From assembly GCF_024666525.1 (NCBI RefSeq), contig NZ_CP088294.1:3472001-3536000 (forward strand): 64,000 bases of DNA. The letters are read 5' to 3'. This DNA is from Pseudomonas sp. J452 (GTDB lineage: Bacteria; Pseudomonadota; Gammaproteobacteria; Pseudomonadales; Pseudomonadaceae). The position numbers and the translations under genes are program-made. The notes under the pieces were generated by a model that saw nothing but the letters and a program-made list of their open reading frames with translations, searched no databases and was not told the origin of the DNA. Below, one piece after another: positions 1 through 64,000 of the stretch (the stretch's first letter is position 1; the number at the start of each line of letters is the position of its first letter).

Positions 1-1172
1 GTGCGCCAGCGCAGCTTGACGCCGTACAGGCCGACCCAGGCCAGGATGCCCAGGCTGGCGAACAGCCACAGGCCGAGCTGGTAGGAGCCGGTGGACTGCT
101 TGATGGCGCCGAGGCCGGCGGTCAGGCAGAAGCCACCGATGCCGCCAGCCATGCCGATCAAGCCGGTCATCACGCCGATTTCCTTGCGGAAACGCTGCGG
201 TACCAGCTGGAACACTGCACCGTTGCCGGCACCCAGACTGAGCATAGCGACCACGAACAGGGCCAGGGCGGCCAGCGAGCTGGGCAGGTTGAAGCCGACG
301 GCGGCGATGCAGATCGAGGCGCAGGTGTACATCACCAGCAGCGAGCGGATGCCGCCGATGCGGTCGGCCAGGGCGCCGCCGAGTGGGCGCATCAGGCTGC
401 CGGCGAACACGCAGGCGGCGGTGTAGTAGCCAGCCTTGACCGGGTCGAAGCCGTACTGGTCATGGAAGTAGCCGGGCAGGGTGCTGGCCAGGCCGAGGAA
501 GCCGCCGAAGGTCACGCTGTAGAAGAACATGAACCACCAGCTGTCGCGGTCACCCAGGGCCTTGAGGTAGTCGGCCATGGATTTCACCGGCGGACGTTCC
601 GGGGCGTTGCGCGCTACCGTGGCGAAGATGATCAGCGTCAGCACCAGCGGGATCAGTGCCAGGCCGAACACGTTGCTCCAGCCGAACATGGCGGCCAGGC
701 CCGGGGCGAACAGGGCGGCGAGCACGGTGCCGGAGTTGCCGGCGCCGGCGATGCCCATGGCCTTGCCCTGGTGCTGCGGCGGATACCACTGCGAAGCCAG
801 CGGCAGGGCGACGGCGAAGGAGGCGCCAGCGAAACCGAGGAACAGGCCGAGCAGCAGGGCTTGCTCGTAGCTATGCACGCCGTGCAGCCAGGCCACCGCG
901 AGGGCGGCGATGACAATCACCTGGCCAATCAGGCCGGCGGTCTTCGGCGATGTGCGGTCGGCCAGCAGGCCCATCAAAAAGCGCAATACGGCACCCGCCA
1001 GAATCGGCGTGGCCACCATCATGGCGCGTTGCTGGGTGGTCAGGCCCAGGTCGGTAGCGATTTGCACGCCCATCGGGCCGAGCACGTACCAGACCATGAA
1101 ACTCAGGTCGAAATAGAGGAATGCGGCAAACAGCGTCGGTGCGTGGCCGGCTTTCCAGAAACTTGTATTCAT
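1..1172 (-). CDS. nasA: NarK/NasA-type MFS nitrate (nitrite) transporter, C-terminus cut by window edge
   Basis: An open frame runs from an ATG at 1172 through the left edge of the window (about 390 codons seen, so nearly full length for this ~400-residue family). The product begins MNTSFWKAGHAPTLFAAFLY and is a multi-helix membrane protein. Two nitrate-signature segments of the NarK/NasA families are visible, GAGNSG in the first half and GAGNGAVF in the second, together with an MFS loop motif, RPLGGALADRIGG. The family moves nitrate in, or exchanges nitrate for nitrite, across the inner membrane. The sigma-54 promoter and the terminator-bearing leader upstream favour an assimilatory, nitrogen-regulated role over a respiratory one. 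The symbol is inferred from this context; narK2 would be the alternative. Confidence 0.88.
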   Translation of the reverse strand, partial: MNTSFWKAGHAPTLFAAFLYFDLSFMVWYVLGPMGVQIATDLGLTTQQRAMMVATPILAGAVLRFLMGLLADRTSPKTAGLIGQVIVIAALAVAWLHGVHSYEQALLLGLFLGFAGASFAVALPLASQWYPPQHQGKAMGIAGAGNSGTVLAALFAPGLAAMFGWSNVFGLALIPLVLTLIIFATVARNAPERPPVKSMADYLKALGDRDSWWFMFFYSVTFGGFLGLASTLPGYFHDQYGFDPVKAGYYTAACVFAGSLMRPLGGALADRIGGIRSLLVMYTCASICIAAVGFNLPSSLAALALFVVAMLSLGAGNGAVFQLVPQRFRKEIGVMTGLIGMAGGIGGFCLTAGLGAIKQSTGSYQLGLWLFASLGILAWVGLYGVKLRWR

Positions 1173-1372
1173 CCAACACCTCGTCAGCAAAAGAGAGTCC
1201 CGGCAGGCTGCAGGTTGCCGTGATCGTGGGCACGTCGCCTGCAGTTGCCGGGTGAGCCGGGCGCTTGTGGCGCCCAACCCTGCGGCCGAAGCCACAGCCA
1301 GATTGAGAGAGTTACCGGTCGACGTCCGGATCGCGGCCCGTCGACCCACCCCATGCGTTGGGGCTGAAACGC

Positions 1373-1421
1373 AAAAAGCGCCGCACCACCTGATCGCTAG
1401 TTAGCGGGGGTAGTGCGACGC
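1373..1421 (-). terminator. Leader terminator/antiterminator hairpin upstream of nasA
   Basis: On the minus strand, GCGTCGCACTACC (1421-1409) can pair with GGTGGTGCGGCGC (1390-1378) using G-U pairs. Five T residues follow, so this is a textbook intrinsic terminator. It lies inside the predicted leader, about 200 nt before the start codon, so transcription must read through it to reach the gene. This is the layout of nitrate-responsive antitermination by ANTAR proteins (NasT/NasR). I did not resolve the second hexaloop hairpin expected of an ANTAR target. Confidence 0.65.
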
Positions 1422-1469
1422 CTTTGTCGTATCTGGGGCAACCGCCATTGGATGCCATGACGGTACTAC

Positions 1470-1485
1470 AGCAAGAGCCGGGCCA
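1470..1485 (-). promoter_or_regulatory. Sigma-54 (RpoN) promoter for the nitrate transporter
   Basis: Read on the minus strand this is TGGCCCGGCTCTTGCT. It matches the -24/-12 consensus TGGCACGNNNNTTGCW at every fixed position but one, with the invariant GG and GC correctly spaced. Transcription would start near 1459, giving a leader of about 287 nt before the transporter ATG. Sigma-54 plus NtrC control of nitrate assimilation is established in Pseudomonas and Azotobacter. Confidence 0.75.
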
Positions 1486-1542
1486 ACGTGCCTGTTTGCC
1501 TGCTGCGCGGGCTGTACAGCCGTGTTGCTCGAGGTGGTCGGT

Positions 1543-1582
1543 TCAATACAGTGCGTAAGTGATGGCCTTCGCACTGTATTGA
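1543..1582. repeat. Perfect 13-bp inverted repeat between nasA promoter and cytochrome gene
   Basis: TCAATACAGTGCG (1543-1555) is repeated exactly in inverted form at 1570-1582 with a 14-bp spacer. It lies about 75-115 bp upstream of the sigma-54 promoter and just beyond the stop codon of the cytochrome gene. It could be an activator site or the cytochrome gene's terminator hairpin. No T-run follows on either strand, which weakens the terminator reading. Confidence 0.5.
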
Positions 1583-1592
1583 GGCGCGACGC

Positions 1593-2072
1593 TCAGGGTT
1601 CTGTGGGCGGTTGCGGGAACTGCACCACCGGGCCTTGGGCCGTCTGCCCGGGCGGCAAGGCGGCGGGGGCAGGCTGGCCGGCTTCACCGAGCTGCTTGGC
1701 GAAACGATGGATACTGCGCAGATCGTCTTCTTCCATGATGCGCAACGCGTGGTTGGGCATGGGCGGCCGGTAGTTGGCGTTGCGCGCCAGTAGCAGCCAC
1801 TGCTCTTCGGTCAACTTGGGCAATACCAGGCGCAGATTGCTGGCGTAGGTGACGCCCCAGGGCCCGCTCCAGCCCAGGCTGTCGCCCAGCAGCCAGGCGC
1901 TTTCCGGCACCTGATCCGGGGCCATGATATAGCCGGCGGTATGGCAATCGTTGCAGCCGGCCACCTGCACCAGGTAGCGGCCACGCTCGACGGAAGGGGC
2001 GGCCTGGCTGGCCATGGGCAGTGCTGCCAGGCTGGCCAGCAGCAAGGGTTTGAAGGGATGACGTATGCGCAT
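1593..2072 (-). CDS. Small exported cytochrome c, single haem
   Basis: A protein of about 159 residues starting MRIRHPFKPLLLASLAALPM. The N-terminus is a Sec signal peptide probably cleaved after SQA. A single haem-binding CxxCH motif (CNDCH) lies about 33 residues into the mature protein, and the second half contains a Met-rich stretch (PPMPNHALRIMEEDD) that could supply the axial ligand. The ATG at 2072 is preferred over one 36 bp upstream because a GGAG Shine-Dalgarno lies about 8 bases before it. It is a class I-like periplasmic electron carrier of unknown partner. The C-terminus is Pro-rich and probably unstructured. Confidence 0.82.
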   Translation of the reverse strand: MRIRHPFKPLLLASLAALPMASQAAPSVERGRYLVQVAGCNDCHTAGYIMAPDQVPESAWLLGDSLGWSGPWGVTYASNLRLVLPKLTEEQWLLLARNANYRPPMPNHALRIMEEDDLRSIHRFAKQLGEAGQPAPAALPPGQTAQGPVVQFPQPPTEP

Positions 2073-2150
2073 GTGTGGGCTCCTCGGCTGATGCCTCTTG
2101 CTGGGCAATCCGTGATTAACCCTAGAACCTGCTCCAGCGCTGCGCCAGCC

Positions 2151-2591
2151 TCAGTCCAGCCAGTTGACCGCGGGGAACTTGGCGCGGAAATCAGCCGGCA
2201 TTGCCGCCACCTTGCCCAGGCGGTAGTCGAAGAACACGAAGCCGGATTTGGCCAGGGCGATCAGCGTGCCATCGGCTGGGCGGGTGATGCGGAAGATGAT
2301 GTCGCCGCCGTAGCGGTTGAAGTCCATCACCCCGACTTCGAACAGCAGCTGGTCGCGGGCATGGGATTCGGCGCGGTACATGGTGGCTAGGTCGGTGACG
2401 ATGATGTCGTCGGCCTCGGCCGCTTCGCGGATGCCGAAATCGAATAGGAAGCGCGCCCGTGCTTCGGAAATCATCGAGATCATCGAATCGTTGCCCAGGT
2501 GGTTGCTGGCATTGATGTCGGTGCTGCGCACGGTCATGTGGCTGCTGTAGCAGAACTGCTGCTGGGAAAAGTCGAGCTGGAGACGGGCCAT
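2151..2591 (-). CDS. Hotdog-fold acyl-CoA thioesterase (YbgC/FadM-like)
   Basis: About 146 residues starting MARLQLDFSQQQFCYSSHMT. The length and the N-terminal segment TVRSTDINASNHLGNDSMIS match the 4-hydroxybenzoyl-CoA thioesterase type, where an Asp near the start (DINASNH here) is catalytic. The core strand pattern RYGGDIIFRITRPADG followed by KSGFVFFDY is typical of a single hotdog domain. It should hydrolyse an acyl-CoA in the cytoplasm; the chain cannot be deduced. The ATG at 2591 is preferred because homology begins there, although a longer frame extends to 2654. Confidence 0.8.
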   Translation of the reverse strand: MARLQLDFSQQQFCYSSHMTVRSTDINASNHLGNDSMISMISEARARFLFDFGIREAAEADDIIVTDLATMYRAESHARDQLLFEVGVMDFNRYGGDIIFRITRPADGTLIALAKSGFVFFDYRLGKVAAMPADFRAKFPAVNWLD

Positions 2592-2795
2592 GACTGCTGC
2601 CTGGTCGTTGGAGATGGCGCACAGTCTAACCGCGTCGCCGCAGTGCGGAAGCATTGCCGCGGTGAATGGCCAGCAACCGGCTGATTGGCGCTGTAGTGGT
2701 TTTTTCCTGCACCGGCCCCATGCGCCAAGTGGACGGATTACCCTGGCCGGCTAGCGGCGAAGCGGGCAGCAGTTCTGACGCCGGCGGCGGCTTTC

Positions 2796-2804
2796 GCTAC
2801 AATG
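2796..2804 (+). promoter_or_regulatory. Possible -10 element of pyrF promoter
   Basis: CGCTACAAT gives a near-consensus TACAAT -10 box about 33 bp before the pyrF ATG. A weak TTCTGA lies about 19 bp upstream. Only the -10 match is good. Confidence 0.35.
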
Positions 2805-2836
2805 CGCGGCGTTTTCGACCTGCCTGTGAGTCCGCC

Positions 2837-3532
2837 ATGTCCTGCCAGACCCCGATCATCGTTGCCCTCGACTTTCCTTCCCGTGACGCCGCGCTGGCCC
2901 TGGCCGATCAGCTCGACCCCAAGCTGTGCCGGGTCAAGGTGGGCAAGGAACTGTTCACCCGCAGCGGCCCGGCGGTGGTCGAGACCTTGCAGGCCAAGGG
3001 TTTCGAGGTGTTCCTCGACCTGAAATTCCACGACATCCCGAATACCACGGCGATGGCGGTCAAGGCCGCCGCCGAGCTGGGCGTGTGGATGGTCAACGTG
3101 CACTGTTCCGGTGGCCTGCGCATGATGGCGGCCTGCCGCAACGAGCTGGACAAACTGAGTGGCGCCAAGCCGCTGCTGATCGGCGTGACCGTGCTGACCA
3201 GCATGGAGCAGGACGACCTGGCCGGTATCGGCCTGGATATTACCCCGCAGGAGCAGGTGCTGCGCCTGGCGGATCTGGCTGCCCAGGCCGGCATGGATGG
3301 CCTGGTCTGCTCGGCCCAGGAAGCGCCGGCCCTCAAGGCCGCGCAACCGGCCCTGCAACTGGTCACGCCGGGGATTCGTCCGGCGGGCAGCGCGGCCGAT
3401 GACCAGCGGCGCATTCTCACCCCAGCCGACGCGCTCAAGGCCGGCTCCGACTACCTGGTGATCGGCCGTCCGATCAGCCAGGCCAATAACCCGGCCAAGG
3501 CCCTGGCCGACATAGTGGCCGAACTGGGCTGA
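2837..3532 (+). CDS. pyrF: Orotidine 5'-phosphate decarboxylase
   Basis: 231 residues starting [20 protein letters not shown]. The enzyme decarboxylates OMP to UMP, the last step of de novo pyrimidine synthesis, in the cytoplasm. The catalytic DxKxxD motif is visible as [12 protein letters not shown], and the phosphate-binding end motif appears as [10 protein letters not shown] and [10 protein letters not shown]. The length is normal for the family. The frame is open further upstream, but all homology begins at this ATG. Confidence 0.97.
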
Positions 3533-3575
3533 TCACCCAGACGACGGTTCGGCATCGACGAGGAGAGCCACCGCC

Positions 3576-3953
3576 ATGCTGCTCCGTCACCTCATGCGAG
3601 CCCAGGCGGCACAGGCTCGACTAAGAGCGCCATACAGAACGCTGGTTTTCGTCCTCGGCTGGGTGATGGTCCTCACCGGCTGTGTTCTGGTTGCAGTGAC
3701 CATGTACTACACCCGGATCGCACTGGGCCTGCCTCTCAGTGAGGCGCCTCTGGCCGGTATGCGACTGGCCTTTTTCTGCTGGCTGGCCATTACGCTGCTT
3801 TCGGTGCCGGTCTTGTTCATTGCCAGCCTCTTCGTCGTCAGGGGGCTTTTCAGTCTTCTGTTGCTCACCATCGGCAAGTGCTCGCCAGCACAAGCCTATT
3901 GGTATGCCATCCAGGGTCGGCCGCCTGCTTCGTGGCTCAAACCCGAGGCCTAA
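3576..3953 (+). CDS. Small inner-membrane protein of unknown function, two helices
   Basis: 125 residues starting MLLRHLMRAQAAQARL, preceded by GAGGAG at a good distance. Two hydrophobic helices are clear, at about residues 24-46 (LVFVLGWVMVLTGCVLVAV) and 65-93 (LAFFCWLAITLLSVPVLFI and following). A basic N-terminus suggests a cytoplasmic start. The C-terminus is short and contains a WYAIQGRPPASWL segment. I do not recognise the family. It lies 43 bp after pyrF but looks independent of it. Confidence 0.6.
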   Translation: MLLRHLMRAQAAQARLRAPYRTLVFVLGWVMVLTGCVLVAVTMYYTRIALGLPLSEAPLAGMRLAFFCWLAITLLSVPVLFIASLFVVRGLFSLLLLTIGKCSPAQAYWYAIQGRPPASWLKPEA

Positions 3954-4066
3954 TCGGGTCATCAGTTTTCTGCATGAACCTTCACACGGCAGCTTGATAG
4001 TGCTGCTCGTGACGCGGGCGGCTGGCTAGACTGCGCTCATTCCCAACTCCCAGCGAGGATAGAGAC

Positions 4067-4828
4067 ATGAGCATGACCTTCTCCGGCAAAGTAGCTCTCG
4101 TAACCGGTGGTGCCGCCGGCATTGGCCGTGCCACCGCCTTGGCTTTTGCGGGCGAAGGCCTGCAGGTGGTGGTTTCCGATGTCGACGTGGCCGGCGGCGA
4201 AGGCACCGTGCAGTTGATCCGCGAAGCCGGTGGCGATGCGCTGTTCGTACGCTGCGACGTGACCCGCGAAGCCGAGGTCAAGGTGCTCATGGAGCGCACC
4301 CTGGCCGCCTATGGCCGCCTGGACTACGCCTTCAACAACGCCGGCATCGAAATTGAGAAGGGCAAGCTGGCCGAGGGCAGCGAGGCCGAGTTCGACGCCA
4401 TCATGGGCGTCAACGTCAAAGGCGTGTGGCTGTGCATGAAGCACCAGATCCCGCTGCTGCTGGCCCAGGGCGGTGGTGCCATCGTCAACACCGCCTCGGT
4501 GGCCGGCCTCGGTGCGGCACCGAAGATGAGTATCTATGCTGCCTCCAAGCACGCGGTAATCGGTCTGACCAAGTCAGCTGCGGTCGAATATGGCAAGAAG
4601 AAGATCCGCGTCAACGCCGTGTGCCCGGCGGTGATCGACACCGACATGTGGCGCCGTGCGGCCGAAACCGATCCGAAGAAAGCCGAGTTCGTCGCCGGCA
4701 TGCACCCGGTCGGGCGTATCGGGCGAGTCGAGGAAATCGCCACTGCGGTGCTCTACCTATGCTGTGACGGGGCCGGCTTCACCACTGGCCACTCGTTGGC
4801 GGTGGATGGCGGGGCTACCGCGATCTGA
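4067..4828 (+). CDS. Short-chain dehydrogenase/reductase (classical SDR)
   Basis: 253 residues. The NAD(P)-binding motif TGGAAGIG is near residue 14, followed by an acidic residue after beta-2 (VVSDVD), which suggests NAD preference. NNAG lies near residue 90. The catalytic Ser (NTASVAG, about 143), Tyr (SIYAASK, about 156) and Lys (about 160) are all present. The product is a cytosolic NAD-dependent alcohol/keto oxidoreductase of unknown substrate, close to the cyclopentanol/glucose dehydrogenase group. The start is supported by GAGGA seven bases upstream. Confidence 0.9.
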   Translation: MSMTFSGKVALVTGGAAGIGRATALAFAGEGLQVVVSDVDVAGGEGTVQLIREAGGDALFVRCDVTREAEVKVLMERTLAAYGRLDYAFNNAGIEIEKGKLAEGSEAEFDAIMGVNVKGVWLCMKHQIPLLLAQGGGAIVNTASVAGLGAAPKMSIYAASKHAVIGLTKSAAVEYGKKKIRVNAVCPAVIDTDMWRRAAETDPKKAEFVAGMHPVGRIGRVEEIATAVLYLCCDGAGFTTGHSLAVDGGATAI

Positions 4829-4834
4829 ACCCGA

Positions 4835-5059
4835 AAAACCTGTTTACGAGCTCCTGACTCGCGGCCATACCGCGTTAAAAACGGCCTCGGTAAGCCGCTT
4901 GCGGCTAACGCGCTTCAGCGCGACCCGAAGGGCGAGTACAACGAGTCATGCTCATTTACAGTCCGTAAACTGCGCTTCTTCGGCGTTTTGACCAGCCGGA
5001 GGCTGTTACTGACGTAGCGCCTTGTCTGGCTCTAATTCAGAAGCTCGTAAATAGGTTTT
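4835..5059. repeat. 225-bp palindromic element with terminal inverted repeats (copy 1)
   Basis: The ends AAAACCTGTTTACGAGCTCC (4835-) and the inverse of 5038-5059 agree at 20 of 22 positions. The centre holds ATGCTCATTTAC followed by GTAAACTGCGC, the same core seen at 15,043-15,168 and 17,237-17,376. It fills most of the gap after the SDR gene and contains no credible gene. Confidence 0.7.
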
Positions 5060-5083
5060 AAGGCGCCGCAAGGCGCCTTTTTT
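5060..5083 (+). terminator. Intrinsic terminator
   Basis: AAGGCGCC-GCA-AGGCGCCTT followed by a T-run, at the end of the SDR downstream region. The stem is perfect. Confidence 0.75.
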
Positions 5084-5183
5084 GCATTCTGTAACAGCAA
5101 CACCGCCCCTTGGCGCGCAAAGCCAGTTACAAGGTGGCTGGCAGTCGTGAGAATCGGCCGACTCGTTTCGGAGAACAACAAGA

Positions 5184-6080
5184 ATGACCGCATCACCCTT
5201 GCTCACCGCATTTCTCCCCATTGCCCTGGGCATCATCATGCTCGGCCTGGGCTTGTCGCTGACCCTGGCGGACTTCGCCCGGGTGGTGAAGTTTCCCAAA
5301 CCGGTGTTGATCGGCCTGGCCTGCCAGCTGCTGCTGTTGCCGCTGCTGTGCTTCCTGATTGCCAAGGGCTTCGGCCTGGCACCGGCGCTGGCGGTCGGCC
5401 TGATGCTGCTGGCGGCTTCGCCCGGTGGTACTTCGGCCAACCTCTACAGCCACCTGGCCCACGGTGACGTAGCGCTGAACGTGACGCTGACTGCGGTCAA
5501 TTCGGTGATCGCCATCCTGACCATGCCATTTATCGTCAACCTGTCGCTGGCCTATTTCATGGAAGGCGATCAGGCCATTCCGCTGCAGTTCGCCAAAGTG
5601 GTGCAAGTGTTTGCCATCGTGCTCGGCCCGGTGGCTATCGGCATGGTGATTCGCCGCCTGGCGCCCGGCTTCGCCAACGCTATGGAGAAGCCGGTGAAGA
5701 TCATCTCCGCGCTGTTCCTGGTGCTGGTGGTGGTGCTGGCCTTCATCAAGGACTGGCAGACGGTAGTGGACTACGCCCCGGTGGTCGGTCTGGCGGCGCT
5801 GCTGTTCAACCTGGTCAGCCTCGGCGTGGGTTACGGCGTGCCGCGCCTGATGAAGCTGCCACGGCGTCAGGCGGTGGCCATCGGCATGGAAATCGGCATC
5901 CACAACGGCACCCTGGCGATTGCCCTGGCGCTCAGTCCGATGCTGCTGAACAACGCGACCATGGCCATTCCGGCGGCGATCTACAGCTTCATCATGTTCT
6001 TCACGGCTGCCGCCTTCGGCTGGTGGGTCAACTTTGCCCACGGCAAGGAGCTGGCCAGCGAGGAAACCGAAGCGGCCTGA
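5184..6080 (+). CDS. Bile acid:sodium symporter (BASS) family transporter
   Basis: 298 residues with about ten hydrophobic helices. Typical BASS features are the N-terminal GLGLSLTLADFARV segment, the LLAASPGGTSANLYSHLAHG segment and GMEIGIHNGTLAIALA near residue 237, which correspond to the two crossover/sodium-site regions. Bacterial members carry organic acids, pantoate-type compounds or bile acids across the inner membrane; the substrate cannot be told here. Monocistronic, with its own terminator 20 bp downstream. Confidence 0.88.
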   Translation: MTASPLLTAFLPIALGIIMLGLGLSLTLADFARVVKFPKPVLIGLACQLLLLPLLCFLIAKGFGLAPALAVGLMLLAASPGGTSANLYSHLAHGDVALNVTLTAVNSVIAILTMPFIVNLSLAYFMEGDQAIPLQFAKVVQVFAIVLGPVAIGMVIRRLAPGFANAMEKPVKIISALFLVLVVVLAFIKDWQTVVDYAPVVGLAALLFNLVSLGVGYGVPRLMKLPRRQAVAIGMEIGIHNGTLAIALALSPMLLNNATMAIPAAIYSFIMFFTAAAFGWWVNFAHGKELASEETEAA

Positions 6081-6095
6081 TACGCTGCGCCACGA

Positions 6096-6123
6096 GAAAG
6101 CCCGGGCATGCCCGGGCTTTTTG
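6096..6123 (+). terminator. Intrinsic terminator after the BASS transporter
   Basis: AAAGCCCGGGCATGCCCGGGCTTTTT forms a perfect palindromic stem ending in T residues. Confidence 0.85.
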
Positions 6124-6148
6124 TTTGCTGTATCTGCGTTGTAGCGTC

Positions 6149-6207
6149 GTAGTCCGGATGCAATCCGGGAGACCGGCGACTCCGATCCCGGATTACATCC
6201 GGGCTAC
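6149..6207. repeat. REP/BIME-type inverted pair (copy 1)
   Basis: GTAGTCCGGATGCAATCCGG and an inverted partner ending ATCCGGGCTAC flank a short spacer. The same unit occurs at 14,960-15,027 and, in a variant form, at 20,598-20,684. It lies between convergent gene ends. Confidence 0.8.
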
Positions 6208-7394
6208 GCCTTGCGCCAGTTGAGGATCAGCAGAGTCAGCGCACCGCCAATCAAACCCCAGAAGGCCGAGCCGATACCGAGCAGGGTCATGCCCGAGGCG
6301 GTGACCATGAAGGTGATCAGCGCGGCGTCACGCTCGCCGGGGTTCTGCATGGCCTGGGCCAGGCCATTGCCGATGGAACCGAGCAGGGCCAGGGCGGCGA
6401 TGGACAGCACCAGGGCGGCCGGCAAAGCGGCGAACAGGGCGGCCAGGGTCGCAGCGAAAATCCCGGCGACACCGTAGAACAGCCCGCACCAGAGCGCCGC
6501 GGTGTAGCGCTTGTGACGATTCTCGTGGGCTTCGGCGCCGGTGCAGATCGCCGCACTGATGGCCGCCAGGTTGATGCCATGGGAGCCAAACGGCGCCAGC
6601 AGCAGCGAGGCGATGCCGGTTGTGGAAATCAGCGGCGAAGGCGGTACGTCATAGCCATCGGCGCGTAGCACGGCAATGCCTGGGATGTTCTGCGAGGCCA
6701 TGGCCACCACGAACAGCGGAATACCGATGCTGATCACCGCGCTGAAGGAGAAGCTCGGTGTGGTCCACACCGGCACCGCCACCTGCCACTCGAACTGGCT
6801 GAAATCCAGCAGACCCAGCCCGCCGGCCAGGCTTGCGCCGACCAGCAGCGCCGCCGGCACCGCATAGCGCGGCAACAGGCGTTTGCCGAGCAGAAAGGTG
6901 AAGAACATGGCCAGCACCAGCAGGCTGCTGTTTTGTGCGGCGATAAAGATTTCGCTGCCGATGCGAAACAGAATCCCGGCCAGCAGCGCCGCGGCCAGCG
7001 AGGCCGGCAGGTGGCGCATGACCCGCTCGAAGGCGCCGGACAGGCCCAGCAGGCTGAGCAGCAGGGCGCAGACGACAAAGGCGCCGATGGCTTCCGGGTA
7101 CGTTACCCCCGGCAGGCTGGTGATCAGCAGCGCCGCACCCGGTGTCGACCAGGCCACCACGATCGGCGCACGGTAGCGCAGCGACAGGCCGATGGTGCAG
7201 ACCGCCATGCCGATCGACAGCGCCCACAGCCAGGAGGAAATCTGCGCGGTACTCAGGCCGGCAGCCTGGCCGGCCTGGAACATCAGCACCAGCGAGCTGG
7301 TATAGCCGGTGAGCATGGCGACGAAGCCGGCGACGACCGCCGATGGCGAGCTGTCTGCCAGTGGGCGCAAGGGCAGGGGGTGAGCCTGGGTCAT
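6204..7394 (-). CDS. benE: BenE-family benzoate/H+ symporter
   Basis: 396 residues with about twelve hydrophobic segments, matching the BenE family in length and pattern. Diagnostic stretches are SLVLMFQAGQAAGLSTAQIS near the start, STPGAALLITSLPG, ASQNIPGIAVLRADGYDVP and APFGSHGINLAAISAAICTG. The family imports benzoate or related aromatic acids with protons. No aromatic-degradation genes are nearby, so the true substrate is open. Its ATG overlaps the stop of the upstream lysE-type gene (TGATG), implying translational coupling. Confidence 0.88.
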   Translation of the reverse strand: MTQAHPLPLRPLADSSPSAVVAGFVAMLTGYTSSLVLMFQAGQAAGLSTAQISSWLWALSIGMAVCTIGLSLRYRAPIVVAWSTPGAALLITSLPGVTYPEAIGAFVVCALLLSLLGLSGAFERVMRHLPASLAAALLAGILFRIGSEIFIAAQNSSLLVLAMFFTFLLGKRLLPRYAVPAALLVGASLAGGLGLLDFSQFEWQVAVPVWTTPSFSFSAVISIGIPLFVVAMASQNIPGIAVLRADGYDVPPSPLISTTGIASLLLAPFGSHGINLAAISAAICTGAEAHENRHKRYTAALWCGLFYGVAGIFAATLAALFAALPAALVLSIAALALLGSIGNGLAQAMQNPGERDAALITFMVTASGMTLLGIGSAFWGLIGGALTLLILNWRKA

Positions 7395-8005
7395 CAGAGC
7401 TGTCCTTGGAAATCGCTAAGAATAGGGTAGAGCGAGGCCACCAGCAGCAGGGCCATGCCGATGTTGAAAGCGCGCAGCACCCGTGGTGCCTCCAGCCAGC
7501 GGCGCAGGAAGCTGCCGGCCACGGTCCACAGGCCGACGCTGGGGCAGTTGACCAGGGCGAACAGGGCGGCGATCAACAGCACATTGAGCAGAAAGCCTTC
7601 ATGCGGGGTGTAGGTGGTGATGGCGCCGATGGCCATGATCCAGGCCTTGGGGTTGACCCACTGGAAGGCCGCGGCCTGCAGGAAGGTAAACGGCTTGCTG
7701 TTGCCGGTGGCGGCATCCGGTGCGCCGGCGCCGGCGATCTTCCAGGCCAGATAGAGCAGGTAAGCTGCGCCACCGTAGCGCAGCGCGCTGTACAACGGCG
7801 GGAACTGTTCGAACAACTGGCCAAGCCCCAGGCCCACGGCGATCACCAGGATCATGAAGCCCAGGCTGATGCCGAGCATATGCGGCAGGCTGCGGCGCAC
7901 GCCGAAATTCACCCCCGAGGCGAGCAACATCATGTTGTTCGGCCCCGGGGTAACCGAGGTGACGAAGGCAAAGGCGATAAAAGCGAGTAACAGTTCAGTG
8001 GTCAT
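7394..8005 (-). CDS. LysE/RhtB-family amino-acid exporter
   Basis: 203 residues, six hydrophobic helices, with the LysE signature FVTSVTPGPNNMMLLASGVN at the N-terminus. The family exports amino acids or derivatives (lysine, homoserine, threonine) through the inner membrane. The start has GGAG seven bases upstream. It is the first gene of a two-gene transcript with benE. Confidence 0.9.
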   Translation of the reverse strand: MTTELLLAFIAFAFVTSVTPGPNNMMLLASGVNFGVRRSLPHMLGISLGFMILVIAVGLGLGQLFEQFPPLYSALRYGGAAYLLYLAWKIAGAGAPDAATGNSKPFTFLQAAAFQWVNPKAWIMAIGAITTYTPHEGFLLNVLLIAALFALVNCPSVGLWTVAGSFLRRWLEAPRVLRAFNIGMALLLVASLYPILSDFQGQL

Positions 8006-8148
8006 GGCGGCACTCCGGGCTTGCTGGCAGCCTATGCCCTGTTAGGCTGAGCGTCGCGGTACAGCAGTGCGTGCTTTGAGCGTTACAGTTTTCGCCAGAG
8101 TTGAAACTGCACGGTACTGTTCCTTTCATTGCAGACACAGGAAGTCGT

Positions 8149-8793
8149 ATGGAGCAAAACAACCCTTATGCCGCGCCTCAGGTGGCGTTGGTCGATCAGC
8201 AATCGCCTCAGCAACTGCTGGGCTGGAGTGCCGGGCAACTGCAGGTGCTCGGCTGGCTTTGCCTGGTGTCGCTGCTTGCGTCCCTGGTTGACCTGGTGCT
8301 GGTGTTCGTCGTCGACGAGCAAGCCGATGCCCTTCGGCAACAGGGCGTGGTGGCCCTTGGTCTGGTCAACACCTTGCTCGGCATGTACGTGCTGCTGCGT
8401 TTCAAAGGCTTTGCCGAGCAGCGTTTCAGTGCCCGCGGCCTGAGCCTGCCGGTGTGGCTTTCGCTCTTCTTTATGCTGGTGCTGGAGGGGCTGGACCTGG
8501 CTTTCGGCGATGTTGAGCTGGCTCAGTTCGGCTGGCCGATGTTCGTCTACTTCGGCTTGTTGGCCATGCTGGGCGGGGTGACGCTGTGGCTGGGGATCAG
8601 ACTGTTGCAGGTCAAGGACGTCTATCCAGTGTTCCGCGTGCTGGCCTGGATGGAAATCGTCGGTGGCGGTTTGCTGGCCACCATCCTGCTGATGGTGCTG
8701 GCCGTTGTGCCGCTGGTGGGCGCCACGCTGTGCATGATGCTGGTGTTCTTCCGCGCGGCCGAGGAGTTGCGCGGGCAGCCGGCCCAGGGCTGA
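8149..8793 (+). CDS. Inner-membrane protein with N-terminal NPYAAP motif
   Basis: 214 residues starting MEQNNPYAAPQVALVDQQSP, with AGGAAG seven bases before the ATG. A soluble ~30-residue N-terminus carries the NPYAAP motif, which recurs at the start of several otherwise unrelated bacterial membrane proteins. About five helices follow (LGWLCLVSLLASLVDLVLVF and others). Function unknown. The C-terminal tail is basic and short (AEELRGQPAQG). Confidence 0.7.
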   Translation: MEQNNPYAAPQVALVDQQSPQQLLGWSAGQLQVLGWLCLVSLLASLVDLVLVFVVDEQADALRQQGVVALGLVNTLLGMYVLLRFKGFAEQRFSARGLSLPVWLSLFFMLVLEGLDLAFGDVELAQFGWPMFVYFGLLAMLGGVTLWLGIRLLQVKDVYPVFRVLAWMEIVGGGLLATILLMVLAVVPLVGATLCMMLVFFRAAEELRGQPAQG

Positions 8794-9249
8794 TCAGTCT
8801 TCGCCGAGCAGCACCTGGCGGGTGTTGCCGAGCCGCTGGTTGACCGCCAACCAGCTGCTCACTGCATCCGCGCCGGCTTCTGCGAGCATGCGCTCGAGCA
8901 GTTTCACCTGCTCGCGGCGCAGCGCCTGCTCCAGCTTGGCGCCATCGTCAGTCAGCGCCAGCAGGCGTTTGCGCTTGTCGTCCGGCGCCGCCAGGCTTTC
9001 CACCAGATTCATTTCCAGCAACTGGCGCAGCGGAATGTTCAGCGCCTGCTTGCTCACGCCCAGGTAGCCGAGCAGCTGCTTCATGCTCAGCCCCGGATAG
9101 CGGGCGATGAAGAACAGAATGCGATGGTGAACCCGCGACAGACCCCGGCGGGCGAGCATTTCGTCCGGTTTGGCGGTGAAGGCCTGGTAGCCGAAGAAGA
9201 AGGCTTCCATGGCGGCCTGCTGGCTGGTCGGCTTTTTCAGGTCAAGCAT
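8794..9249 (-). CDS. MarR-family transcriptional regulator
   Basis: 151 residues starting MLDLKKPTSQQAAMEAFFFG. The winged helix-turn-helix is seen as YPGLSMKQLLGYLGVSKQAL followed by the wing LVESLAAPDDKRKRLLALTD, at about residues 55-105. MarR proteins bind as dimers to short palindromes and usually respond to small aromatic ligands. It is divergent from the aminotransferase/GST pair, with only 83 bp between them, and probably controls that pair and itself. Confidence 0.9.
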   Translation of the reverse strand: MLDLKKPTSQQAAMEAFFFGYQAFTAKPDEMLARRGLSRVHHRILFFIARYPGLSMKQLLGYLGVSKQALNIPLRQLLEMNLVESLAAPDDKRKRLLALTDDGAKLEQALRREQVKLLERMLAEAGADAVSSWLAVNQRLGNTRQVLLGED

Positions 9250-9250
9250 A

Positions 9251-9280
9251 TTGACGTATCTGTCCGAGTCGGCGTAGTTT
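9251..9280 (+). promoter_or_regulatory. Candidate sigma-70 promoter of the aminotransferase-GST operon
   Basis: TTGACG at 9251 and TAGTTT at 9275 are separated by 18 bp. The -35 is excellent and the -10 is mediocre. The palindrome at 9282-9298 begins two bases downstream, so a bound regulator would block initiation. Confidence 0.45.
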
Positions 9281-9281
9281 C

Positions 9282-9298
9282 GGTCAATCAGTTTGACC
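9282..9298. promoter_or_regulatory. Candidate MarR operator palindrome
   Basis: GGTCAA-TCAGT-TTGACC is a perfect 6-bp inverted repeat with a 5-bp spacer, a size usual for MarR operators, in the divergent intergenic region. Confidence 0.45.
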
Positions 9299-9332
9299 CA
9301 ATTTGTCCTGCCTTTGCTACCGGTGATTTGTC

Positions 9333-10493
9333 ATGGCCTTCTCCGAACGTGTTGCCCGCCTGAAAAGCTCCCTGATCCGCGAAATCCTTGCTGCGGCGCA
9401 GCGTCCGGAGGTGATGTCCTTCGCTGGCGGCCTGCCGGCCGAGGCGATGCTGCCCAAGGTGGATTGGAACGACATGCCGGTCAGCATGGGCCAGTACGGC
9501 ATGAGCGAAGGCGAGCCGGAACTGCGCGAGCGGATTGCCGCCGAAGCGCGCCTGCTCGGCGTACCGTGCGAGGCCAGCCAGGTGCTGATCGTCTGCGGTT
9601 CGCAGCAGACCCTCGACCTGGCCAGCAAGCTGTTTATCGATCCGGGTACGGAAATTCTCGTTGAGGCGCCGACCTACCTGGCCGCGCTGCAGTCCTTCCA
9701 GCTGTTCGGCGCTGACTGCATCACCGTGCCCCAGGAAGCCGACGGCCCCGAGCTGGAGGCTCTGCGCCAGCGCCTGCAGCAGCACAAGCCGGCTTTCGCC
9801 TACCTCATTCCGACCTTCCAGAATCCGTCCGCCGTGCGTTACAGCGAAGCCAAGCGCGATGCGGTGGCGGCGTTGCTCGACGAGTTCAACGTCACCCTGA
9901 TCGAGGATGAGCCGTACCGCGAGCTGGTCTTCGATGCTGGCAGCGCCACGCCTATCGTCAGCCGCCTCAAGCGCGCCAGCTGGATCTACACCGGCACCGT
10001 ATCCAAGACTCTGCTGCCGGGTCTGCGCGTGGGTTACCTGATCGCTACCCCGGACCTGTTCCCGCATCTGTTGCGCCTGAAACAGTCCGCCGACCTGCAC
10101 ACCAATCGTATCGGCCAGTGGCAGGCGCTGCAGTGGCTAGGCAGCGACAAGTACCGCGCGCACCTGGCCGAGTTGCGCGACTTCTACCGTGTGCGTCGCG
10201 ACGCCATGCAGGTGGCGCTGCAGGAACACTTCGGTGACTTGGCAACCTGGGAGATTCCTCAGGGTGGCCTATTCTTCTGGCTGACCCTGAAGGACAAGCT
10301 GGATACCCGCACCCTGCTGCAGCCGGCGATGGCGCAAAACGTGGCGTTCATGCCGGGCGAGCCGTTCTTCGTCGAGCCGGATGCCAACCCCGGTCACCTG
10401 CGGTTGAATTTCAGCCACGTCGAGCCGGAGCGTCTGGGCGAAGGCCTGCGTCGCCTGGCGGCGGTGGTGCGCGAAGCGCAAGGGAGTAAATAG
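9333..10493 (+). CDS. PLP-dependent aminotransferase, class I/II (2-aminoadipate/LysN type)
   Basis: 386 residues starting MAFSERVARLKSSLIREILA. Fold-type I features are the early MSFAGGLPAEAM segment, the YGMSEGEPELRERIA segment, NPS(A)VRYS near the middle, EDEPYRELVF, and the PLP lysine in YTGTVSKTLLPGLRVGYLI (Lys about 225). It resembles the aminotransferase half of MocR proteins but lacks the DNA-binding domain. Substrate not assignable; alpha-aminoadipate or a branched/aromatic amino acid is likely. One base separates it from the GST gene. Confidence 0.88.
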   Translation: MAFSERVARLKSSLIREILAAAQRPEVMSFAGGLPAEAMLPKVDWNDMPVSMGQYGMSEGEPELRERIAAEARLLGVPCEASQVLIVCGSQQTLDLASKLFIDPGTEILVEAPTYLAALQSFQLFGADCITVPQEADGPELEALRQRLQQHKPAFAYLIPTFQNPSAVRYSEAKRDAVAALLDEFNVTLIEDEPYRELVFDAGSATPIVSRLKRASWIYTGTVSKTLLPGLRVGYLIATPDLFPHLLRLKQSADLHTNRIGQWQALQWLGSDKYRAHLAELRDFYRVRRDAMQVALQEHFGDLATWEIPQGGLFFWLTLKDKLDTRTLLQPAMAQNVAFMPGEPFFVEPDANPGHLRLNFSHVEPERLGEGLRRLAAVVREAQGSK

Positions 10494-10494
10494 C

Positions 10495-11097
10495 ATGCTC
10501 AAGGTCTACGGTGATTACCGTTCAGGCAACTGCTACAAGATCAAACTGATGCTGCACCTGCTCGGCCGCGAGTGCGAGTGGCTGCCGATCGACATCCTCA
10601 AGGGTGAAACGCAGACTGCCGAGTTTTTGGCCAAGAACCCAAACGGCAAGATCCCGGTGCTGGAACTGGAAGACGGCACCTACCTGTGGGAATCGAATGC
10701 CATCCTGAATTTCCTCGCCGATGGCAGCGAGTTCATTCCCAGCGAGCCGCGCTTGCGCACGCAGATGCTGCAATGGCAGTTCTTCGAGCAGTACAGCCAT
10801 GAGCCCTACGTGGCGGTGGCGCGCTTCATCCACCTGTACCAGGGGCGCCCGGCCGAACGCGAGGAAGAACTCAAGGTGTGCATGGTGCGCGGCCACAAGG
10901 CGCTCAAGGTGATGGAGCAGCAGCTCAGCCGTACGCCCTACCTGGTCGGCGAGCAGTACACCATCGCCGACATCGCCCTGTACGCCTATACCCACGTGGC
11001 CGACGAGGGTGGCTTCGACCTCAGCGCCTATCCGGCGGTGCAGGCCTGGCTCGCGCGCGTGGCCAGCCATCCCAAACATGTGAGCATGCTCGGCTGA
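10495..11097 (+). CDS. Glutathione S-transferase family protein
   Basis: 200 residues starting MLKVYGDYRSGNCYKIKLML. The N-terminal thioredoxin-like domain contains the cis-Pro segment GKIPVLELEDG and the glutathione-contacting WESNAILNFLADGSEF (residues about 55-80). The C-terminal helical domain ends with YTIADIALYAYTHVADEGGF, the family's N-capping box. The catalytic Ser/Tyr near the N-terminus is probably in DYRSGN. Likely co-transcribed with the aminotransferase. Confidence 0.9.
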   Translation: MLKVYGDYRSGNCYKIKLMLHLLGRECEWLPIDILKGETQTAEFLAKNPNGKIPVLELEDGTYLWESNAILNFLADGSEFIPSEPRLRTQMLQWQFFEQYSHEPYVAVARFIHLYQGRPAEREEELKVCMVRGHKALKVMEQQLSRTPYLVGEQYTIADIALYAYTHVADEGGFDLSAYPAVQAWLARVASHPKHVSMLG

Positions 11098-11139
11098 CAG
11101 TGGGCTGGGGGCAGGGCGATTGCGTCTTGCCCCACAGGC

Positions 11140-11511
11140 TTACTGCGCGGCGAAACGCTCGTTCAGATAGGCGCTGATGGCCTTGGATTCATACAGCCAG
11201 CGGCTCTCGCCCGACTCCTCGATACGCAGGCACGGCACCTGAATCTTGCCGCCTTGCTCCAGCAGCTCTTGGCGGTGAGTGGCGTCGTTTTTTGCGTCAC
11301 GCAGCGCTACCGGCACGTTCAGGCGGTGCAGGTTGCGCCGAGTCTTCACGCAGAACGGGCAGGCATGAAACTGATACAGCGCCAGGCCGGCGGCTTCGCG
11401 TTCGACCTGGGTCTGGGCTTCTGCGCTGCGCTTGAGTTTGCGCGGACGGGTGATGAAATCGATGAAGATGATGATCTGGCCGAGGCCGATCCGCAGTGCC
11501 TTGATAAGCAT
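11140..11511 (-). CDS. Glutaredoxin-like protein with CPFC active site and N-terminal membrane segment
   Basis: 123 residues. A hydrophobic N-terminal stretch (LRIGLGQIIIFIDFITRP) probably anchors it to the inner membrane. It is followed by a glutaredoxin domain with the redox motif HACPFCVKTRR at about residue 52 and a cis-Pro loop KIQVPCLRIEE. The domain ends with SKAISAYLNERF. It should reduce or sense disulfides with glutathione on the cytoplasmic face. The next gene on the same strand is folE, separated by a terminator. Confidence 0.85.
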   Translation of the reverse strand: MLIKALRIGLGQIIIFIDFITRPRKLKRSAEAQTQVEREAAGLALYQFHACPFCVKTRRNLHRLNVPVALRDAKNDATHRQELLEQGGKIQVPCLRIEESGESRWLYESKAISAYLNERFAAQ

Positions 11512-11605
11512 CGCCGGTCATTCCTGTAGGAGTGTCTGAAAGGGGCGGCAGGGTACCCGACTTGCTCGGGCTTGGCTGTACCGGATATCGATTAGCTCGC
11601 CATAA

Positions 11606-11630
11606 AAAACCGGCCCTGGAGGCCGGTTTT
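11606..11630 (-). terminator. Intrinsic terminator of folE
   Basis: AAAACCGGCC and GGCCGGTTTT form a perfect stem. On the minus strand it is followed by TTTTTT, 15 bp past the folE stop. Confidence 0.85.
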
Positions 11631-11645
11631 CTGTTGCAGCGGCAA

Positions 11646-12191
11646 TCAGCCGATCAGGCTGAGGAACTCGCTGCGGGTGGCGGCGTTTTCGCGAAACTCG
11701 CCGAGCATCACCGAGGTGACCATCGACGAGTTCTGCTTCTCCACGCCGCGCATCATCATGCACATGTGCTGCGCTTCGATGACCACCGCCACGCCGAGGG
11801 CGCCGGTAACCTGCTGGATCGCCTCGGCGATCTGCCGGCTGAGGTTTTCCTGGATCTGCAGGCGGCGGGCGTACATGTCGACGATCCGCGCGACCTTGGA
11901 CAGGCCCAGTACCTTGCCGCTGGGAATGTAGGCCACATGGGCCTTGCCGATGAACGGCAGCAGATGGTGCTCGCACAGCGAGTACAGCTCGATGTTCTTC
12001 ACCAGCACCATTTCGCTGTTGTCGGAGCTGAACAGGGCGCCGTTGGTGACTTCTTCGAGGGTCTGCTGGTAGCCCTTGCAGAGGTACTGCATGGCTTTGG
12101 CGGCACGTTTCGGCGTGTCGAGCAGTCCTTCGCGGGACACGTCCTCGCCGAGCTGGCCGAGGATGGCGGTGTATTGCTGTTCCAGGGACAT
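11646..12191 (-). CDS. folE: GTP cyclohydrolase I
   Basis: 181 residues starting [20 protein letters not shown]. The enzyme converts GTP to 7,8-dihydroneopterin triphosphate, the first step of folate/pterin synthesis. The zinc-binding Cys-His pair is in [20 protein letters not shown], and the second Cys is in [17 protein letters not shown] near the C-terminus. The length is short but normal for the bacterial enzyme. AGGAAGACCC precedes the ATG at 12191; the longer upstream frame has no family similarity. Confidence 0.96.
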
Positions 12192-12286
12192 GGGTCTTCC
12201 TGTGGAGTCAAAAAATCGCAGAGGCGCAGGGTAGGGCGCAGCTGCCGGACTGGCAAGGGCGCATTGCGCCAGATCGACGGGCCTGG

Positions 12287-12844
12287 CTACTCGTCGCGAC
12301 CCTCCATCATGGTGCGCTTGAGCAGCACATAGACTGCACCGGCGCCACCATGTTTGGGCAGGCAAGAGGTGAAACCGAGCACCTGCTGGTGCTGACGCAG
12401 CCAGGTGTTGACGTGGCTCTTGATCAGCGGGCGCTTGCCATCTTTGCGCGCGGCCTTGCCGTGGGTCACGCGCACGCAGCGCACTTCCATCTTGGCGGCT
12501 TCGGCGAAGAAGTCCCAGAGGATTTCACGGGCTTTTTCCACGCTCATGCCATGCAGGTCGAGGCTGCCTTCGAAAGGCACCTGGCCGGCCTTGAGCTTGC
12601 GCAGCTGGCTGTCCTGCACGCCGTCGCGGGCCCAGTACAGCTCGTCCTCGGCGCCGACATCGATGACGAACAGGTCGGACAGGCCGTCGACCGTGACGCT
12701 GTCGGTCTTCAGCGTAGCGGCCTGGCGCAGGGTGCTCAGGCGCTGGCGATCGGTCTTGGCTTTGCCGGTGTCGGCGCGGTCATGGCTGATCGGTTTGACG
12801 CCACGCACGGCGGATTGGAATAGAGATAAGTCGTCGTCTTGCAT
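12287..12844 (-). CDS. Smr-domain protein (SmrA/YdaL-like nuclease family)
   Basis: 185 residues starting [20 protein letters not shown]. The Smr domain occupies about residues 90-180: the [15 protein letters not shown] motif (the DLHG signature), then [20 protein letters not shown] with the HGK motif, ending [12 protein letters not shown]. Smr domains are DNA/RNA nicking nucleases related to the MutS2 C-terminus. The N-terminal ~90 residues are charged and typical of the proteobacterial stand-alone form. Confidence 0.92.
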
Positions 12845-12877
12845 AATGCCTCCAAACAGGAGGCCAGTTTACCGGGA

Positions 12878-13204
12878 TCAGCCGCGCTTTTTCAGCAGGC
12901 GTGGTGACAGACTCAGTTCGTTGCTGTAGCGCTGGCGCATATGTCGCCGACAACGGCGCCACAGGCTCACGCCGAGCCATAGCAGCAACAGACCGCCGAG
13001 CAACAGGGTGATGGCGGCGCCGATGCTGTCATTCAGCGGGCCTAACGCTGCCGGGCGGCCAAGCAGGGTAGACGCTCCAGCCAGCGTCAGCAGGACGCCT
13101 AGGCTGGCCAACAACGCTGCGAACAAGGCACCGAGACGCCAGCGCAAGCCACCGGGGCCGCGCGGGCGCAGGCGGCGAGCATCAAAACCTTCAGACAACT
13201 TCAT
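12878..13204 (-). CDS. Small inner-membrane protein, two helices, unknown function
   Basis: 108 residues. A basic, Arg/Gly-rich N-terminus (DARRLRPRGPGGLRW) is followed by two hydrophobic helices (LGALFAALLASLGVLLTLAG and AAITLLLGGLLLLWLGVSLW) and a strongly basic tail. Family not recognised. It sits upstream of the Smr gene on the same strand, separated by 33 bp, so the two may be co-transcribed. Confidence 0.65.
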   Translation of the reverse strand: MKLSEGFDARRLRPRGPGGLRWRLGALFAALLASLGVLLTLAGASTLLGRPAALGPLNDSIGAAITLLLGGLLLLWLGVSLWRRCRRHMRQRYSNELSLSPRLLKKRG

Positions 13205-13298
13205 CCCGATTTCCTCATGGGCTATCGGCGCTATGACCGGCCCTGGCTGTCAGGGTTCCGTTCGCGGGGTGCAGCCGTGACGCTGCTGAGTGACTAGC

Positions 13299-13892
13299 TC
13301 AGATCAGCGCGTGGGCCTGGGGCACCACAATCGCGTAGTTGTCGGCCAGGGCGGCCATCTCCATGCGGTGCAGTTGGCGAGCGCCGATCAGTTCGCCGGC
13401 ATAGGGCAGGTCGCGGGTGGCGCAGGCGCTGTCCACCAGGGTGCAGCGGTAGCCGTAGTCCTTGGCCGCACGCACGGTGGTGCTGATGCTGGAGTGGGTC
13501 ATGAAGCCGCAGACGATCAGGTCGAGGTGGCCGAGTTGCTGCAGACGCTCGTGCAGGTCGGTACCGGCGAAGGCATTGGGCAGGCGCTTCTCGATCACCG
13601 CTTCGCCGATTTCCGGCTCCAGGCCGGCGAGGAAGTGGCCACGCGGGCCTTGTGGGTCGAGCAGGCCGCCGGGGATGCCCAAGTGGCGCACGTGCACGAT
13701 CGGGGTGCCGATGCGCCGGGCGGCCTGCACCAGAGTAGTAATTTCCGCCACGGCAGCGTCCACGTCCGGCAGCTGCAAGACACCGCTGCGATACTCTTCC
13801 TGCGCGTCGATGATCAACAGGGTGGCCTTGCCCAGGGTGGCGGGTGCATAACCACGACCAGTCAGCTGGAACAGGGTTTTGGGATCGGACAT
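13299..13892 (-). CDS. Isochorismatase-like cysteine hydrolase
   Basis: 197 residues starting MSDPKTLFQLTGRGYAPATL. The catalytic triad of the family is present: Asp in LLIIDAQEEYRSG, Lys in IEKRLPNAFAGTDL, and Cys in LIVCGFMTHSSIS with the adjacent non-proline cis-peptide region. Members hydrolyse nicotinamide, isochorismate, N-carbamoyl compounds or similar amides; nothing here fixes the substrate. The ATG at 13892 is preferred to one 126 bp upstream because homology begins at this Met. Confidence 0.9.
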   Translation of the reverse strand: MSDPKTLFQLTGRGYAPATLGKATLLIIDAQEEYRSGVLQLPDVDAAVAEITTLVQAARRIGTPIVHVRHLGIPGGLLDPQGPRGHFLAGLEPEIGEAVIEKRLPNAFAGTDLHERLQQLGHLDLIVCGFMTHSSISTTVRAAKDYGYRCTLVDSACATRDLPYAGELIGARQLHRMEMAALADNYAIVVPQAHALI

Positions 13893-14038
13893 GACGCAGG
13901 CTCCTGATGTGGCTGTGGCTCTATTCTCTGCTTGCCAGAGCGATCTGTGAACCTTTTGCAGTGCAAGGCGCCGATTCGCCGAGGCAATTTGCTTGCACTT
14001 GCGGCTAGAATCGCCCACCCGTTCTGGAGGTATGTCCC

Positions 14039-14953
14039 GTGTCCCAATCCCGCCTGCGCACCGTGCGCGACCACATTCGCTGGGCTGTCAGCCGTTTTCA
14101 TGACGAGCAGCTGTTCTTCGGCCATGGCACCGACAATGCCTGGGATGAGGCGCGCCAGCTGGTGCTCGGCGCCTTGCACCTGCCCTGGGAAATCGCCGAT
14201 GGCTACCTCGATTGCCGTCTCGAAGCCGATGAGCAGGAGCATCTGCTGGCGTTGCTGAAACGGCGTATCGAAGAGCGCGTACCGACCGCCTATCTGCTGG
14301 GCGAAGCCTGGTTCTGCGGCCTGCCCTTTATCGTCGACGAGCGCGTGCTGGTACCGCGCTCGCCGATTGCTGAGCTGATCGGCCAGCACTTCGCGCCATG
14401 GCTGCCCGCCGAGCCGGCACGCATCCTCGACCTATGCACCGGCTCCGGTTGCATCGGCATCGCCTGCGCCTTTGCCTTCCCCGAGGCCGAAGTGGTGCTC
14501 GCCGACCTGTCCTTTGACGCCCTCGAAGTGGCCAACCAGAACATCGAGCGACATGAACTGGACGAGCGCGTGTACACCGTGCAGGGCGATGGTTTCGCCG
14601 GGCTGCCGGGTCAGCGTTTCGACCTGATCGTGTCCAACCCGCCCTATGTCGATGCCGAGGATTTCGCCGACATGCCGGCCGAGTACCAGCACGAACCGGA
14701 GCTGGGCCTGGCCTGTGGCGACGATGGCCTGGACCTGGTGCGGCGCATGCTGGCCGAGGCGGCCGATCACCTGAGCGAGCAGGGCATCCTGATCGTCGAG
14801 GTGGGCAACAGCCAGGTGCATGTCGAGGCGCTGTACCCGGAGGTCGACTTCACCTGGCTGGAGTTCGAGCAAGGTGGCCATGGCGTGTTTCTGCTGGCGG
14901 CTAAGCAGTGCCGCGAGCATCAGGCCATGTTCCGCTCGCGGCTGAACGGCTGA
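14039..14953 (+). CDS. prmB: Ribosomal protein L3 N5-glutamine methyltransferase
   Basis: 304 residues from a GTG at 14039. GGAGG lies eight bases upstream; an ATG seven bases earlier is out of frame. SAM-binding motif I is [14 protein letters not shown] (about residues 125-138), and the glutamine-methyltransferase signature [14 protein letters not shown] is near residue 200. The substrate-recognition segment [20 protein letters not shown] is the PrmB/PrmC hallmark. The N-terminal HFARHG-type helical domain is present. Its neighbour aroC and the overall length favour PrmB over PrmC. Confidence 0.95.
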
Positions 14954-14959
14954 TCTGGT

Positions 14960-15027
14960 GTAGCCCGGATGCAATCCGGGAGCTTGCGCTCAGTCGGGCG
15001 AATCTTCCCGGATTGCATCCGGGCTAC
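14960..15027. repeat. REP/BIME-type inverted pair (copy 2)
   Basis: GTAGCCCGGATGCAATCCGG and its inverse TGCATCCGGGCTAC flank a 24-bp spacer. It is almost identical to the copy at 6149-6207. Confidence 0.85.
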
Positions 15028-15042
15028 CGGCTGAGTTCGGAC

Positions 15043-15168
15043 TTCTGGATCTAGCGAGCTAGAGTCGGGCAAGGCGAAATTGGGCGAGGGCGCGGAGTTT
15101 ACTGAGTGTAAATGAGCAGCCCGAGCCCAATTTCAACGCAGCCCGGCCGACGCGCAGCAGATCGCTGC
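15043..15168. repeat. Palindromic element, family of 17,237-17,376 (copy 2)
   Basis: It shares GCGAGCTAGAG, AAGGCGAAA, a centre of TTTAC-TGAGT-GTAAATGAGCA and ACGCGCAGCAGATC with the reverse strand of the element at 17,237-17,376. The order and spacing are the same. The central TTTAC/GTAAA is a perfect inverted repeat. It lies directly after the REP pair and abuts the 3' end of the next gene. Confidence 0.75.
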
Positions 15169-15172
15169 ACAA

Positions 15173-15955
15173 TCAGCGGGTGGCGATCCAGATCAGTAGT
15201 CCAGCCTGGAACAGCGCCAGGGTCACCAGACAGGCGATGGTGAAACGCAGGCTGCTGTCTTCGCGCTTGAGCAGTGCGATCTTGCGCTCCAGCTTGCCGA
15301 TCTTGACCTCCTGCTCGTGCAGGCTCTGGTCGGCCTGTTGCAGCATGGCGCCGGCTTCGAGTGGCTCCACCTGCTGCAAGCGTTCGCGGTTCCATTCACC
15401 GACCAGCGCGCTGACGCTTTTCGCCCCGTAGGTAGCTTTCAGCTGCAGCAGGTCCTGGTACTCGACCTCGAAGCCCATGGCACGCAGGAAGTGGTCGCGG
15501 CGCAGGCGGGCGTCGTCGCTGAGGATGTCCTTGACCGCCAGGGCGCCGCCCTCGACCTGATAGTTGGGCCAGCGCTGACGGGCCCAGAGAATGCCCTGGG
15601 CCATCAGGAAACGGCCGATGCCACGGTTGACTGGCTCGATCTGCAGGCCCTTGTCGGCGCCGAAGCGTACTTCACGGCGGCGGTGGTCGGCCCAGACCTC
15701 CAGCACATTCTGTTCGCGCCGCACGCGCTGTCCTGGCAGGTCGATGCTCAGGCGCAGCAAGCTCTGTTCCGGGCTATGGCGTTCGGCGCGGCCAAGCTGA
15801 ACGAAACGCAGCGGCCGCGCGCCGGTATGCCGATCGGTCGGCAGTGGGGCCAGGCGCAGCAGGCGCAGTTGTTCAGCCGGCAGGTCCTGCCAGGGATGCG
15901 GCTGCGGCGTTGCGGGCGTTGCATCGGCGGGTTGCTGGGCGTCGGTATCGGTCAT
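15173..15955 (-). CDS. Coiled-coil protein with C-terminal membrane anchor, unknown function
   Basis: 260 residues starting MTDTDAQQPADATPATPQPH, a Pro/Ala-rich disordered beginning. The middle (residues about 40-180) is a soluble mixed domain with NRGIGRFLMAQGILWARQRW and HFLRAMGFEVEYQ, loosely reminiscent of a GNAT-like acyltransferase fold but without a clear acetyl-CoA motif. A short coiled coil (QSLHEQEVKIGKLERKIALL) precedes a C-terminal helix (FTIACLVTLALFQAGLLIWI). It lies between prmB and aroC and is transcribed oppositely to both. Confidence 0.7.
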   Translation of the reverse strand: MTDTDAQQPADATPATPQPHPWQDLPAEQLRLLRLAPLPTDRHTGARPLRFVQLGRAERHSPEQSLLRLSIDLPGQRVRREQNVLEVWADHRRREVRFGADKGLQIEPVNRGIGRFLMAQGILWARQRWPNYQVEGGALAVKDILSDDARLRRDHFLRAMGFEVEYQDLLQLKATYGAKSVSALVGEWNRERLQQVEPLEAGAMLQQADQSLHEQEVKIGKLERKIALLKREDSSLRFTIACLVTLALFQAGLLIWIATR

Positions 15956-16144
15956 GGCGGGCGTCCTTGAGCCAGGCGGGCAGGGCACTGGTAAGCGAAT
16001 TATCGACTGTTTCTACGTATTCTGGAGGCTGGCAGAGCGCCAGACCTATGCAAGTCGCCGGGTTGATCCGGTTCGAGGGTGAACTGACCGGGCGCCGCGG
16101 GTATACTGGCGCCCCCTCGTTCAGGCCCTCGCGGAGCTTTCTGC

Positions 16145-17236
16145 ATGTCCGGCAATACCTACGGCAAGCTGTTCACCGTCACCACCGCAGGCGAAAGCCA
16201 TGGTCCGGCGCTGGTCGCCATCGTCGACGGTTGCCCGCCGGGCATCGAGCTGTCCCTGGAAGACCTGCAGCGCGACCTGGACCGGCGCAAGCCCGGCACC
16301 AGCCGCCACACCACCCAGCGTCAGGAAGACGACGAAGTCGAGATCCTCGCCGGCGTCTTCGAGGGCAAGACCACCGGTTGCGCCATCGGCCTGCTGATCC
16401 GCAACACCGACCAGAAGTCCAAGGACTACTCGGCGATCAAGGATCTGTTCCGCCCGGCTCACGCCGACTACACCTACCACCACAAGTACGGCATCCGCGA
16501 CTACCGTGGTGGCGGCCGCAGCTCTGCGCGCGAAACCGCCATGCGCGTCGCCGCCGGCGCCATCGCCAAGAAGGTGCTGGCGGCTTTCGGCATCAGCGTG
16601 CGTGGCTACATGAGCCAGCTCGGCCCGATCGAGATCCCGTTCAAGACCTGGGACAGCGTCGAGCAGAACGCCTTCTTCAGCCCTGACCCGGACAAGGTGC
16701 CGGAGCTGGAGGCCTATATGGACCAGCTGCGCCGTGACCAGGACTCGGTCGGTGCGAAGATCACCGTGGTCGCCGAAGGCGTGATGCCGGGCCTCGGCGA
16801 GCCGATCTTCGATCGTCTGGATGCCGACCTGGCCCATGCGCTGATGAGCATCAATGCTGTGAAAGGCGTGGAAATTGGCGCGGGTTTCGCCTCGGTGGCC
16901 CAGCGCGGTACCGAACACCGCGATGAAATGACGCCGGAAGGTTTCCTGTCGAACAATGCCGGCGGCATCCTCGGCGGCATTTCCTCCGGTCAGCCGATCG
17001 TCGCCCACCTGGCGCTCAAGCCGACCTCCAGCATCACCACCCCGGGCCGCTCCATCGATGTCGACGGCAACCCGGTGGAAGTGATCACCAAAGGTCGCCA
17101 TGACCCCTGCGTGGGCATCCGCGCCACGCCGATCGCCGAGGCGATGATGGCCATCGTTCTGCTCGACCACCTGCTGCGCCACCGCGCGCAGAATACCGGC
17201 GTGCAGGTCAGCACACCGGTACTCGGCCAGCTGTAA
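16145..17236 (+). CDS. aroC: Chorismate synthase
   Basis: 363 residues starting [20 protein letters not shown], the classic signature 1. [20 protein letters not shown] (signature 2) and [19 protein letters not shown] plus the C-terminal [19 protein letters not shown] (signature 3) are all present. It converts EPSP to chorismate with reduced FMN in the shikimate pathway. GGAG lies nine bases before the ATG. Its stop codon is immediately followed, with no spacer, by a palindromic element. Confidence 0.98.
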
Positions 17237-17376
17237 GAACCTGTCCATGATCTGCTGCGCGTTGGAAAAACGGTGTTGAAAATGGCTTCGGGATGCTCAT
17301 TTAGCGCTTGTAAATTCCGCTCCCTCAGCCATTTTCGCCTTGTTTTTCTCTAGCTCGCGAGATCCTGAACAGGTTC
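17237..17376. repeat. 140-bp palindromic element with GAACCTGT terminal inverted repeats (copy 3)
   Basis: It starts GAACCTGTCCATGATCT directly after the aroC TAA. Its right end, read inverted, is GAACCTGTTCAGGATCT, so 15 of 17 end bases match. The core contains ATTTA-CAAGCGC-TAAAT. Two further copies are at 4835-5059 and 15,043-15,168. No coding capacity, so it is a MITE- or REP-like passenger of an unidentified transposase. Confidence 0.8.
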
Positions 17377-18530
17377 TGACGGACACGCCGCTGCCGTACT
17401 GGCGCCTGTCCGGCTTCTACCTGTTCTACTTCGCCCTGCTGGGTGCCACGGCACCCTTTCTGGCGTTGTATTTCGACTTCCTCGGCTTCAGCCCGGCGCG
17501 CATCGGCGAGCTGGTGGCCATTCCCATGCTGATGCGCTGCGTGGCGCCCAACCTGTGGGGCTGGCTCGGCGATCGCAGTGGCCAGCGCCTGCGCATCGTG
17601 CGCTTCGGCGCGGTCTGCACGCTGCTCAGCCTGAGCCTGATCTTCGTCGACCAGAGCTACGCCTGGCTGGCCCTGGTGATGGCCCTGCATGCCTTCTTCT
17701 GGCATGCGGTGCTGCCGCAGTTCGAGGTCATCACCCTGGCTCACCTGCAAGAGCAGACAGCGCGCTATTCGCAGATCCGCCTGTGGGGCTCGATCGGCTT
17801 CATCCTCACCGTGGTCGGCCTGGGCAAGTTGTTCGAGGTCTACAGCCTGGCGATCTACCCCTGGACGTTGCTGCTGATCATCGCCGGTATCGCCCTGAGC
17901 AGCTTCTGGGTGCCTAACGCCACGCCGCAGGCAAACAACGGCGCGGGCGGCGAGGGCGGCTTCCTGGCTCAGCTGCGCCGGCCCGGTGTGCTGTCGTTCT
18001 ACCTGTGCGTGGGGCTGATGCAGATGTCCCACGGGCCGTACTACACCTTCCTCAGCATTCACCTGGAGTCGCTCGGCTACAGCCGCGGGGTGATCGGCCT
18101 GCTGTGGGCCTTGGGCGTGGTGGCGGAGATCGTGTTGTTCCTGTTCATGACCCGCATCCTCGCGCGCTTCAGCCTGCGCCAGGTGCTGGCGGCCAGTTTC
18201 GCCCTGGCGGCGCTGCGCTGGTTGCTGCTGGGCAACCTGGCCGATCACCTGGCGGTGCTGCTGTTCGCCCAGCTGATGCATGCCGCCACTTTCGGCAGCT
18301 TCCATGCGGCTGCGATCCACTTCGTCCAACGCAGTTTCGGTGCCAACCAGCAGGGCCAGGGGCAGGCGCTGTATGCGGCCATGGCCGGGATTGGCGGGGC
18401 GCTGGGGGCGTTGTACGCCGGTTATAGCTGGAACAGCCTGGGGCCGGCCTGGACCTTTGCCATCGCCAGCTTGGTCGCGCTGGCCGCGACCCTTATCATT
18501 GCCACCCGATTGCGCGAGGAGCAGGCATGA
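17376..18530 (+). CDS. MFS transporter (PhnA/3-phenylpropionate permease-like) with an altered start
   Basis: About 384 residues, twelve helices, an MFS_1-type permease with WRLSGFYLFYFALLGATAPF at the N-terminus and the loop motif WGWLGDRSGQRLR near residue 60. The substrate is unknown; its position before mtnB suggests a methionine-salvage or purine-type solute, which is inference. No normal start codon is in place. The coding frame meets the palindromic element at CTG 17376, where the sequence reads CTGACGGACACGCCG. An in-frame TTG at 17340 lies inside the element without a ribosome site. The stop overlaps the mtnB ATG (ATGA). Confidence 0.82.
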   Translation: MTDTPLPYWRLSGFYLFYFALLGATAPFLALYFDFLGFSPARIGELVAIPMLMRCVAPNLWGWLGDRSGQRLRIVRFGAVCTLLSLSLIFVDQSYAWLALVMALHAFFWHAVLPQFEVITLAHLQEQTARYSQIRLWGSIGFILTVVGLGKLFEVYSLAIYPWTLLLIIAGIALSSFWVPNATPQANNGAGGEGGFLAQLRRPGVLSFYLCVGLMQMSHGPYYTFLSIHLESLGYSRGVIGLLWALGVVAEIVLFLFMTRILARFSLRQVLAASFALAALRWLLLGNLADHLAVLLFAQLMHAATFGSFHAAAIHFVQRSFGANQQGQGQALYAAMAGIGGALGALYAGYSWNSLGPAWTFAIASLVALAATLIIATRLREEQA

Positions 18531-19138
18531 AACGCGAACAACTCGCCGAGCAGATCATCGAAGCCGGACGTTTTCTCTACGACCGCGGCTGGTCGCCGGC
18601 CACCAGCAGCAACTATTCGGCGCGCCTGTCTGCCGATCAGGCACTGCTCACCGTCTCCGGCAAGCACAAGGGCCAGCTCGGCGCGGACGATGTGCTGGCC
18701 ACCGACCTCGACGGCAACAGCCTGGAACCGGGCAAGAAGCCTTCTGCCGAGACCCTGCTGCATACCCAGCTGTACCGCTGGCAGCTGCAGATCGGCGCGG
18801 TGCTGCACACCCACTCGGTCAACGCCACGGTGCTGTCGCGCCTGTGCCTGAGCGATTCGCTGGTGTTCGCCGATTACGAACTGCAGAAAGCTTTTGTCGG
18901 CATCAGTACCCATGAATGCCAGGTCGAGGTACCGATCTTCGCCAACGACCAGGACATTGCCCGCCTGGCAGCCAAAGTGCAGCTCTGGCTCGACGAGCAC
19001 CCGGATTGCGTCGGCTACCTGATCCGCGGCCACGGCCTGTACACCTGGGGCGCGCAGATGAGCGACGCCCTGCGCCAGATCGAGGCCTTCGAATTCCTGT
19101 TTGAGTGCGAGCTGAAAGTTCGCGCCTTGCAGCGCTAA
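18527..19138 (+). CDS. mtnB: Methylthioribulose-1-phosphate dehydratase
   Basis: 203 residues starting MKREQLAEQIIEAGRFLYDR. A class II aldolase/adducin-fold zinc enzyme: the metal site is in VLHTHSVNATVLSRL and in LIRGHGLYTWG near the C-terminus. It dehydrates MTRu-1-P in methionine salvage. It overlaps the MFS gene by four bases with GAGGAG upstream, and is followed 22 bp later by mtnD. The segment SGKHKGQLGADD and the length favour MtnB over fuculose aldolase. Confidence 0.95.
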   Translation: MKREQLAEQIIEAGRFLYDRGWSPATSSNYSARLSADQALLTVSGKHKGQLGADDVLATDLDGNSLEPGKKPSAETLLHTQLYRWQLQIGAVLHTHSVNATVLSRLCLSDSLVFADYELQKAFVGISTHECQVEVPIFANDQDIARLAAKVQLWLDEHPDCVGYLIRGHGLYTWGAQMSDALRQIEAFEFLFECELKVRALQR

Positions 19139-19160
19139 GCATCCCGCAGAGGACATTGCC

Positions 19161-19706
19161 ATGAGCAGCCTGACCGTCTACCACCAGTCCAGCCCGGACG
19201 TGCCAAACAAGGTGCTGACCCACCTGGAAGACATCGCCAGCACCCTGGGCGCAGTCGGCGTGCGCTTCGAGCGCTGGCAGGCCGGCGCAAAGATCCAGCC
19301 GGGCGCGAGCCAGGACGAGGTGATTGCCGCCTACCGCCCGCAGATCGACCAGCTGATGCGCGAGCAGGGCTATGTCACCGTCGACGTGGTCAGCCTGAAC
19401 AAGGATCACCCGCAGAAGGACGAACTGCGCGCCAAGTTCCTCGACGAACACCAGCATGGCGAAGACGAGGTGCGTTTCTTCGTCGCCGGGCGTGGTCTGT
19501 TCAGCCTGCACATCGAGGACTACGTGTACGCCGTGCTGTGCGAAAAGAATGACCTGATCTCGGTGCCAGCCGGCACGCGGCACTGGTTCGACATGGGCGA
19601 GTTCCCGCATTTTGTGGCGATTCGCCTGTTCAACAATCCCGAGGGCTGGGTGGCCAATTTCACCGGCGACGAGATCGCCAGTCGCTTCCCGCGTTTGGAA
19701 GACTGA
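19161..19706 (+). CDS. mtnD: Acireductone dioxygenase
   Basis: 181 residues. A cupin with the metal-binding motif EHQHGEDEVRFFVAGRGLF (HxH...E, about residues 95-110) and the third His in VPAGTRHWFDMGE. It oxidises acireductone to the 2-keto acid precursor of methionine (Fe form) or to off-pathway products (Ni form). Part of the mtnB-mtnD-mtnC run. Confidence 0.96.
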   Translation: MSSLTVYHQSSPDVPNKVLTHLEDIASTLGAVGVRFERWQAGAKIQPGASQDEVIAAYRPQIDQLMREQGYVTVDVVSLNKDHPQKDELRAKFLDEHQHGEDEVRFFVAGRGLFSLHIEDYVYAVLCEKNDLISVPAGTRHWFDMGEFPHFVAIRLFNNPEGWVANFTGDEIASRFPRLED

Positions 19707-19713
19707 TCACTAA

Positions 19714-19854
19714 ACCCTCTCCCTAGCCCTCTCCCATAAATGGGAGAGGGGACTGCTGCGGAGCTGCCGGTGGAGCGTAAGCCAGCCTGAGCGCACCGAG
19801 CCGCTTGTCTCCCCTCTACCGCTTGCGGGAGAGGGGCCGGGGGAGAGGGAAACT
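19714..19854. repeat. CCCTCTCCC-type inverted repeat between mtnD and mtnC
   Basis: AACCCTCTCCC plus an inner hairpin CTCTCCCATAAATGGGAGAG at the left is mirrored by CTCCCCTCTACCGCTTGCGG and GGGGGAGAGGGAAAC at the right. This is a widespread proteobacterial intergenic repeat type. It occupies nearly the whole 162-bp gap and may reduce coupling between the two mtn genes. Confidence 0.7.
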
Positions 19855-19868
19855 CAACTGGAGCCCCC

Positions 19869-20552
19869 ATGCCGATCAAAGCCATCCTCACCGATATCGA
19901 AGGCACCACCAGCTCGGTGAGCTTCGTCTTCGACGTGCTGTTTCCCTATGCCGCACGGCATCTGCCGGATTTTGTGCTGAACCACGCCGATGAGCCGCTG
20001 CTGATCGAGCAACTGGACGCGGTGCGGGCGCAAAGCGGCGAGGCGGATGCGGACCTGATCCGCGTCATCGAGATTCTCCTCGGTTGGATCGTCGAAGACC
20101 GCAAGGCCACGCCGCTCAAGGTGCTGCAGGGGATGATCTGGGCCGAAGGCTATCAGGCCGGGCAGCTCAAGGGGCATGTCTACCCGGATGCGGTGGAGGC
20201 GCTCAAGCGCTGGAAGGCCGAGGGCTATGGCTTGTATGTCTACTCGTCCGGCTCGATCCAGGCGCAGCAGCTGATTTTCGGCTGTTCCGAGGCGGGCGAC
20301 CTGACGCCGCTATTCAGCGGCTATTTCGACACCACCAGCGGGCCCAAGCGCGAGGCGGACTCGTACCGGCGTATCGTCGAGAGCATCGGTCTGCCAGGCG
20401 AGGAGATCCTGTTCCTTTCCGATATCGTCGAGGAACTGGATGCCGCGCAGCAGGCCGGCCTGCAGACCATCGGCCTGGCCCGCGAGGGCGGCGAGTTGCG
20501 CGGCCACGACACGGTGGCCAGCTTTGCGGTGATCGACCTGAGTTGCTTCTAG
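19869..20552 (+). CDS. mtnC: Enolase-phosphatase E1 (bifunctional)
   Basis: 227 residues starting [24 protein letters not shown]-superfamily enzyme: motif I DIEGTT, motif II YVYSSGS, motif III Lys in [12 protein letters not shown], motif [18 protein letters not shown]. It enolises and then dephosphorylates 2,3-diketo-5-methylthiopentyl-1-phosphate to acireductone, the substrate of MtnD. GGAG lies nine bases upstream. Confidence 0.97.
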
Positions 20553-20597
20553 CCGTAGCCGAATTGCATCCGGCGACAACGGAATACTCAGTAGCCC

Positions 20598-20684
20598 TGT
20601 AGCCCGGACTTCAGTCCGGGAGCAGATCGCGCAGGCTTCAGCTCAGGCTAGCTCGCCTATTCCCGGACTAAAGTCCGGGCTACA
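20598..20684. repeat. REP-like inverted pair, variant sequence (copy 3)
   Basis: TGTAGCCCGGACTTCAGTCC and its inverse ending GTCCGGGCTACA flank about 45 bp between the convergent mtnC and catalase-like genes. The outer GTAGCCCGGA is shared with copies 1 and 2; the loop bases differ. Confidence 0.8.
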
Positions 20685-20693
20685 GATTGAGCC

Positions 20694-21839
20694 TCAGTAC
20701 TGATCCTTTGCGCCGTTGCGCTGGTGCCGGTACACACTCACCGCTTCATACACCGCCTTGCGCAGGCGGTTGATGCCGCCAATCGGGCGGTGTTCGGGCA
20801 GGGCGTGCCAGGGGTTGAACGACAGGTTGTCGCAGAGCAGGTTCTGTTCGCGGCTATCAAAGTCCTGGGCTGGCACCTTGATCGTTGCCACGGTCTCGAA
20901 GGGCGAGATGGCCTCGCTCCATTCCACGCTGGGGTCTTCGATGGGCATGTAGTGCTCGGGGTTCTGCCGTTGTACCTGCAGGGCGAAGCAGGTCGGCACG
21001 CGATCCAGCGACAGCTGCTGGTAAAGGGCGCTGCGCAGGAAGTTGGGCAGGTCGGCGTTCTGTTCCGGTAGTTCGTAGGACGGGCAGCTGGCTGGATCGG
21101 GGATAACCCGGTACTTGATGTTGTGCGGGCCGAGCTTGAACGGCGCGATGGAGTTGTAGGTGGTCGCTACCGGGCTTTCCGGTGCCGGGCTGAGGGTCTT
21201 CAGGGCGATGATCAGGTGGCGGATTTCCCAGCTGCGCGGATCCCAACTGGGGAAGAAGGCGAGGATCTTCTGGCCGCTAGCCTGGGCGGCGAAGTTCTGT
21301 TTGTACTCGGCCACATCGCGCACGAAGAACACCGGATGGTTGAACATCACGAAGTCCTGGTTGCCCGCGGTGGCTGGGCTGCTCAGCAGCTTGTCGCCCG
21401 GCACGTCGAGCAGCTTGATGGCCATGCCACGGGCATCGCGAGCGCGATCGAACTGCGGGTAGGCGTTGCCGTTGGACAGGCGCATCCAGGCTTGCCAGGT
21501 CTTGCCCGGCTCGCTGAGCACACCCTGGCGCAGGCTCGCATCCAGGCCCGGCAGCACGGTGACTTCCGCTTTCATGCAGCCATGGGCCTTGGCATGGGCA
21601 TCGCGCAGCACGCGGGTATTGTCGCGGTGCTGTTCGACCACGCTGATGGCGTCTTCGATGATGCCCTGGGTCAGGGCGGCCTCATTGGCCGGGATCTGCT
21701 CCTCGGTCGACACCGGGCCGGAAAACTTCCAGCCGTAATACAGCGCGCCGATGGCCCAGCCCAGTAGGCCGAGCAGGAGCAGGATGAGTAGCAGCTTGCC
21801 GAGCAGGCGGCCGAGCCAGAGCCAGAAACGCTTGAGCAT
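20694..21839 (-). CDS. Membrane-anchored catalase-fold haem protein
   Basis: 381 residues. One N-terminal helix (LLGKLLLILLLLGLLGWAIG) anchors a catalase-family domain of the short, unusual type. Visible family features are RLSNGNAYPQFDRARDARGM (the catalase RFSt-like core, with Asn retained), MAIKLLDVPGDKLL, NQDFVMFNHPVFFVRD and the late PEHRPIGGINRLRKAVYE, which carries the conserved HrPiGsinR box. The usual haem-ligand RxxxY could be RKAVY. It forms a pair with the di-haem cytochrome gene upstream (14 bp gap). Activity as a true catalase is doubtful; a periplasmic oxidative function is likelier. Confidence 0.8.
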   Translation of the reverse strand: MLKRFWLWLGRLLGKLLLILLLLGLLGWAIGALYYGWKFSGPVSTEEQIPANEAALTQGIIEDAISVVEQHRDNTRVLRDAHAKAHGCMKAEVTVLPGLDASLRQGVLSEPGKTWQAWMRLSNGNAYPQFDRARDARGMAIKLLDVPGDKLLSSPATAGNQDFVMFNHPVFFVRDVAEYKQNFAAQASGQKILAFFPSWDPRSWEIRHLIIALKTLSPAPESPVATTYNSIAPFKLGPHNIKYRVIPDPASCPSYELPEQNADLPNFLRSALYQQLSLDRVPTCFALQVQRQNPEHYMPIEDPSVEWSEAISPFETVATIKVPAQDFDSREQNLLCDNLSFNPWHALPEHRPIGGINRLRKAVYEAVSVYRHQRNGAKDQY

Positions 21840-21853
21840 GGTGGATATCCTTG

Positions 21854-23728
21854 TCAGATCTGGCAGCTGGGGCCAGGGGTCCAGGCTTTGGCTTCGACGG
21901 ACTTGAGCTGGCCTTCCAGCGCCGGATCACCCATGACCTTGAGGTATTCGATCAGCGCCCAGCGTTCTTGCGGAGCCAAGGCGCGGCCGATCACCCCGTC
22001 GACCCGGCAGCCGTCGCGGAATTCGTGGCCGCGGTTGCTGTTGCCGGTGATGCGGGTGTCAAACAGGAAGCCACCGTCGAACTTGCCGGTGAGGAAGCCG
22101 GCGCGCTTGGGGTCGTACTCGAAGTTGCCGACCCAGAATTGCTTGTCACGCTCGACCACGGGCGACAGCAGCTGGAACAGGTTGGGCACCGAGCCGTTGT
22201 GCAGGAAGGGCGGAGTGGCCCAGATGCCGTGCAGCGGGCGGGCCTTGTAGCCGCGCTTCTCCTGCACGCCGATGGCCAGGCCGTAGCCGTCCATGCGCCA
22301 GCGCTCACGTGGCTGGATGCCGGCGTCCTGGTAAGCGCGGTTTTCCACGTAGGCGGTGATGTAGGCCAGGCCTTTGGCGCTGGAGATGCTGGCGAAGTCG
22401 ACTTCATCGAGGCTGGCGCCGAACAGTTTGACGTCCAGTTTGGCCAGTTCTTCCTTCTTCCAGCCCAGCTTGCTGATATCGAAGCGGTGGTCGGCAATGT
22501 TGTCGGCGGTGGTCGGATCGGTGCCTATGATCCGTGTCGGCACAATGCGCATGCGCCATTCTGGGTCGCGCGCGGCCGCCAGGCGCTCGTCGCGCGGCTT
22601 GGGATCAGGCGCGTGGCAGTAGGCGCAGTTCTCGCTGAACAGGGCGCGGCCCTGGCTGGCTAACTCGATATCGACTTTGCCCAGCACCGCTTCCGGCCAC
22701 GCCGGCGGCTTCAGCTGCTTGAGGGTTTCTTCCAGGGTGTAGAGATCACGCAGGCGCACGCTGGAGGGGTAGCGCTCGGCCTCGCTCAGTTGCCCGCCAT
22801 TCTCGTCAAACAGGTGCAGGGTGGCCCCAACGCCCAGGGACTCGCCGATATTGCGCGCCATGGGCTGCATGGCCGAGCCGTTCCACTGTACCCAGTCGAA
22901 CTTCCAGATATCCCACACCTGCGGGTAGCTGACCGGCGCGTTGGCCACCCGGTAGTTGCTTGCGTCGATGGCATCACCGAACACGCTGTTGGCGATGCGG
23001 CCGAAGGCATCGGTACGGCCGAAGCCTTCCTCGGTGGGGTAGAGGCCGCGGTGCCAGTCGTTCATCGCAGTGCCGAGCAGGCGGTCGAGCACCACCTTGA
23101 AGTCCGCACGCAGCTGTTTTTTGCCCTGGTCGTAGTTGTCGCCCAGCACCGTCTTGGCGAAGCGCTTGAACTTGATCGGGTTGTAATAGGTAAACGCCAT
23201 GCTCATGCCCAGCGCCTGACCGAAGCTGCCGCCCTTGAGGGTGGGCACGGTGGAGGCCAGCGAGTGCAGGGCGGCGCCGCCGTCGATGCGGATGGCCTGG
23301 CCCTGGTAGCGCAATTCGCCGGTGTGGCAGGCGGAACAGGTGATATCGAGGAACTGCGCGCCACTTTCCACGTCCTGGTGGCGGGCGAAACCCACCGGCA
23401 GGTTGCCGGGGTTGAGCGCGCTGGCCTGCTGCTGCGGATCCGTCAGGAAGCCGAAACGGGCCAGATAGTCGGGAGCGGCGAACTTGTCGGTGGAGAAGGG
23501 CAGTTCCAGCGCGGTGAACCAGTCGTAGCGCAGGCCTTTGACCTGGGTGCCTTGCGGTGTGTAGTAGTAGGTCTGGCGCGCTTTCTCATCCCACTGGCCG
23601 AGGTAATGTACCTGGCTGGGCGGGCTGAACGATGGCAAGTTGGGCTTGGCGATGTAGTAGAGCACCACGGCGCCAGCGATCAGGGCGAGCAGCACGACCA
23701 GGTACAGGGCACGGCGCAGGATTCGCAT
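21854..23728 (-). CDS. Di-haem c-type cytochrome / peroxidase-like protein (RoxA-like superfamily)
   Basis: 624 residues with an N-terminal signal/anchor (ALYLVVLLALIAGAVVLYYI). Two covalent haem sites are seen: ITCSACHTGELRYQGQ near residue 132 and ENCAYCHAPDPKPRDE near residue 369. The C-terminal region has PLHGIWATPPFLHNGSVPNL, the conserved loop of the MauG/CcpA/RoxA group. At >600 residues it is nearer RoxA/RoxB-type proteins than classical 350-residue cytochrome c peroxidases. It is exported to the periplasm and co-transcribed with the catalase-like gene. Substrate unknown. Confidence 0.85.
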   Translation of the reverse strand: MRILRRALYLVVLLALIAGAVVLYYIAKPNLPSFSPPSQVHYLGQWDEKARQTYYYTPQGTQVKGLRYDWFTALELPFSTDKFAAPDYLARFGFLTDPQQQASALNPGNLPVGFARHQDVESGAQFLDITCSACHTGELRYQGQAIRIDGGAALHSLASTVPTLKGGSFGQALGMSMAFTYYNPIKFKRFAKTVLGDNYDQGKKQLRADFKVVLDRLLGTAMNDWHRGLYPTEEGFGRTDAFGRIANSVFGDAIDASNYRVANAPVSYPQVWDIWKFDWVQWNGSAMQPMARNIGESLGVGATLHLFDENGGQLSEAERYPSSVRLRDLYTLEETLKQLKPPAWPEAVLGKVDIELASQGRALFSENCAYCHAPDPKPRDERLAAARDPEWRMRIVPTRIIGTDPTTADNIADHRFDISKLGWKKEELAKLDVKLFGASLDEVDFASISSAKGLAYITAYVENRAYQDAGIQPRERWRMDGYGLAIGVQEKRGYKARPLHGIWATPPFLHNGSVPNLFQLLSPVVERDKQFWVGNFEYDPKRAGFLTGKFDGGFLFDTRITGNSNRGHEFRDGCRVDGVIGRALAPQERWALIEYLKVMGDPALEGQLKSVEAKAWTPGPSCQI

Positions 23729-23851
23729 ACTTCAACATCCGTGTGGCGATTTTGTTATGGGGTACGTTTATGCCAATCCGTTGGCTGGATGGCAAGTAGC
23801 CATTCCAAACTTGTCAGTCAGATGCCTGCTAAATCATACAAGGAGCAAGAC

Positions 23852-24586
23852 ATGTACGATTTCAATGCCAGTCATCCGCCGCTGCTGGCCCGGCTGCTGG
23901 GCTATGCCGGTTTGCTGCCGTTCATTTCCGGCGCCTTGGGGGTGTGGCTCATCCCCATAGGCTGGCGCCCGTGGGTCTAGGGTCTGTTCCCGATTCGTTC
24001 ACGGCCGCGACGGAGCCCGTTTTTGCGCGGGGCTAGGCGCGAGACGCGAGGTTTGGTCGTCCAAATGAGCCGTCGAGTAACGACGTTCCGCGCAAAAACG
24101 GGCCCGTCCCTGCGGGTTGCGCGCAAAATCGCGCCATGCGTCGTTGCGGGACTTGCCAAGGGAATGACCATTGCCGGCGTCCCGCGCCTAGCCTGGCGCG
24201 ATTTTGCGCAGCAACGCGGTTCGCGAACGAATCGGGAACAGACCCTGGAGGCCTTGCTCGATTATGCCGCCGTGATCCTGGCCTTCATGGGCGCCATTCA
24301 CTGGGGGTTGGCCATGCGTGCGGACCAGCAGGAAACGGCCGCGCGCCTGCAACTGGGGCTTTCGGTGATTCCACCCCTGCTGGGCTGGCTGGCGATTGCT
24401 AGCAATCTGCCGCACGGCCTGGCGTTGCCCTTGCTGTTGCTGTGCTTTGTCGCGCTCTATATGGGCGATTTGCGCGCCGTGAGCCTGGGCCTGGCTCCAA
24501 GCTGGTACCCGGCCCTGCGCAGGCCGCTGACCCTGATCGTCTGCGTGAGTCTGTTGCTGGCCTGGGGTGGTGTACTGCAGGGCTGA
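23852..24586 (+). pseudogene. DUF3429 membrane protein gene split by a 268-bp inserted element
   Basis: AGGAG and an ATG at 23852 start MYDFNASHPPLLARLLGYAG, which reads 42 residues to PIGWRPWV and then a TAG formed by the element's first bases. The rest of the family resumes at 24,247 as EALLDYAAVILAFMGAIHWG and runs to the normal end LLLAWGGVLQG. Joined across the element (RPWV + LEALLDY) the two parts give one DUF3429 protein of about 155 residues with five helices. The frame is open through the right half of the element, so a longer C-terminal product could start inside it, but the native N-terminus would be missing. Confidence 0.85.
23979..24246. mobile_element. 268-bp MITE-like element inserted in the DUF3429 gene
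   Basis: The terminal inverted repeats AGGGTCTGTTCCCGATTCGT... match at 24 of 25 positions. Inside are two large hairpins: GCCCGTTTTTGCGCGG (24,015-24,030) pairs with 24,088-24,103, and GCGCAAAATCGCGCC (24,121-24,135) pairs with 24,195-24,209. No transposase is encoded. A CT dinucleotide just outside the left end and at the right end is the only possible target duplication. Confidence 0.85.
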
Positions 24587-24590
24587 TGCC

Positions 24591-25205
24591 CTAGCAGTCG
24601 AGGCTGTCGGCCTGGCGATAGAGCGCCAGCAGCTTGCGGGTGATGGTCTGCTGGATATCGTCGCGCTCGAAGGTCGACAGGCGGGTAAGCCGCTGCACCT
24701 GCAGACGGTGCAGGTGGATGTAGGGCATCTGCTGGTCGAACTCGCGCAGATCGCCTTTCATCATGATCGGCAGGAACACGTCGCCAATCTTCTTCTGGTT
24801 GCTGATGATCTGCGCCAGGGCCTGCTTGAACGGCATGGTCTTGGGCGCTGGGCCGCCATTCTTCATTTGCGTGGTCAGCAGCAGCCCCGGCTTGCCCAGC
24901 ACCACGCCGGGCAGTACGCAGAGCCCGGTCTGGCGCACGGCGGCGATTTCGATGCCGTGCAGGGTGTCGTGGAAGGCGTAGGGGTTGGGTAGCACCACCA
25001 TCTTGCGTCCCTGGTCACTGGGGAAGTGCAGGTCGTAGTTGGTGTAGAGCTGGCGCACCGACTCGGAATAGACGCACAGGCGGTTCTCGAACAGCTTGAT
25101 GAAACGTTCGGCCAGCTCGCGGCGGGCGATGCTGTCCAGATCCCAGATCAGATCCTGATTCTGTGGCCTGCTCAGGTCGACTTCCTGGTGTTCCATGCTG
25201 CTCAT
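24591..25205 (-). CDS. Conserved cytosolic protein of unknown function
   Basis: 204 residues starting MSSMEHQEVDLSRPQNQDLI. No signal peptide or membrane helix. Notable segments are WDLDSIARRELAERFIKLFE, VVLPNPYAFHDTLHGIEIAA and IGDVFLPIMMKGDLREFDQQ, with many charged residues near the C-terminus. I do not recognise the family. Convergent with the disrupted DUF3429 gene, whose stop lies only four bases away. Confidence 0.65.
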   Translation of the reverse strand: MSSMEHQEVDLSRPQNQDLIWDLDSIARRELAERFIKLFENRLCVYSESVRQLYTNYDLHFPSDQGRKMVVLPNPYAFHDTLHGIEIAAVRQTGLCVLPGVVLGKPGLLLTTQMKNGGPAPKTMPFKQALAQIISNQKKIGDVFLPIMMKGDLREFDQQMPYIHLHRLQVQRLTRLSTFERDDIQQTITRKLLALYRQADSLDC

Positions 25206-25793
25206 TCAGCCCCTCATACGCGAAATTGGTTCCGCAACAGGTTGCGTTGCCTTACCGGGTTGCCCAGGTGCTGGCGGGTCTCACTGGATTGATCGGCGGT
25301 CAGGGTATTTTCATGAGCCACGAGGCCGCCGGGGTAACAGTGTGGTCGATATCGTCAAGCACATGCGACTGTTGCAGAGTGGCACTGGCGACGGAAGCAT
25401 TCAAGCCCGTGAGATTACGCAAAGAGCTAGCGATCTGCCTCAGGCTGCCTCTGGTCGGGTGCGCCTGCCCGGCGTGGTGTGGATCACTTGGCTACGGATC
25501 AGCGCCATGGCAGGTTACGGGTTGAGTGTGCCGCGGCTTGTCAGACCCTGACACAGAAGCTGGATGCCGCTGGCGCGGGTTAATCGGCAGGCTGTTCATG
25601 GGCGTTGGGCGCCGCTCTGGTAGGGGGCTTCTGTCGGCAGCGAAACATCAGCCTGGGAGCTGTGCAATTAGCTGCCGGCCCGGGCGGCGAGCAGGTTGCT
25701 GCTCTGGTAGGATGCCATGCCTTTTTTCACCTGACGCTTCAGGTGCCCGATCGAGTTGTGGCCCGCCAACCCTGGCGTGCCGAGAGGTTTTTC
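25206..25793. other. 588-bp stretch without a convincing gene
   Basis: Several open frames exist on the plus strand, but none has a ribosome site, codon bias or recognisable family features. The last ~60 bp must hold the uppP leader (GAGAGG nine bases before its ATG). The rest may be gene debris. Confidence 0.4.
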
Positions 25794-26627
25794 ATGGATT
25801 TATGGACTGCCCTGCAGGTACTGATTCTTGGTTTGGTCGAGGGTTTGACGGAATTCCTGCCGATCTCCAGCACCGGTCATCAGATCATCGTCGCCAAATT
25901 GGTTGGCTTCGGTGGCGACCGAGAGTTCGCCTTCAATATCATCATCCAGCTCGGTGCCATCCTTGCGGTTATTTGGGAATACCGGCGCAAGATCCTCACC
26001 GTTGCATTCAATGTGCCCCGCCAGGCACAAGCGCAGCGTTTCACCCTCAATCTGCTGATTGCCTTCATGCCGGCGGTGGTGCTTGGCGTGGCCTTTGCCG
26101 ACCTAATACGCGAATACCTGTTCAACCCCATCACCGTTGCTGTGGCCTTGGTAGTGGGCGGGGTAGTCATGCTGTGGGCCGAGCAGCGCCAGCATGAGGT
26201 GACGGTCGAGGAAGTCGATGACATGACCTGGAAAGATGCCCTGAAGATCGGCTGCGCCCAGTGTCTGGCGATGATTCCCGGCACCTCGCGCTCGGCCTCG
26301 ACCATCATCGGCGGCCTGCTGTTCGGCCTGTCGCGCCGCGCGGCTACCGAGTTTTCCTTCTTCCTGGCCATGCCTACCATGGTCGGCGCAGCGGTCTATT
26401 CCGGCTACAAGTACCGCGAGCTGTTCCAGCCCGGTGATCTGCCAGTGTTCGCCCTGGGCTTCGTGGTGTCTTTCGTGTTCGCCATGATCGCCGTGCGTGC
26501 GCTGCTCAAGTTCATCGCCAACCACAGCTATGCGGTGTTTGCCTGGTACCGCATCGGTTTCGGTCTGCTGATTCTCGCCACCTGGCAGTTCAGCCTGATC
26601 GACTGGGCCACCGTGCAGGCCCACTGA
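25794..26627 (+). CDS. uppP: Undecaprenyl-diphosphate phosphatase (BacA family)
   Basis: 277 residues starting [20 protein letters not shown], about eight helices. The two active-site motifs are present: [14 protein letters not shown] near residue 17 and [20 protein letters not shown] near residue 160. It recycles the undecaprenyl carrier for peptidoglycan synthesis at the inner membrane and confers bacitracin resistance when overproduced. Confidence 0.97.
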
Positions 26628-26631
26628 GAGC

Positions 26632-27333
26632 ATGCTGGCGACGGAGAAACGCGGCACCCTGAAAAGCTGGAACGATGCCAAGGGCTTCGGTTTCATCCAG
26701 CCGGAGCAGGGCGGTGAACAGCTGTTCGTGCATGTCTCGGCGCTGCGCGGTGAGCGCCGCCCACAGCCCGGCGAAACCGTACTGTTCGTGCCCGGCAAGG
26801 ATGCCCAGGGGCGCTCCCGCGCCGAGCATATGCGTTGCGAAGGGCTGAGCCTGGATCGGCCGGCGATTCGGCGCAAGTCGCGTGCTGCGGCAGTGGAGTC
26901 CGTGCCGCGCTTATCTCGTACTGTCACAGGGGCTATTCAGCAACTGCCGCTTAAACTGGTCGTTCTGCTGGTGCTGTGCGCGCTACCGCTGGCCGGGGCC
27001 CTGCAGCTCTGGCTTGGCGCCGGTGTTGCGTGGGCGCTGGGCGCCTATCCGCTGCTCAGTCTGATCAGTTTCGGTCAGTACTGGAACGACAAGCGCAGCG
27101 CGCAGAAGGGGCGCTGGCGCACCCCCGAAAGTCAATTGCAGCTCGTGGCTCTGCTCGGCGGCTGGCCCGGTGCGCTGGTGGCGCAGCAGGTGTTTCGCCA
27201 CAAGACGCGCAAACTGCCGTTCCAGCTACTGTTCTGGTTGATCGTATTGCTGCATCAGGGCTTCTGGCTCGACCATTTGCTGCTGGATGGTCGTTTTCTC
27301 GGCGGCTATCTGCGTGACCTGCTGTCTTACTGA
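26632..27333 (+). CDS. Cold-shock domain fused to DUF1294 membrane domain
   Basis: 233 residues starting MLATEKRGTLKSWNDAKGFG. Residues 5-70 are a cold-shock (OB-fold) domain with KGFGFIQP (RNP1-like) and LFVHVSAL (RNP2-like). Residues about 105-233 form a DUF1294 domain of about four helices containing YWNDKRSAQKGRWRTPESQL. This fusion is known in Proteobacteria; its job is unknown, perhaps membrane-tethered RNA binding. The ATG is only four bases past the uppP stop, suggesting coupling. Confidence 0.9.
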   Translation: MLATEKRGTLKSWNDAKGFGFIQPEQGGEQLFVHVSALRGERRPQPGETVLFVPGKDAQGRSRAEHMRCEGLSLDRPAIRRKSRAAAVESVPRLSRTVTGAIQQLPLKLVVLLVLCALPLAGALQLWLGAGVAWALGAYPLLSLISFGQYWNDKRSAQKGRWRTPESQLQLVALLGGWPGALVAQQVFRHKTRKLPFQLLFWLIVLLHQGFWLDHLLLDGRFLGGYLRDLLSY

Positions 27334-27680
27334 TCGAGCAGCAGGCCGACCTGGCGAATCTTCGGCAGTTTACGCACCACCAACTGGTGCGAGCGGCGCA
27401 GCAGATCGCGCAGTTCGTCGTCGCCAAGCGGCAAAGGGGGCGCCATGCTGATCCAGAAGGCCCGCGCCAGATAGGGTGCCGGGCGGATTCCGGGGCGGTC
27501 GACGAAGCCGAGGAACAGCTCCTGGTCGACCTTGAAGGCCAGCTCGTTGCCGAGAAAGTCGAGAATGGCGAACATCTTGTTGCCGGCGATGGAGAACACC
27601 CGATTGCCGCCCCACTTGAGGTCTTCGCGGGCGCCAGGCAGGCTCAGGCAGAACTCGGCGATCTGTGCGGCGGTCATCAC
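27327..27680 (-). CDS. MmcQ/YjbR family DNA-binding-fold protein
   Basis: 117 residues starting MMTAAQIAEFCLSLPGARED. The family pattern is intact: an early LPGAxE segment, DLKWGGNRVFSIAGNKMFAI in the middle and the end REL/RRSHQLVVRKLPK. The fold resembles CyaY/double wing; the biological role is unclear. Its stop overlaps the convergent CSD-DUF1294 gene by 7 bp. Confidence 0.9.
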   Translation of the reverse strand: MMTAAQIAEFCLSLPGAREDLKWGGNRVFSIAGNKMFAILDFLGNELAFKVDQELFLGFVDRPGIRPAPYLARAFWISMAPPLPLGDDELRDLLRRSHQLVVRKLPKIRQVGLLLDQ

Positions 27681-27756
27681 GATGCAGTCTCCCTTGGCTG
27701 AACTGCAGCTACCCTAGCAGAGTCCTGTAGCCATTCTTCATAGAGGAGTCACTTCG

Positions 27757-28263
27757 ATGTCGCTTTCCATGTACCAGGCTTCGATTCCGGTGTTCGTGCG
27801 TATGTTCGGCAACCTCTCGGCCATCCTCGACAAGGCTGCCGCCTATGCCGAAGCGAAGAAGATCGACCCTACCGTATTGCTCAACGCACGTCTGGCGCCG
27901 GATATGCACCCGCTGACTCGCCAGGTGCAGATCGCCAGCGATGCGGTCAAAGGCTGTGCCGCCCGCCTGGCCGGGGTGGAGATTCCCAGCTACGCCGATA
28001 CCGAGAGCAGCTTCGCCGAGTTGCAGGCGCGCATTCAGAAGACCGTGGACTTTCTCAAGGGCTTCAGTGCCGCGCAGATCGACGGCAGCGAGGGCAGGGA
28101 GGTCGTGCTCAAGTTTCCGGGCGCGGAGCTGAAATTCACGGGCCAGGACTATCTGCAGCATTTCGTGTTGCCGAACTTCTATTTCCACCTGACCACCGCC
28201 TACGCGATCCTGCGTCATAACGGTCTGGATATCGGCAAGATGGACTTCCTCGGGCGTCCGTAA
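27757..28263 (+). CDS. DUF1993 family protein
   Basis: 168 residues starting MSLSMYQASIPVFVRMFGNL, with GAGGAG upstream. The DUF1993 pattern spans the whole protein: the N-terminal YQASIPVF, TRQVQIASDAVKGCAARLAG and the C-terminal HFVLPNFYFHLTTAYAILRH. It is a four-helix DinB-like fold; three His near the end could bind metal. Function unknown. Followed at once by a strong terminator. Confidence 0.9.
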   Translation: MSLSMYQASIPVFVRMFGNLSAILDKAAAYAEAKKIDPTVLLNARLAPDMHPLTRQVQIASDAVKGCAARLAGVEIPSYADTESSFAELQARIQKTVDFLKGFSAAQIDGSEGREVVLKFPGAELKFTGQDYLQHFVLPNFYFHLTTAYAILRHNGLDIGKMDFLGRP

Positions 28264-28274
28264 CTGCCGCGCAG

Positions 28275-28312
28275 CAATGAAAAAGCCCCGCATCTGCGGG
28301 GCTTTTTCATTG
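28275..28312. terminator. Bidirectional intrinsic terminator
   Basis: CAATGAAAAAGCCCCGCA and its complement give a long perfect stem flanked by A- and T-runs. It serves the convergent DUF1993 and ybiT genes. Confidence 0.92.
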
Positions 28313-28325
28313 CTGTCAGGCTCGG

Positions 28326-29912
28326 TTAGACGATCACGCCCTGGCTGCGCAGGTAGTCGTCATAGCTGCCGCTGAAGTCGGTGATGCCGTTAGGCGACAG
28401 CTCGATGATGCGGGTGGCCAGGGAGCCGACGAACTCGCGGTCGTGGCTGACGAAGATCAGCGTGCCCGGGTAGTTTTCCAGCGCCAGGTTGAGCGACTCG
28501 ATGGATTCCATGTCCAGGTGGTTGGTCGGTTCGTCCATCACCAGCACGTTGGGCTTCTGCACGATCAGCTTGCCGAACAGCATGCGGCCTTGCTCGCCAC
28601 CGGAGATGACTTTTACCGACTTGAGGATCTCGTCGTTGCTGAACAGCATGCGGCCGAGGGTGCCGCGCACCATCTGCTCGCCCTGGGTCCACTGACTCAT
28701 CCAGTCGAACAGGGTGACATCGTCTTCGAAGTCGTGGGCGTGGTCCTGGGCGTAGTAGCCCAGTTCGGCGCTATCGGTCCATTTCACCGAGCCGGCGTCC
28801 GGGGTCAGTTCGCCGACCAGGGTGCGCAGCAGGGTGGTTTTGCCGATGCCGTTGGGGCCGATGATGGCCACGCGCTCGCCGGCTTCGACCTGGAAGCTGA
28901 AGTTCTTGAACAGCGTTTTGCCGTCGAAGCCCTTGGCCATCTTGTCGACCATCACGGCCTGGCGGTGCAGCTTCTTGTTCTGCTCGAAGCGGATGAACGG
29001 GCTGACGCGGCTGGACGGCTTGACCTCGGCCAGCTGGATCTTGTCGATCTGCTTGGCGCGGCTGGTGGCCTGCTTGGCTTTCGAGGCGTTTGCCGAGAAG
29101 CGGCTGACGAAGCTCTGCAGTTCGTTGATCTGCGCTTTCTTCTTGGCGTTGTCCGACAGCAGTTGCTCGCGCGACTGCGTGGCGGCGGTCATGTACTCGT
29201 CATAGTTGCCCGGGAACAGGCGCAGCTCGCCGTAATCCAGGTCAGCCATGTGGGTGCACACGCTGTTCAGGAAGTGCCGGTCGTGGGAGATGATGATCAT
29301 GGTGCTGTTGCGCTGGGTGAGGATGTTTTCCAGCCAACGGATGGTGTTGATGTCCAGGTGGTTGGTGGGTTCGTCCAGCAGCAGCACTTCCGGATCGGAG
29401 AACAGCGCCTGGGCCAGCAACACACGCAGCTTCCAGCCCGGTGCTACTTCGCTCATCGGGCCGAAGTGCTGTTCCAGCGGAATACCCAGGCCGAGCAGCA
29501 GCTCGCCGGCGCGCGATTCGGCGGTGTAGCCGTCCATCTCGGCGAACTCGCCTTCCAGCTCGCCGACCTTCATGCCGTCTTCTTCGCTCATCTCGGCCAG
29601 CGAATAGATGCGGTCGCGCTCGGCCTTGACTGTCCACAGCTCCTCATGACCCATGATCACGGTGTCGATCACGCTGAACTGCTCGTAAGCGAACTGATCC
29701 TGGCGCAGCTTACCCAGGCGCACGTTCGGTTCGAGCATCACCTGGCCGCCGGAGGACTCCAGATCACCACCGAGGATTTTCATGAAGGTCGACTTGCCGC
29801 AGCCGTTGGCCCCGATCAGGCCGTAGCGGTTGCCGTTACCGAACTTGACGGAAACGTTCTCGAACAGCGGCTTGGCGCCGAACTGCATGGTGATGTTAGC
29901 GGTGGAGATCAA
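28326..29912 (-). CDS. ybiT: ABC-F ATPase, YbiT subfamily
   Basis: 528 residues from a TTG start: [20 protein letters not shown] and the following [20 protein letters not shown] (first Walker A). The second Walker A is [16 protein letters not shown] near residue 350. ABC signatures ([18 protein letters not shown] and [14 protein letters not shown]) and Walker B DEPTNHLD twice confirm two ATPase domains and no membrane helices. ABC-F proteins act on the ribosome. The beginning and linker match YbiT rather than EttA or Uup. The integrase stop codon is only 20 bases upstream, so the native promoter has been displaced or this start region is the integration site. Confidence 0.94.
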
Positions 29913-29932
29913 AGGGCTTACCTATCAATGAC

Positions 29933-31126
29933 TTAGGGGTGTCTGGAATCGCCTGATACCGATTTGATACCAATATTCAGCTTTTCCAGCTCACTCCAAT
30001 CGGAGCTTGAGTTAATCCAGCGGGCGTACGTAGACAGCAGCATCTGCACGCTATGGCCGAGCTGCTGGGATATGAAAGCGGGGTTCATGCCAGACATTAA
30101 GCATATTGTCGCATAGGTATGACGGCAGTTGTACGGCGGCCGATAACGAACACCCAGTGCTTTCAGCACCGGTCGCCACTGATGGTGCAGATCCGAGGTT
30201 TGCTTTACATACTCGTTGTTTTTGGACGGAGGGAAGACATAGGGTGTTTCAGTAACCTTTCCCACCCCAGATCTGCGGCGCTCTGCATAAGCCTTGGCGA
30301 ATTCCAGGGCATGCATGGCTCTTTCATTCAGCAGGACGAAGCGGTCACCACCGGTTTTGGTGCGCTCTTCAATGACACCTAGCGCTACCGTACGGCAAAC
30401 GTGAGCAACGCGCTTGGTCATGTCTACAGCGTCCCAGCGTAACGCCAATGCTTCGGATAGCCGCATTCCGGTGAAGAACGCAAATTCATAGAACGCTGCA
30501 TAGATAGTGCTCGGCCAGTGTTCGTGCTGGTACAGCCGCGCAATGATGCGATTGGCTTCATCCAAGGTGAACGGATCGATTTCCTTGCGCGAGCGCTTCG
30601 GTAGCTCAAGTGATTCTGCCGGATTGCGCTCAATTACTCCGTCTGCTACCGCCGCCTTAAAAATCGTGGAAATCTTGACGAGAGCATTCCTTTTAACGCC
30701 TGCGGATGCCCACTTGGTCCCAGCGATGATGCGACGGAGCAGGGTGGTGGTGATCAGATCCATTCGAACCAGAGCAAGCGACGGCATCCAGTAGCGGTTC
30801 AATGTGCTCTTGTAATTGAGCCTGGTACCTTCGGTAATTTCCCGGCTGTTCAACCACAGCTGTGCAAACTCGCCGAAGCAGGCAACTCCTCCAACGGGCA
30901 CTGCCGATCCTGGGAACAGCTCCGCATACTTGGCATCGTCCAGCAAATCCAGTTTGGACAGACCAACTACTTGATCTCTAAGTAGCGATGCAGCTGCGAT
31001 CCCTTTCGGCGTGACGGGATAAGGGAGCGTTTCGCTGCAGCGGCGTCCGCGCCACGTGAATCTGATGCGGAGTGAGGTGCGGAAAATTTCCACCCCGGCG
31101 GGCATATCCATTGGCTTTCGAGCCAT
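29933..31126 (-). CDS. Tyrosine-recombinase integrase (DUF3596 arm-binding type)
   Basis: 397 residues starting MARKPMDMPAGVEIFRTSLR. Residues 1-55 are the arm-type DNA-binding domain (IRFTWRGRRCSETLPYPVTP); a core-binding SAM-like domain lies at about 85-170. The catalytic domain has Arg in TGMRLSEALALRWDAVD, the box PPYNCRHTYATICLMSGMNP, QQLGHSVQMLLSTYARWI with the HxxR-type Arg-His and the final Tyr nucleophile. It looks intact. Elements with this integrase type usually insert next to the gene they abut, here ybiT. Confidence 0.93.
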   Translation of the reverse strand: MARKPMDMPAGVEIFRTSLRIRFTWRGRRCSETLPYPVTPKGIAAASLLRDQVVGLSKLDLLDDAKYAELFPGSAVPVGGVACFGEFAQLWLNSREITEGTRLNYKSTLNRYWMPSLALVRMDLITTTLLRRIIAGTKWASAGVKRNALVKISTIFKAAVADGVIERNPAESLELPKRSRKEIDPFTLDEANRIIARLYQHEHWPSTIYAAFYEFAFFTGMRLSEALALRWDAVDMTKRVAHVCRTVALGVIEERTKTGGDRFVLLNERAMHALEFAKAYAERRRSGVGKVTETPYVFPPSKNNEYVKQTSDLHHQWRPVLKALGVRYRPPYNCRHTYATICLMSGMNPAFISQQLGHSVQMLLSTYARWINSSSDWSELEKLNIGIKSVSGDSRHP

Positions 31127-31353
31127 TCATCGTACCTTCGCTTGCTGTAAATGATTTTGCGGCCGATCTTCATCCAGACCCCTTCGGGAATTTCTTTGCG
31201 GGCGCGTCGTGCCTGCAGCGCACGCTTAGTAGTGCCAAGCCACTCAGCCATCTGTTCTTCAGATATTTTGTCTATCTCGCATGCACCCGTGGTCGCCGGC
31301 ATAGCTGAACCTGGCGCTGCAACCTGCACTTGTGAATTTGTGTTCCACCCCAT
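30967..31353 (-). CDS. Excisionase-like DNA-binding protein overlapping int
   Basis: About 128 residues from ATG 31353, which has GGAGAAG eight bases before it. The centre is a MerR/excisionase-like helix-turn-helix: EQMAEWLGTTKRALQARRAR followed by VWMKIGRKIIYSKRRYDEWL. Its 3' part overlaps the integrase start by 160 bp in another frame, an arrangement common for xis-int pairs of this type. It probably acts as the directionality factor of the element. Confidence 0.72.
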   Translation of the reverse strand: MGWNTNSQVQVAAPGSAMPATTGACEIDKISEEQMAEWLGTTKRALQARRARKEIPEGVWMKIGRKIIYSKRRYDEWLESQWICPPGWKFSAPHSASDSRGADAAAAKRSLIPSRRKGSQLHRYLEIK

Positions 31354-31714
31354 CGCGTCTTCTCCGTTCATCGACGTTTGATGGGGTAATCGTGGAGGGA
31401 TTGCTTGTTGCGGAGTGGGTCTATTCGTACCCAAAAATGGATCGCAACTAATTGCTGGGTGGGACGCTTCGTTCCTCAATCAGATGCGGTTCAGGATGGT
31501 TTGGCCGGAATCAGGCGCCAGTGACCGCGTCGGGATAGGGCAAGAAAAAATCAACAAATGCTTGAGTGCTGGCTGTGCCTCAGCCGAGCATGAGAGTGTC
31601 CAAATGCAAGGAACTTGTAGGCTTCGTGAGCTCTACAACGAGTTCTGGCCCGCGTAGTGATGCACGGGTGATTCGGCCCGTTAGCTGCAGGTTGTGCTGA
31701 GGGTGCGGCGACTG

Positions 31715-31791
31715 AAAAGGACATTTCCTAGGTGTGCTTGTGCAAACGAGACTCCGTAGCTACTCGTGCTCGGAGCGCAGAATGTCCTTTT
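31715..31791. repeat. Long hairpin with 11-bp perfect ends
   Basis: AAAAGGACATT (31,715-31,725) and AATGTCCTTTT (31,781-31,791) are exact inverses, with an inner CTCCG/CGGAG stem. It may be a terminator or an old element end; it stands in otherwise empty DNA (31,354-31,890). Confidence 0.5.
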
Positions 31792-31890
31792 GTAGATGCC
31801 TGCAGGGCATGCATGGTCGCGTGATGTGACTGGATTAGCGTGTGGCAGACCTGCACCAGCAAGAACCTTTCAGGCAAAAGGTCTCTGTAA

Positions 31891-32301
31891 AGGCCATTTT
31901 TGTATGGTCTACACGATGCCGAAACCCGTAAGAGTTCATGGAAAACGATCCCCCACTCAGGCCTTGGTAAATCCGCAGGATTTGAGCGGGTCTACCCATC
32001 AAAATGGCAACGAAAACATGACGTTCATGCTTATAAAGGGAAAACGCCTGTGTTTCAGGTTTTGCATTGGCAGATTTTGAGTGCCGCCAGCTCCACGTCG
32101 CCAAGGATTCGTGGATTGCGCGTTCTGACAGGCTGTTCTTCCGGGCCGGAAGAGGGGTCAAAACAAGCGTTTTATGCTTATAAAGGAAAACCGGAGAAAG
32201 CGTGGTTTGGGGCATGAGAGTCTAGGCAAGCACGCGTCGTGCTTAAGCCAAACGAGCGAGATTTGGCATTAACAAGAAAAGCATATTTTTCAATTCCGCC
32301 G
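31891..32301. repeat. ~400-bp direct repeat, copy A
   Basis: Diverged but collinear with 44,517-44,915. Shared blocks include CAGATTTTGAGTGCCGCCAG, GCTTATAAAGGGAAAA, and GATTTGGCATTAACAAGAAA. Inside each copy TGCTTATAAAGG-like sequence occurs twice about 130 bp apart, and near the end GCCAAA-N9-TTTGGC forms a hairpin. No reading frame is conserved between copies, so the repeat is non-coding. Confidence 0.75.
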
Positions 32302-32657
32302 ACCAGGGAGCCAAGCTTGCCGAGCTCTGTTCGAACTACCCCAGAGTGCAGCCGACTCTCTTGAATGTTTGTTTCGCGAGTCCCAGACGTCTCTCCCGCT
32401 ACAGCTAGGGGCAGGATTGCGCAGTGGCAATCCGCAACGGATCGTTTCCTTTCCTCCATAGCGGATGTTGTTTGCCTGATGGAAGACACGAACGCACTTG
32501 AGCGCGAGCACCTGACGCAACATGCTGTTAAAAGCCAGTCCAGTCCATAGAGCGCATGCCGGTAGGTCCTATCTCGACACCGAAGAACTGGGAAAGCTTG
32601 GGCGCCAGGTTCAGGCACTGTGGACGGCAGGGCGGGGTTGTGCGAACGGGAGTAAGT

Positions 32658-32990
32658 TTATTCGAGCAGACCAAGCGACTTTGCCTTGGCCACGACCTGG
32701 GTTCGCCGCTTGACCTCTAGTTTGGCGGACAGTCGCTGGATATGGCTCTTCACGGTGAATACCGAGATGAACAGCAATTCAGCGATTTCTTGATTTCAGT
32801 GGCCGGCGGCTACCCGATCGATGGGGTGTTTGAGCCGTTATCTGCTTGTGGATCTCTCTTCTCGAGAGGCTCATTTGAAGTTGATGCCCGACGTGGGTTG
32901 CGAAGGATCTGCGGTGCTGGTAGGTGAACCCCTCTAGCATCGACCGCTTGGCCCTTTGCTTCCGGCGTTTCTGCCAAGACAGGCGAACGC
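32658..32990 (-). pseudogene. Remnant of a LuxR/MalT-type (LAL) transcriptional regulator C-terminus
   Basis: The minus strand near 32,795-32,661 encodes NQEIAELLFISVFTVKSHIQ followed by RLSAKLEVKRRTQVVAKAKS, the LuxR-type HTH of the MalT/AlkS family, ending LGLLE and stop. Upstream, SLSRREIH lies in a different frame, so at least one frameshift separates the two HTH helices. The large N-terminal part is absent. Confidence 0.75.
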
Positions 32991-33103
32991 GAGCCCAGTG
33001 CCTTCCGGTGCAAATTACTAAATGCAGTAGATTGCTACTGTCTTGCGGTGCGCTTGCAAAACGGCTATGATCGTTTGCATATGGCTGCAGTAGGTCGATT
33101 TGC

Positions 33104-33694
33104 ATGAAAGTTCTTCCGCTCGGGCACGTCGCGAACGTTCGCACTGCCGTAGTTTTCCGAAGCCAAGCTCCCCAGGAAGTCGAGGGCGGCAATGTGCGCG
33201 CGCTGGCGATCCGGGATGTCGTCGCAGGCGGCCCTTTGCGGATTGAGGAGCTGCCTCAAATCCATATAGACGAAAGTCTTCAATTGCATTGTCTACATAC
33301 AGGGGAGGTAGTCCTGCCGTCACGCGGGGATCATTACAGGGCTCTCTACTTCGAGGGGCCCGCTGATCTCGTGTTCCCGCTTGGGCAGCTAAATATCATC
33401 ACCGCAGGACCTGAGGTGAATCCACGCTATCTCGCTTGGTATTTAAACTCTAAGTCGACGCAGACGAAAATCTCAGTGATGCTCACTGGCACAAGCATTA
33501 AGGCCTTTACTAAAGCCTCATTGTTAACTCTCGATATCGAGATACCCTCCCTGGAAAAGCAGCAAGTCATCTCTGAGTTGGATCGCAACACTCAGGATAT
33601 AAGCGCAGTTAGGCAGCGCTTGAATAATTTAGATCAGATTGAAGCTGCGTTCGTTACACAAACATTGTTGCGAAGGGGGGGGGGCGGTGCTTGA
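33104..33694 (+). CDS. Type I restriction specificity (HsdS)-like half-subunit ending in a G10 tract
   Basis: 196 residues starting MKVLPLGHVANVRTAVVFRS. It looks like one target-recognition domain: an early PLGHVANVRTG-like start, LPSRGDHYRALYFEGPADLV, NPRYLAWYLNSKSTQTKISV, then IPSLEKQQVISELDRNTQDI and a coiled-coil helix. A full HsdS has two such domains; this has one. The last codons are built from ten G residues (RRGGGGA then stop). With nine G residues the frame would continue directly into the methyltransferase. AT-rich codons unlike the backbone indicate transfer. Confidence 0.78.
   Translation: MKVLPLGHVANVRTAVVFRSQAPQEVEGGNVRALAIRDVVAGGPLRIEELPQIHIDESLQLHCLHTGEVVLPSRGDHYRALYFEGPADLVFPLGQLNIITAGPEVNPRYLAWYLNSKSTQTKISVMLTGTSIKAFTKASLLTLDIEIPSLEKQQVISELDRNTQDISAVRQRLNNLDQIEAAFVTQTLLRRGGGGA
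33675..33684 (+). repeat. G10 homopolymer tract at HsdS-like/HsdM-like junction
   Basis: Ten consecutive G residues lie across the junction of the two ORFs. Loss of one G (or gain of two) fuses the upstream frame to the downstream one. The tract is also where the downstream GTG would find its ribosome site. Confidence 0.9.
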
Positions 33695-35156
33695 TTTAAA
33701 CATTGCAGCTCCTATTGATCGCGCGATTCCGGAAGCATTTGAGGTTCTGCGTGCAAGTGGCCTGCTCGAGGACAACAGGCATCACGTACTTGCTCTGATC
33801 TTGCTTAAATATGTGACCGACACGGGTATTGAGGAGCAAGAGGCTAGCCACAGATGGTCAAGCGGCTTCCGCGTACCACAGGGTGCAAGTTTTAACTCTT
33901 TATATGAATTGAGAGGGCAGCGCCAAAATGGTGAGCGAATTAACGAGGCTCTTAGACGTATTGAAAGAGAAAATGAGCAACTAAAAGATGTTTTTATCGC
34001 TGCGGATTTTTCTTCGCCGAGACTTGGTGGAGAAAATCAGCGGGATGGTATCTTGGCTGGGTTGTTGGAGGCGATAAAAATTATTCCGTTTGCTAGCGCA
34101 GCCAATGAGGAGCACGCAGCACTCGTAGGTTCATATGTCTACGATTCATTTGTAAGGCATCAAGAGCAAAGTATGGGGCGCCGCTCCGGTGAGAATAGTA
34201 CACCGCAAGAAATTTCCAATCTTCTAGTCGAGCTTATGGATCCTAGTGAGTGGGATACAGTATCTGACCCTTGCTGTGGATTAGCCCAAACGCTTATGGC
34301 GTGTGACGATCATTCTCGCAAAAATCGCGGAAATGGATGTCAACTTTTCGGCCAAGAAGTGGCCGCCACCGTCTGGGTATTAGCCAGAATGGGCATGATT
34401 CTAGGTGGAAAAAACTGGTATCAGCTCGAGTGGGGTAACACACTTCGCGATCCCAAATTTTTGGATGACCCGGGGCAGCTTAGACGGTTCGATGTTGTTA
34501 TATCGCACCCGCCATTCTCTATGAAGGACTGGGGGCAAGAAGATTGTCAGTATGACCCGTATGGCCGTTATTCGCGCGGTGTTCCGCCGAAGGCCTCAGC
34601 GGATTTCGCGTTTATTAGTCATATGGTAAGTACCTTGAAACAAGGTACAGGCCGTATGGCAGTATTAGTGTCACACGGCGTTCTATTTCGTGGAGGCGCG
34701 GAACGCCAAATTCGCGAACGATTAATTGAGGACAATTTCGTTGATGCGATAATTTCATTGCCACCGCGGATGCTGATTAATACCGGTATAGAAACCGCTA
34801 TCCTAATTTTGCGCGCTGACAGAAAAGAAAGTGATGGCATCATGTTTATCGATGCAGGGCAGAACTATAACGCGGGAAGAGCAAGATGCACGCTTGGTAA
34901 AAATAACTTTGACCGGATTCTCTCAGTTTTTAAGTCGCGCGAGGAATGTGCTGGATACTCACGAGTAGTCACAAGGAGTGAGGTCGCATCGAGCGAGTAC
35001 AGCTTGTCAATTGCTCGCTATATAAAAGTCCTGGAAGAAGAGACAAGCTTCAACTTGGATGAGCTGCGTCGTCAGCGAGTGTATTTGCAGCATGAGTTAA
35101 TGAAGCTCGAGAGGCGGCGTCAAGAACTGTTAGATGAAATAGCAAGAGTCGAATAG
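33687..35156 (+). CDS. HsdM-like N6-adenine methyltransferase with altered catalytic motifs
   Basis: About 489 residues from GTG 33687. An N-terminal helical HsdM domain (VLRASGLLEDNRHHVLALIL) precedes the methylase domain. The SAM motif, DPxxGxGG in HsdM, reads VSDPCCGLAQTLMACD, and motif IV, normally NPPF, reads VVISHPPFSMKDWGQ: the catalytic Asn is His. The conserved SADFAFISHMVSTLKQGTGR and AVLVSHGVLFRGGAERQIRE segments are kept. A C-terminal coiled coil (LDELRRQRVYLQHELMKLER) could dock a specificity partner. No hsdR is present. It may bind modified DNA sites without methylating, or use altered chemistry. Confidence 0.82.
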   Translation: MLDLNIAAPIDRAIPEAFEVLRASGLLEDNRHHVLALILLKYVTDTGIEEQEASHRWSSGFRVPQGASFNSLYELRGQRQNGERINEALRRIERENEQLKDVFIAADFSSPRLGGENQRDGILAGLLEAIKIIPFASAANEEHAALVGSYVYDSFVRHQEQSMGRRSGENSTPQEISNLLVELMDPSEWDTVSDPCCGLAQTLMACDDHSRKNRGNGCQLFGQEVAATVWVLARMGMILGGKNWYQLEWGNTLRDPKFLDDPGQLRRFDVVISHPPFSMKDWGQEDCQYDPYGRYSRGVPPKASADFAFISHMVSTLKQGTGRMAVLVSHGVLFRGGAERQIRERLIEDNFVDAIISLPPRMLINTGIETAILILRADRKESDGIMFIDAGQNYNAGRARCTLGKNNFDRILSVFKSREECAGYSRVVTRSEVASSEYSLSIARYIKVLEEETSFNLDELRRQRVYLQHELMKLERRRQELLDEIARVE

Positions 35157-35263
35157 TGAGAAAGCTTTGCGTAGAAGCGACTTCTCATATTGAGTTCATG
35201 GGCGTAGGTCTGCTTTTGCAAACTACTATTGTTGTATGCCTTCATTAGACTAGGAGGTGATAA

Positions 35264-35485
35264 TTGAAAAAGCAGACCCGAGGCTCAGGTCGAGTTGATG
35301 CGACCGGCGATAAGCAGGCGAGGAGCCCATCCGAACATAGCCAGCGAATTAGCCTGGATCTGCGCTCACTGCGTTTGGAGCTTACGAACTATTCGTCAGT
35401 CGGAGCCACGCTGATCCTACTGAGCATGACATGCCTGGTGCTCGTAATCGCGTCGGTTGGCGGGGACTGGTGGAGCGCCCTTTAG
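35264..35485 (+). CDS. Small single-helix membrane protein, TTG start with perfect Shine-Dalgarno
   Basis: 73 residues. AGGAGGTGAT, a complete anti-16S match, sits just before TTG 35264. Residues 1-45 are polar and basic (KKQTRGSGRVDATGDKQARS), and residues about 48-68 form one helix (VGATLILLSMTCLVLVIASV). It lies 107 bp after the methyltransferase on the same strand and could be a small membrane partner of the cassette. Family unknown. Confidence 0.6.
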   Translation: MKKQTRGSGRVDATGDKQARSPSEHSQRISLDLRSLRLELTNYSSVGATLILLSMTCLVLVIASVGGDWWSAL

Positions 35486-35644
35486 CAGATTCATCGCATT
35501 GCAATGCGTCTCCCCAGAATCTGACAGTTGTCAGTGTCATCTGCAAGTCATTACATGCTGCAAGAGCCTGATTTGCCGAGAGAAAATAGGCTGACAAGCA
35601 ATGCTGTGAAAGCAAAACGGGAAGAGTGTTGCCAACGTCGACGC

Positions 35645-38600
35645 CTAGCCGGCAACACGGAAACCCATTAGCGAACTCTCGAACGCATCAAGCTCTTCAG
35701 GTTTAGGGGGCCAGTCGACATCGCGATTGTTCTTGTACCTTTCGATGGCGCTGGCGATCTCGGGCGAGTAGCTTTTGCTCTCGATGCGCTGGCGCCAATC
35801 GTCTTGGTAGACGTCATGCAATACCCCCAAGGCTACCAGAAGATGCTCGGCGATGGCTTGGCTAGGCGTGGCCTGCGGTGCGGGTGTGTGGCGCAGTTTA
35901 AGTTCGTCCAGAAGCGAATGATCTAACTGCTCGCCTTGTTGCAGCATCGCCAGGTAGCGAATCCGGTTGATAAAGCGCTTGATCGCCCTGGGGGTGATAT
36001 GGCGTTGGCTGACTAGGGGCAGCCATGCGTGAAGGGCCTCTTTGAAGGCGCCGGAGTCGTTGACCTGGCGTATGTCGGTACGAATTCGATAGAGCATTAC
36101 CCCGGCCACATAGACGGCAAATACCAGCACTACCGCGAAAATGCTGCTGATACCGAGCACACTGGTGCTAGCGGCCTGCACCGTTAACGCAGGCAACGGC
36201 ACGCTGGGCTGCGTGACGGTAGGTGCAGGGCTGAGAACCACTGCGTCGGTGGCCGATGTGGCAGCCGGACTGGTCGCTGCGGTCCTAGGGTTTGGTACAG
36301 GTGTTGCTGTTGGGTTTAGCGCTGCGCCTGTGTCAGCCGCTGCAGTCAGCGCAGGCTTGCTCGGCGAGTAGGTGACCATTTTTCCGGCTGCTGCACACAG
36401 CACTGCAACTAGGATCAGCACAAACAGCGGCCAGCGTTGCAGCATTTTCAGGGCCATATGGGTGGCCGCCGTTTCGTTGCGTTCGCTCGATTGCACCAGT
36501 CTCGACTGGTCCTTTGGATTCGGCACCTTGATCTCTACGTTGACCAGTTTTTCCAGGTATTTGCCGGCGTAGATCCAGCGTCGCTCATCCTCGCTCAGCG
36601 CTGCGGCTGCAGGGTCATGCAGGGCCAGTTCTTCGGCGAAATGCTCGAAGTGCAGGCCCAGGGCGGCCCTGATATAGCGGGTTTCCATCCCGAAAATCAC
36701 AAAGCAATTGCCCGAGGTAACCAGAAAGTTCACGGCTTCCAGCACGGTCAAAATGGTTTCTGGCTGGCAGCGGTCCAGGTCGTCGATGACGATAACGGTA
36801 CGATACGGCAGTGCCTCTGTGACGTCGGCAAACTCCTGGGCGAAAACACTGCGAAAGCTGCTCTGCGCCTGGGCTTCGTTGATACGAAAGCGTGAGGCGG
36901 TGTTGGACAATAATACGGCGGGGTCCACACCGTAGGCTTTTAATGCAGTGGACAGGCTCTTCCAGATAACCACGCCGGTTGCCAGTTGGCCGAGTAAGCT
37001 GCCTATCTCAGCATCCGAGATCGCTTCTGGGTTTTCCTCCTGTTTCAGTAGGGCCTCAAGCACCGTCAATAAGGTGTTCCATTCATCGTTGCTATGGAAA
37101 ATCACATAACCGGTCAAAAATGCAGTGGCGCCGATCAGCAGTGCCGCCAGCAACAGATTACTGCGCGACCGGATGTACAGCAGGCGCATGCGAAATGCCA
37201 AGCCGTCCAGCGACAAGAGCGAGGGCAAGCCCTGGTCGCGAATGCTGTTTAGCAGTGAGGCGAGCAACTGCTCTTCATTCTGGTGGTGCCAGGCGTTAAA
37301 CCAGATGGGGCGGTAGTTATAGCGGCGCAGGTCTTGGCAGATCATAGCCATCAGGCTGCTTTTCCCCGAGCCCCAGCCGCCAGATATCGCCACCGTCAAC
37401 GGCGGCTCCGTGCGCGTATTGCGCAGAAAGCGTGAAATGCCCCGCGCCAGCGGCGCAAAGCCGAGTTTGTCCTGCTCGGCATCGGCGGTGGGCGCGTCGG
37501 TGATGGCAATGGCGGCTGCTTTCTTCTCCTGAGGTGGCGGATCTGGCCGGAACATCATCCAGATCAACAGCGCCGCTAGCGCTACCAGGATCCAGAACCA
37601 TGGTGCTGGAAATTGCCAATAACGCAACGGCCATGCCTCGGTTTGCCAGCTTTCTCCCTTATCTCGGGTGTGCAACAAGGCTGGGGGGTAGCCAACAACC
37701 CAGCCTGTTTGGGCGTTAGCAGCCATGGCGATGGCCAGGCGGGTGGAGCCCACGTTGGTCGTGGCCCGCTCCCAGCTATCGCCGCCGTTAGTGGTACTCA
37801 GAAGCACTCCGCCATTGCCGGTGACCCAGCCGCGCTTGCCGTCGCTGGTTACATGTAGGCTGTTAAGCGATACCCCTTCGAGGTGGAACTGAATTCGCCA
37901 GGTGGCGCCGCCGTCAACGGTTTTGGCGATCAGGCCGTTATCGCCCGTGAGCCAGCCAGTGCTGCCATCCTTGGCAAAGTAGATGGCCTTCAGGTTAGTC
38001 GCGAAGGAGCGAACCTCCTTGCCAACGGTTTTCTCCGCAGGGGAGGGTAACTGCGTCGTAAGCAACCAGTGTTCGCCGCCGTTGGTGCTGCTGGCCAGCA
38101 AACCTCGGTCACCGACTGCCCAGGCGCGCCGGCCATCGCTATGCACGTAGACGCTTCTGAAGGTATCGCGGGTAGCGGGTGAGTCGCTCTTGGATAAAAG
38201 CTGCCTTCCCGCATGCCAGGTATCACCGCCGTCACTGGTCACCAGTGTGCTGGAGGCGCTACCAACCGCGATGCCGACCTGGCCCTGCAGGTCAAAGTCG
38301 ATATCCTGCCAATCAGCTTTGGGGAGATCTGCATGGGTGGTCCACGTGGAGCCTGCTTGTGCTTTGCTGAGCATCATTCCTTGGTCGCCGACCACCCAGG
38401 TACTGCCTTTTTCGACCAGGCTGGAGCCGTTCCAGCGCACCCCACCGGCTGGCATGCTGGCGCTCCAGCTGCGGCCTGCATCGTTGGAGGCCAGAATCAG
38501 CCCCGACGCGGCAAACGCATACACCTCGTTACCGGCGTTGCTAACCTCCACGCTGCGCAGCAGTGTATCGGTTGCCGTCGCTACCGCCGCCCAGGGGCTT

Positions 38601-39946
38601 GCGCGGTTAGGGCCATGGACAATGGTGCCGGCATCGCCCACGGCAATACCGTGGGTGTAACCGGTCAGTGCTTCGCGTCCCTCGGCAATCGGTTCAACCC
38701 AAGGCAACGGTGGCATTACGTCCGCAGGAACCTGCGTTGGAACGCGAGACGGTAGCTGCACGGGGCTTTGCCCAGACGATTGCGCATCAGGCCCGCCCGG
38801 CAAGTCACGTATTACCCCATCCGAGTTGGCGTCCAGTTGGCAAACCTGGCGGGCACGGCGTTTAGTTAATGCCCCCCCCCCGCCCTGGGTAAGGGCGGCG
38901 TCAAGACGAGCCTGGCCAAATAGCGCCAGACTGTTCAGGTTCGCCTGGGTGCCGCTTTCAATAGCCACCCAGTTAACGCCGTCCGTGCTAAACAATAGCG
39001 TGCCTTGCTCGCCGGAGGCCCAGATGCCCTCGGCACTGCCGATAACGCTGTTAAGGGTGCTCGTGGTGCCAGTGTTATGCGGAGCTGACCAACTCTCGCC
39101 CCAGTCCGTGGAGCTAACGATGAGGCCGTTTTCGCCCACCGCCCAGCCTTGGGGGCCGGAAAACCACACCGCGTTAAGTTGCGGCACTGGCCCATCGGCC
39201 GCGTGCACGTTTACCAGCAGCCACTCCCTGCCGCCGTTATTGGTTACCAGCACTGCCCCTTCAGCGCTAATCCAGCCGTACTTGCCGTCCTGACTGAAAA
39301 AGATCGACGACAGATTGTGTGCAGCCGTAACGCCTCTGCTTGGTAGCACCAACGAGCGCCAGCTTTGCGCGTTATCACGGCTCATTAGGAGGGTGCCATT
39401 GCGGCCAATCGCCCACAGCTCATCTGTCGATTCGTTGCGTTCGAGATCGACCAGGTCGCTGAGGTAACCCAGCTCGGGGCGCGGAGACACGTCTTGCCAA
39501 TGGGCGCCGCCATCGGTTGTGCGCAGCACGGTGCCACCATCACCCACGGCCCAACCCAGTTCGCCATTGGGCTGGAAACGCACGCTTCTGAGGTTGGCCT
39601 CGACGATATGGGCACTTGGCTTCCAGGTTTTGCCGCCGTCATCGCTGCTGACAATGGCGCCGCCCAGGCCCACTGCCCAGCCCCTGTCACCGATCATCTC
39701 TACGGCGGTAAGTGCGGCGGGTATCGCGGGTAAACGCAGGGCCGCGTTTACCTCCAGCGGATTAACAAACCAGCCCAGCCCATAGGTGTTTTGGCGCAGT
39801 TGCGCGCCAGACAGTTGCCACCAGGAGCCCAAGCAAGCGAGACCCAGCAATAACAAGGCGAACAATCCGAATGCGGAGCGCACTTTTGGCCGTTTGCTGC
39901 TGTTACTGCTGCTGGGCGCAGCAGGCTCTTCCGTCCTTGGTTGCAT
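35645..39946 (-). CDS. YCF48/BNR-propeller transmembrane KAP-family P-loop NTPase
   Basis: About 1,433 residues from ATG 39946 (a GTG 27 bp upstream is possible). Residues 25-45 form a helix (SAFGLFALLLLGLACLGSWW). Residues about 80-770 contain many BNR/YCF48 units (GWAVGLGGAIVSSDDGGKTW, GWAVGDGGTVLRTTDGGAHW and others). A helix (WFWILVALAALLIWMMF) at ~780 leads to the KAP NTPase: Walker A GGWGSGKSSLMAMI at ~857, inserted helices near 940, Walker B VIVIDDLDRCQPETI at ~1055, then two further helices at ~1185 and ~1280. The propeller should face the periplasm and the NTPase the cytoplasm. Related KAP proteins include the phage-exclusion protein PifA. A C10 run on the plus strand (G10 in the gene) encodes GGGG near residue 357. 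Confidence 0.85.
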   Translation of the reverse strand: MQPRTEEPAAPSSSNSSKRPKVRSAFGLFALLLLGLACLGSWWQLSGAQLRQNTYGLGWFVNPLEVNAALRLPAIPAALTAVEMIGDRGWAVGLGGAIVSSDDGGKTWKPSAHIVEANLRSVRFQPNGELGWAVGDGGTVLRTTDGGAHWQDVSPRPELGYLSDLVDLERNESTDELWAIGRNGTLLMSRDNAQSWRSLVLPSRGVTAAHNLSSIFFSQDGKYGWISAEGAVLVTNNGGREWLLVNVHAADGPVPQLNAVWFSGPQGWAVGENGLIVSSTDWGESWSAPHNTGTTSTLNSVIGSAEGIWASGEQGTLLFSTDGVNWVAIESGTQANLNSLALFGQARLDAALTQGGGGALTKRRARQVCQLDANSDGVIRDLPGGPDAQSSGQSPVQLPSRVPTQVPADVMPPLPWVEPIAEGREALTGYTHGIAVGDAGTIVHGPNRASPWAAVATATDTLLRSVEVSNAGNEVYAFAASGLILASNDAGRSWSASMPAGGVRWNGSSLVEKGSTWVVGDQGMMLSKAQAGSTWTTHADLPKADWQDIDFDLQGQVGIAVGSASSTLVTSDGGDTWHAGRQLLSKSDSPATRDTFRSVYVHSDGRRAWAVGDRGLLASSTNGGEHWLLTTQLPSPAEKTVGKEVRSFATNLKAIYFAKDGSTGWLTGDNGLIAKTVDGGATWRIQFHLEGVSLNSLHVTSDGKRGWVTGNGGVLLSTTNGGDSWERATTNVGSTRLAIAMAANAQTGWVVGYPPALLHTRDKGESWQTEAWPLRYWQFPAPWFWILVALAALLIWMMFRPDPPPQEKKAAAIAITDAPTADAEQDKLGFAPLARGISRFLRNTRTEPPLTVAISGGWGSGKSSLMAMICQDLRRYNYRPIWFNAWHHQNEEQLLASLLNSIRDQGLPSLLSLDGLAFRMRLLYIRSRSNLLLAALLIGATAFLTGYVIFHSNDEWNTLLTVLEALLKQEENPEAISDAEIGSLLGQLATGVVIWKSLSTALKAYGVDPAVLLSNTASRFRINEAQAQSSFRSVFAQEFADVTEALPYRTVIVIDDLDRCQPETILTVLEAVNFLVTSGNCFVIFGMETRYIRAALGLHFEHFAEELALHDPAAAALSEDERRWIYAGKYLEKLVNVEIKVPNPKDQSRLVQSSERNETAATHMALKMLQRWPLFVLILVAVLCAAAGKMVTYSPSKPALTAAADTGAALNPTATPVPNPRTAATSPAATSATDAVVLSPAPTVTQPSVPLPALTVQAASTSVLGISSIFAVVLVFAVYVAGVMLYRIRTDIRQVNDSGAFKEALHAWLPLVSQRHITPRAIKRFINRIRYLAMLQQGEQLDHSLLDELKLRHTPAPQATPSQAIAEHLLVALGVLHDVYQDDWRQRIESKSYSPEIASAIERYKNNRDVDWPPKPEELDAFESSLMGFRVAG
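38872..38881 (-). repeat. G10 homopolymer tract inside the BNR-KAP gene
   Basis: Ten C residues on the plus strand are ten G residues in the coding strand, within the codons for QGGGGALTKRR. The frame is open at this length; any change not a multiple of three would truncate the protein inside the propeller, before the NTPase. Confidence 0.9.
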
Positions 39947-40017
39947 AGCGTCACTCGTTGATAGCTGCCCCACAGTTCAGACCACAAATTGGCCCTTTGC
40001 CAGCATCGAGCCGCTAA

Positions 40018-41202
40018 AGAGCCCAACGCATTTGGTCTATGCGCTGGTGGGCGGCAGCAGCACGCTGTCGATTGGCCCGATGGCGCTCACCTTGCTGGTA
40101 ACGGCATCGGACCTGGCCACGCTTGCATCCAGCAGCCCAGGTGAGGCCTTGCTAGTGTCCGCCCAATTGGCCTTGCTCTGCGGGGCTGATTCTGCTGCTG
40201 TGTGCGTTGTTGCGCTTGGGTTTTCTCAGCGCCTTGCTCAGTCGCACGGTGCTCGGTGGCTTTACCGCGGGCGCCGCACTGCTGGTGGCGCAGGGGCAGC
40301 TGGAGGCCATGCGCGGTATGCCAGCCAATTGGCCATCGACCTTGCTGGGCGTCGGTATGTTGCTGGCGTTGTATGGCGCGCGCCGTTGGTTAAGTGGGCC
40401 GCTGGCGCGGCTAGCCCCAGCGCTGTTGTTGGCGTTGGCCATGCTGCTGGTAGCGTGGTGGCGGCTGGATCTGCTTGGCGTGCAGATACTAGGTGACTTG
40501 CCCAAGGGGGCTGCCGCTGCCGGGACCTGCCTTGCAGCCTTCGCGCTGGCCCGAGCTGCTGTCGTCGGCGTTGCTGCTGGCGTTTGTGATCTTCGTTTCT
40601 GGGCATTCTTCTGTACTGGTATTGGCGCAGCGCCGTGGCGAGCGTTTCGATGATGGCCGCCAGTTGCTCGGTCAGGGTTTGGCCAATATGGCCAGCGGAC
40701 TGTTTGCGGGGCTGCCGGTCAGTGGTGGGTTGTCGCGCTCGGCACTCAATCATGCCGCCGGTGTCCGTAGCCAATTAGCCGGGCTGGGGACTGCGCTGCT
40801 CCTGGCTCTGGCGCTTCTGGCGCCCACCGACTGGTTACACTGGCTACCACTATCGGCGTTGGCGGCCACCATTATTTTTGCTGCACTTGGCATGCTTGAT
40901 CTGGATAGCTTGCACCAAGCCTGACGTTACGACCGTGGGAGGCCGGCGTGTGGTTGGCAACCGCCGCCAGTGAGTTGCTATTGGGCGTGGAGAAGGGCGT
41001 GCTGCTGTCCCTCGGTGGCCACCTGGCGCGCAATGCCCGGCCGCATATTGCCGTGCTGGGGCGTATGCCCGACGGCGAGACCTTCCGCAATGTGCTGCGC
41101 TACAAAGTCGAGACACAGCCCCATCTTCTGCTCCTGCGTGTCGATGCCAGTCTGTTCTTCGGCAATGCCGCGGCGATACCCCGCGGCTTGAGGAACTGGT
41201 AA
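40018..41202 (+). pseudogene. Decayed SulP-family anion permease gene
   Basis: SulP sequence continues through three frames: YALVGGSSTLSIGPMALTLL (near 40,040), then RLGFLSALLSRTVLGGFTAG (from 40,210), then SALLLAFVIFVSGHSSVLVL and SGLFAGLPVSGGLSRSALNH (40,560-40,760), a stop at 40,922, then ASELLLGVEKGVLLSLGGHL (from 40,960). The N-terminal ~60 residues and the STAS domain are missing. At least three frameshifts and a stop make it non-functional. The left end abuts the start region of the KAP gene, so that insertion may have cut it. Confidence 0.88.
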
Positions 41203-41388
41203 GCGCACGGCTGTTTTGATATGGACTCGCGTAGCTCTTGGCACTACCCACAACGACTAGTCGTTTGCGTATCCCTTATGGTGAGGGGACATGGTGTCCT
41301 GTGTTTCAAGGGACTCGGTCACTGGGTTGCCTTGTTGGGCTCTCAGCGCTTATCAGCAAGGTTGTTGCAAGTTTCGATTGGCGCATGG

Positions 41389-41676
41389 CTAGCGGTAGGT
41401 TCGGTACAGGGAGGAATTGCATTGGTTGCAAATATGGACCCGGCGGCGGTCGTAGCGGCTATCTACACCGGGTTGGCGGATGCTGCGAGAGCCGCAATGA
41501 CAGCAGGAAATTCCTTGCCGGCGCCCCCCATTATTGGGGTTGCTCTTCATGTAAGCATCGACTTCGGGGATTCTTAGCCAGTTGCGATGAACTTGTAGTT
41601 CTCTAGCTTTTTTATTTCTATGATCAAGTATCATAAATCCAATAACAATCGCGATGATGGTGGCTATCAGAAGCAT
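41389..41676 (-). CDS. Small membrane protein with C-terminal zinc ribbon
   Basis: About 95 residues starting MLLIATIIAIVIGFMILDHR, with a weak AGTGAG upstream; an earlier ATG at 41766, overlapping the previous gene, is possible. One N-terminal helix is followed by a basic linker and two Cys pairs, SCCHCGSRS and HICNQCNSS, typical of a zinc ribbon. The family is not recognised. Confidence 0.55.
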   Translation of the reverse strand: MLLIATIIAIVIGFMILDHRNKKARELQVHRNWLRIPEVDAYMKSNPNNGGRRQGISCCHCGSRSIRQPGVDSRYDRRRVHICNQCNSSLYRTYR

Positions 41677-41747
41677 GTCAAGCTCACTGTTGGTCGGTTT
41701 TGATTTGTGGGTGAGTGCAAGCAGTATTTTTGATTTTTGTTGCTGGC

Positions 41748-42002
41748 CTATTCTCGTTCTCTCCATTGTTTCTGGATGCGTTGACTTGCAGCCACTTGCG
41801 CGGGTAGAAGAGGGCGATAACCATTGGCCATTGCTGTAAGAGCTGTGCTCTGTCCAGCATGCTCTAAGCAGCGTTGCGGGTCTTCTAAGAAGCGAGACAG
41901 TGGGATGTTGAGTAGCGTGGAAATATGGGCGCTGCTGTAGACCTCTGACCAGGTATCTATGTCGGTTTTTTGGGCGGCAGTAAGTTCGTGTTGATTTTTC
42001 AT
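41748..42002 (-). CDS. Small soluble protein of unknown function
   Basis: 84 residues starting MKNQHELTAAQKTDIDTWSE. Helical, no membrane segment, with SRFLEDPQRCLEHAGQ in the middle. Its end overlaps the alternative start of the next small gene, which supports a real operon. Function unknown. Confidence 0.5.
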   Translation of the reverse strand: MKNQHELTAAQKTDIDTWSEVYSSAHISTLLNIPLSRFLEDPQRCLEHAGQSTALTAMANGYRPLLPAQVAASQRIQKQWRERE

Positions 42003-42078
42003 TGACTGGCTCCGTATTGGTTACAGAGCCAGTTTCCTTTATTTCAAGAAAACGCAAGCGTTGATAGCGTGATGTGCT

Positions 42079-42441
42079 TTATACACCGCCAAGGACGGGC
42101 CAGAGCACTAGCGCTGCCATCAGGCCCCCGCCCGTCCAGATGGCCAAGGGCATCCTCAGTAGTGCCATGGTTTGATAGAGAGGAACTGAAGTGGTCCTGT
42201 ACCTGTAGCTCTTATAAATGAACCGAGCCCATTGCAGCGGAGCTGTCTGAAAGACTAGGAGCAGTCCAACTCGCCAAAGTGCCATTTCTAGCAAAGGCTC
42301 TTTGCTTGGGTCTGTTGCACTTGGCAACTGTGACAGTCGCAATGCTGCTATAGAAATGGCGGATAAGAGTAGAAAGGTACAGTAAATCAGGTGCCTCCAT
42401 ATCGCTGCACAAACGTCATCTAAGCTCATCAGGGTACTCAT
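42079..42441 (-). CDS. Small inner-membrane protein, unknown function
   Basis: 120 residues from ATG 42441, which has AGGAG eight bases before it. Three hydrophobic stretches: LIYCTFLLLSAISIAALRL, ALWRVGLLLVFQTAPLQWA and AIWTGGGLMAALVLWPVLGG. No family recognised; low-GC codons suit the island. Confidence 0.55.
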   Translation of the reverse strand: MSTLMSLDDVCAAIWRHLIYCTFLLLSAISIAALRLSQLPSATDPSKEPLLEMALWRVGLLLVFQTAPLQWARFIYKSYRYRTTSVPLYQTMALLRMPLAIWTGGGLMAALVLWPVLGGV

Positions 42442-42558
42442 CAAGCATCTCCTTTTAGTGGGATCACTAGGTGAGCACGATTTTTTATTCATACAAGTGG
42501 CTGGGGTTGATCTTAAGGTTAACGATTATGGGGTTCAATCGTTAAGCCTGACTATCCG

Positions 42559-42852
42559 CTAGGGAGCAGCTTCATTTTCTGCGGTTCGTTCACCTGCCTG
42601 GGCACCTGAAAAAATGCAGAACGCCGAGTTGTAGTTGTTGAAAGTTACTGCGTACGTGAAATCGCAGAAATATGCGGGGTGCTTTGTGCTGATCGCATCT
42701 CCCGCATGGCACTTATCCCCCAGCGACTCTACTAAGGTGTCGTTATTCGTGCCGAGGCATGCTTTGCCAGTGGGTGTGGAGTTATGGTCGTTACACCCGC
42801 CCAAATTGAATGCAAGGGCGATTACGGCTACAGGCAGTATTGTCTTATTCAT
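42559..42852 (-). CDS. Small lipoprotein with several cysteines
   Basis: 97 residues starting MNKTILPVAVIALAFNLGGC. The lipobox LGGC is followed by NDHNSTPTGKACLGTNNDTL. Four more Cys (CLG, CHAG, FCDF, FCIF) suggest two disulfides in the periplasm. Function unknown. Confidence 0.65.
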   Translation of the reverse strand: MNKTILPVAVIALAFNLGGCNDHNSTPTGKACLGTNNDTLVESLGDKCHAGDAISTKHPAYFCDFTYAVTFNNYNSAFCIFSGAQAGERTAENEAAP

Positions 42853-42899
42853 TTTGAGTTCTCGATGATTCATCTCTCTTGTAGACCGAGAGTGGCTTA

Positions 42900-43649
42900 C
42901 TACTGAGGTTCAACGAACGGTAAATGACTGCCCTTATTCAGGACCGTTGGCGGTGCAACTTGGGCAAGGCCAGGGCTGTATATATAGAACCATTCCGGCA
43001 GCAGCGCAGAGAGGCGCTGAATCTTTTCCAGGTCGTCTTGATTGCTGGCGCGGCCATGAATCCCTAAGAACAGGGGTCCATAAGCATTTGCTTGAGCATG
43101 GAGAAATTTAGGGGCTGGTTCGAGCGAGGGCGTATGTCCCGCGATCATCTGGTAGAGCTGAGCAACTGAGTGTGTCGGGCTTCCTTCTCCATACGGAACA
43201 CCCATGACGTACTTTATAGGCGCTGTCTCAATTTGTTCCTTCTCCTGGGGGGTATTGCCATAGACCTCAGCGCTAGCCTTTTTGTAAGTTTTCTCAGCAA
43301 TTGCAGCCGCCGTCTTTCCATCCGCTGCCATCGCCTCGGGCACCCAAGCCACAATCTGTGTGTTCCTAGCGATGCCTGGCGGCAAAAAGCCTGATACGAG
43401 AAACATTGTCGGATCGCGGGTAATCAGGCTATTCATAGCCCCATCGATATTCGCGTTGCCCTGAGCTGTTCCCAAGTCATTTCTGCCAGCCTTGAGGCGG
43501 GCAGCAAACTCTTCTCGGCTCATATCTTCGGCAGGTACGTCCATCGCATCAGCAACCTGAAGCGCAGTTGATGGCGTCCCGGTTCGAGGGATCAGGCCGC
43601 AGCCTGTGAGAGCAAGGGACAGTCCAATCGCAAAAGCGGCTCTATACAT
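42900..43649 (-). CDS. Lipoprotein of unknown function
   Basis: 249 residues starting MYRAAFAIGLSLALTGCGLI, with AAGGTGAAG upstream. The lipobox LTGC gives a mature N-terminal Cys; the +2 Gly predicts sorting to the outer membrane. The body has no repeats. Notable segments are NSLITRDPTMFLVSGFLPPG and QANAYGPLFLGIHGRASNQD. Family not recognised. Confidence 0.7.
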   Translation of the reverse strand: MYRAAFAIGLSLALTGCGLIPRTGTPSTALQVADAMDVPAEDMSREEFAARLKAGRNDLGTAQGNANIDGAMNSLITRDPTMFLVSGFLPPGIARNTQIVAWVPEAMAADGKTAAAIAEKTYKKASAEVYGNTPQEKEQIETAPIKYVMGVPYGEGSPTHSVAQLYQMIAGHTPSLEPAPKFLHAQANAYGPLFLGIHGRASNQDDLEKIQRLSALLPEWFYIYSPGLAQVAPPTVLNKGSHLPFVEPQ

Positions 43650-43798
43650 CTTTTCTTCACCTTCTAACTCAAATAGGCCATACCGTTGGCCAGCGTTGGC
43701 TGGTAGGCGTAGGGTGGCTTTTTAATGTTACCAAAATGGTGACATTTGGGAAGGGATAACCCCCGACGATTTCGCTCTTCAAGTAGCTGAAGAGCACC

Positions 43799-44107
43799 AT
43801 GTCTACGCTATCGAAAAGAATCAGAGAGGCGCGGTTGCGCACTGGGCTGTCCCAAGAGCGGCTCGGCATTCGGATTGGTATTGATCCAGCTTCGGCCAGG
43901 GCGCGCATGAACCGCTATGAGCTAGGTAAACGAGTCCCTGACTTGGAACTGGTGGAGCGGCTCGCAGAAGAGCTGGATCTACCAGCAGCTTACTTTCATG
44001 CTGTGCGCGACGACGAAGCAGAGCTGCTGGTGAAGTTTCACCGCCTGAGCGATGCCGCACGTGAGCAAGTGATGGTGTTCTTGTCTGAAGCGTTCGTTGC
44101 CCCATAA
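43799..44107 (+). CDS. XRE-family HTH transcriptional regulator
   Basis: 102 residues starting MSTLSKRIREARLRTGLSQE. The Cro/CI helix-turn-helix is RTGLSQERLGIRIGIDPASA followed by RARMNRYELGKRVPDLELVE, at about residues 13-58. The C-terminus (DAAREQVMVFLSEAF) is short and probably dimerises. Divergent from the lipoprotein gene, with 149 bp between. Confidence 0.85.
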   Translation: MSTLSKRIREARLRTGLSQERLGIRIGIDPASARARMNRYELGKRVPDLELVERLAEELDLPAAYFHAVRDDEAELLVKFHRLSDAAREQVMVFLSEAFVAP

Positions 44108-44224
44108 AAGCGACGTAGCGAACTCGATCATGGCTGAAGGCCGGCGGCAAAGGACGGTGGCTTCGCCATTCCCACGCGGGTATCGACACTCGCGCACTAC
44201 TTACCAAGCTGGGCTTCCGGGCTA

Positions 44225-44450
44225 TCGCCAGCACGCGCCTTGTTCAACCAGTGCGCACAGCCAGGATGTAGCGTCATGCCCGGTGGGTACCAGTTCGTGC
44301 GGGTAGTGGTAGCGCAACTGGTCGAGGTCGAAGCTGCAGCGGGCCGCGATACGCAGCGTCTCGGCGAGCAGCTCGGCTGGATAGAGCTCTGCCAGCTCCT
44401 CGCGGCGGCGCAGGTGGCGCTCGCCGTTGAGGAACCTGTTGAGGGCTGAG
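44225..44450 (-). pseudogene. Internal fragment of error-prone DNA polymerase ImuC/DnaE2
   Basis: The minus strand encodes [20 protein letters not shown] followed by [20 protein letters not shown] and [15 protein letters not shown]. This is a recognisable PHP-to-palm region segment of DnaE2. Only about 70 of about 1,030 residues remain, with no start or end. It is debris of an imuA-imuB-imuC mutagenesis cassette. Confidence 0.75.
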
Positions 44451-44516
44451 TTCGGGCCCCATGCCAGCAACCAACCCAAAGCTGCCTTGGCTTGCGCCAA
44501 AAGCCCACTCGCTATA

Positions 44517-44915
44517 AGGCTACTTTTGTAGCCCACACGATGCGGAAATACGTAATAACTGATGGCGAATGAGCCGCCCCTCAGTCCCTAGTGAATTCGC
44601 GGGTTTGAGCGGTTTTCTATGGTCACGAAACCAAGGCGTTTGTGCTTATAAAGGGAAAATTCTTTTGTTTCAGTTCTGGATTGGCAGATTTTGAGTGCCG
44701 CCAGCCCCATGTCGCTAAGAGTTAGTGGGGGCTCGTTCTGACAGGCGCTATCGGGCTGCGCACAGGGGGACGCAAAACAAGCGTTTTTGGCTTATAAAGC
44801 GAAACCGGGAAAAATACAGTCTCAGGCATGAAGACCTAGGAAACCGGGCGTTGCTTAAGCCAAACCAGAGAGATTTGGCATTAACAAGAAAAGCACATTT
44901 TCGAATTTCACCGCC
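44517..44915. repeat. ~400-bp direct repeat, copy B
   Basis: The partner of 31,891-32,301 in the same orientation, about 70-75% identical by eye, including both TTATAAAG units and the terminal GCCAAA-N9-TTTGGC hairpin. Together they bracket 12.2 kb of accessory DNA. The stretch 44,916-45,241 holds nothing else recognisable. Confidence 0.75.
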
Positions 44916-45241
44916 CACCTAAGACGTGATGTGAGGCAGCCTGTATTTCAGGGCAGATCGAACAACGTCGTCTGGGAACGAGAGCATCTGACAGGCTGCT
45001 GGCGCTCCTCAAGCTCACGCAGCAGCCGCATACCTATTCAAGACTCCTCGCTTTGCCTTTCTGATATGACGTGCTCTTGGCCCTTTGATGGGGGGAGGGT
45101 CAGTAGGTTGTGCATTTTGTCTGGATCCGCTGCATATGACTGGAACGTACATGGACGCAGCCGGTAATATGAAAAAATTATTTGGGCTGCTTGCGCTGTA
45201 GACGCGGCCCCGGCAGTAATCGTGATAGGGACATCCTGAGT

Positions 45242-48200
45242 ATGCTGGCAAGGAATCTGGCTCGCGTAGCCGCTTGTGTCGGGGTTGCGTTCGGTTTTTG
45301 GTTTTCCACATCGGTCGGGGCCGCTCCAGGCATTGACCATCGTTTCGCCACCCCGCACTACGCGGAGGGCCGTCTGCAACTGGACGTGCTCGACCTGCAG
45401 GTGCAGGCCCTGGGCGCGCCGGTGCGCATTCTGCGCAGCTGGAAGGGCGGTAAGTGGGTGTGGAACGAGCGCTGGGCTGACCTGGAAGTGCTCGGCGCCG
45501 CCGATGCTTCGGCGCCGCAGGGCGCCGCCGACCCGGCCAACGCCGACAAACCCTACGCCATCGTCCGCGCCGGGCAGAGCTACCTGCGCGCGAGCAGCAC
45601 CGCGCAAGGCCAGGACATCTCGTTCAACAACCTGCCGCAACGCACCCTGATTGCCCTGCAGCGCGGCCTGGCGGGCTACCGCTGGCAAGACACCCAAGGC
45701 AACCGCAACGAATACGACGCCCAGGGCCGCATCACCGCCTACCTGGACCACAACGGCATCCGTACCAGCCTGGTGCGCGACAGCGAAGGACGCATCGCCG
45801 AGATCAAGGATCACCACGGCGAGAGCCTGATCACCCTGACCTACAGCGCCGGCAACCTGACCAGCGTCAAGGACTACAGCGGCCGCGAAGTCAAATACGA
45901 GTACAGCAACAACCGCCTCAGCGCCGTGACCGACGTGCTCGGCAAACGCTGGCAGTACCACTACGACGCAAACGGCCTGGCCGGCTACACCGACCCGCTG
46001 CAACAGCGCACCGGCTTCGTCCTCGGCAAGGATGACCGCGTGCAGGAACGCCGCCTGCCGGATGGCCGCTTCACCCAATACAGCTACAGCTACGACGAAG
46101 CCCAGGAGCAGTACTACCTGCGCAGCGTCGACCAGGCTGGCCTAGTCAAAGAACAGTGGTACGACCGCCTGGGTCAACTGGTGCGCGAGCAACTGGACGG
46201 CGAGACCCAGTTCAGCCGCAGCTACCTGCTCTCGGACCGCTCCAGCGACATGAGCAAAGTGGCCGAGGCCTACCGCATCAGCGGCAAAAGCCTGGCCGTG
46301 ACCAAGGAAATCTCCCAGCGTCAGGGCCGTGCACCGTCGCCCTACGTGGCGCAGATGACCGAAGAAGACGCCCACGGCAACCGCACCCTGACCGAGTACA
46401 ACCGCTACGGCCAGACCATCCGCGTGCAGTACGCCGATGGCAGCGAGATCAGAAAGAGCTACGACCCGGCGACCAACCGCATTGCTGAAGAGATCAGCGA
46501 GCGCGGGATCAAGACCCAGTACCGTTACGACGGTAAGGGCAATCTGATTGAGATGATCGAAGCGGCGGGGCTACCGGAAGAAACCCGTACCGGTTATCGC
46601 TACAACGCCCTAGGCCAACTGGAAGGCGAAGACCGCCCCGGTGACGAGGCGGCGCAGACCCCGGCGGCGGGCTGGAACTATGGCTACGACGGCAAAGGCA
46701 ACCGCAACCTGGTGCGTGACCCGCTGGGCTACGAGACCCGGTACACCCACAACGTGCTGGGTAATGTGCTGAGCGTGACCAATGCCCGCGAGAAGACCTG
46801 GAGTGCTACCTACGACGCGGCGGGCAACCTGAAGAGCCTGAAGACACCGCTGAATCAGGAGACGCTGTACAGCTATGATGACCTAGGTCAGCGGGTCAGT
46901 GTGCAGGCTCCGAACGGTGCGACACAAACAATTGAGCCGAATGCAGCGGGTTTGCCGGAGAGCATCGTCGACGCGGCGAATGCGCGGACCCAGTTTGAAT
47001 ACGATGCGAGCCAGCGGCTGGTGGCGGTAGTGGACCCCTATGGCAATCGGAAGGAGAGCTATTACGACAGCCGAGGCCGTCTGAAAACGAGTAGGGACCA
47101 AGCAGGCAATGCTGCACAGTTTCGCTATGAGCAGGATCGGTTGTCAGGTATCGACTATCCGACGTACCAAGAAAACTACGAATACGATAACCGTGAGCGA
47201 CGGCTGAGTGAGGCTCGCCTCTATAGCGAGCGGGGTGAGGTTAAGACTCAGCGAGACCAGTTCCGCTATCTGGCAGATGGTTTGCAGTCGGAGTGGATAG
47301 ATCCTGCACAGAACGCTACTCGCCCCAGCTACGACAACCTGGGACGGTTGACTAGCAGCACCGATGCCGAAGGTGGTGTGACTCGGTATACCTACGATGT
47401 TCGCGGCAATATGGTTCAAGTCACTGATCCGGCCGGGCGTATAACTCGTTTTCGCTACGATGCCCGCGATGCAGTGGCGAGCGAAATCAAGGCTGGCAAT
47501 GGTGATACGCCGACGACAGAGCGCCGCTACGCTTACGACGAGGTGGGCAACCTCAAGCAGGTCATCACCCCGGATGGTCGTGTCAGCACCTATCACTACG
47601 ACGACGGTAATCGTCTGATTCGTACTGATCATTTCGCTACGGCCTCGGCAGCGGAGGCCGGCCAGGCTGACAGCGCCATCACCTACGGTTATAACGCGCT
47701 CAATCGTCTGGCCAGCTACGAGGACGAAACCAGCAAGGCGGTCTACACCCACGACGTGCTGGGTCGGGTGGAAAGCATCACGACCACATATAAGCAGGCT
47801 GACCCGGTTTTCAGCAAGACCATCAGTTATACCTACGACCTGAACGGTCGCAAGGCCAGCTACACCACACCCGATCAGCAGACCTACGGCTACCGCTACA
47901 CCCCGCATGGCCGCTTGGCCGGTGTAAGCATCCCGGACGAAGGCAGCATCAGCTTCCAGGACTTTAACTGGCTGATGCCGAAGAGCATTCTGTTCCCTGG
48001 CGGTAATCAGTACAGCCTCTCCTACGACGGCCTGCAGCGTTATGAGGGGCGCGTCCTCAAGGATGCCGCCGGAAACCCGATCCTGAGTTGGCAGTACGAC
48101 TACGATGCGGTGGGCAATATCACCGCCATCGAGGGCCAGGGCGGAAAGGCCACCTATGGATACGACAAACTGTACCGCCTGACCGAGGCCAAGTACCCGG

Positions 48201-49435
48201 AGGGTGACGATCGAAAGAACGAGGCCTATGCCTACGACGGTGTGGGCAACCGTCTGGACGAGGCCGTAAGTAAGGACGAGCTGGATATCGGCCAGTGGCA
48301 GTACAACGCCCATAACCAACTGATCAGCCACGACGGTATCGGTTACCGTTACAACGTCGACGGTCACCTGATCGAAAAGGGCGCGCTACAGGGCGAACAG
48401 CTGGTGCAGAGCGGCGGCATCGACCATTGGCAGTACCAGTACGACAGCCGTGAGCGCCTGGTGGCCGTACACAAGAATGGCCAGCCGCTAGTGGCGTACC
48501 GCTACAACCCACTGGGCCAGCGCCTGAGCAAGACCCTGCTGCCCAGCCAGCGCACCACCTACTACCTGTACAGCGAAGAAGGCCTGGTGGGCGAGTACGA
48601 TGAACAGGGCAACCTCCGGCAGGAATATGCCTACGACCCAACCAAGCCCTGGATGAGCCAGCCGCTGTTCACCCGCGCGAAACGGCAGGACAACCAGCAG
48701 TGGAGTATCAGCTACTTCGCCACCAGCCACCTTGGTACCCCCGAGGCGGCCTTCGAGAAGAGCGGCGAAGTAACCTGGCGCGCCAAGGCCCAGGCTTTTG
48801 GGAAAACCCAAATAAACCTCGCCACCATCGACAACCCGCTGCGCTTCCCCGGGCAGTACTTCGATGCGGAAACCGGGCTGTACCAGAACTACTTCCGCGA
48901 CTACGACCCGGCACTGGGGCGGTATGTGCAGAGTGATCCGATTGGGTTGAGAGGAGGGATTAACTATTATGTTTATGTTAATTCTGCACCATTATTTAGT
49001 TTTGACCCGGATGGGCTATACGAAACTCAACATGACGCTGCTCGTGCTGCAATGTCAGCGTATAACCCTATTTCAAAAAGGGAAAATAGAGAGTATTGCG
49101 GGAATGTTTGCTGGAGTTGTGAGAAGGGGTATTTTTATACTGTGGCGGAGCCGGCGAAAAGCGCTAAATCAACGTGTCAGCCGTATTATGCAAAGTGCCC
49201 AGAAGGCGCTATAAAACTTGCTTATTGGCACACTCATGGTGCTGTGAATGACGCTAATCACGATGGCGTGGATGATGACCGCTCGGAGGAGTTTTCTGAC
49301 GCTGATAAGGAATACGTTGATGATCATGAGATTGATGGCTATGTATCTACGCCTAGCGATGATGTCTATTTCTATAGCTATGAGAAGAGTGATCGGGATC
49401 CGGATTATCAACCGGAGGGGTTGGAGAAATTATGA
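45242..49435 (+). CDS. Sec-exported Rhs/YD-repeat protein with C-terminal WHTHG (DUF4329-like) domain
   Basis: 1,397 residues starting MLARNLARVAACVGVAFGFW, a Sec signal peptide cut near SVGA. Residues about 40-1,225 are YD repeats (YDAQGRITAYLDHNG, YDNLGRLTSSTDAEG and many more). The Rhs core ends at DPIGLRGGINYYVYVNSAPL near 1,232. The last ~140 residues are AT-rich and different: YETQHDAARAAMSAYNPISK, many Cys, LAYWHTHGAVND near 1,328, and EEFSDADKEYV. This matches DUF4329-type (JAB-like) tips, a probable toxin. There is no PAAR or T6SS N-terminus. Its stop overlaps the next gene's start. Confidence 0.88.
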   Translation: MLARNLARVAACVGVAFGFWFSTSVGAAPGIDHRFATPHYAEGRLQLDVLDLQVQALGAPVRILRSWKGGKWVWNERWADLEVLGAADASAPQGAADPANADKPYAIVRAGQSYLRASSTAQGQDISFNNLPQRTLIALQRGLAGYRWQDTQGNRNEYDAQGRITAYLDHNGIRTSLVRDSEGRIAEIKDHHGESLITLTYSAGNLTSVKDYSGREVKYEYSNNRLSAVTDVLGKRWQYHYDANGLAGYTDPLQQRTGFVLGKDDRVQERRLPDGRFTQYSYSYDEAQEQYYLRSVDQAGLVKEQWYDRLGQLVREQLDGETQFSRSYLLSDRSSDMSKVAEAYRISGKSLAVTKEISQRQGRAPSPYVAQMTEEDAHGNRTLTEYNRYGQTIRVQYADGSEIRKSYDPATNRIAEEISERGIKTQYRYDGKGNLIEMIEAAGLPEETRTGYRYNALGQLEGEDRPGDEAAQTPAAGWNYGYDGKGNRNLVRDPLGYETRYTHNVLGNVLSVTNAREKTWSATYDAAGNLKSLKTPLNQETLYSYDDLGQRVSVQAPNGATQTIEPNAAGLPESIVDAANARTQFEYDASQRLVAVVDPYGNRKESYYDSRGRLKTSRDQAGNAAQFRYEQDRLSGIDYPTYQENYEYDNRERRLSEARLYSERGEVKTQRDQFRYLADGLQSEWIDPAQNATRPSYDNLGRLTSSTDAEGGVTRYTYDVRGNMVQVTDPAGRITRFRYDARDAVASEIKAGNGDTPTTERRYAYDEVGNLKQVITPDGRVSTYHYDDGNRLIRTDHFATASAAEAGQADSAITYGYNALNRLASYEDETSKAVYTHDVLGRVESITTTYKQADPVFSKTISYTYDLNGRKASYTTPDQQTYGYRYTPHGRLAGVSIPDEGSISFQDFNWLMPKSILFPGGNQYSLSYDGLQRYEGRVLKDAAGNPILSWQYDYDAVGNITAIEGQGGKATYGYDKLYRLTEAKYPEGDDRKNEAYAYDGVGNRLDEAVSKDELDIGQWQYNAHNQLISHDGIGYRYNVDGHLIEKGALQGEQLVQSGGIDHWQYQYDSRERLVAVHKNGQPLVAYRYNPLGQRLSKTLLPSQRTTYYLYSEEGLVGEYDEQGNLRQEYAYDPTKPWMSQPLFTRAKRQDNQQWSISYFATSHLGTPEAAFEKSGEVTWRAKAQAFGKTQINLATIDNPLRFPGQYFDAETGLYQNYFRDYDPALGRYVQSDPIGLRGGINYYVYVNSAPLFSFDPDGLYETQHDAARAAMSAYNPISKRENREYCGNVCWSCEKGYFYTVAEPAKSAKSTCQPYYAKCPEGAIKLAYWHTHGAVNDANHDGVDDDRSEEFSDADKEYVDDHEIDGYVSTPSDDVYFYSYEKSDRDPDYQPEGLEKL

Positions 49436-49803
49436 TTAGATTGTTTTTTTTTGCTGCGTTGCTTGCTTGCTCCTTTTCTGTTTTTGCAGGTCAGGCGTCA
49501 TGTAGTTCGATCTCGGAAAGGGCGCTTCAAATCATTGAGCTTTCAAAAGGTGGGCTGAAGCAAGAAACTGGTGAGGTGGGTGGGTATCAGTTGATTTCGG
49601 TGGAACGCCATAAAAATCACTGGAATAGAATCACGAAAAATAATCCTGATGGAGACTATTCAAGACGTCTTCGAGGTGTTTTGAAAGATAAGTGTTATTG
49701 GTTCGCACTTTATATGCCACAGGAAAGCCAGTTGGGTGGGGATTTTGGCTTTTTTATTGATGACAAAGATGGAAAGATTTTATTTGTTTATAGAGGGAAG
49801 TGA
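49432..49803 (+). CDS. Exported small protein, probable immunity partner of the Rhs tip
   Basis: 123 residues starting MIRLFFFAALLACSFSVFAG, a Sec signal peptide. The mature protein is small with a few Cys and a late LGGDFGFFIDDKDGKILFVY. It overlaps the Rhs stop by ATGA and shares its AT-rich composition, the usual setting for a cognate immunity gene. A periplasmic immunity protein would fit a toxin that acts there. No family recognised. No terminator is seen in 49,804-50,088. Confidence 0.65.
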   Translation: MIRLFFFAALLACSFSVFAGQASCSSISERALQIIELSKGGLKQETGEVGGYQLISVERHKNHWNRITKNNPDGDYSRRLRGVLKDKCYWFALYMPQESQLGGDFGFFIDDKDGKILFVYRGK

Positions 49804-50088
49804 TTGAGGTCCTTGTAGGGTGGGCCAAATGACCTGCACGGTATGTCGCAAAACAAGAGAGGGGGCAAAGAAAAATAATATTCCAGCTTTGCTAGGCATA
49901 AAGACTGTTTACGAGTATGAGGCTGCTGATGTTGTCACTAAGACTTCTGCTAGCGAATGGCGTTAGATTTATTTGATGATTCTCTATCCATGAAAGGCTG
50001 ATCGAGTGGTGATGGTCTTTCCTCTGGAGGAGGCGGTTTCACCTTCAAAATCTAGGAAGTTTTCATTTATGATGGTCGGGTTTGTCCT

Positions 50089-50670
50089 GTGAGCAGGCAT
50101 ATATATTCTAAGTTGTGGTTTGCCGCCGCGCTGCTCATGGTGGCCTCTTATTCCGCCATTTTTATCTATTGGCGCGACCAGGCTCTGCAGGTTGAAAGCG
50201 CCCCGCTGGAAGTGGTCGGAGCTGAGGTGTCGCCCGATAAAGCTCTCGATATTTCCGCTATCGCCACTTTATTTGGCAGCGCGGAGAAAGAAGAGAAGCA
50301 AGAAAGCGTCAAGGAAAGCTCGCTTTCTCTAAAACTGGTTGCCAGTTATGTAGTGCCAGAGAAAAAACGCTCCGCCGCCATCATCAGCAGCGGTGAAGAC
50401 AATCAGAAGCTGTTCTATGTCGGCGACAAGATTCAGGCCGGCGTGGAGCTGAAAGCGGTACAGGCTGGCCGTATCCTGATCAAGCGCAATGGCGTGCTGG
50501 AAAGTATCAGCCTGGAAGATGGTTCAGCCGGCGGTGTTGTGCCGGTCGAGAGCCAGGCGGCAGCGCCGGTCGAGGTGGCTGCGGCAACACCGGTGGCCAA
50601 GCCGGGGAATAATCAGGAAATGCTCGAAAAACTAAAAAAATTAAAGTCGATTGCGTCTGGGGAAAACTGA
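50089..50670 (+). CDS. gspC: Type II secretion inner-membrane protein GspC
   Basis: 193 residues from a GTG at 50089. A short N-terminus and one helix (LWFAAALLMVASYSAIFIYW), then a linker and the periplasmic HR domain (SLSLKLVASYVVPEKKRSAA, YVGDKIQAGVELKAVQAGRI, LIKRNGVLESISLED). The end is a Lys-rich helix instead of a PDZ or long coiled coil. GspC links the inner-membrane platform to the secretin. It ends one base before the gspD ATG. Confidence 0.88.
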   Translation: MSRHIYSKLWFAAALLMVASYSAIFIYWRDQALQVESAPLEVVGAEVSPDKALDISAIATLFGSAEKEEKQESVKESSLSLKLVASYVVPEKKRSAAIISSGEDNQKLFYVGDKIQAGVELKAVQAGRILIKRNGVLESISLEDGSAGGVVPVESQAAAPVEVAAATPVAKPGNNQEMLEKLKKLKSIASGEN

Positions 50671-50671
50671 A

Positions 50672-52483
50672 ATGCGTTGGGGTGCTTTGCTGTGCGCGCT
50701 GCTGTTCAGCGTGATGTTGCATGCCGAGGAGACCGCTGAGTCGACGGGCATGGAGCTGGACATGAAGGATGCGGATATTCGCAGCCTGATCGAGTGGGTC
50801 GCGGACCAGACCGGCAAGAATATCGTGATCGACCCGCGGGTGAAGGGCAAGGTCACGGTGGTGACCAGCGAAGCCATTCCGCCGGAAGACCTCAACCAGT
50901 TGCTGAGCTCTGTACTGAGTGTGCATGGCTACGCGCTGATCAAGGAAAACAACGTCTACAAGGTGATCCCGGAAGGCGATGCCAAGTCATCCAGCCTGCC
51001 GGTGGATGAGCAGGAGGCGCTGGCCGGGGATAACGTGGTCAAGCTGTTCAAGCTGCAGAACGTTTCCTCCGGGCAGCTGGTAACCCTGCTCAAGCCGATG
51101 GTGCCGCAGACGGCCTATATCTCGGCCTACCCGGATCGCAACTTCATCATCGTGGCGGATCGCGCGGTGAACATCGCCAAGATCGATGACTTGATCAATC
51201 GTCTGGATCAGGAGTGGGCGGTCAATGCCGATGTGCTGCCGCTCAGCTACGGCAACGCGCCGGATATCCTGACCATGGTCACCAACCTGTTCCCCAAGCC
51301 CAAAGCAGATACGCCTGAGGGCTTCTTCTCGATTGGCGCCGATGTGCGCACCAACAGCATCGTCGTGGCGGGGGATGAGGTGATACGCCGCCAGGTGCGT
51401 GACGTGGTTGAGCGGCTCGACCGCAAGGTGCAAGGCGTCGGTAACACCAAGGTGTTCTATCTGCATTACCTGCGGGCCGCGGATACCTTGCCGGTGGTGC
51501 AAAGCCTGAGTGCGAGCATCCAGAAGCAGGGGTTGAATGCCCAAGGCGCTGGCGCCGAGGTGAATATCCAGGCCAGTGAGGCGACCAATGCCCTGGTGGT
51601 GACGGGGCCGCCGGATGTGATCGATGCGGTGGAGTACATCATCAAGAAACTGGACATCCGTCGCGCCCAGGTACTGGTCGAGGCGGTAATTGTCGAAGTA
51701 ACGGAAGGCACCGGGCGTGAACTCGGCATCGAGTGGCGCACGTCGGATAGCGCCAAGGGCGGTGATGGCTGGTATGGCGGCACGCTGTTCCGTGACGGCG
51801 CCTCGGGCAAGGCGGATGAGCGCCCGGATCTGCTCAGTGGCCTGACGTTGGGCTTCTACCGCAACGGTTCGCTGCGTGGCCTGTTCAAGGCGCTGGAGAG
51901 CAACGATGAATTGAACATCCTCTCCAAGCCCAACCTGGTCACCCTGGACAACGAAGAGGCCAAGATCGTGGTGGGGCAGAACGTGCCGTTCGTTACCGGC
52001 CGCTCGACCAGTGCGGCCACCCCGGTGGACAACCCCTTCCAGACCATCGAGCGCAAGGACGTGGGGATCACCCTGACGGTGAAGCCCCAGGTCAACGAAG
52101 GGGATGCCGTCACCCTGGACATCACCCAGGAAATCTCCAGTGTCTCCAACGCCAAGGTTGCCCAGGCCCAGGACATCATCACCAACACTCGTTCGGTGAA
52201 GACCCGCGTGCTGGTCGAGGATGGTCAGACCCTGGTGCTGGGTGGGCTGATTTCGGACGAGGTGCAGAATGGCGATGCCGGGATACCTTTCCTGAGCAAG
52301 ATCCCGCTGATTGGCGCGCTGTTCAAAAGCGAAGAGAAGAGCAAGAACAAGAGCAACCTGATGATCTTCATCCAGCCACGCATCATCCGCGACAGGGCTG
52401 ATGCGCAACTGATCACTGGCGGGCGTTACCGCTATGTGGATGAGACCGCCAAGCAGATGGGGTATCAACTGGATGGCCAGTAA
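50672..52483 (+). CDS. gspD: Type II secretion outer-membrane secretin GspD
   Basis: 603 residues starting MRWGALLCALLFSVMLHAEE (signal peptide). N0 domain at about 30-105 (MELDMKDADIRSLIEWVADQ), N1-N3 domains to about 320, then the secretin core: ALESNDELNILSKPNLVTLD, NEEAKIVVGQNVPFVTG, IGITLTVKPQV and VLGGLISDEVQNGDAGIPFL. It forms the outer-membrane channel. The S domain for a pilotin is short. No gspE-M follow in this window; the giant exported protein lies just downstream, separated by three small genes. Confidence 0.95.
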   Translation: MRWGALLCALLFSVMLHAEETAESTGMELDMKDADIRSLIEWVADQTGKNIVIDPRVKGKVTVVTSEAIPPEDLNQLLSSVLSVHGYALIKENNVYKVIPEGDAKSSSLPVDEQEALAGDNVVKLFKLQNVSSGQLVTLLKPMVPQTAYISAYPDRNFIIVADRAVNIAKIDDLINRLDQEWAVNADVLPLSYGNAPDILTMVTNLFPKPKADTPEGFFSIGADVRTNSIVVAGDEVIRRQVRDVVERLDRKVQGVGNTKVFYLHYLRAADTLPVVQSLSASIQKQGLNAQGAGAEVNIQASEATNALVVTGPPDVIDAVEYIIKKLDIRRAQVLVEAVIVEVTEGTGRELGIEWRTSDSAKGGDGWYGGTLFRDGASGKADERPDLLSGLTLGFYRNGSLRGLFKALESNDELNILSKPNLVTLDNEEAKIVVGQNVPFVTGRSTSAATPVDNPFQTIERKDVGITLTVKPQVNEGDAVTLDITQEISSVSNAKVAQAQDIITNTRSVKTRVLVEDGQTLVLGGLISDEVQNGDAGIPFLSKIPLIGALFKSEEKSKNKSNLMIFIQPRIIRDRADAQLITGGRYRYVDETAKQMGYQLDGQ

Positions 52484-53165
52484 AGCGCTCTGGTTGGGGC
52501 TGTGCCTGCTGCCGGGGCTGATTGCCGCAGAAACCGCTGCGCAGTGCTGGAGTGAGCCGACTGATGCCGTGCGCATCGATATCGATGGTACTGGCGGCAT
52601 CGTCGGTGCCTTGGCGCTACCCGAAACGCTGGTGAGCCAGCGTCTGGCGCAGTCACGCGTACCGATGGAGCTGTTGCTCAATGGCTACGACGTGCTCAAA
52701 GCTGAGCGCGTGTGCCAGCAGGTTTCGGCTACCAAGGGCTCGGCTGCCGGGGTGTTGTTCGGTGGCCGGGAGCGTTATCTGGCGCAGCAGGGCGAGCCCG
52801 CCTGGAACTGGCTGATGGTGTCGGCCGATGCCGTGGCCGCCAATCTGGTGATGGGCGTGTTGCCTGGCGTCTTTGTGGGCGAAGGCAAGGCGGTTGTCGG
52901 CAAGGGGCTGGAGCAAAGCGCTATCACCGATCCGGCCAAGATGGCCGCCTGGCTGATGGATACCTACCAGGGCAAACGCCAGCCGGTGGTGCTGTTTATC
53001 AGTGCCGAGCACCAGCAGCCTTTCTTTGAGTTTTTTTCTTCCAGCCCGCTACCCGGGGTTTTTCTCTCCTTCGAGAGCCCGGAAACCGTGCGCGATGCCT
53101 TGAACAAACATGCGAAATTTTCGGCTGATGACCAGGCTCGCCTGCTTAATTACTACTGCAAGTAG
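52473..53165 (+). CDS. Exported protein of unknown function in the gspCD operon
   Basis: 230 residues starting MASKALWLGLCLLPGLIAAE, a signal peptide. The ATG overlaps the gspD end by 11 bp. The mature protein has a small mixed domain with VRIDIDGTGGIVGALALPET, SADAVAANLVMGVLPGVFVG and VVLFISAEHQQPFFEFFSSS; the last is Phe-rich. No family recognised. Translational coupling argues for a role in the same export system. Confidence 0.7.
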   Translation: MASKALWLGLCLLPGLIAAETAAQCWSEPTDAVRIDIDGTGGIVGALALPETLVSQRLAQSRVPMELLLNGYDVLKAERVCQQVSATKGSAAGVLFGGRERYLAQQGEPAWNWLMVSADAVAANLVMGVLPGVFVGEGKAVVGKGLEQSAITDPAKMAAWLMDTYQGKRQPVVLFISAEHQQPFFEFFSSSPLPGVFLSFESPETVRDALNKHAKFSADDQARLLNYYCK

Positions 53166-53928
53166 CCTGCTCATTTCCACGCTCGCCAGCGCTCAGGGTA
53201 TTGAGTTGCAGATGAGGGTGCGCAATGACAGTGCTGCCGTAGTCGCGGGGGCCCGCGTTTGCGGGGATTTGCCTATTGCGGTGAATGCCCAGTCGTGGCG
53301 CTGGGAGGTCAGCAGCACAAGCGGGTTGGAGCGGGGCGAAGCCGGATATTGCATGGCTCTGCCGGAGTTCGGGCCCTATCAGAGTCAAGTTGTGCGGTTG
53401 AACTGGTCGCCCGTCACGGTGGCTAAAGAGGCCGGGGCGAGTGCGCCTGCTTACCCCGTGGAGGAGTTTCCCTCGGCTGAGCTGCAAGCCTTGGCGGATA
53501 GCTTCTCGCGTTATCCGCAAGCGGAGCGGGCGCAGCACATTTACCAGTGGATGATCGACAACGTCGCCTTCTCTGGCATCCGGCGGGGTGTCGATGGTGC
53601 CGAGCATGCCTTGAGTCAGCGCCAGGGTGACTGTACCGAACACATGCTGCTGGCTGCGGAGCTGCTGAGTCGTAACGGCATCAGCGTAAGAAGGGCGCTT
53701 GGGGTGGCCATCCCCGAAGATCAGAATCGAATAAGTGCGGGCGATTTGCATAACTGGGTCGAATATCTGGATAATCGCGAGTGGCGCATTTTCGATTCAT
53801 CACGGCGCATTTTTGAAAACCCCGCAGGGCGCCGCTACCTCGCGTTGCTCTACTACGAAAACAGTCAGCAGCTATCGGCTGTACCGCTAACGACTGATGC
53901 TCAGGGCTTGAAGCTCTACTTGGAATAG
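53110..53928 (+). CDS. Exported transglutaminase-like cysteine protein
   Basis: 272 residues (or 266 from ATG 53128), overlapping the preceding gene by about 40-55 bp. A signal peptide (CLITTASSLLISTLASAQG) is followed by a beta-sandwich-like N-domain and a transglutaminase core: Cys in QRQGDCTEHMLLAAELL (about 174), His in LHNWVEYLDNREW (about 214) and Asp in FDSSRRIF (about 232). The triad is intact. Such enzymes cleave or cross-link proteins; LapG-type proteases of this fold process giant adhesins, which makes the neighbouring giant protein a good candidate substrate. Confidence 0.82.
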   Translation: MRNFRLMTRLACLITTASSLLISTLASAQGIELQMRVRNDSAAVVAGARVCGDLPIAVNAQSWRWEVSSTSGLERGEAGYCMALPEFGPYQSQVVRLNWSPVTVAKEAGASAPAYPVEEFPSAELQALADSFSRYPQAERAQHIYQWMIDNVAFSGIRRGVDGAEHALSQRQGDCTEHMLLAAELLSRNGISVRRALGVAIPEDQNRISAGDLHNWVEYLDNREWRIFDSSRRIFENPAGRRYLALLYYENSQQLSAVPLTTDAQGLKLYLE

Positions 53929-53942
53929 ACAAAGGGATTTGT

Positions 53943-54290
53943 ATGAAGGGACTCAGAAAGCTCGCTCTTTCCTGCTGCCTTGTGGCCTGCAGTTCGGCAG
54001 TTTCCGCAACGGAAATGGCTGGGAATCTGCTCAAGCCTGATCTGCTTGTTTATTCCGGTATCGCGAGTCTTGGTCTGGATCAGGCCGTCGATCGCGGTCG
54101 CTCGGATACGCGACTGCCATGGGTCATCAGTACCCCAATGTTTTCTCAAAGCTTCCTTCATGAAGATGCCGGGCGATCCTTCGTCTTGGGTCGTAAAGAG
54201 TCACGCCTGCCGCCCATGCGTGTGCGGTCTGCGGATGAACTCGCAAGCAATGAAGCAGCTCCGGTGATGTTTGTTAAGGAGGCCCTATGA
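53943..54290 (+). CDS. Small exported protein preceding the giant gene
   Basis: 115 residues starting MKGLRKLALSCCLVACSSAV, a signal peptide, possibly a lipoprotein (LVAC-S). The mature part includes LLVYSGIASLGLDQAVDRGR and SFVLGRKESRLPPMRVRSAD; it is short and without a recognised fold. Its stop overlaps the giant gene's ATG (ATGA). Confidence 0.6.
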   Translation: MKGLRKLALSCCLVACSSAVSATEMAGNLLKPDLLVYSGIASLGLDQAVDRGRSDTRLPWVISTPMFSQSFLHEDAGRSFVLGRKESRLPPMRVRSADELASNEAAPVMFVKEAL

Positions 54291-57200
54291 ACGGATTGGC
54301 ATTAGCCCGTTACCTGCTGCTTGGTGTGGGCCTCGGTCTTGGTTTGCCGGCTTTGGCACAGCAGGTTGTGATCAATAGCAACAGCAGCCTGCCGCAAGAC
54401 AGTCAGCAGTATCAGAGCGATGACGTCATCGTAGATGGCGTCATCCTGACTCTTTCCGGTGCCACCCGTTTCGGCACCCTGACCCTGCGCAACAACGCGC
54501 GTATCACGTCTGCTACCGGTTCCGTTCTGAGTGTGAGCGCTAGCAGCGTTAGCATTGATGCCAGCTCCAGGATCGATGTCAGTGCCAATGGAAATGGCCC
54601 GAACACCGCATCGACCACCAATTACTACGCAGGTGGCAGCTACGGCGGCCGTGGTGGTGGTTACAACGGTACTTATTACTCGCCGGGTACTTATGGTGAT
54701 TTCCGTCTTCCGCGTTCTCTGGGCACGGGAGGGCGATACAACAACGATGCATCCCCGTTTACTCGCGGTGGCGGCGCTCTGGAGTTGGTGGCTGAAAACC
54801 TGAATCTCGACGGTCAGCTTCTCGCCAATGGACAAGCCATCACCGGCTCAACCTACGGTTCGGGCAGTGGTGGTTCGGTGTTGGTGCAGGTCGGTAGCCT
54901 GAACCTGGGGGCTCAGGCCCTTATCCGGGCCGATGGTGGTGGTCATGCAAGCTCGCAGACCTACGGCGGTGGTGGCGGTGGTCGGGTGGCCGTGTATTAC
55001 GCTCAGTTGGCCCAGGGCAGCCTGGAGGGGCGGCTCAGCGCTCGTGGTGGTTTATCGACCCAGGCTGAGCACGGTAGCGCCGGCAGTATTTATCTGAAAA
55101 ACACTCAGAGCGGCAACGAGGAATTGCTGTTCGATAACAGCGGTGTAACCGGTAATGCTGTCAGCAGTTACCTCGATTTGAGTACTGGACCCGCTTTTGC
55201 AGGGACGCTGCGTTTTATCAACGCCAGTGCCTCGTTGCAGGGTGAGCTGGCCTATGACGCCAGTCTGACGGCACAGCGCAGTCTGCACCTTAAGGGAGCG
55301 ACTCTGTATCTTGCCGGCGAACAGGCCTTTTCCCAAATCAGCCTGCAGTCAGCGACGCTCACCACATCGTCATTTGCCGCGCTCAAGCTGCGCGCTGACC
55401 AGATCAGTGTCGATGCCAGCTCCAAGATCGATGTCAGTGCCAAAGGCAATGGTCCGAACACCGCATCGACCACCAACTACTGGGTAGGCGGCAGCTACGG
55501 CGGTTCTGGTGGCGGCTACAACGGTACGTATTACGCGCTACCAACCCGTGGTGACTACCGCCTGCCACGCGACTTGGGTTCCGGTGGACGGCAAGGTTCT
55601 AGTACCAGCAATTGGACGCGTGGTGGTGGTGCCGTGGAGCTGCAGGCCGAAAGCCTGAGTCTCGACGGGCAGATTCTCGCCAATGGACAAACCATCACCG
55701 GCTCAAGCTACGGCTCGGGCAGTGGTGGTGCCGTGTTGCTGCAGGTCGGCAGCTTGAGCCTGGGTGCTCAGGCCCTTATCCGGGCCGATGGTGGTGGTCA
55801 TGCGACCTTGCAGACTTATGGTGGCGGTGGTGGTGGGCGTGTGGCGCTGCATTACCGCGAGCTGGCCCAAGGTAGCCTGGAGGGCCGGCTTAGTGCCCGC
55901 GGTGGTATATCGACCCAGGCCCAGCACGGTGGTGCCGGCAGTGTGTATCTGAAAAGCACCCAGAGCGGCAGCGAGGAGTTGCTGTTCGATAACAGTGGTG
56001 TGCCAGTCACGAATGTTCCCTCCAGTTATCTGAATCTGCTTGCGGGGCCGGCTTTTGTGGGGCCGCTGCGCTTCATTAACGCCAATGCTTCGATGGGGGG
56101 GGAGCTGGCCTATGATGCGGGGCTGACCGCACAGCGCAGTTTGCATCTGAGTGGAGGTTCGCTGAGTTTGACGGGCGAGCAGGCCTTCCAGCAGGTCGTT
56201 CTGCAACAATCTGCGGTTCTCTCCTCGCAGACGGGGACTGCACTCAAATTGCGTGCTGAGCAGGTGAGTGTCGATGCCAGCTCCAAGATCGATGTCAGCG
56301 CCAGAGGCAAAGGTCCGATCACCGGATGGACCACCAACCACTACGCAGGTGGCAGCTACGGCGGTCGTGGCGGCGCTTACAGCAACTATTACTCGCAAGC
56401 AACCTATGGGGATTTCCGCCTGCCGCGCGACTTGGGTACTGGGGGGCGACATAGTTCGAGCACCAGCAACTGGACGCTTGGAGGTGGTGCTCTGGAGCTG
56501 CAGGCCGAAAGCCTGAGTCTCGACGGGCAGATTCTCGCCAATGGACAAACCATCACCGGCTCAGTCTACGGTTCGGGTAGCGGTGGTGCCGTGTTGCTGC
56601 AGGTTGGCAGCTTGAGCCTGGGTGCACAGGCCCTTATCCGGGCCGATGGTGGTGGTCATGCGACCTTGCAGACCTATGGGGGCGGTGGCGGGGGGCGTGT
56701 GGCGCTGCATTACCGTCAACTGGTCCAGGGCACCCTGGACGGGCGTCTCACTGCGCGCGGTGGTTTATCGACCCACGCTCAGGCGGGCGGCGCCGGCAGT
56801 GTGTATTTGAAGAATACCCAAAGCGGCAGCGAGGAGTTGCTGTTCGATAACAGCAGCGTACCCACAACTAATGCCGCTAGCAGTGATTTAAATTTAAGCA
56901 CCGGGTCGGCTTTTGCAGGGCCGCTGCGCTTCGTTAATGCCAATGCTTCGCTGAATGGTGGGCTGGTCTATGACGCCGTTCTGACTGCGAAGCGCAGTCT
57001 GCATCTGAGTGGAGGCTCGCTGAGCCTGGCGGGTGAGCAGGCCTTTGCTCAGGTCAGTCTGCAGTCAGCGACGCTCACCACGCCTTTCAGTGCCGTGCTC
57101 AAGCTGCGTGCCGAGCAGATCAGTATCGATGTCAGTTCCAAGATCGATGTCAGTGAAAAAGGCAATGGTCCGAACACGACATGGACCACCAACCACTACG

Positions 57201-60200
57201 CAGGTGGCAGCTACGGCGGTCGTGGCGGTGCTTACAGCAACTATTACTCGCCAGCAACCTATGGGGATTTCCGTCTACCGCGCGACTTGGGTACTGGGGG
57301 GCGGCATAGCTCGAGCACCAGCAATTGGACGCGTGGTGGTGGTGCTGTGGAGCTGCAGGCCGAAAGCCTGAGTCTCGACGGGCAGATTCTCGCCAATGGA
57401 CAAGCCATCACCGGCTCAGTCTACGGTTCGGGCAGCGGTGGTGCCGTGTTGCTGCAGGTCGGCAGCTTGAGCCTGGGTGCACAAGCCCTTATTCGGGCTG
57501 ATGGTGGTGGGCATGCGACCGGGCAGACCTATGGCGGTGGCGGCGGTGGACGTGTGGCGCTGCATTACCGTCAACTGGAGCAGGGCTCCCTGGACGGGCG
57601 TCTCACTGCGCGCGGTGGTTTATCGACCCACGCTCAGGCGGGCGGCGCCGGCAGTGTGTATCTAAAGAACACCCAGAGCGGCAGCGAGGAGTTGCTGTTC
57701 GATAACAGCGGTGTGCCCACCACTAATGCTTCCTCCAGTTATCTGGATCTACGCACTGGGCCGGCTTTTGCTGGGCCGCTGCGCTTCGTGAACGCCAATG
57801 CTTCGCTAAGTGGCGAGCTCACTTACGACGAACAGGCCACCCCAAATCTGGAACTAGTGCTACAGGCCGCCAACCTGACACTGGCCAATGGCAAGCACAG
57901 CCTGCAGCGCATCCGTTTGCTACAGGCCTCGGTGCTCAACACCTATGTAGGCGCGGCCACACCCCTGAGTGTGAGTGCGGACAGCATCGAGGTTTCAGCG
58001 GATTCCAAAATCAATGCCTCTGAACAGGGCGACCTGCCTTCTCTGGCAGTAGCTACCTATTCTGGTGGCAGCCATGGTGGTTTGGGGGGGCGTTACAACA
58101 ATACTGCGTCGGTGAACCCCACTTTCGGCGATCCATTGCGGCCAATTACCCGAGGTATTGGTGGGAGCAGCAATTCTTCGTCTTATTACACTCGTGGCGG
58201 TGGCGCGCTGTTCCTGTCCAGCCGGGTGCTCGATCTGCAAGGTCAGCTATTGGCCAACGGTGGTGTCCCGCTCACGGGCAGTAATGCCGGCGGCGGTGCT
58301 GGCGGCTCGATTTGGGTCAATACTCAGTTGCTGCGAGGAGGAGCAGGCAGCCGAATCCATGCCAGGGGTGGCGATGCCAGGGGCGTCGGTGGGGCCGGTG
58401 GTGGTGGGCGTATCGCTCTCTATTATGGGCAGCTGGAAAGTTTCGATCCGCTTAGTCAGTTGAGTGTTGCTCCTGGTGCAGGTGTTTATCCGGCTGGCGT
58501 GGGCTCATTGCATCTGGAGAACCACGCCGGAGCCGTGGTGGTACAAGGCAGCACTTTGTCGGAGCTGAGCAAGAAGGCCTTCGATAACTTCACCCTCGAT
58601 TTCAGCACGCCGATCGACGCGACCAGCCTCAATGCGCAAACCTTGCAACTGCAGGGGCCAGAGGGCGCTATTGTGCCGGTACAGTTCAATGTACTGAGCC
58701 CGGTGACCTATCGCGTGCGTCTGCCGCAGATGCTTACGGATGGCGTTTATGAGCTGCGTCTGGCCGGGGTGCGTTCTGCGCAGGGGCTAGGGATGGATCA
58801 GAACGGCAACGGTACGGAAGACGAAGCCGATGACTTCTTCTTCAAGCGTTTCGAAGTTGACCTCACTGCTCCGGCTGCACCCCAGGTCACCGCGCCGTTG
58901 GTGGCTCCTGCCATCAACCAACTGAACGTACGGCAGGTCACCCTTAAAGGTACTCGCGTTGAGCGAAGTGCCATTCTGGTGAACGATGTGGTCAATGTTG
59001 ACCTGGGTGAGGGTGCCTGGACAGTCAGTAATTATCCGCTGCCTGAAGGCACTAGCAGCCTCAAGCTGCAAGTTCGTGATGCCGCTGGCAACCTGTCCGA
59101 AGCGGTAATGCTCAACTTCAGTATCGACAGCACTGCACCGACAGTAAGCAGCTACTATCCCAATTACACTCTATCAAGATGGGCACCCAGTAAGGTTACG
59201 GTTACTTTCACTGAAACCGGTACCGGGCTGGACCTTGGCAATAGCTATCTGACCCTGATGAAGGGCAATCTGGGTATTGCTGGTAGCCTCGCTCTGGAAA
59301 ACAACACCCTGACTCTTATCCCAGGCTCTTCGTTGCTGGAGGGCACTTATACCGCTTACTACCGGTTGCAGGACAAGGCCGGTAACCAGAAGGTCAGCTC
59401 TTTCAGCTTCACTCAGGATTACACCGCGCCGGCGGCTGTTGTTTTGAATGCCTACCCGGCTACCACCACCAACAGCAAGGTGACCCTGTCGGGTACAAGA
59501 GAAAACGGCGCAACGGTCTACATCTACGATGGTGCAGGGGCACCACTAACTTCTATTTGCTGTTCAGGCAGCACATGGGGCTACACCGCTACATTGCTGC
59601 CTGGCGATAACCGCTTGAGCTTCAGGCAGTATGACCAGGCTGGTAACTACAGCCCGCTTTCAGAGGCCCTGATCCGCTTCGATAACCAGGCCCCTGGTCC
59701 GGTGAGCATACTGGCTGACCCCAAGGGCAGCGGTACCGAAGTCAAACTCAGCTGGAGCGGTTACAACGAGGCCGACAACGGCAACGACATCCAGCAGTAC
59801 CGGGTGTACAGCGCCGCCGCCGCTTTCAGCAACATTGCCCAGGCCCAGCAGGTGGCGAACACCAACGCCGGCATCAAACAGATCACCCTGAAAAACCTGC
59901 CGCGGGATCAGCAAGCCTTCTTCGCGGTAGTCGCGGTGGATAAACAAGGTTTGCTCAATCCGCAGGTTCAGGCGGTAGCAGCGACGCCGGATGATGTGCA
60001 GGCGCCGGAAATCCCGGTTTCCCTGCAGGTCGAGACCGGTGCCGAGCATCTGCTGCTCAATTGGCAGGCCAGTGCCAACGCGGCCGGTGACCTCAAGGGT
60101 TACCGCCTCTATGTCGGTGCTGCGGATGAACAGGTTATCGAGCTGCCGCTCAGTGAGTTGGGTGCCGGCCTCAGCTACCGCCTCACCGGCTTGCAGCCAG

Positions 60201-63200
60201 CATCGGCCAACCCCCTGCGTCTGGTGGCCGTCGATAACGACGGTAACCAGAGTGCCGGCCTGAGCAACCCTGGCATCACCTGGCTAAACAACCCGCAAGA
60301 CCTGCAATTGACAGCCTTCTCCAGCCGTTTTGAAGCCAGCTGGCAGGCCGTGACGCCCGCGCCATGGATCGCGGGATATCGCCTGTATGTGGCGGATGCC
60401 CCCTTCACCAGCGTACAGGGCATGCAGCCGCGACTCAGCCTGCAGCCAGGCCAGCTGAGTGGCCAGGTGGCCGGGCTGGAGAACAACAAGGCGTATCACG
60501 TAGCGGTGACGGTGCTCAACGCGAGCAGTGGCGAGAACCCGCAGGTGCAGTCGCAGAGCATCACGCCGGAGGCCGACTCGACGGGGCCGGAGTTGTTGCA
60601 GGTGCTGTGGCGCGGCCCGCAGGGCGACCAGGACCTTGCCGAGGATGATGAACTGCGTCAGCTCGGCGAGCTGCGTCTGCGGGCGAAGGACGAGTCAGGT
60701 ATCGGCCGCATCGAAGTCAGCCTGGCGGGACAATCGCTCGGTCAGATGCAGCCTGCCGGCAGTGACTACCGCCTGCCCTGGGATATCAGCCAGCTAGCCG
60801 ACGACGATTACAGCCTCAGCTTCAAGCTCTATGACACCCTGGATAACCTCAGTGAGGTGAGCCAGGCGGTGGAAGTGGATCTGCTGGCGCCGGGCGCGCC
60901 GCAGATCAGTCTGCAGAGCAAGGCCAGCAGCACCAATCAGGCGCAGCAGGTCTTGCTGGTCACGGGGCAGCCGCTGGCTCGAGCCCGTGTGCAGCTCAAT
61001 GGGCAATCGCTCACCGAGGATCTGGCGCTCTCCGCCCAGGGCGAGGCGCAATGGCCGCTGACCCTGCAGGAAGGCGACAACACGTTGCAGGCGGCGGTGC
61101 GCTTTGCCACCCGCCAGGACTATGGTGACGACAGCCAGTCGCTCAGCGTGGTACTCGACAGTAGCTTGCCCAACGCGCCCACAGGTCTGCAGGCGCAAGC
61201 CAAGGCCCAGGGTCAGGTGCAACTGAGCTGGTCGGCGGTTAACAACGTCAAGGGCTACAACCTTTACGTTTCCGCACAGCCCTTCAGTGCGCTCGAGCAG
61301 GCCGGCGTGAGCAAGATCAACACCGGCGTGCTCTCCGCCCCCAGCTACTCGCACAAGCCGACCAATGACGGCACCTACTATTACCGTGTGGCGGCCGTGA
61401 ATGCCCTGGGCTCGGAAAGTAATCTGTCGGGGCAGCAGAGCGCGGTAGCCGATCGGGTCGCGCCGAAGGTCGAAGAAGCGCTGTACAGCAGCGAGGGCGT
61501 GGTGGCTGCAGATGGCCGCCATGCGCCGGGCCGTATCGAGGTGTCGTTGCGCTTCAGCGAGGCGCTGCGCAATGCGCCGTTCTTCAGCATGGATGTGCCC
61601 GAGGGGGCATCGATCCCCGTGCGCATGGCTCAGGTGGCCAACGATCCTCTGCAATACCGTGGCAGTTTCGACCTGACTGCCTCCGTCCCGGCTGATCTGC
61701 TCTATGCGCGTCTCTCCGCCTATGACGCGGTGGGTAACGAGGGCACCGAGGTCGCCATTGGCAACACCTTGCGTGCCGATACCCGCGGGCCGGATGTCGT
61801 GCAGTTGTCGCTGCTGCCGGAAAGCCCGATAGAAAACCTGGTGGCCAATAACCAGGGGCGTGAGATGCAGGTAATCCTGCGCCTGAGTGATGAGCCGGTT
61901 ACCACGCCGGAACTCAAGCCGCTGCTCAATGGCGAAGCACTCTCCAGCCAGCCAGGCGCCATCAGCCTGAGCAAGGACGGCCAGTCCCAGCCAGGCGCTC
62001 CGGTGTATACCGGCATGTTCCGTTTGCCGGTCGGGGCGGGTCAGGGGCAGATCGATCTATTGAGCTTTGCCTACCAGGCCAGCGATGACCTGGGCAACCT
62101 CAGCCAGCATATTGCGGGCAGTCGGGAGTTCCAGGTGTATCAGGGGCAGTTGCCACCTCTGGCTGTCCCCGATGGCTTGACGGGCAAAGCCCTTCCCGGA
62201 GGGCGAGTCGCCTTGAGCTGGAGGGCCGTCAGCAATGCCGGGGTTTACCAACTCTATCGTCGTGCGGATGCCGATGCGCAGTTCGTGCCACTGGCGCGTG
62301 TGCGTGGCCTCAGCTTCGAAGACAACCTGCCGGAAAGCGGCTTGGGTGATGGTACTTACCACTACCAGCTGACCTCTATCCGCGAGCATGAAAGCAAGGA
62401 GGCCGAGAGCCTGCCCAGTGCCCCCGCGCGCGTGGTGGTGGACAGCACGGCGCCGGGTGCCCCGCGTGAGGTACAGATCGAGCTCAATGGTGCGGGTGTG
62501 GTGCTGCGCTGGTTGGCGCCACAAGAGCCTGGCACCTACACCTACAACCTGTATCGCACCAGTGCTGCAGCCCAGCCGGTTGACCTGAGCGGACAGACAC
62601 CGCTGCAGACCAAGATTCCGGAGCTGATTGCGCTGGACAGTAAACCGTCGGACAGTGCGCGTGGATACACCCTGACGGCGGTGGATGCCGCCGGTAACGA
62701 GTCGCCTCCTGCCGATGTGGTTCAACTGCAGGTCGAATTGCTGCCGGTCAGCGATCTGCGGATCAACCTGCCCGTCGAGGGCGCTCCCAGCTTGAGTTGG
62801 GAACATACCGGTGAGGATGTAGAAGGCTTCAACATCTACCTGGGTGCTGAGGGTTCCCGGCAGAAACTCAACAGCAGCCTGGTGAGCGCGAAGACCTGGC
62901 AAGATCAGGGGGCGAGTCTGCCTCTCAGCGCAGAGCGCCTATACAGCGTGACGGCGGTCGACTCCAATGGGGTCGAGAGCATGCCGCACAGCCTCACGCT
63001 GCCGTTGCTCAGTACCGCCCTGCGGCCTGGGCAAGAGTTCAAGCGCGGCCTGTTCAACCAGCTGTTCTTCCAGGTGGGCAACAATGGCAGCCAGGCCTTC
63101 AAAGGCTTGCGTCTGCAAGTGTTGGTGCAGGTTAACGGTAGCTATCTGACGCATCAGTCCGAGGCCTTTGATGTGCCCGCTGGCGGCCTGAGCGAGGTTC

Positions 63201-64000
63201 CGGTCGTGGTGGCCGGGCACCCGAGCTTGCCGGGCGTCGTGCCGCTGCAGTTGACGATTACCCACGCTCCACAACCGGGCGAGCAGGTGACGTTGCGCAG
63301 TAACGCCTCGGTGGATGCCGGTGACACCGCGTTGCTGGCCCAGGTGCAAGCAGACACGTTGACCCGTGGCGCGGTGGGGAGTGTGCGGGTGCGCCTGGAA
63401 AACCCCTCCAAGGTTCCAGTGGATCTGGTGACGGCGCGCAATGGCGGGCGTGACGCGTCGAGCGAGCTGCGCCTGATCCTCGAAGACCTGCAAGGCAACG
63501 TGTTGGCCAGCCAGTCCGCCAAGGTTGCCGTGGGTAATGGCCTGGTCATGGTCAGTGACGGTCGCACCGTGGCGCGTGTGGGGGCGGGCGAGGCCCTTGA
63601 GGTCGGTCCGTTCAACATCAGCGTGCCCGGTGCCGCACCCGAGCAGGTGCGTGTGCGCCTGGTCGCCGACAAACTGCATTACCTCACCGGGCAATCGGGC
63701 GAGCTGACCTTGCCTGGCTTGTCCGCCAGTCGTGAGCTGACGCTCAGTGATACGCCTTATGTCGGTGAGCTGATTTCGATAGAGCCTGCGCAGGTTGAGG
63801 CGGGTGATAGCGTGGTCATTCGTGGCCGTGCGCTCAAACGCGACACTCAGGAGCCGCTGGCGGATGTCGGCTTGAAAGTGCTGCTGAACGTGCGTGGCTT
63901 CGAGGAGACGGTGCATGTCACCACCGATGCAGAGGGCCAGTTCAGTTATCAGCGCAAAACCCGTTCGACCGACTCCGGCGTTCACCAGGTATCGGTGATA
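54287..64000 (+). CDS. Giant exported repeat protein, >3,238 residues, 3' end outside window
   Basis: GGAGG lies five bases before ATG 54287. The frame is open for the remaining 9,714 bases. A signal peptide (YLLLGVGLGLGLPALAQQ) comes first. Four tandem ~286-residue Gly-rich repeats (about residues 45-1,180) each contain GGSYGGRGGxY, ELQAESLSLDGQILANGQ, QALIRADGGGHAT and QTYGGGGGGRVALHY; a divergent fifth follows. Then come an SbsA-type Ig-like domain (LDFSTPIDATSLNAQTLQLQ), several bacterial Ig-like and FN3-type domains (AAGDLKGYRLYV, VQLSWSAVNNVKGYNLYVS), a CARDB-like region and a carboxypeptidase-regulatory-like domain near the window end. Likely a surface adhesin or matrix protein; the DNA of the four repeats is nearly identical. 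Confidence 0.92.
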   Translation, partial: MNGLALARYLLLGVGLGLGLPALAQQVVINSNSSLPQDSQQYQSDDVIVDGVILTLSGATRFGTLTLRNNARITSATGSVLSVSASSVSIDASSRIDVSANGNGPNTASTTNYYAGGSYGGRGGGYNGTYYSPGTYGDFRLPRSLGTGGRYNNDASPFTRGGGALELVAENLNLDGQLLANGQAITGSTYGSGSGGSVLVQVGSLNLGAQALIRADGGGHASSQTYGGGGGGRVAVYYAQLAQGSLEGRLSARGGLSTQAEHGSAGSIYLKNTQSGNEELLFDNSGVTGNAVSSYLDLSTGPAFAGTLRFINASASLQGELAYDASLTAQRSLHLKGATLYLAGEQAFSQISLQSATLTTSSFAALKLRADQISVDASSKIDVSAKGNGPNTASTTNYWVGGSYGGSGGGYNGTYYALPTRGDYRLPRDLGSGGRQGSSTSNWTRGGGAVELQAESLSLDGQILANGQTITGSSYGSGSGGAVLLQVGSLSLGAQALIRADGGGHATLQTYGGGGGGRVALHYRELAQGSLEGRLSARGGISTQAQHGGAGSVYLKSTQSGSEELLFDNSGVPVTNVPSSYLNLLAGPAFVGPLRFINANASMGGELAYDAGLTAQRSLHLSGGSLSLTGEQAFQQVVLQQSAVLSSQTGTALKLRAEQVSVDASSKIDVSARGKGPITGWTTNHYAGGSYGGRGGAYSNYYSQATYGDFRLPRDLGTGGRHSSSTSNWTLGGGALELQAESLSLDGQILANGQTITGSVYGSGSGGAVLLQVGSLSLGAQALIRADGGGHATLQTYGGGGGGRVALHYRQLVQGTLDGRLTARGGLSTHAQAGGAGSVYLKNTQSGSEELLFDNSSVPTTNAASSDLNLSTGSAFAGPLRFVNANASLNGGLVYDAVLTAKRSLHLSGGSLSLAGEQAFAQVSLQSATLTTPFSAVLKLRAEQISIDVSSKIDVSEKGNGPNTTWTTNHYAGGSYGGRGGAYSNYYSPATYGDFRLPRDLGTGGRHSSSTSNWTRGGGAVELQAESLSLDGQILANGQAITGSVYGSGSGGAVLLQVGSLSLGAQALIRADGGGHATGQTYGGGGGGRVALHYRQLEQGSLDGRLTARGGLSTHAQAGGAGSVYLKNTQSGSEELLFDNSGVPTTNASSSYLDLRTGPAFAGPLRFVNANASLSGELTYDEQATPNLELVLQAANLTLANGKHSLQRIRLLQASVLNTYVGAATPLSVSADSIEVSADSKINASEQGDLPSLAVATYSGGSHGGLGGRYNNTASVNPTFGDPLRPITRGIGGSSNSSSYYTRGGGALFLSSRVLDLQGQLLANGGVPLTGSNAGGGAGGSIWVNTQLLRGGAGSRIHARGGDARGVGGAGGGGRIALYYGQLESFDPLSQLSVAPGAGVYPAGVGSLHLENHAGAVVVQGSTLSELSKKAFDNFTLDFSTPIDATSLNAQTLQLQGPEGAIVPVQFNVLSPVTYRVRLPQMLTDGVYELRLAGVRSAQGLGMDQNGNGTEDEADDFFFKRFEVDLTAPAAPQVTAPLVAPAINQLNVRQVTLKGTRVERSAILVNDVVNVDLGEGAWTVSNYPLPEGTSSLKLQVRDAAGNLSEAVMLNFSIDSTAPTVSSYYPNYTLSRWAPSKVTVTFTETGTGLDLGNSYLTLMKGNLGIAGSLALENNTLTLIPGSSLLEGTYTAYYRLQDKAGNQKVSSFSFTQDYTAPAAVVLNAYPATTTNSKVTLSGTRENGATVYIYDGAGAPLTSICCSGSTWGYTATLLPGDNRLSFRQYDQAGNYSPLSEALIRFDNQAPGPVSILADPKGSGTEVKLSWSGYNEADNGNDIQQYRVYSAAAAFSNIAQAQQVANTNAGIKQITLKNLPRDQQAFFAVVAVDKQGLLNPQVQAVAATPDDVQAPEIPVSLQVETGAEHLLLNWQASANAAGDLKGYRLYVGAADEQVIELPLSELGAGLSYRLTGLQPASANPLRLVAVDNDGNQSAGLSNPGITWLNNPQDLQLTAFSSRFEASWQAVTPAPWIAGYRLYVADAPFTSVQGMQPRLSLQPGQLSGQVAGLENNKAYHVAVTVLNASSGENPQVQSQSITPEADSTGPELLQVLWRGPQGDQDLAEDDELRQLGELRLRAKDESGIGRIEVSLAGQSLGQMQPAGSDYRLPWDISQLADDDYSLSFKLYDTLDNLSEVSQAVEVDLLAPGAPQISLQSKASSTNQAQQVLLVTGQPLARARVQLNGQSLTEDLALSAQGEAQWPLTLQEGDNTLQAAVRFATRQDYGDDSQSLSVVLDSSLPNAPTGLQAQAKAQGQVQLSWSAVNNVKGYNLYVSAQPFSALEQAGVSKINTGVLSAPSYSHKPTNDGTYYYRVAAVNALGSESNLSGQQSAVADRVAPKVEEALYSSEGVVAADGRHAPGRIEVSLRFSEALRNAPFFSMDVPEGASIPVRMAQVANDPLQYRGSFDLTASVPADLLYARLSAYDAVGNEGTEVAIGNTLRADTRGPDVVQLSLLPESPIENLVANNQGREMQVILRLSDEPVTTPELKPLLNGEALSSQPGAISLSKDGQSQPGAPVYTGMFRLPVGAGQGQIDLLSFAYQASDDLGNLSQHIAGSREFQVYQGQLPPLAVPDGLTGKALPGGRVALSWRAVSNAGVYQLYRRADADAQFVPLARVRGLSFEDNLPESGLGDGTYHYQLTSIREHESKEAESLPSAPARVVVDSTAPGAPREVQIELNGAGVVLRWLAPQEPGTYTYNLYRTSAAAQPVDLSGQTPLQTKIPELIALDSKPSDSARGYTLTAVDAAGNESPPADVVQLQVELLPVSDLRINLPVEGAPSLSWEHTGEDVEGFNIYLGAEGSRQKLNSSLVSAKTWQDQGASLPLSAERLYSVTAVDSNGVESMPHSLTLPLLSTALRPGQEFKRGLFNQLFFQVGNNGSQAFKGLRLQVLVQVNGSYLTHQSEAFDVPAGGLSEVPVVVAGHPSLPGVVPLQLTITHAPQPGEQVTLRSNASVDAGDTALLAQVQADTLTRGAVGSVRVRLENPSKVPVDLVTARNGGRDASSELRLILEDLQGNVLASQSAKVAVGNGLVMVSDGRTVARVGAGEALEVGPFNISVPGAAPEQVRVRLVADKLHYLTGQSGELTLPGLSASRELTLSDTPYVGELISIEPAQVEAGDSVVIRGRALKRDTQEPLADVGLKVLLNVRGFEETVHVTTDAEGQFSYQRKTRSTDSGVHQVSVI
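54557..57980 (+). repeat. Four tandem ~858-bp coding repeats in the giant gene
   Basis: The landmark GATGCCAGCTCCAAGATCGA (or one-base variants) falls at 54,557, 55,412, 56,273 and 57,128, giving periods of 855, 861 and 855 bp. Long blocks are near-identical at DNA level, so unequal recombination can change the copy number. A fifth, weaker unit starts near 57,990. Confidence 0.9.
56095..56102 (+). repeat. G8 tract in the third repeat
   Basis: Eight G residues encode the end of SMGGEL. The other repeats have interrupted G runs at the same place. It could slip, but is shorter than the two G10 tracts. Confidence 0.6.

Follow-up and report, generated by a model that had tools for sequence, protein, structure and literature searches.

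Two G10 tracts in an S–M gene pair and a neighbouring KAP ATPase gene of Pseudomonas sp. J452: probably separate, lineage-specific runs in unrelated genes

Results

The locus and its tracts

The window (the whole stretch of 64,000 nucleotides of Pseudomonas sp. J452 DNA that was analysed) carries overlapping genes for a single-TRD specificity protein (S) and an HsdM-family protein (M) and, converging on them from the opposite strand, a gene for a BNR/YCF48–KAP membrane ATPase (Table 1). The Pfam match in S spans residues 106–158 only, and the start adopted for M agrees with that of a 489-residue database protein (P0004). The KAP open frame begins upstream of its likely start, at GTG 39973 (35645–39973, minus strand, 1442 aa). 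Its product has a PF07693 domain (1.3e-26), a Walker B motif (VIVIDDLDR) and five hydrophobic segments, as looked for in a KAP P-loop NTPase, and would be a membrane-spanning sensor ATPase.

Exactly ten G stand at each of two sites, as the sequence-only reading had counted them, 5.2 kb apart and each inside a reading frame, that of S and that of KAP. No other G/C run in the 64 kb reaches nine, the next longest being a G8 at 56095 and then a G7 at 58084. Overlapping G8 words number seven in the window against a mean of 3.29 in its dinucleotide shuffles, 9 of 100 of which reach seven, and the excess is only mildly unusual. The complete genome (one contig of 4,862,927 bases) holds ten tracts of at least nine, seven of which are of at least ten, and when seven tracts are placed randomly in the genome two fall within 5.2 kb of each other in 4.4 per cent of trials. 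Both tracts are real, and their closeness to each other is suggestive, a hint only.

Table 1. Coordinates of the genes, motifs and tracts in the window
Feature	Position	Strand	Remarks
S, single-TRD specificity protein (half-S type), 196 aa	33104..33694	+	Pfam Methylase_S; PADLOC Specificity_I
G10 tract, 3' end of S	33675–33684	+	2 bases ahead of M start codon
M start/S stop overlap, 8 bases, GTGCTTGA	33687..33694	+	
M, HsdM-family protein, 489 aa, GTG start	33687..35156	+	Pfam N6_Mtase (1e-73) and HsdM_N
BNR/YCF48–KAP membrane ATPase gene	35645..39946	−	Likely ATG by alignment to P0125–P0129; Pfam PSII_BNR and KAP_NTPase
KAP Walker A, GGWGSGKS, residues 865–872	37358..37381	−	Lost if the frame stops near residue 369
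G10 tract, KAP gene	38872–38881	− (C10 on forward strand)	Codes part of GGGGA, a non-conserved inter-blade linker

The S–M genes lie in a block of lower GC that has a phage-type integrase gene at its edge (29933–31126, minus strand). A tRNA search across the window found none, and the direct repeats of at least 20 include no short att-like ones. Imperfect direct repeats of about 300 bp (32004–32305 and 44619–44917, matching at 72–88 per cent in pieces, 12.6 kb apart) flank S–M, KAP and the remnant of a sulfate permease (SulP) gene, and the second copy is immediately upstream of an RHS gene. The SulP remnant (39996–41178, plus strand) starts 23 bases past the 5' end of the KAP frame and reads in several frames, through decay or error. 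The RHS-repeat protein (45182–49452, 1417 aa) has a C-terminal DUF4329, and a T9 run (49444–49452) stands at the start of the ORF next to it.

The S–M junction

The first tract had been placed at the junction of an HsdS-like and an HsdM-like part. The position is right; the tract itself belongs to S, and M proper begins downstream of it, at GTG 33687. Frame computation bears out the claim that S and M are out of frame at ten G and that a length of nine joins both into one protein: S runs into M at G9 (683 aa) and also at G12 (684 aa). Elsewhere S measures 195 residues at G7, 197 at G8, 196 at G10, 198 at G11 and 197 at G13. Over lengths 7–13 it loses at most one residue and M is untouched, since M can be read from its own start at every tract length. 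The same computation therefore speaks against a classic on/off switch at this site, as neither gene is broken.

Nor does the separation of S and M appear to be a special state, as had been proposed. The closest pairs among 249 genus genomes (own included), G002 (S 57 per cent and M 44 per cent identical) and G183 (S 56 per cent, M 40 per cent), are likewise separate, and their genes also overlap by 8 bases (ATGGCTGA in G002, ATGATTAA in G183) at junctions without a run of six or more G. Fused-length relatives of M are absent among the 119 non-self matches listed of 4367, which are 454–522 aa long, and no S–M fusion occurs among 11 further matches in 398 phylum genomes. Because the orthologues are separate and the relatives are not fused, the present tract length would simply keep S and M in what, on these comparisons, is their ordinary state. 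A 668-aa open frame in G434 was considered as a natural S–M fusion and rejected, as it consists of M plus an out-of-frame upstream stretch. RNA structure was likewise rejected as an explanation of the G run (z −1.21, with equally good folding in 22 of 200 shuffles).

The KAP tract

A change of tract length is computed to switch a gene off at KAP and not at S/M. The KAP gene is on at G10, as the sequence-only reading held, its frame being open through the tract; the frame is whole at G7, G10 and G13 and ends at residue 368–370 at G8, G9, G11 and G12, with the stop inside the BNR propeller part and the ATPase absent.

The homologues P0125–P0129 have the same KAP frame and no four-glycine run anywhere (judged on protein records). 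P0125, from Pseudomonas farris (63 per cent over the part searched), reads KHSSRSI at the tract site with a linker of equal length; the linker is also of equal length in P0126 and two residues shorter in P0127, and its residues vary freely between homologues. At the DNA level the gene of P. protegens 14B2 (L041, KAP 50 per cent) contains no G/C run of at least eight, no run of at least nine falls within the matched stretch in 80 KAP-relative loci (among them two pairs that share their sequence), and among the KAP-relative frames checked no G/C run of at least nine was found besides the window's own; one relative (L086) has a G8 near its frame start. The KAP tract is private to one strain among those compared, and it is the better switch candidate of the two, presently on. 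In Pseudomonas sp. C1C7 a G10 run lies about 2.3 kb downstream of the KAP gene (L071, 16131–16140), in a 457-aa open frame and near the upstream end of that frame.

Tract-free homologues with the same frames accordingly exist for both S/M and KAP, which marks the present frames as normal and does not preclude slippage. Conservation of the tract, which is supportive of a contingency locus and not strictly defining, was found neither at S/M (G002, G183) nor at KAP (P0125–P0129).

What the S–M pair may be

By the PF04313 test S–M does not make up a full type I restriction system, because the complete genome yielded no HSDR_N protein, while the same profile matches in 9 of 14 control genomes. Motif I of M reads DPCCGLAQ and motif IV SHPPF, so that M departs from a type I M with the NPPF form of motif IV. 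NPPF is the active form of this motif, and its Asn is catalytic. Among 59 aligned sequences (own included) the Asn is kept in 18 and absent in 41, being replaced by Ser in 31, His in 5, Cys in 3, Gln in 1 and Thr in 1; the orthologues read SQPPF (G002) and SHPPF (G183). The Ser of M may well be compatible with an active enzyme, and the set with Ser, His or Cys at this place possibly has another chemistry or serves as a non-catalytic subunit.

The G002 pair adjoins HsdM, HsdR and Abi_2 genes and the G183 pair a Shedu SduA gene, from which we infer that S–M may be an accessory pair for DNA recognition or modification in defence islands. A plasmid DNA search with window positions 33000–40000 gave no match, and in a DNA search of 398 genus genomes 7 others matched, none across the S–M genes. 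At the protein level, the phage search with M returned 31 records, all below 60 per cent identity, the plasmid searches with M and P0025 had HsdM-type proteins at 38–47 per cent among the matches listed, and viral contigs held five loci with M relatives at 32–38 per cent.

Other G tracts in the genome and the genus

Four of the genome's seven runs of at least ten lie in genes, and all four of these genes have PADLOC matches; the other three runs (18, 11 and 29 G) were deemed intergenic from the surrounding frames. The G18 (C1:15098–15115) and G29 (C1:4759225–4759253), apparently intergenic, are unusually long and either real or artefact. Next to the G18 an alpha-2-macroglobulin-like stretch reads in several frames, again by decay or error.

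Outside the window, a G10 at C1:1539450 parts a metallophosphoesterase frame from an nSTAND6–TPR frame that is out of register with it (L005, C1:1536500–1542500). Among the best 19 non-self relatives listed, 17 have both Pfam domains in one chain, and in 10 of the 19 the two split frames match adjacent parts of one chain with the G run at the join, at identities of up to 78 per cent (STAND part) and 81 per cent (esterase part). The gene is split here, with intact copies elsewhere, and in 298 genomes at E 1e-60 it has no Pseudomonas relative but itself. The fourth in-gene run, a G11 at C1:4027282, is in frame and close to the end of a PLD/NgoFVII-like gene (L009, C1:4024200–4030400); three relatives turned up in 298 genus genomes, and their loci lack any run of at least seven.

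A survey of 16 other Pseudomonas genomes found at least 50 runs of ten or more, of which 2 near contig ends were left out, 48 were taken and 2 of these that end contigs were set aside. The remaining 46 include two copies of one place (L165, L169), and the 10 most gene-like spanning frames were scanned, those judged off-strand or off-frame being left out. On these scans 1 of the 46 has a PADLOC match (a PLD protein), against 4 of 7 in the own genome (p 6e-4), or 2 of 5 without the window pair (p 0.023). The enrichment is a lead, not a result: it is post hoc and depends on our own sorting, and for KAP and PLD the PADLOC matches are of a generic kind.

Discussion

We favour, with modest confidence, a reading in which the two tracts are separate, lineage-specific runs in two unrelated genes, the KAP tract being switch-like while the S/M tract only joins or separates. 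At KAP, slippage would act as an ordinary on/off stutter switch, now on. At S/M it would exchange two overlapping proteins for one S–M chain (at 9 or 12 G), and other lengths would alter the end of S by up to two residues, with neither gene switched off. S is probably a half-subunit, pairing both with another S and with M to form a DNA-recognition complex of 1:1 composition, and because of this a fused S–M chain might still assemble. In that case the S/M tract would at most modulate S:M coupling, and it is perhaps just a run that is tolerated. Against this reading stand the tract lengths, each known as a single value from one assembly, and the fact that relatives keep neither tract, although a selected switch might be conserved. 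Homopolymers in assemblies can be miscounted, and the assembly at hand contains the G18 and G29. Loss of mismatch repair was rejected as a cause of the tracts: MutS and MutL are both open in the genome, so raised slippage from repair loss is not expected.

There is some reason to think that the runs are instead neutral or misread, a tentative alternative that deserves to be taken seriously. The Gs would then sit at tolerant places (the end of S and the variable KAP linker), stable or miscounted and with no switching role. The freedom of the KAP linker residues to differ fits this explanation, as do the wholeness of S and M at most S-tract lengths, the absence of the tracts from relatives, the poly-G found at contig ends in other assemblies (L174, L177), and the frequency of such runs in the genus, since at least one run of ten or more occurs in 34 of the 36 same-genus genomes listed (own included). 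The PADLOC matches of the in-gene tracts (4 of 7 in the own genome, 1 of 46 in the survey, with 10 spanning frames scanned there) speak against it, in a post hoc comparison.

A single phase-variable surface or defence cassette, in which S–M and KAP are varied together as the sequence-only reading had suggested, is very improbable. The proximity of the tracts (chance probability 0.044), the defence-like families to which PADLOC assigns S–M and KAP, and the nearby integrase gene could all be accommodated by it. The genes lie on opposite strands, however, the S/M tract is unable to turn a gene off, and S/M and KAP are neighbours in no other locus examined. No S or M match at E 1e-5 was found in 81 loci with KAP relatives (flanks of 0–10 kb, a few loci being duplicates) and no KAP match in 24 S–M or M loci besides the window's own, and in G002, which shares its KAP sequence with Pseudomonas sp. 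C1C7, S–M and KAP are on different contigs (C44 and C12). The six neighbours scanned of the P. protegens 14B2 KAP gene encode a metallo-hydrolase, an AadA-type transferase, an NMT1-like binding protein, an AMP-binding enzyme, an AraC regulator and one protein without a match, and one KAP neighbour in Pseudomonas sp. C1C7 is Tle1-like. Joint variation of S–M and KAP as one system is not supported.

That the natural product is a single S–M protein and the ten-G state its broken form is the least credible proposal, already disfavoured despite the 683-aa open frame at G9, as no fused relative stands among the 119 listed or the 11 phylum matches and the 8-base overlap is conserved in two orthologues.

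It is conceivable, though on the whole doubtful, that four unrelated defence-like genes (S/M, KAP, the metallophosphoesterase–STAND–TPR gene at C1:1.54 Mb and the PLD nuclease gene at C1:4.03 Mb) independently gained G10–11, that clone-mates differ in their active defences, and that S/M represents a form of switch absent from the literature searched, half-S plus M against one chain. Should the tracts slip, slipped-strand switching would span several kinds of immune gene in one Pseudomonas rather than one R-M system, phage resistance would differ among members of a clone, and stutter at the S/M junction would switch subunit architecture, not expression. Should they not slip, a G tract between frames can mark ordinary overlapping genes rather than a broken fusion.

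Comparison with known systems

The nearest documented counterpart is NgoAV of Neisseria gonorrhoeae, a phase-variable type I methyltransferase whose half-length hsdS1 carries poly-G at its 3' end; one G less fuses hsdS1 to hsdS2 and one more has no apparent effect on activity in vitro (PMC9577141, PMC6789123). Its tract is given there as 6–9 G (PMC9577141). Tracts of ten fall among the lengths at which switching occurs in other bacteria. The window resembles NgoAV in its half-length S (196 aa, against 208 aa in NgoAV) with poly-G at the 3' end, which one G less fuses onward and one G more leaves nearly unchanged. The downstream frame differs: in NgoAV fusion is to a second S half and alters specificity, whereas here the partner is M. 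NgoAV also has hsdR in its locus, whereas the PF04313 search found no HSDR_N protein in this genome, and length variation is documented for NgoAV, whereas the window tract is known from one assembly. In the titles and abstract openings searched, neither an S–M fusion switch nor a poly-G tract in KAP or metallophosphoesterase–STAND genes was found.

The KAP gene has a domain order, a KAP P-loop NTPase (PF07693) with BNR/YCF48 propellers, that is common to many relatives in proteobacteria and beyond, and differs from the homologues compared in the glycine-coding G tract, which these lack. M is predicted by sequence to have the HsdM-family fold of the nearest solved sequences, the type I M of 7vru/7vs4 (E 2.8e-66 to chain A), and departs from chain A in the alignment at motif IV (SHPPF against NPPF). 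In the Pgl phage defence of Streptomyces a G-tract switch in pglX breaks the methyltransferase. The S/M junction shares with it a G tract in a defence-like methyltransferase system and differs in where the tract lies: the pglX tract breaks the methyltransferase itself, whereas that of the window stands upstream of the M start.
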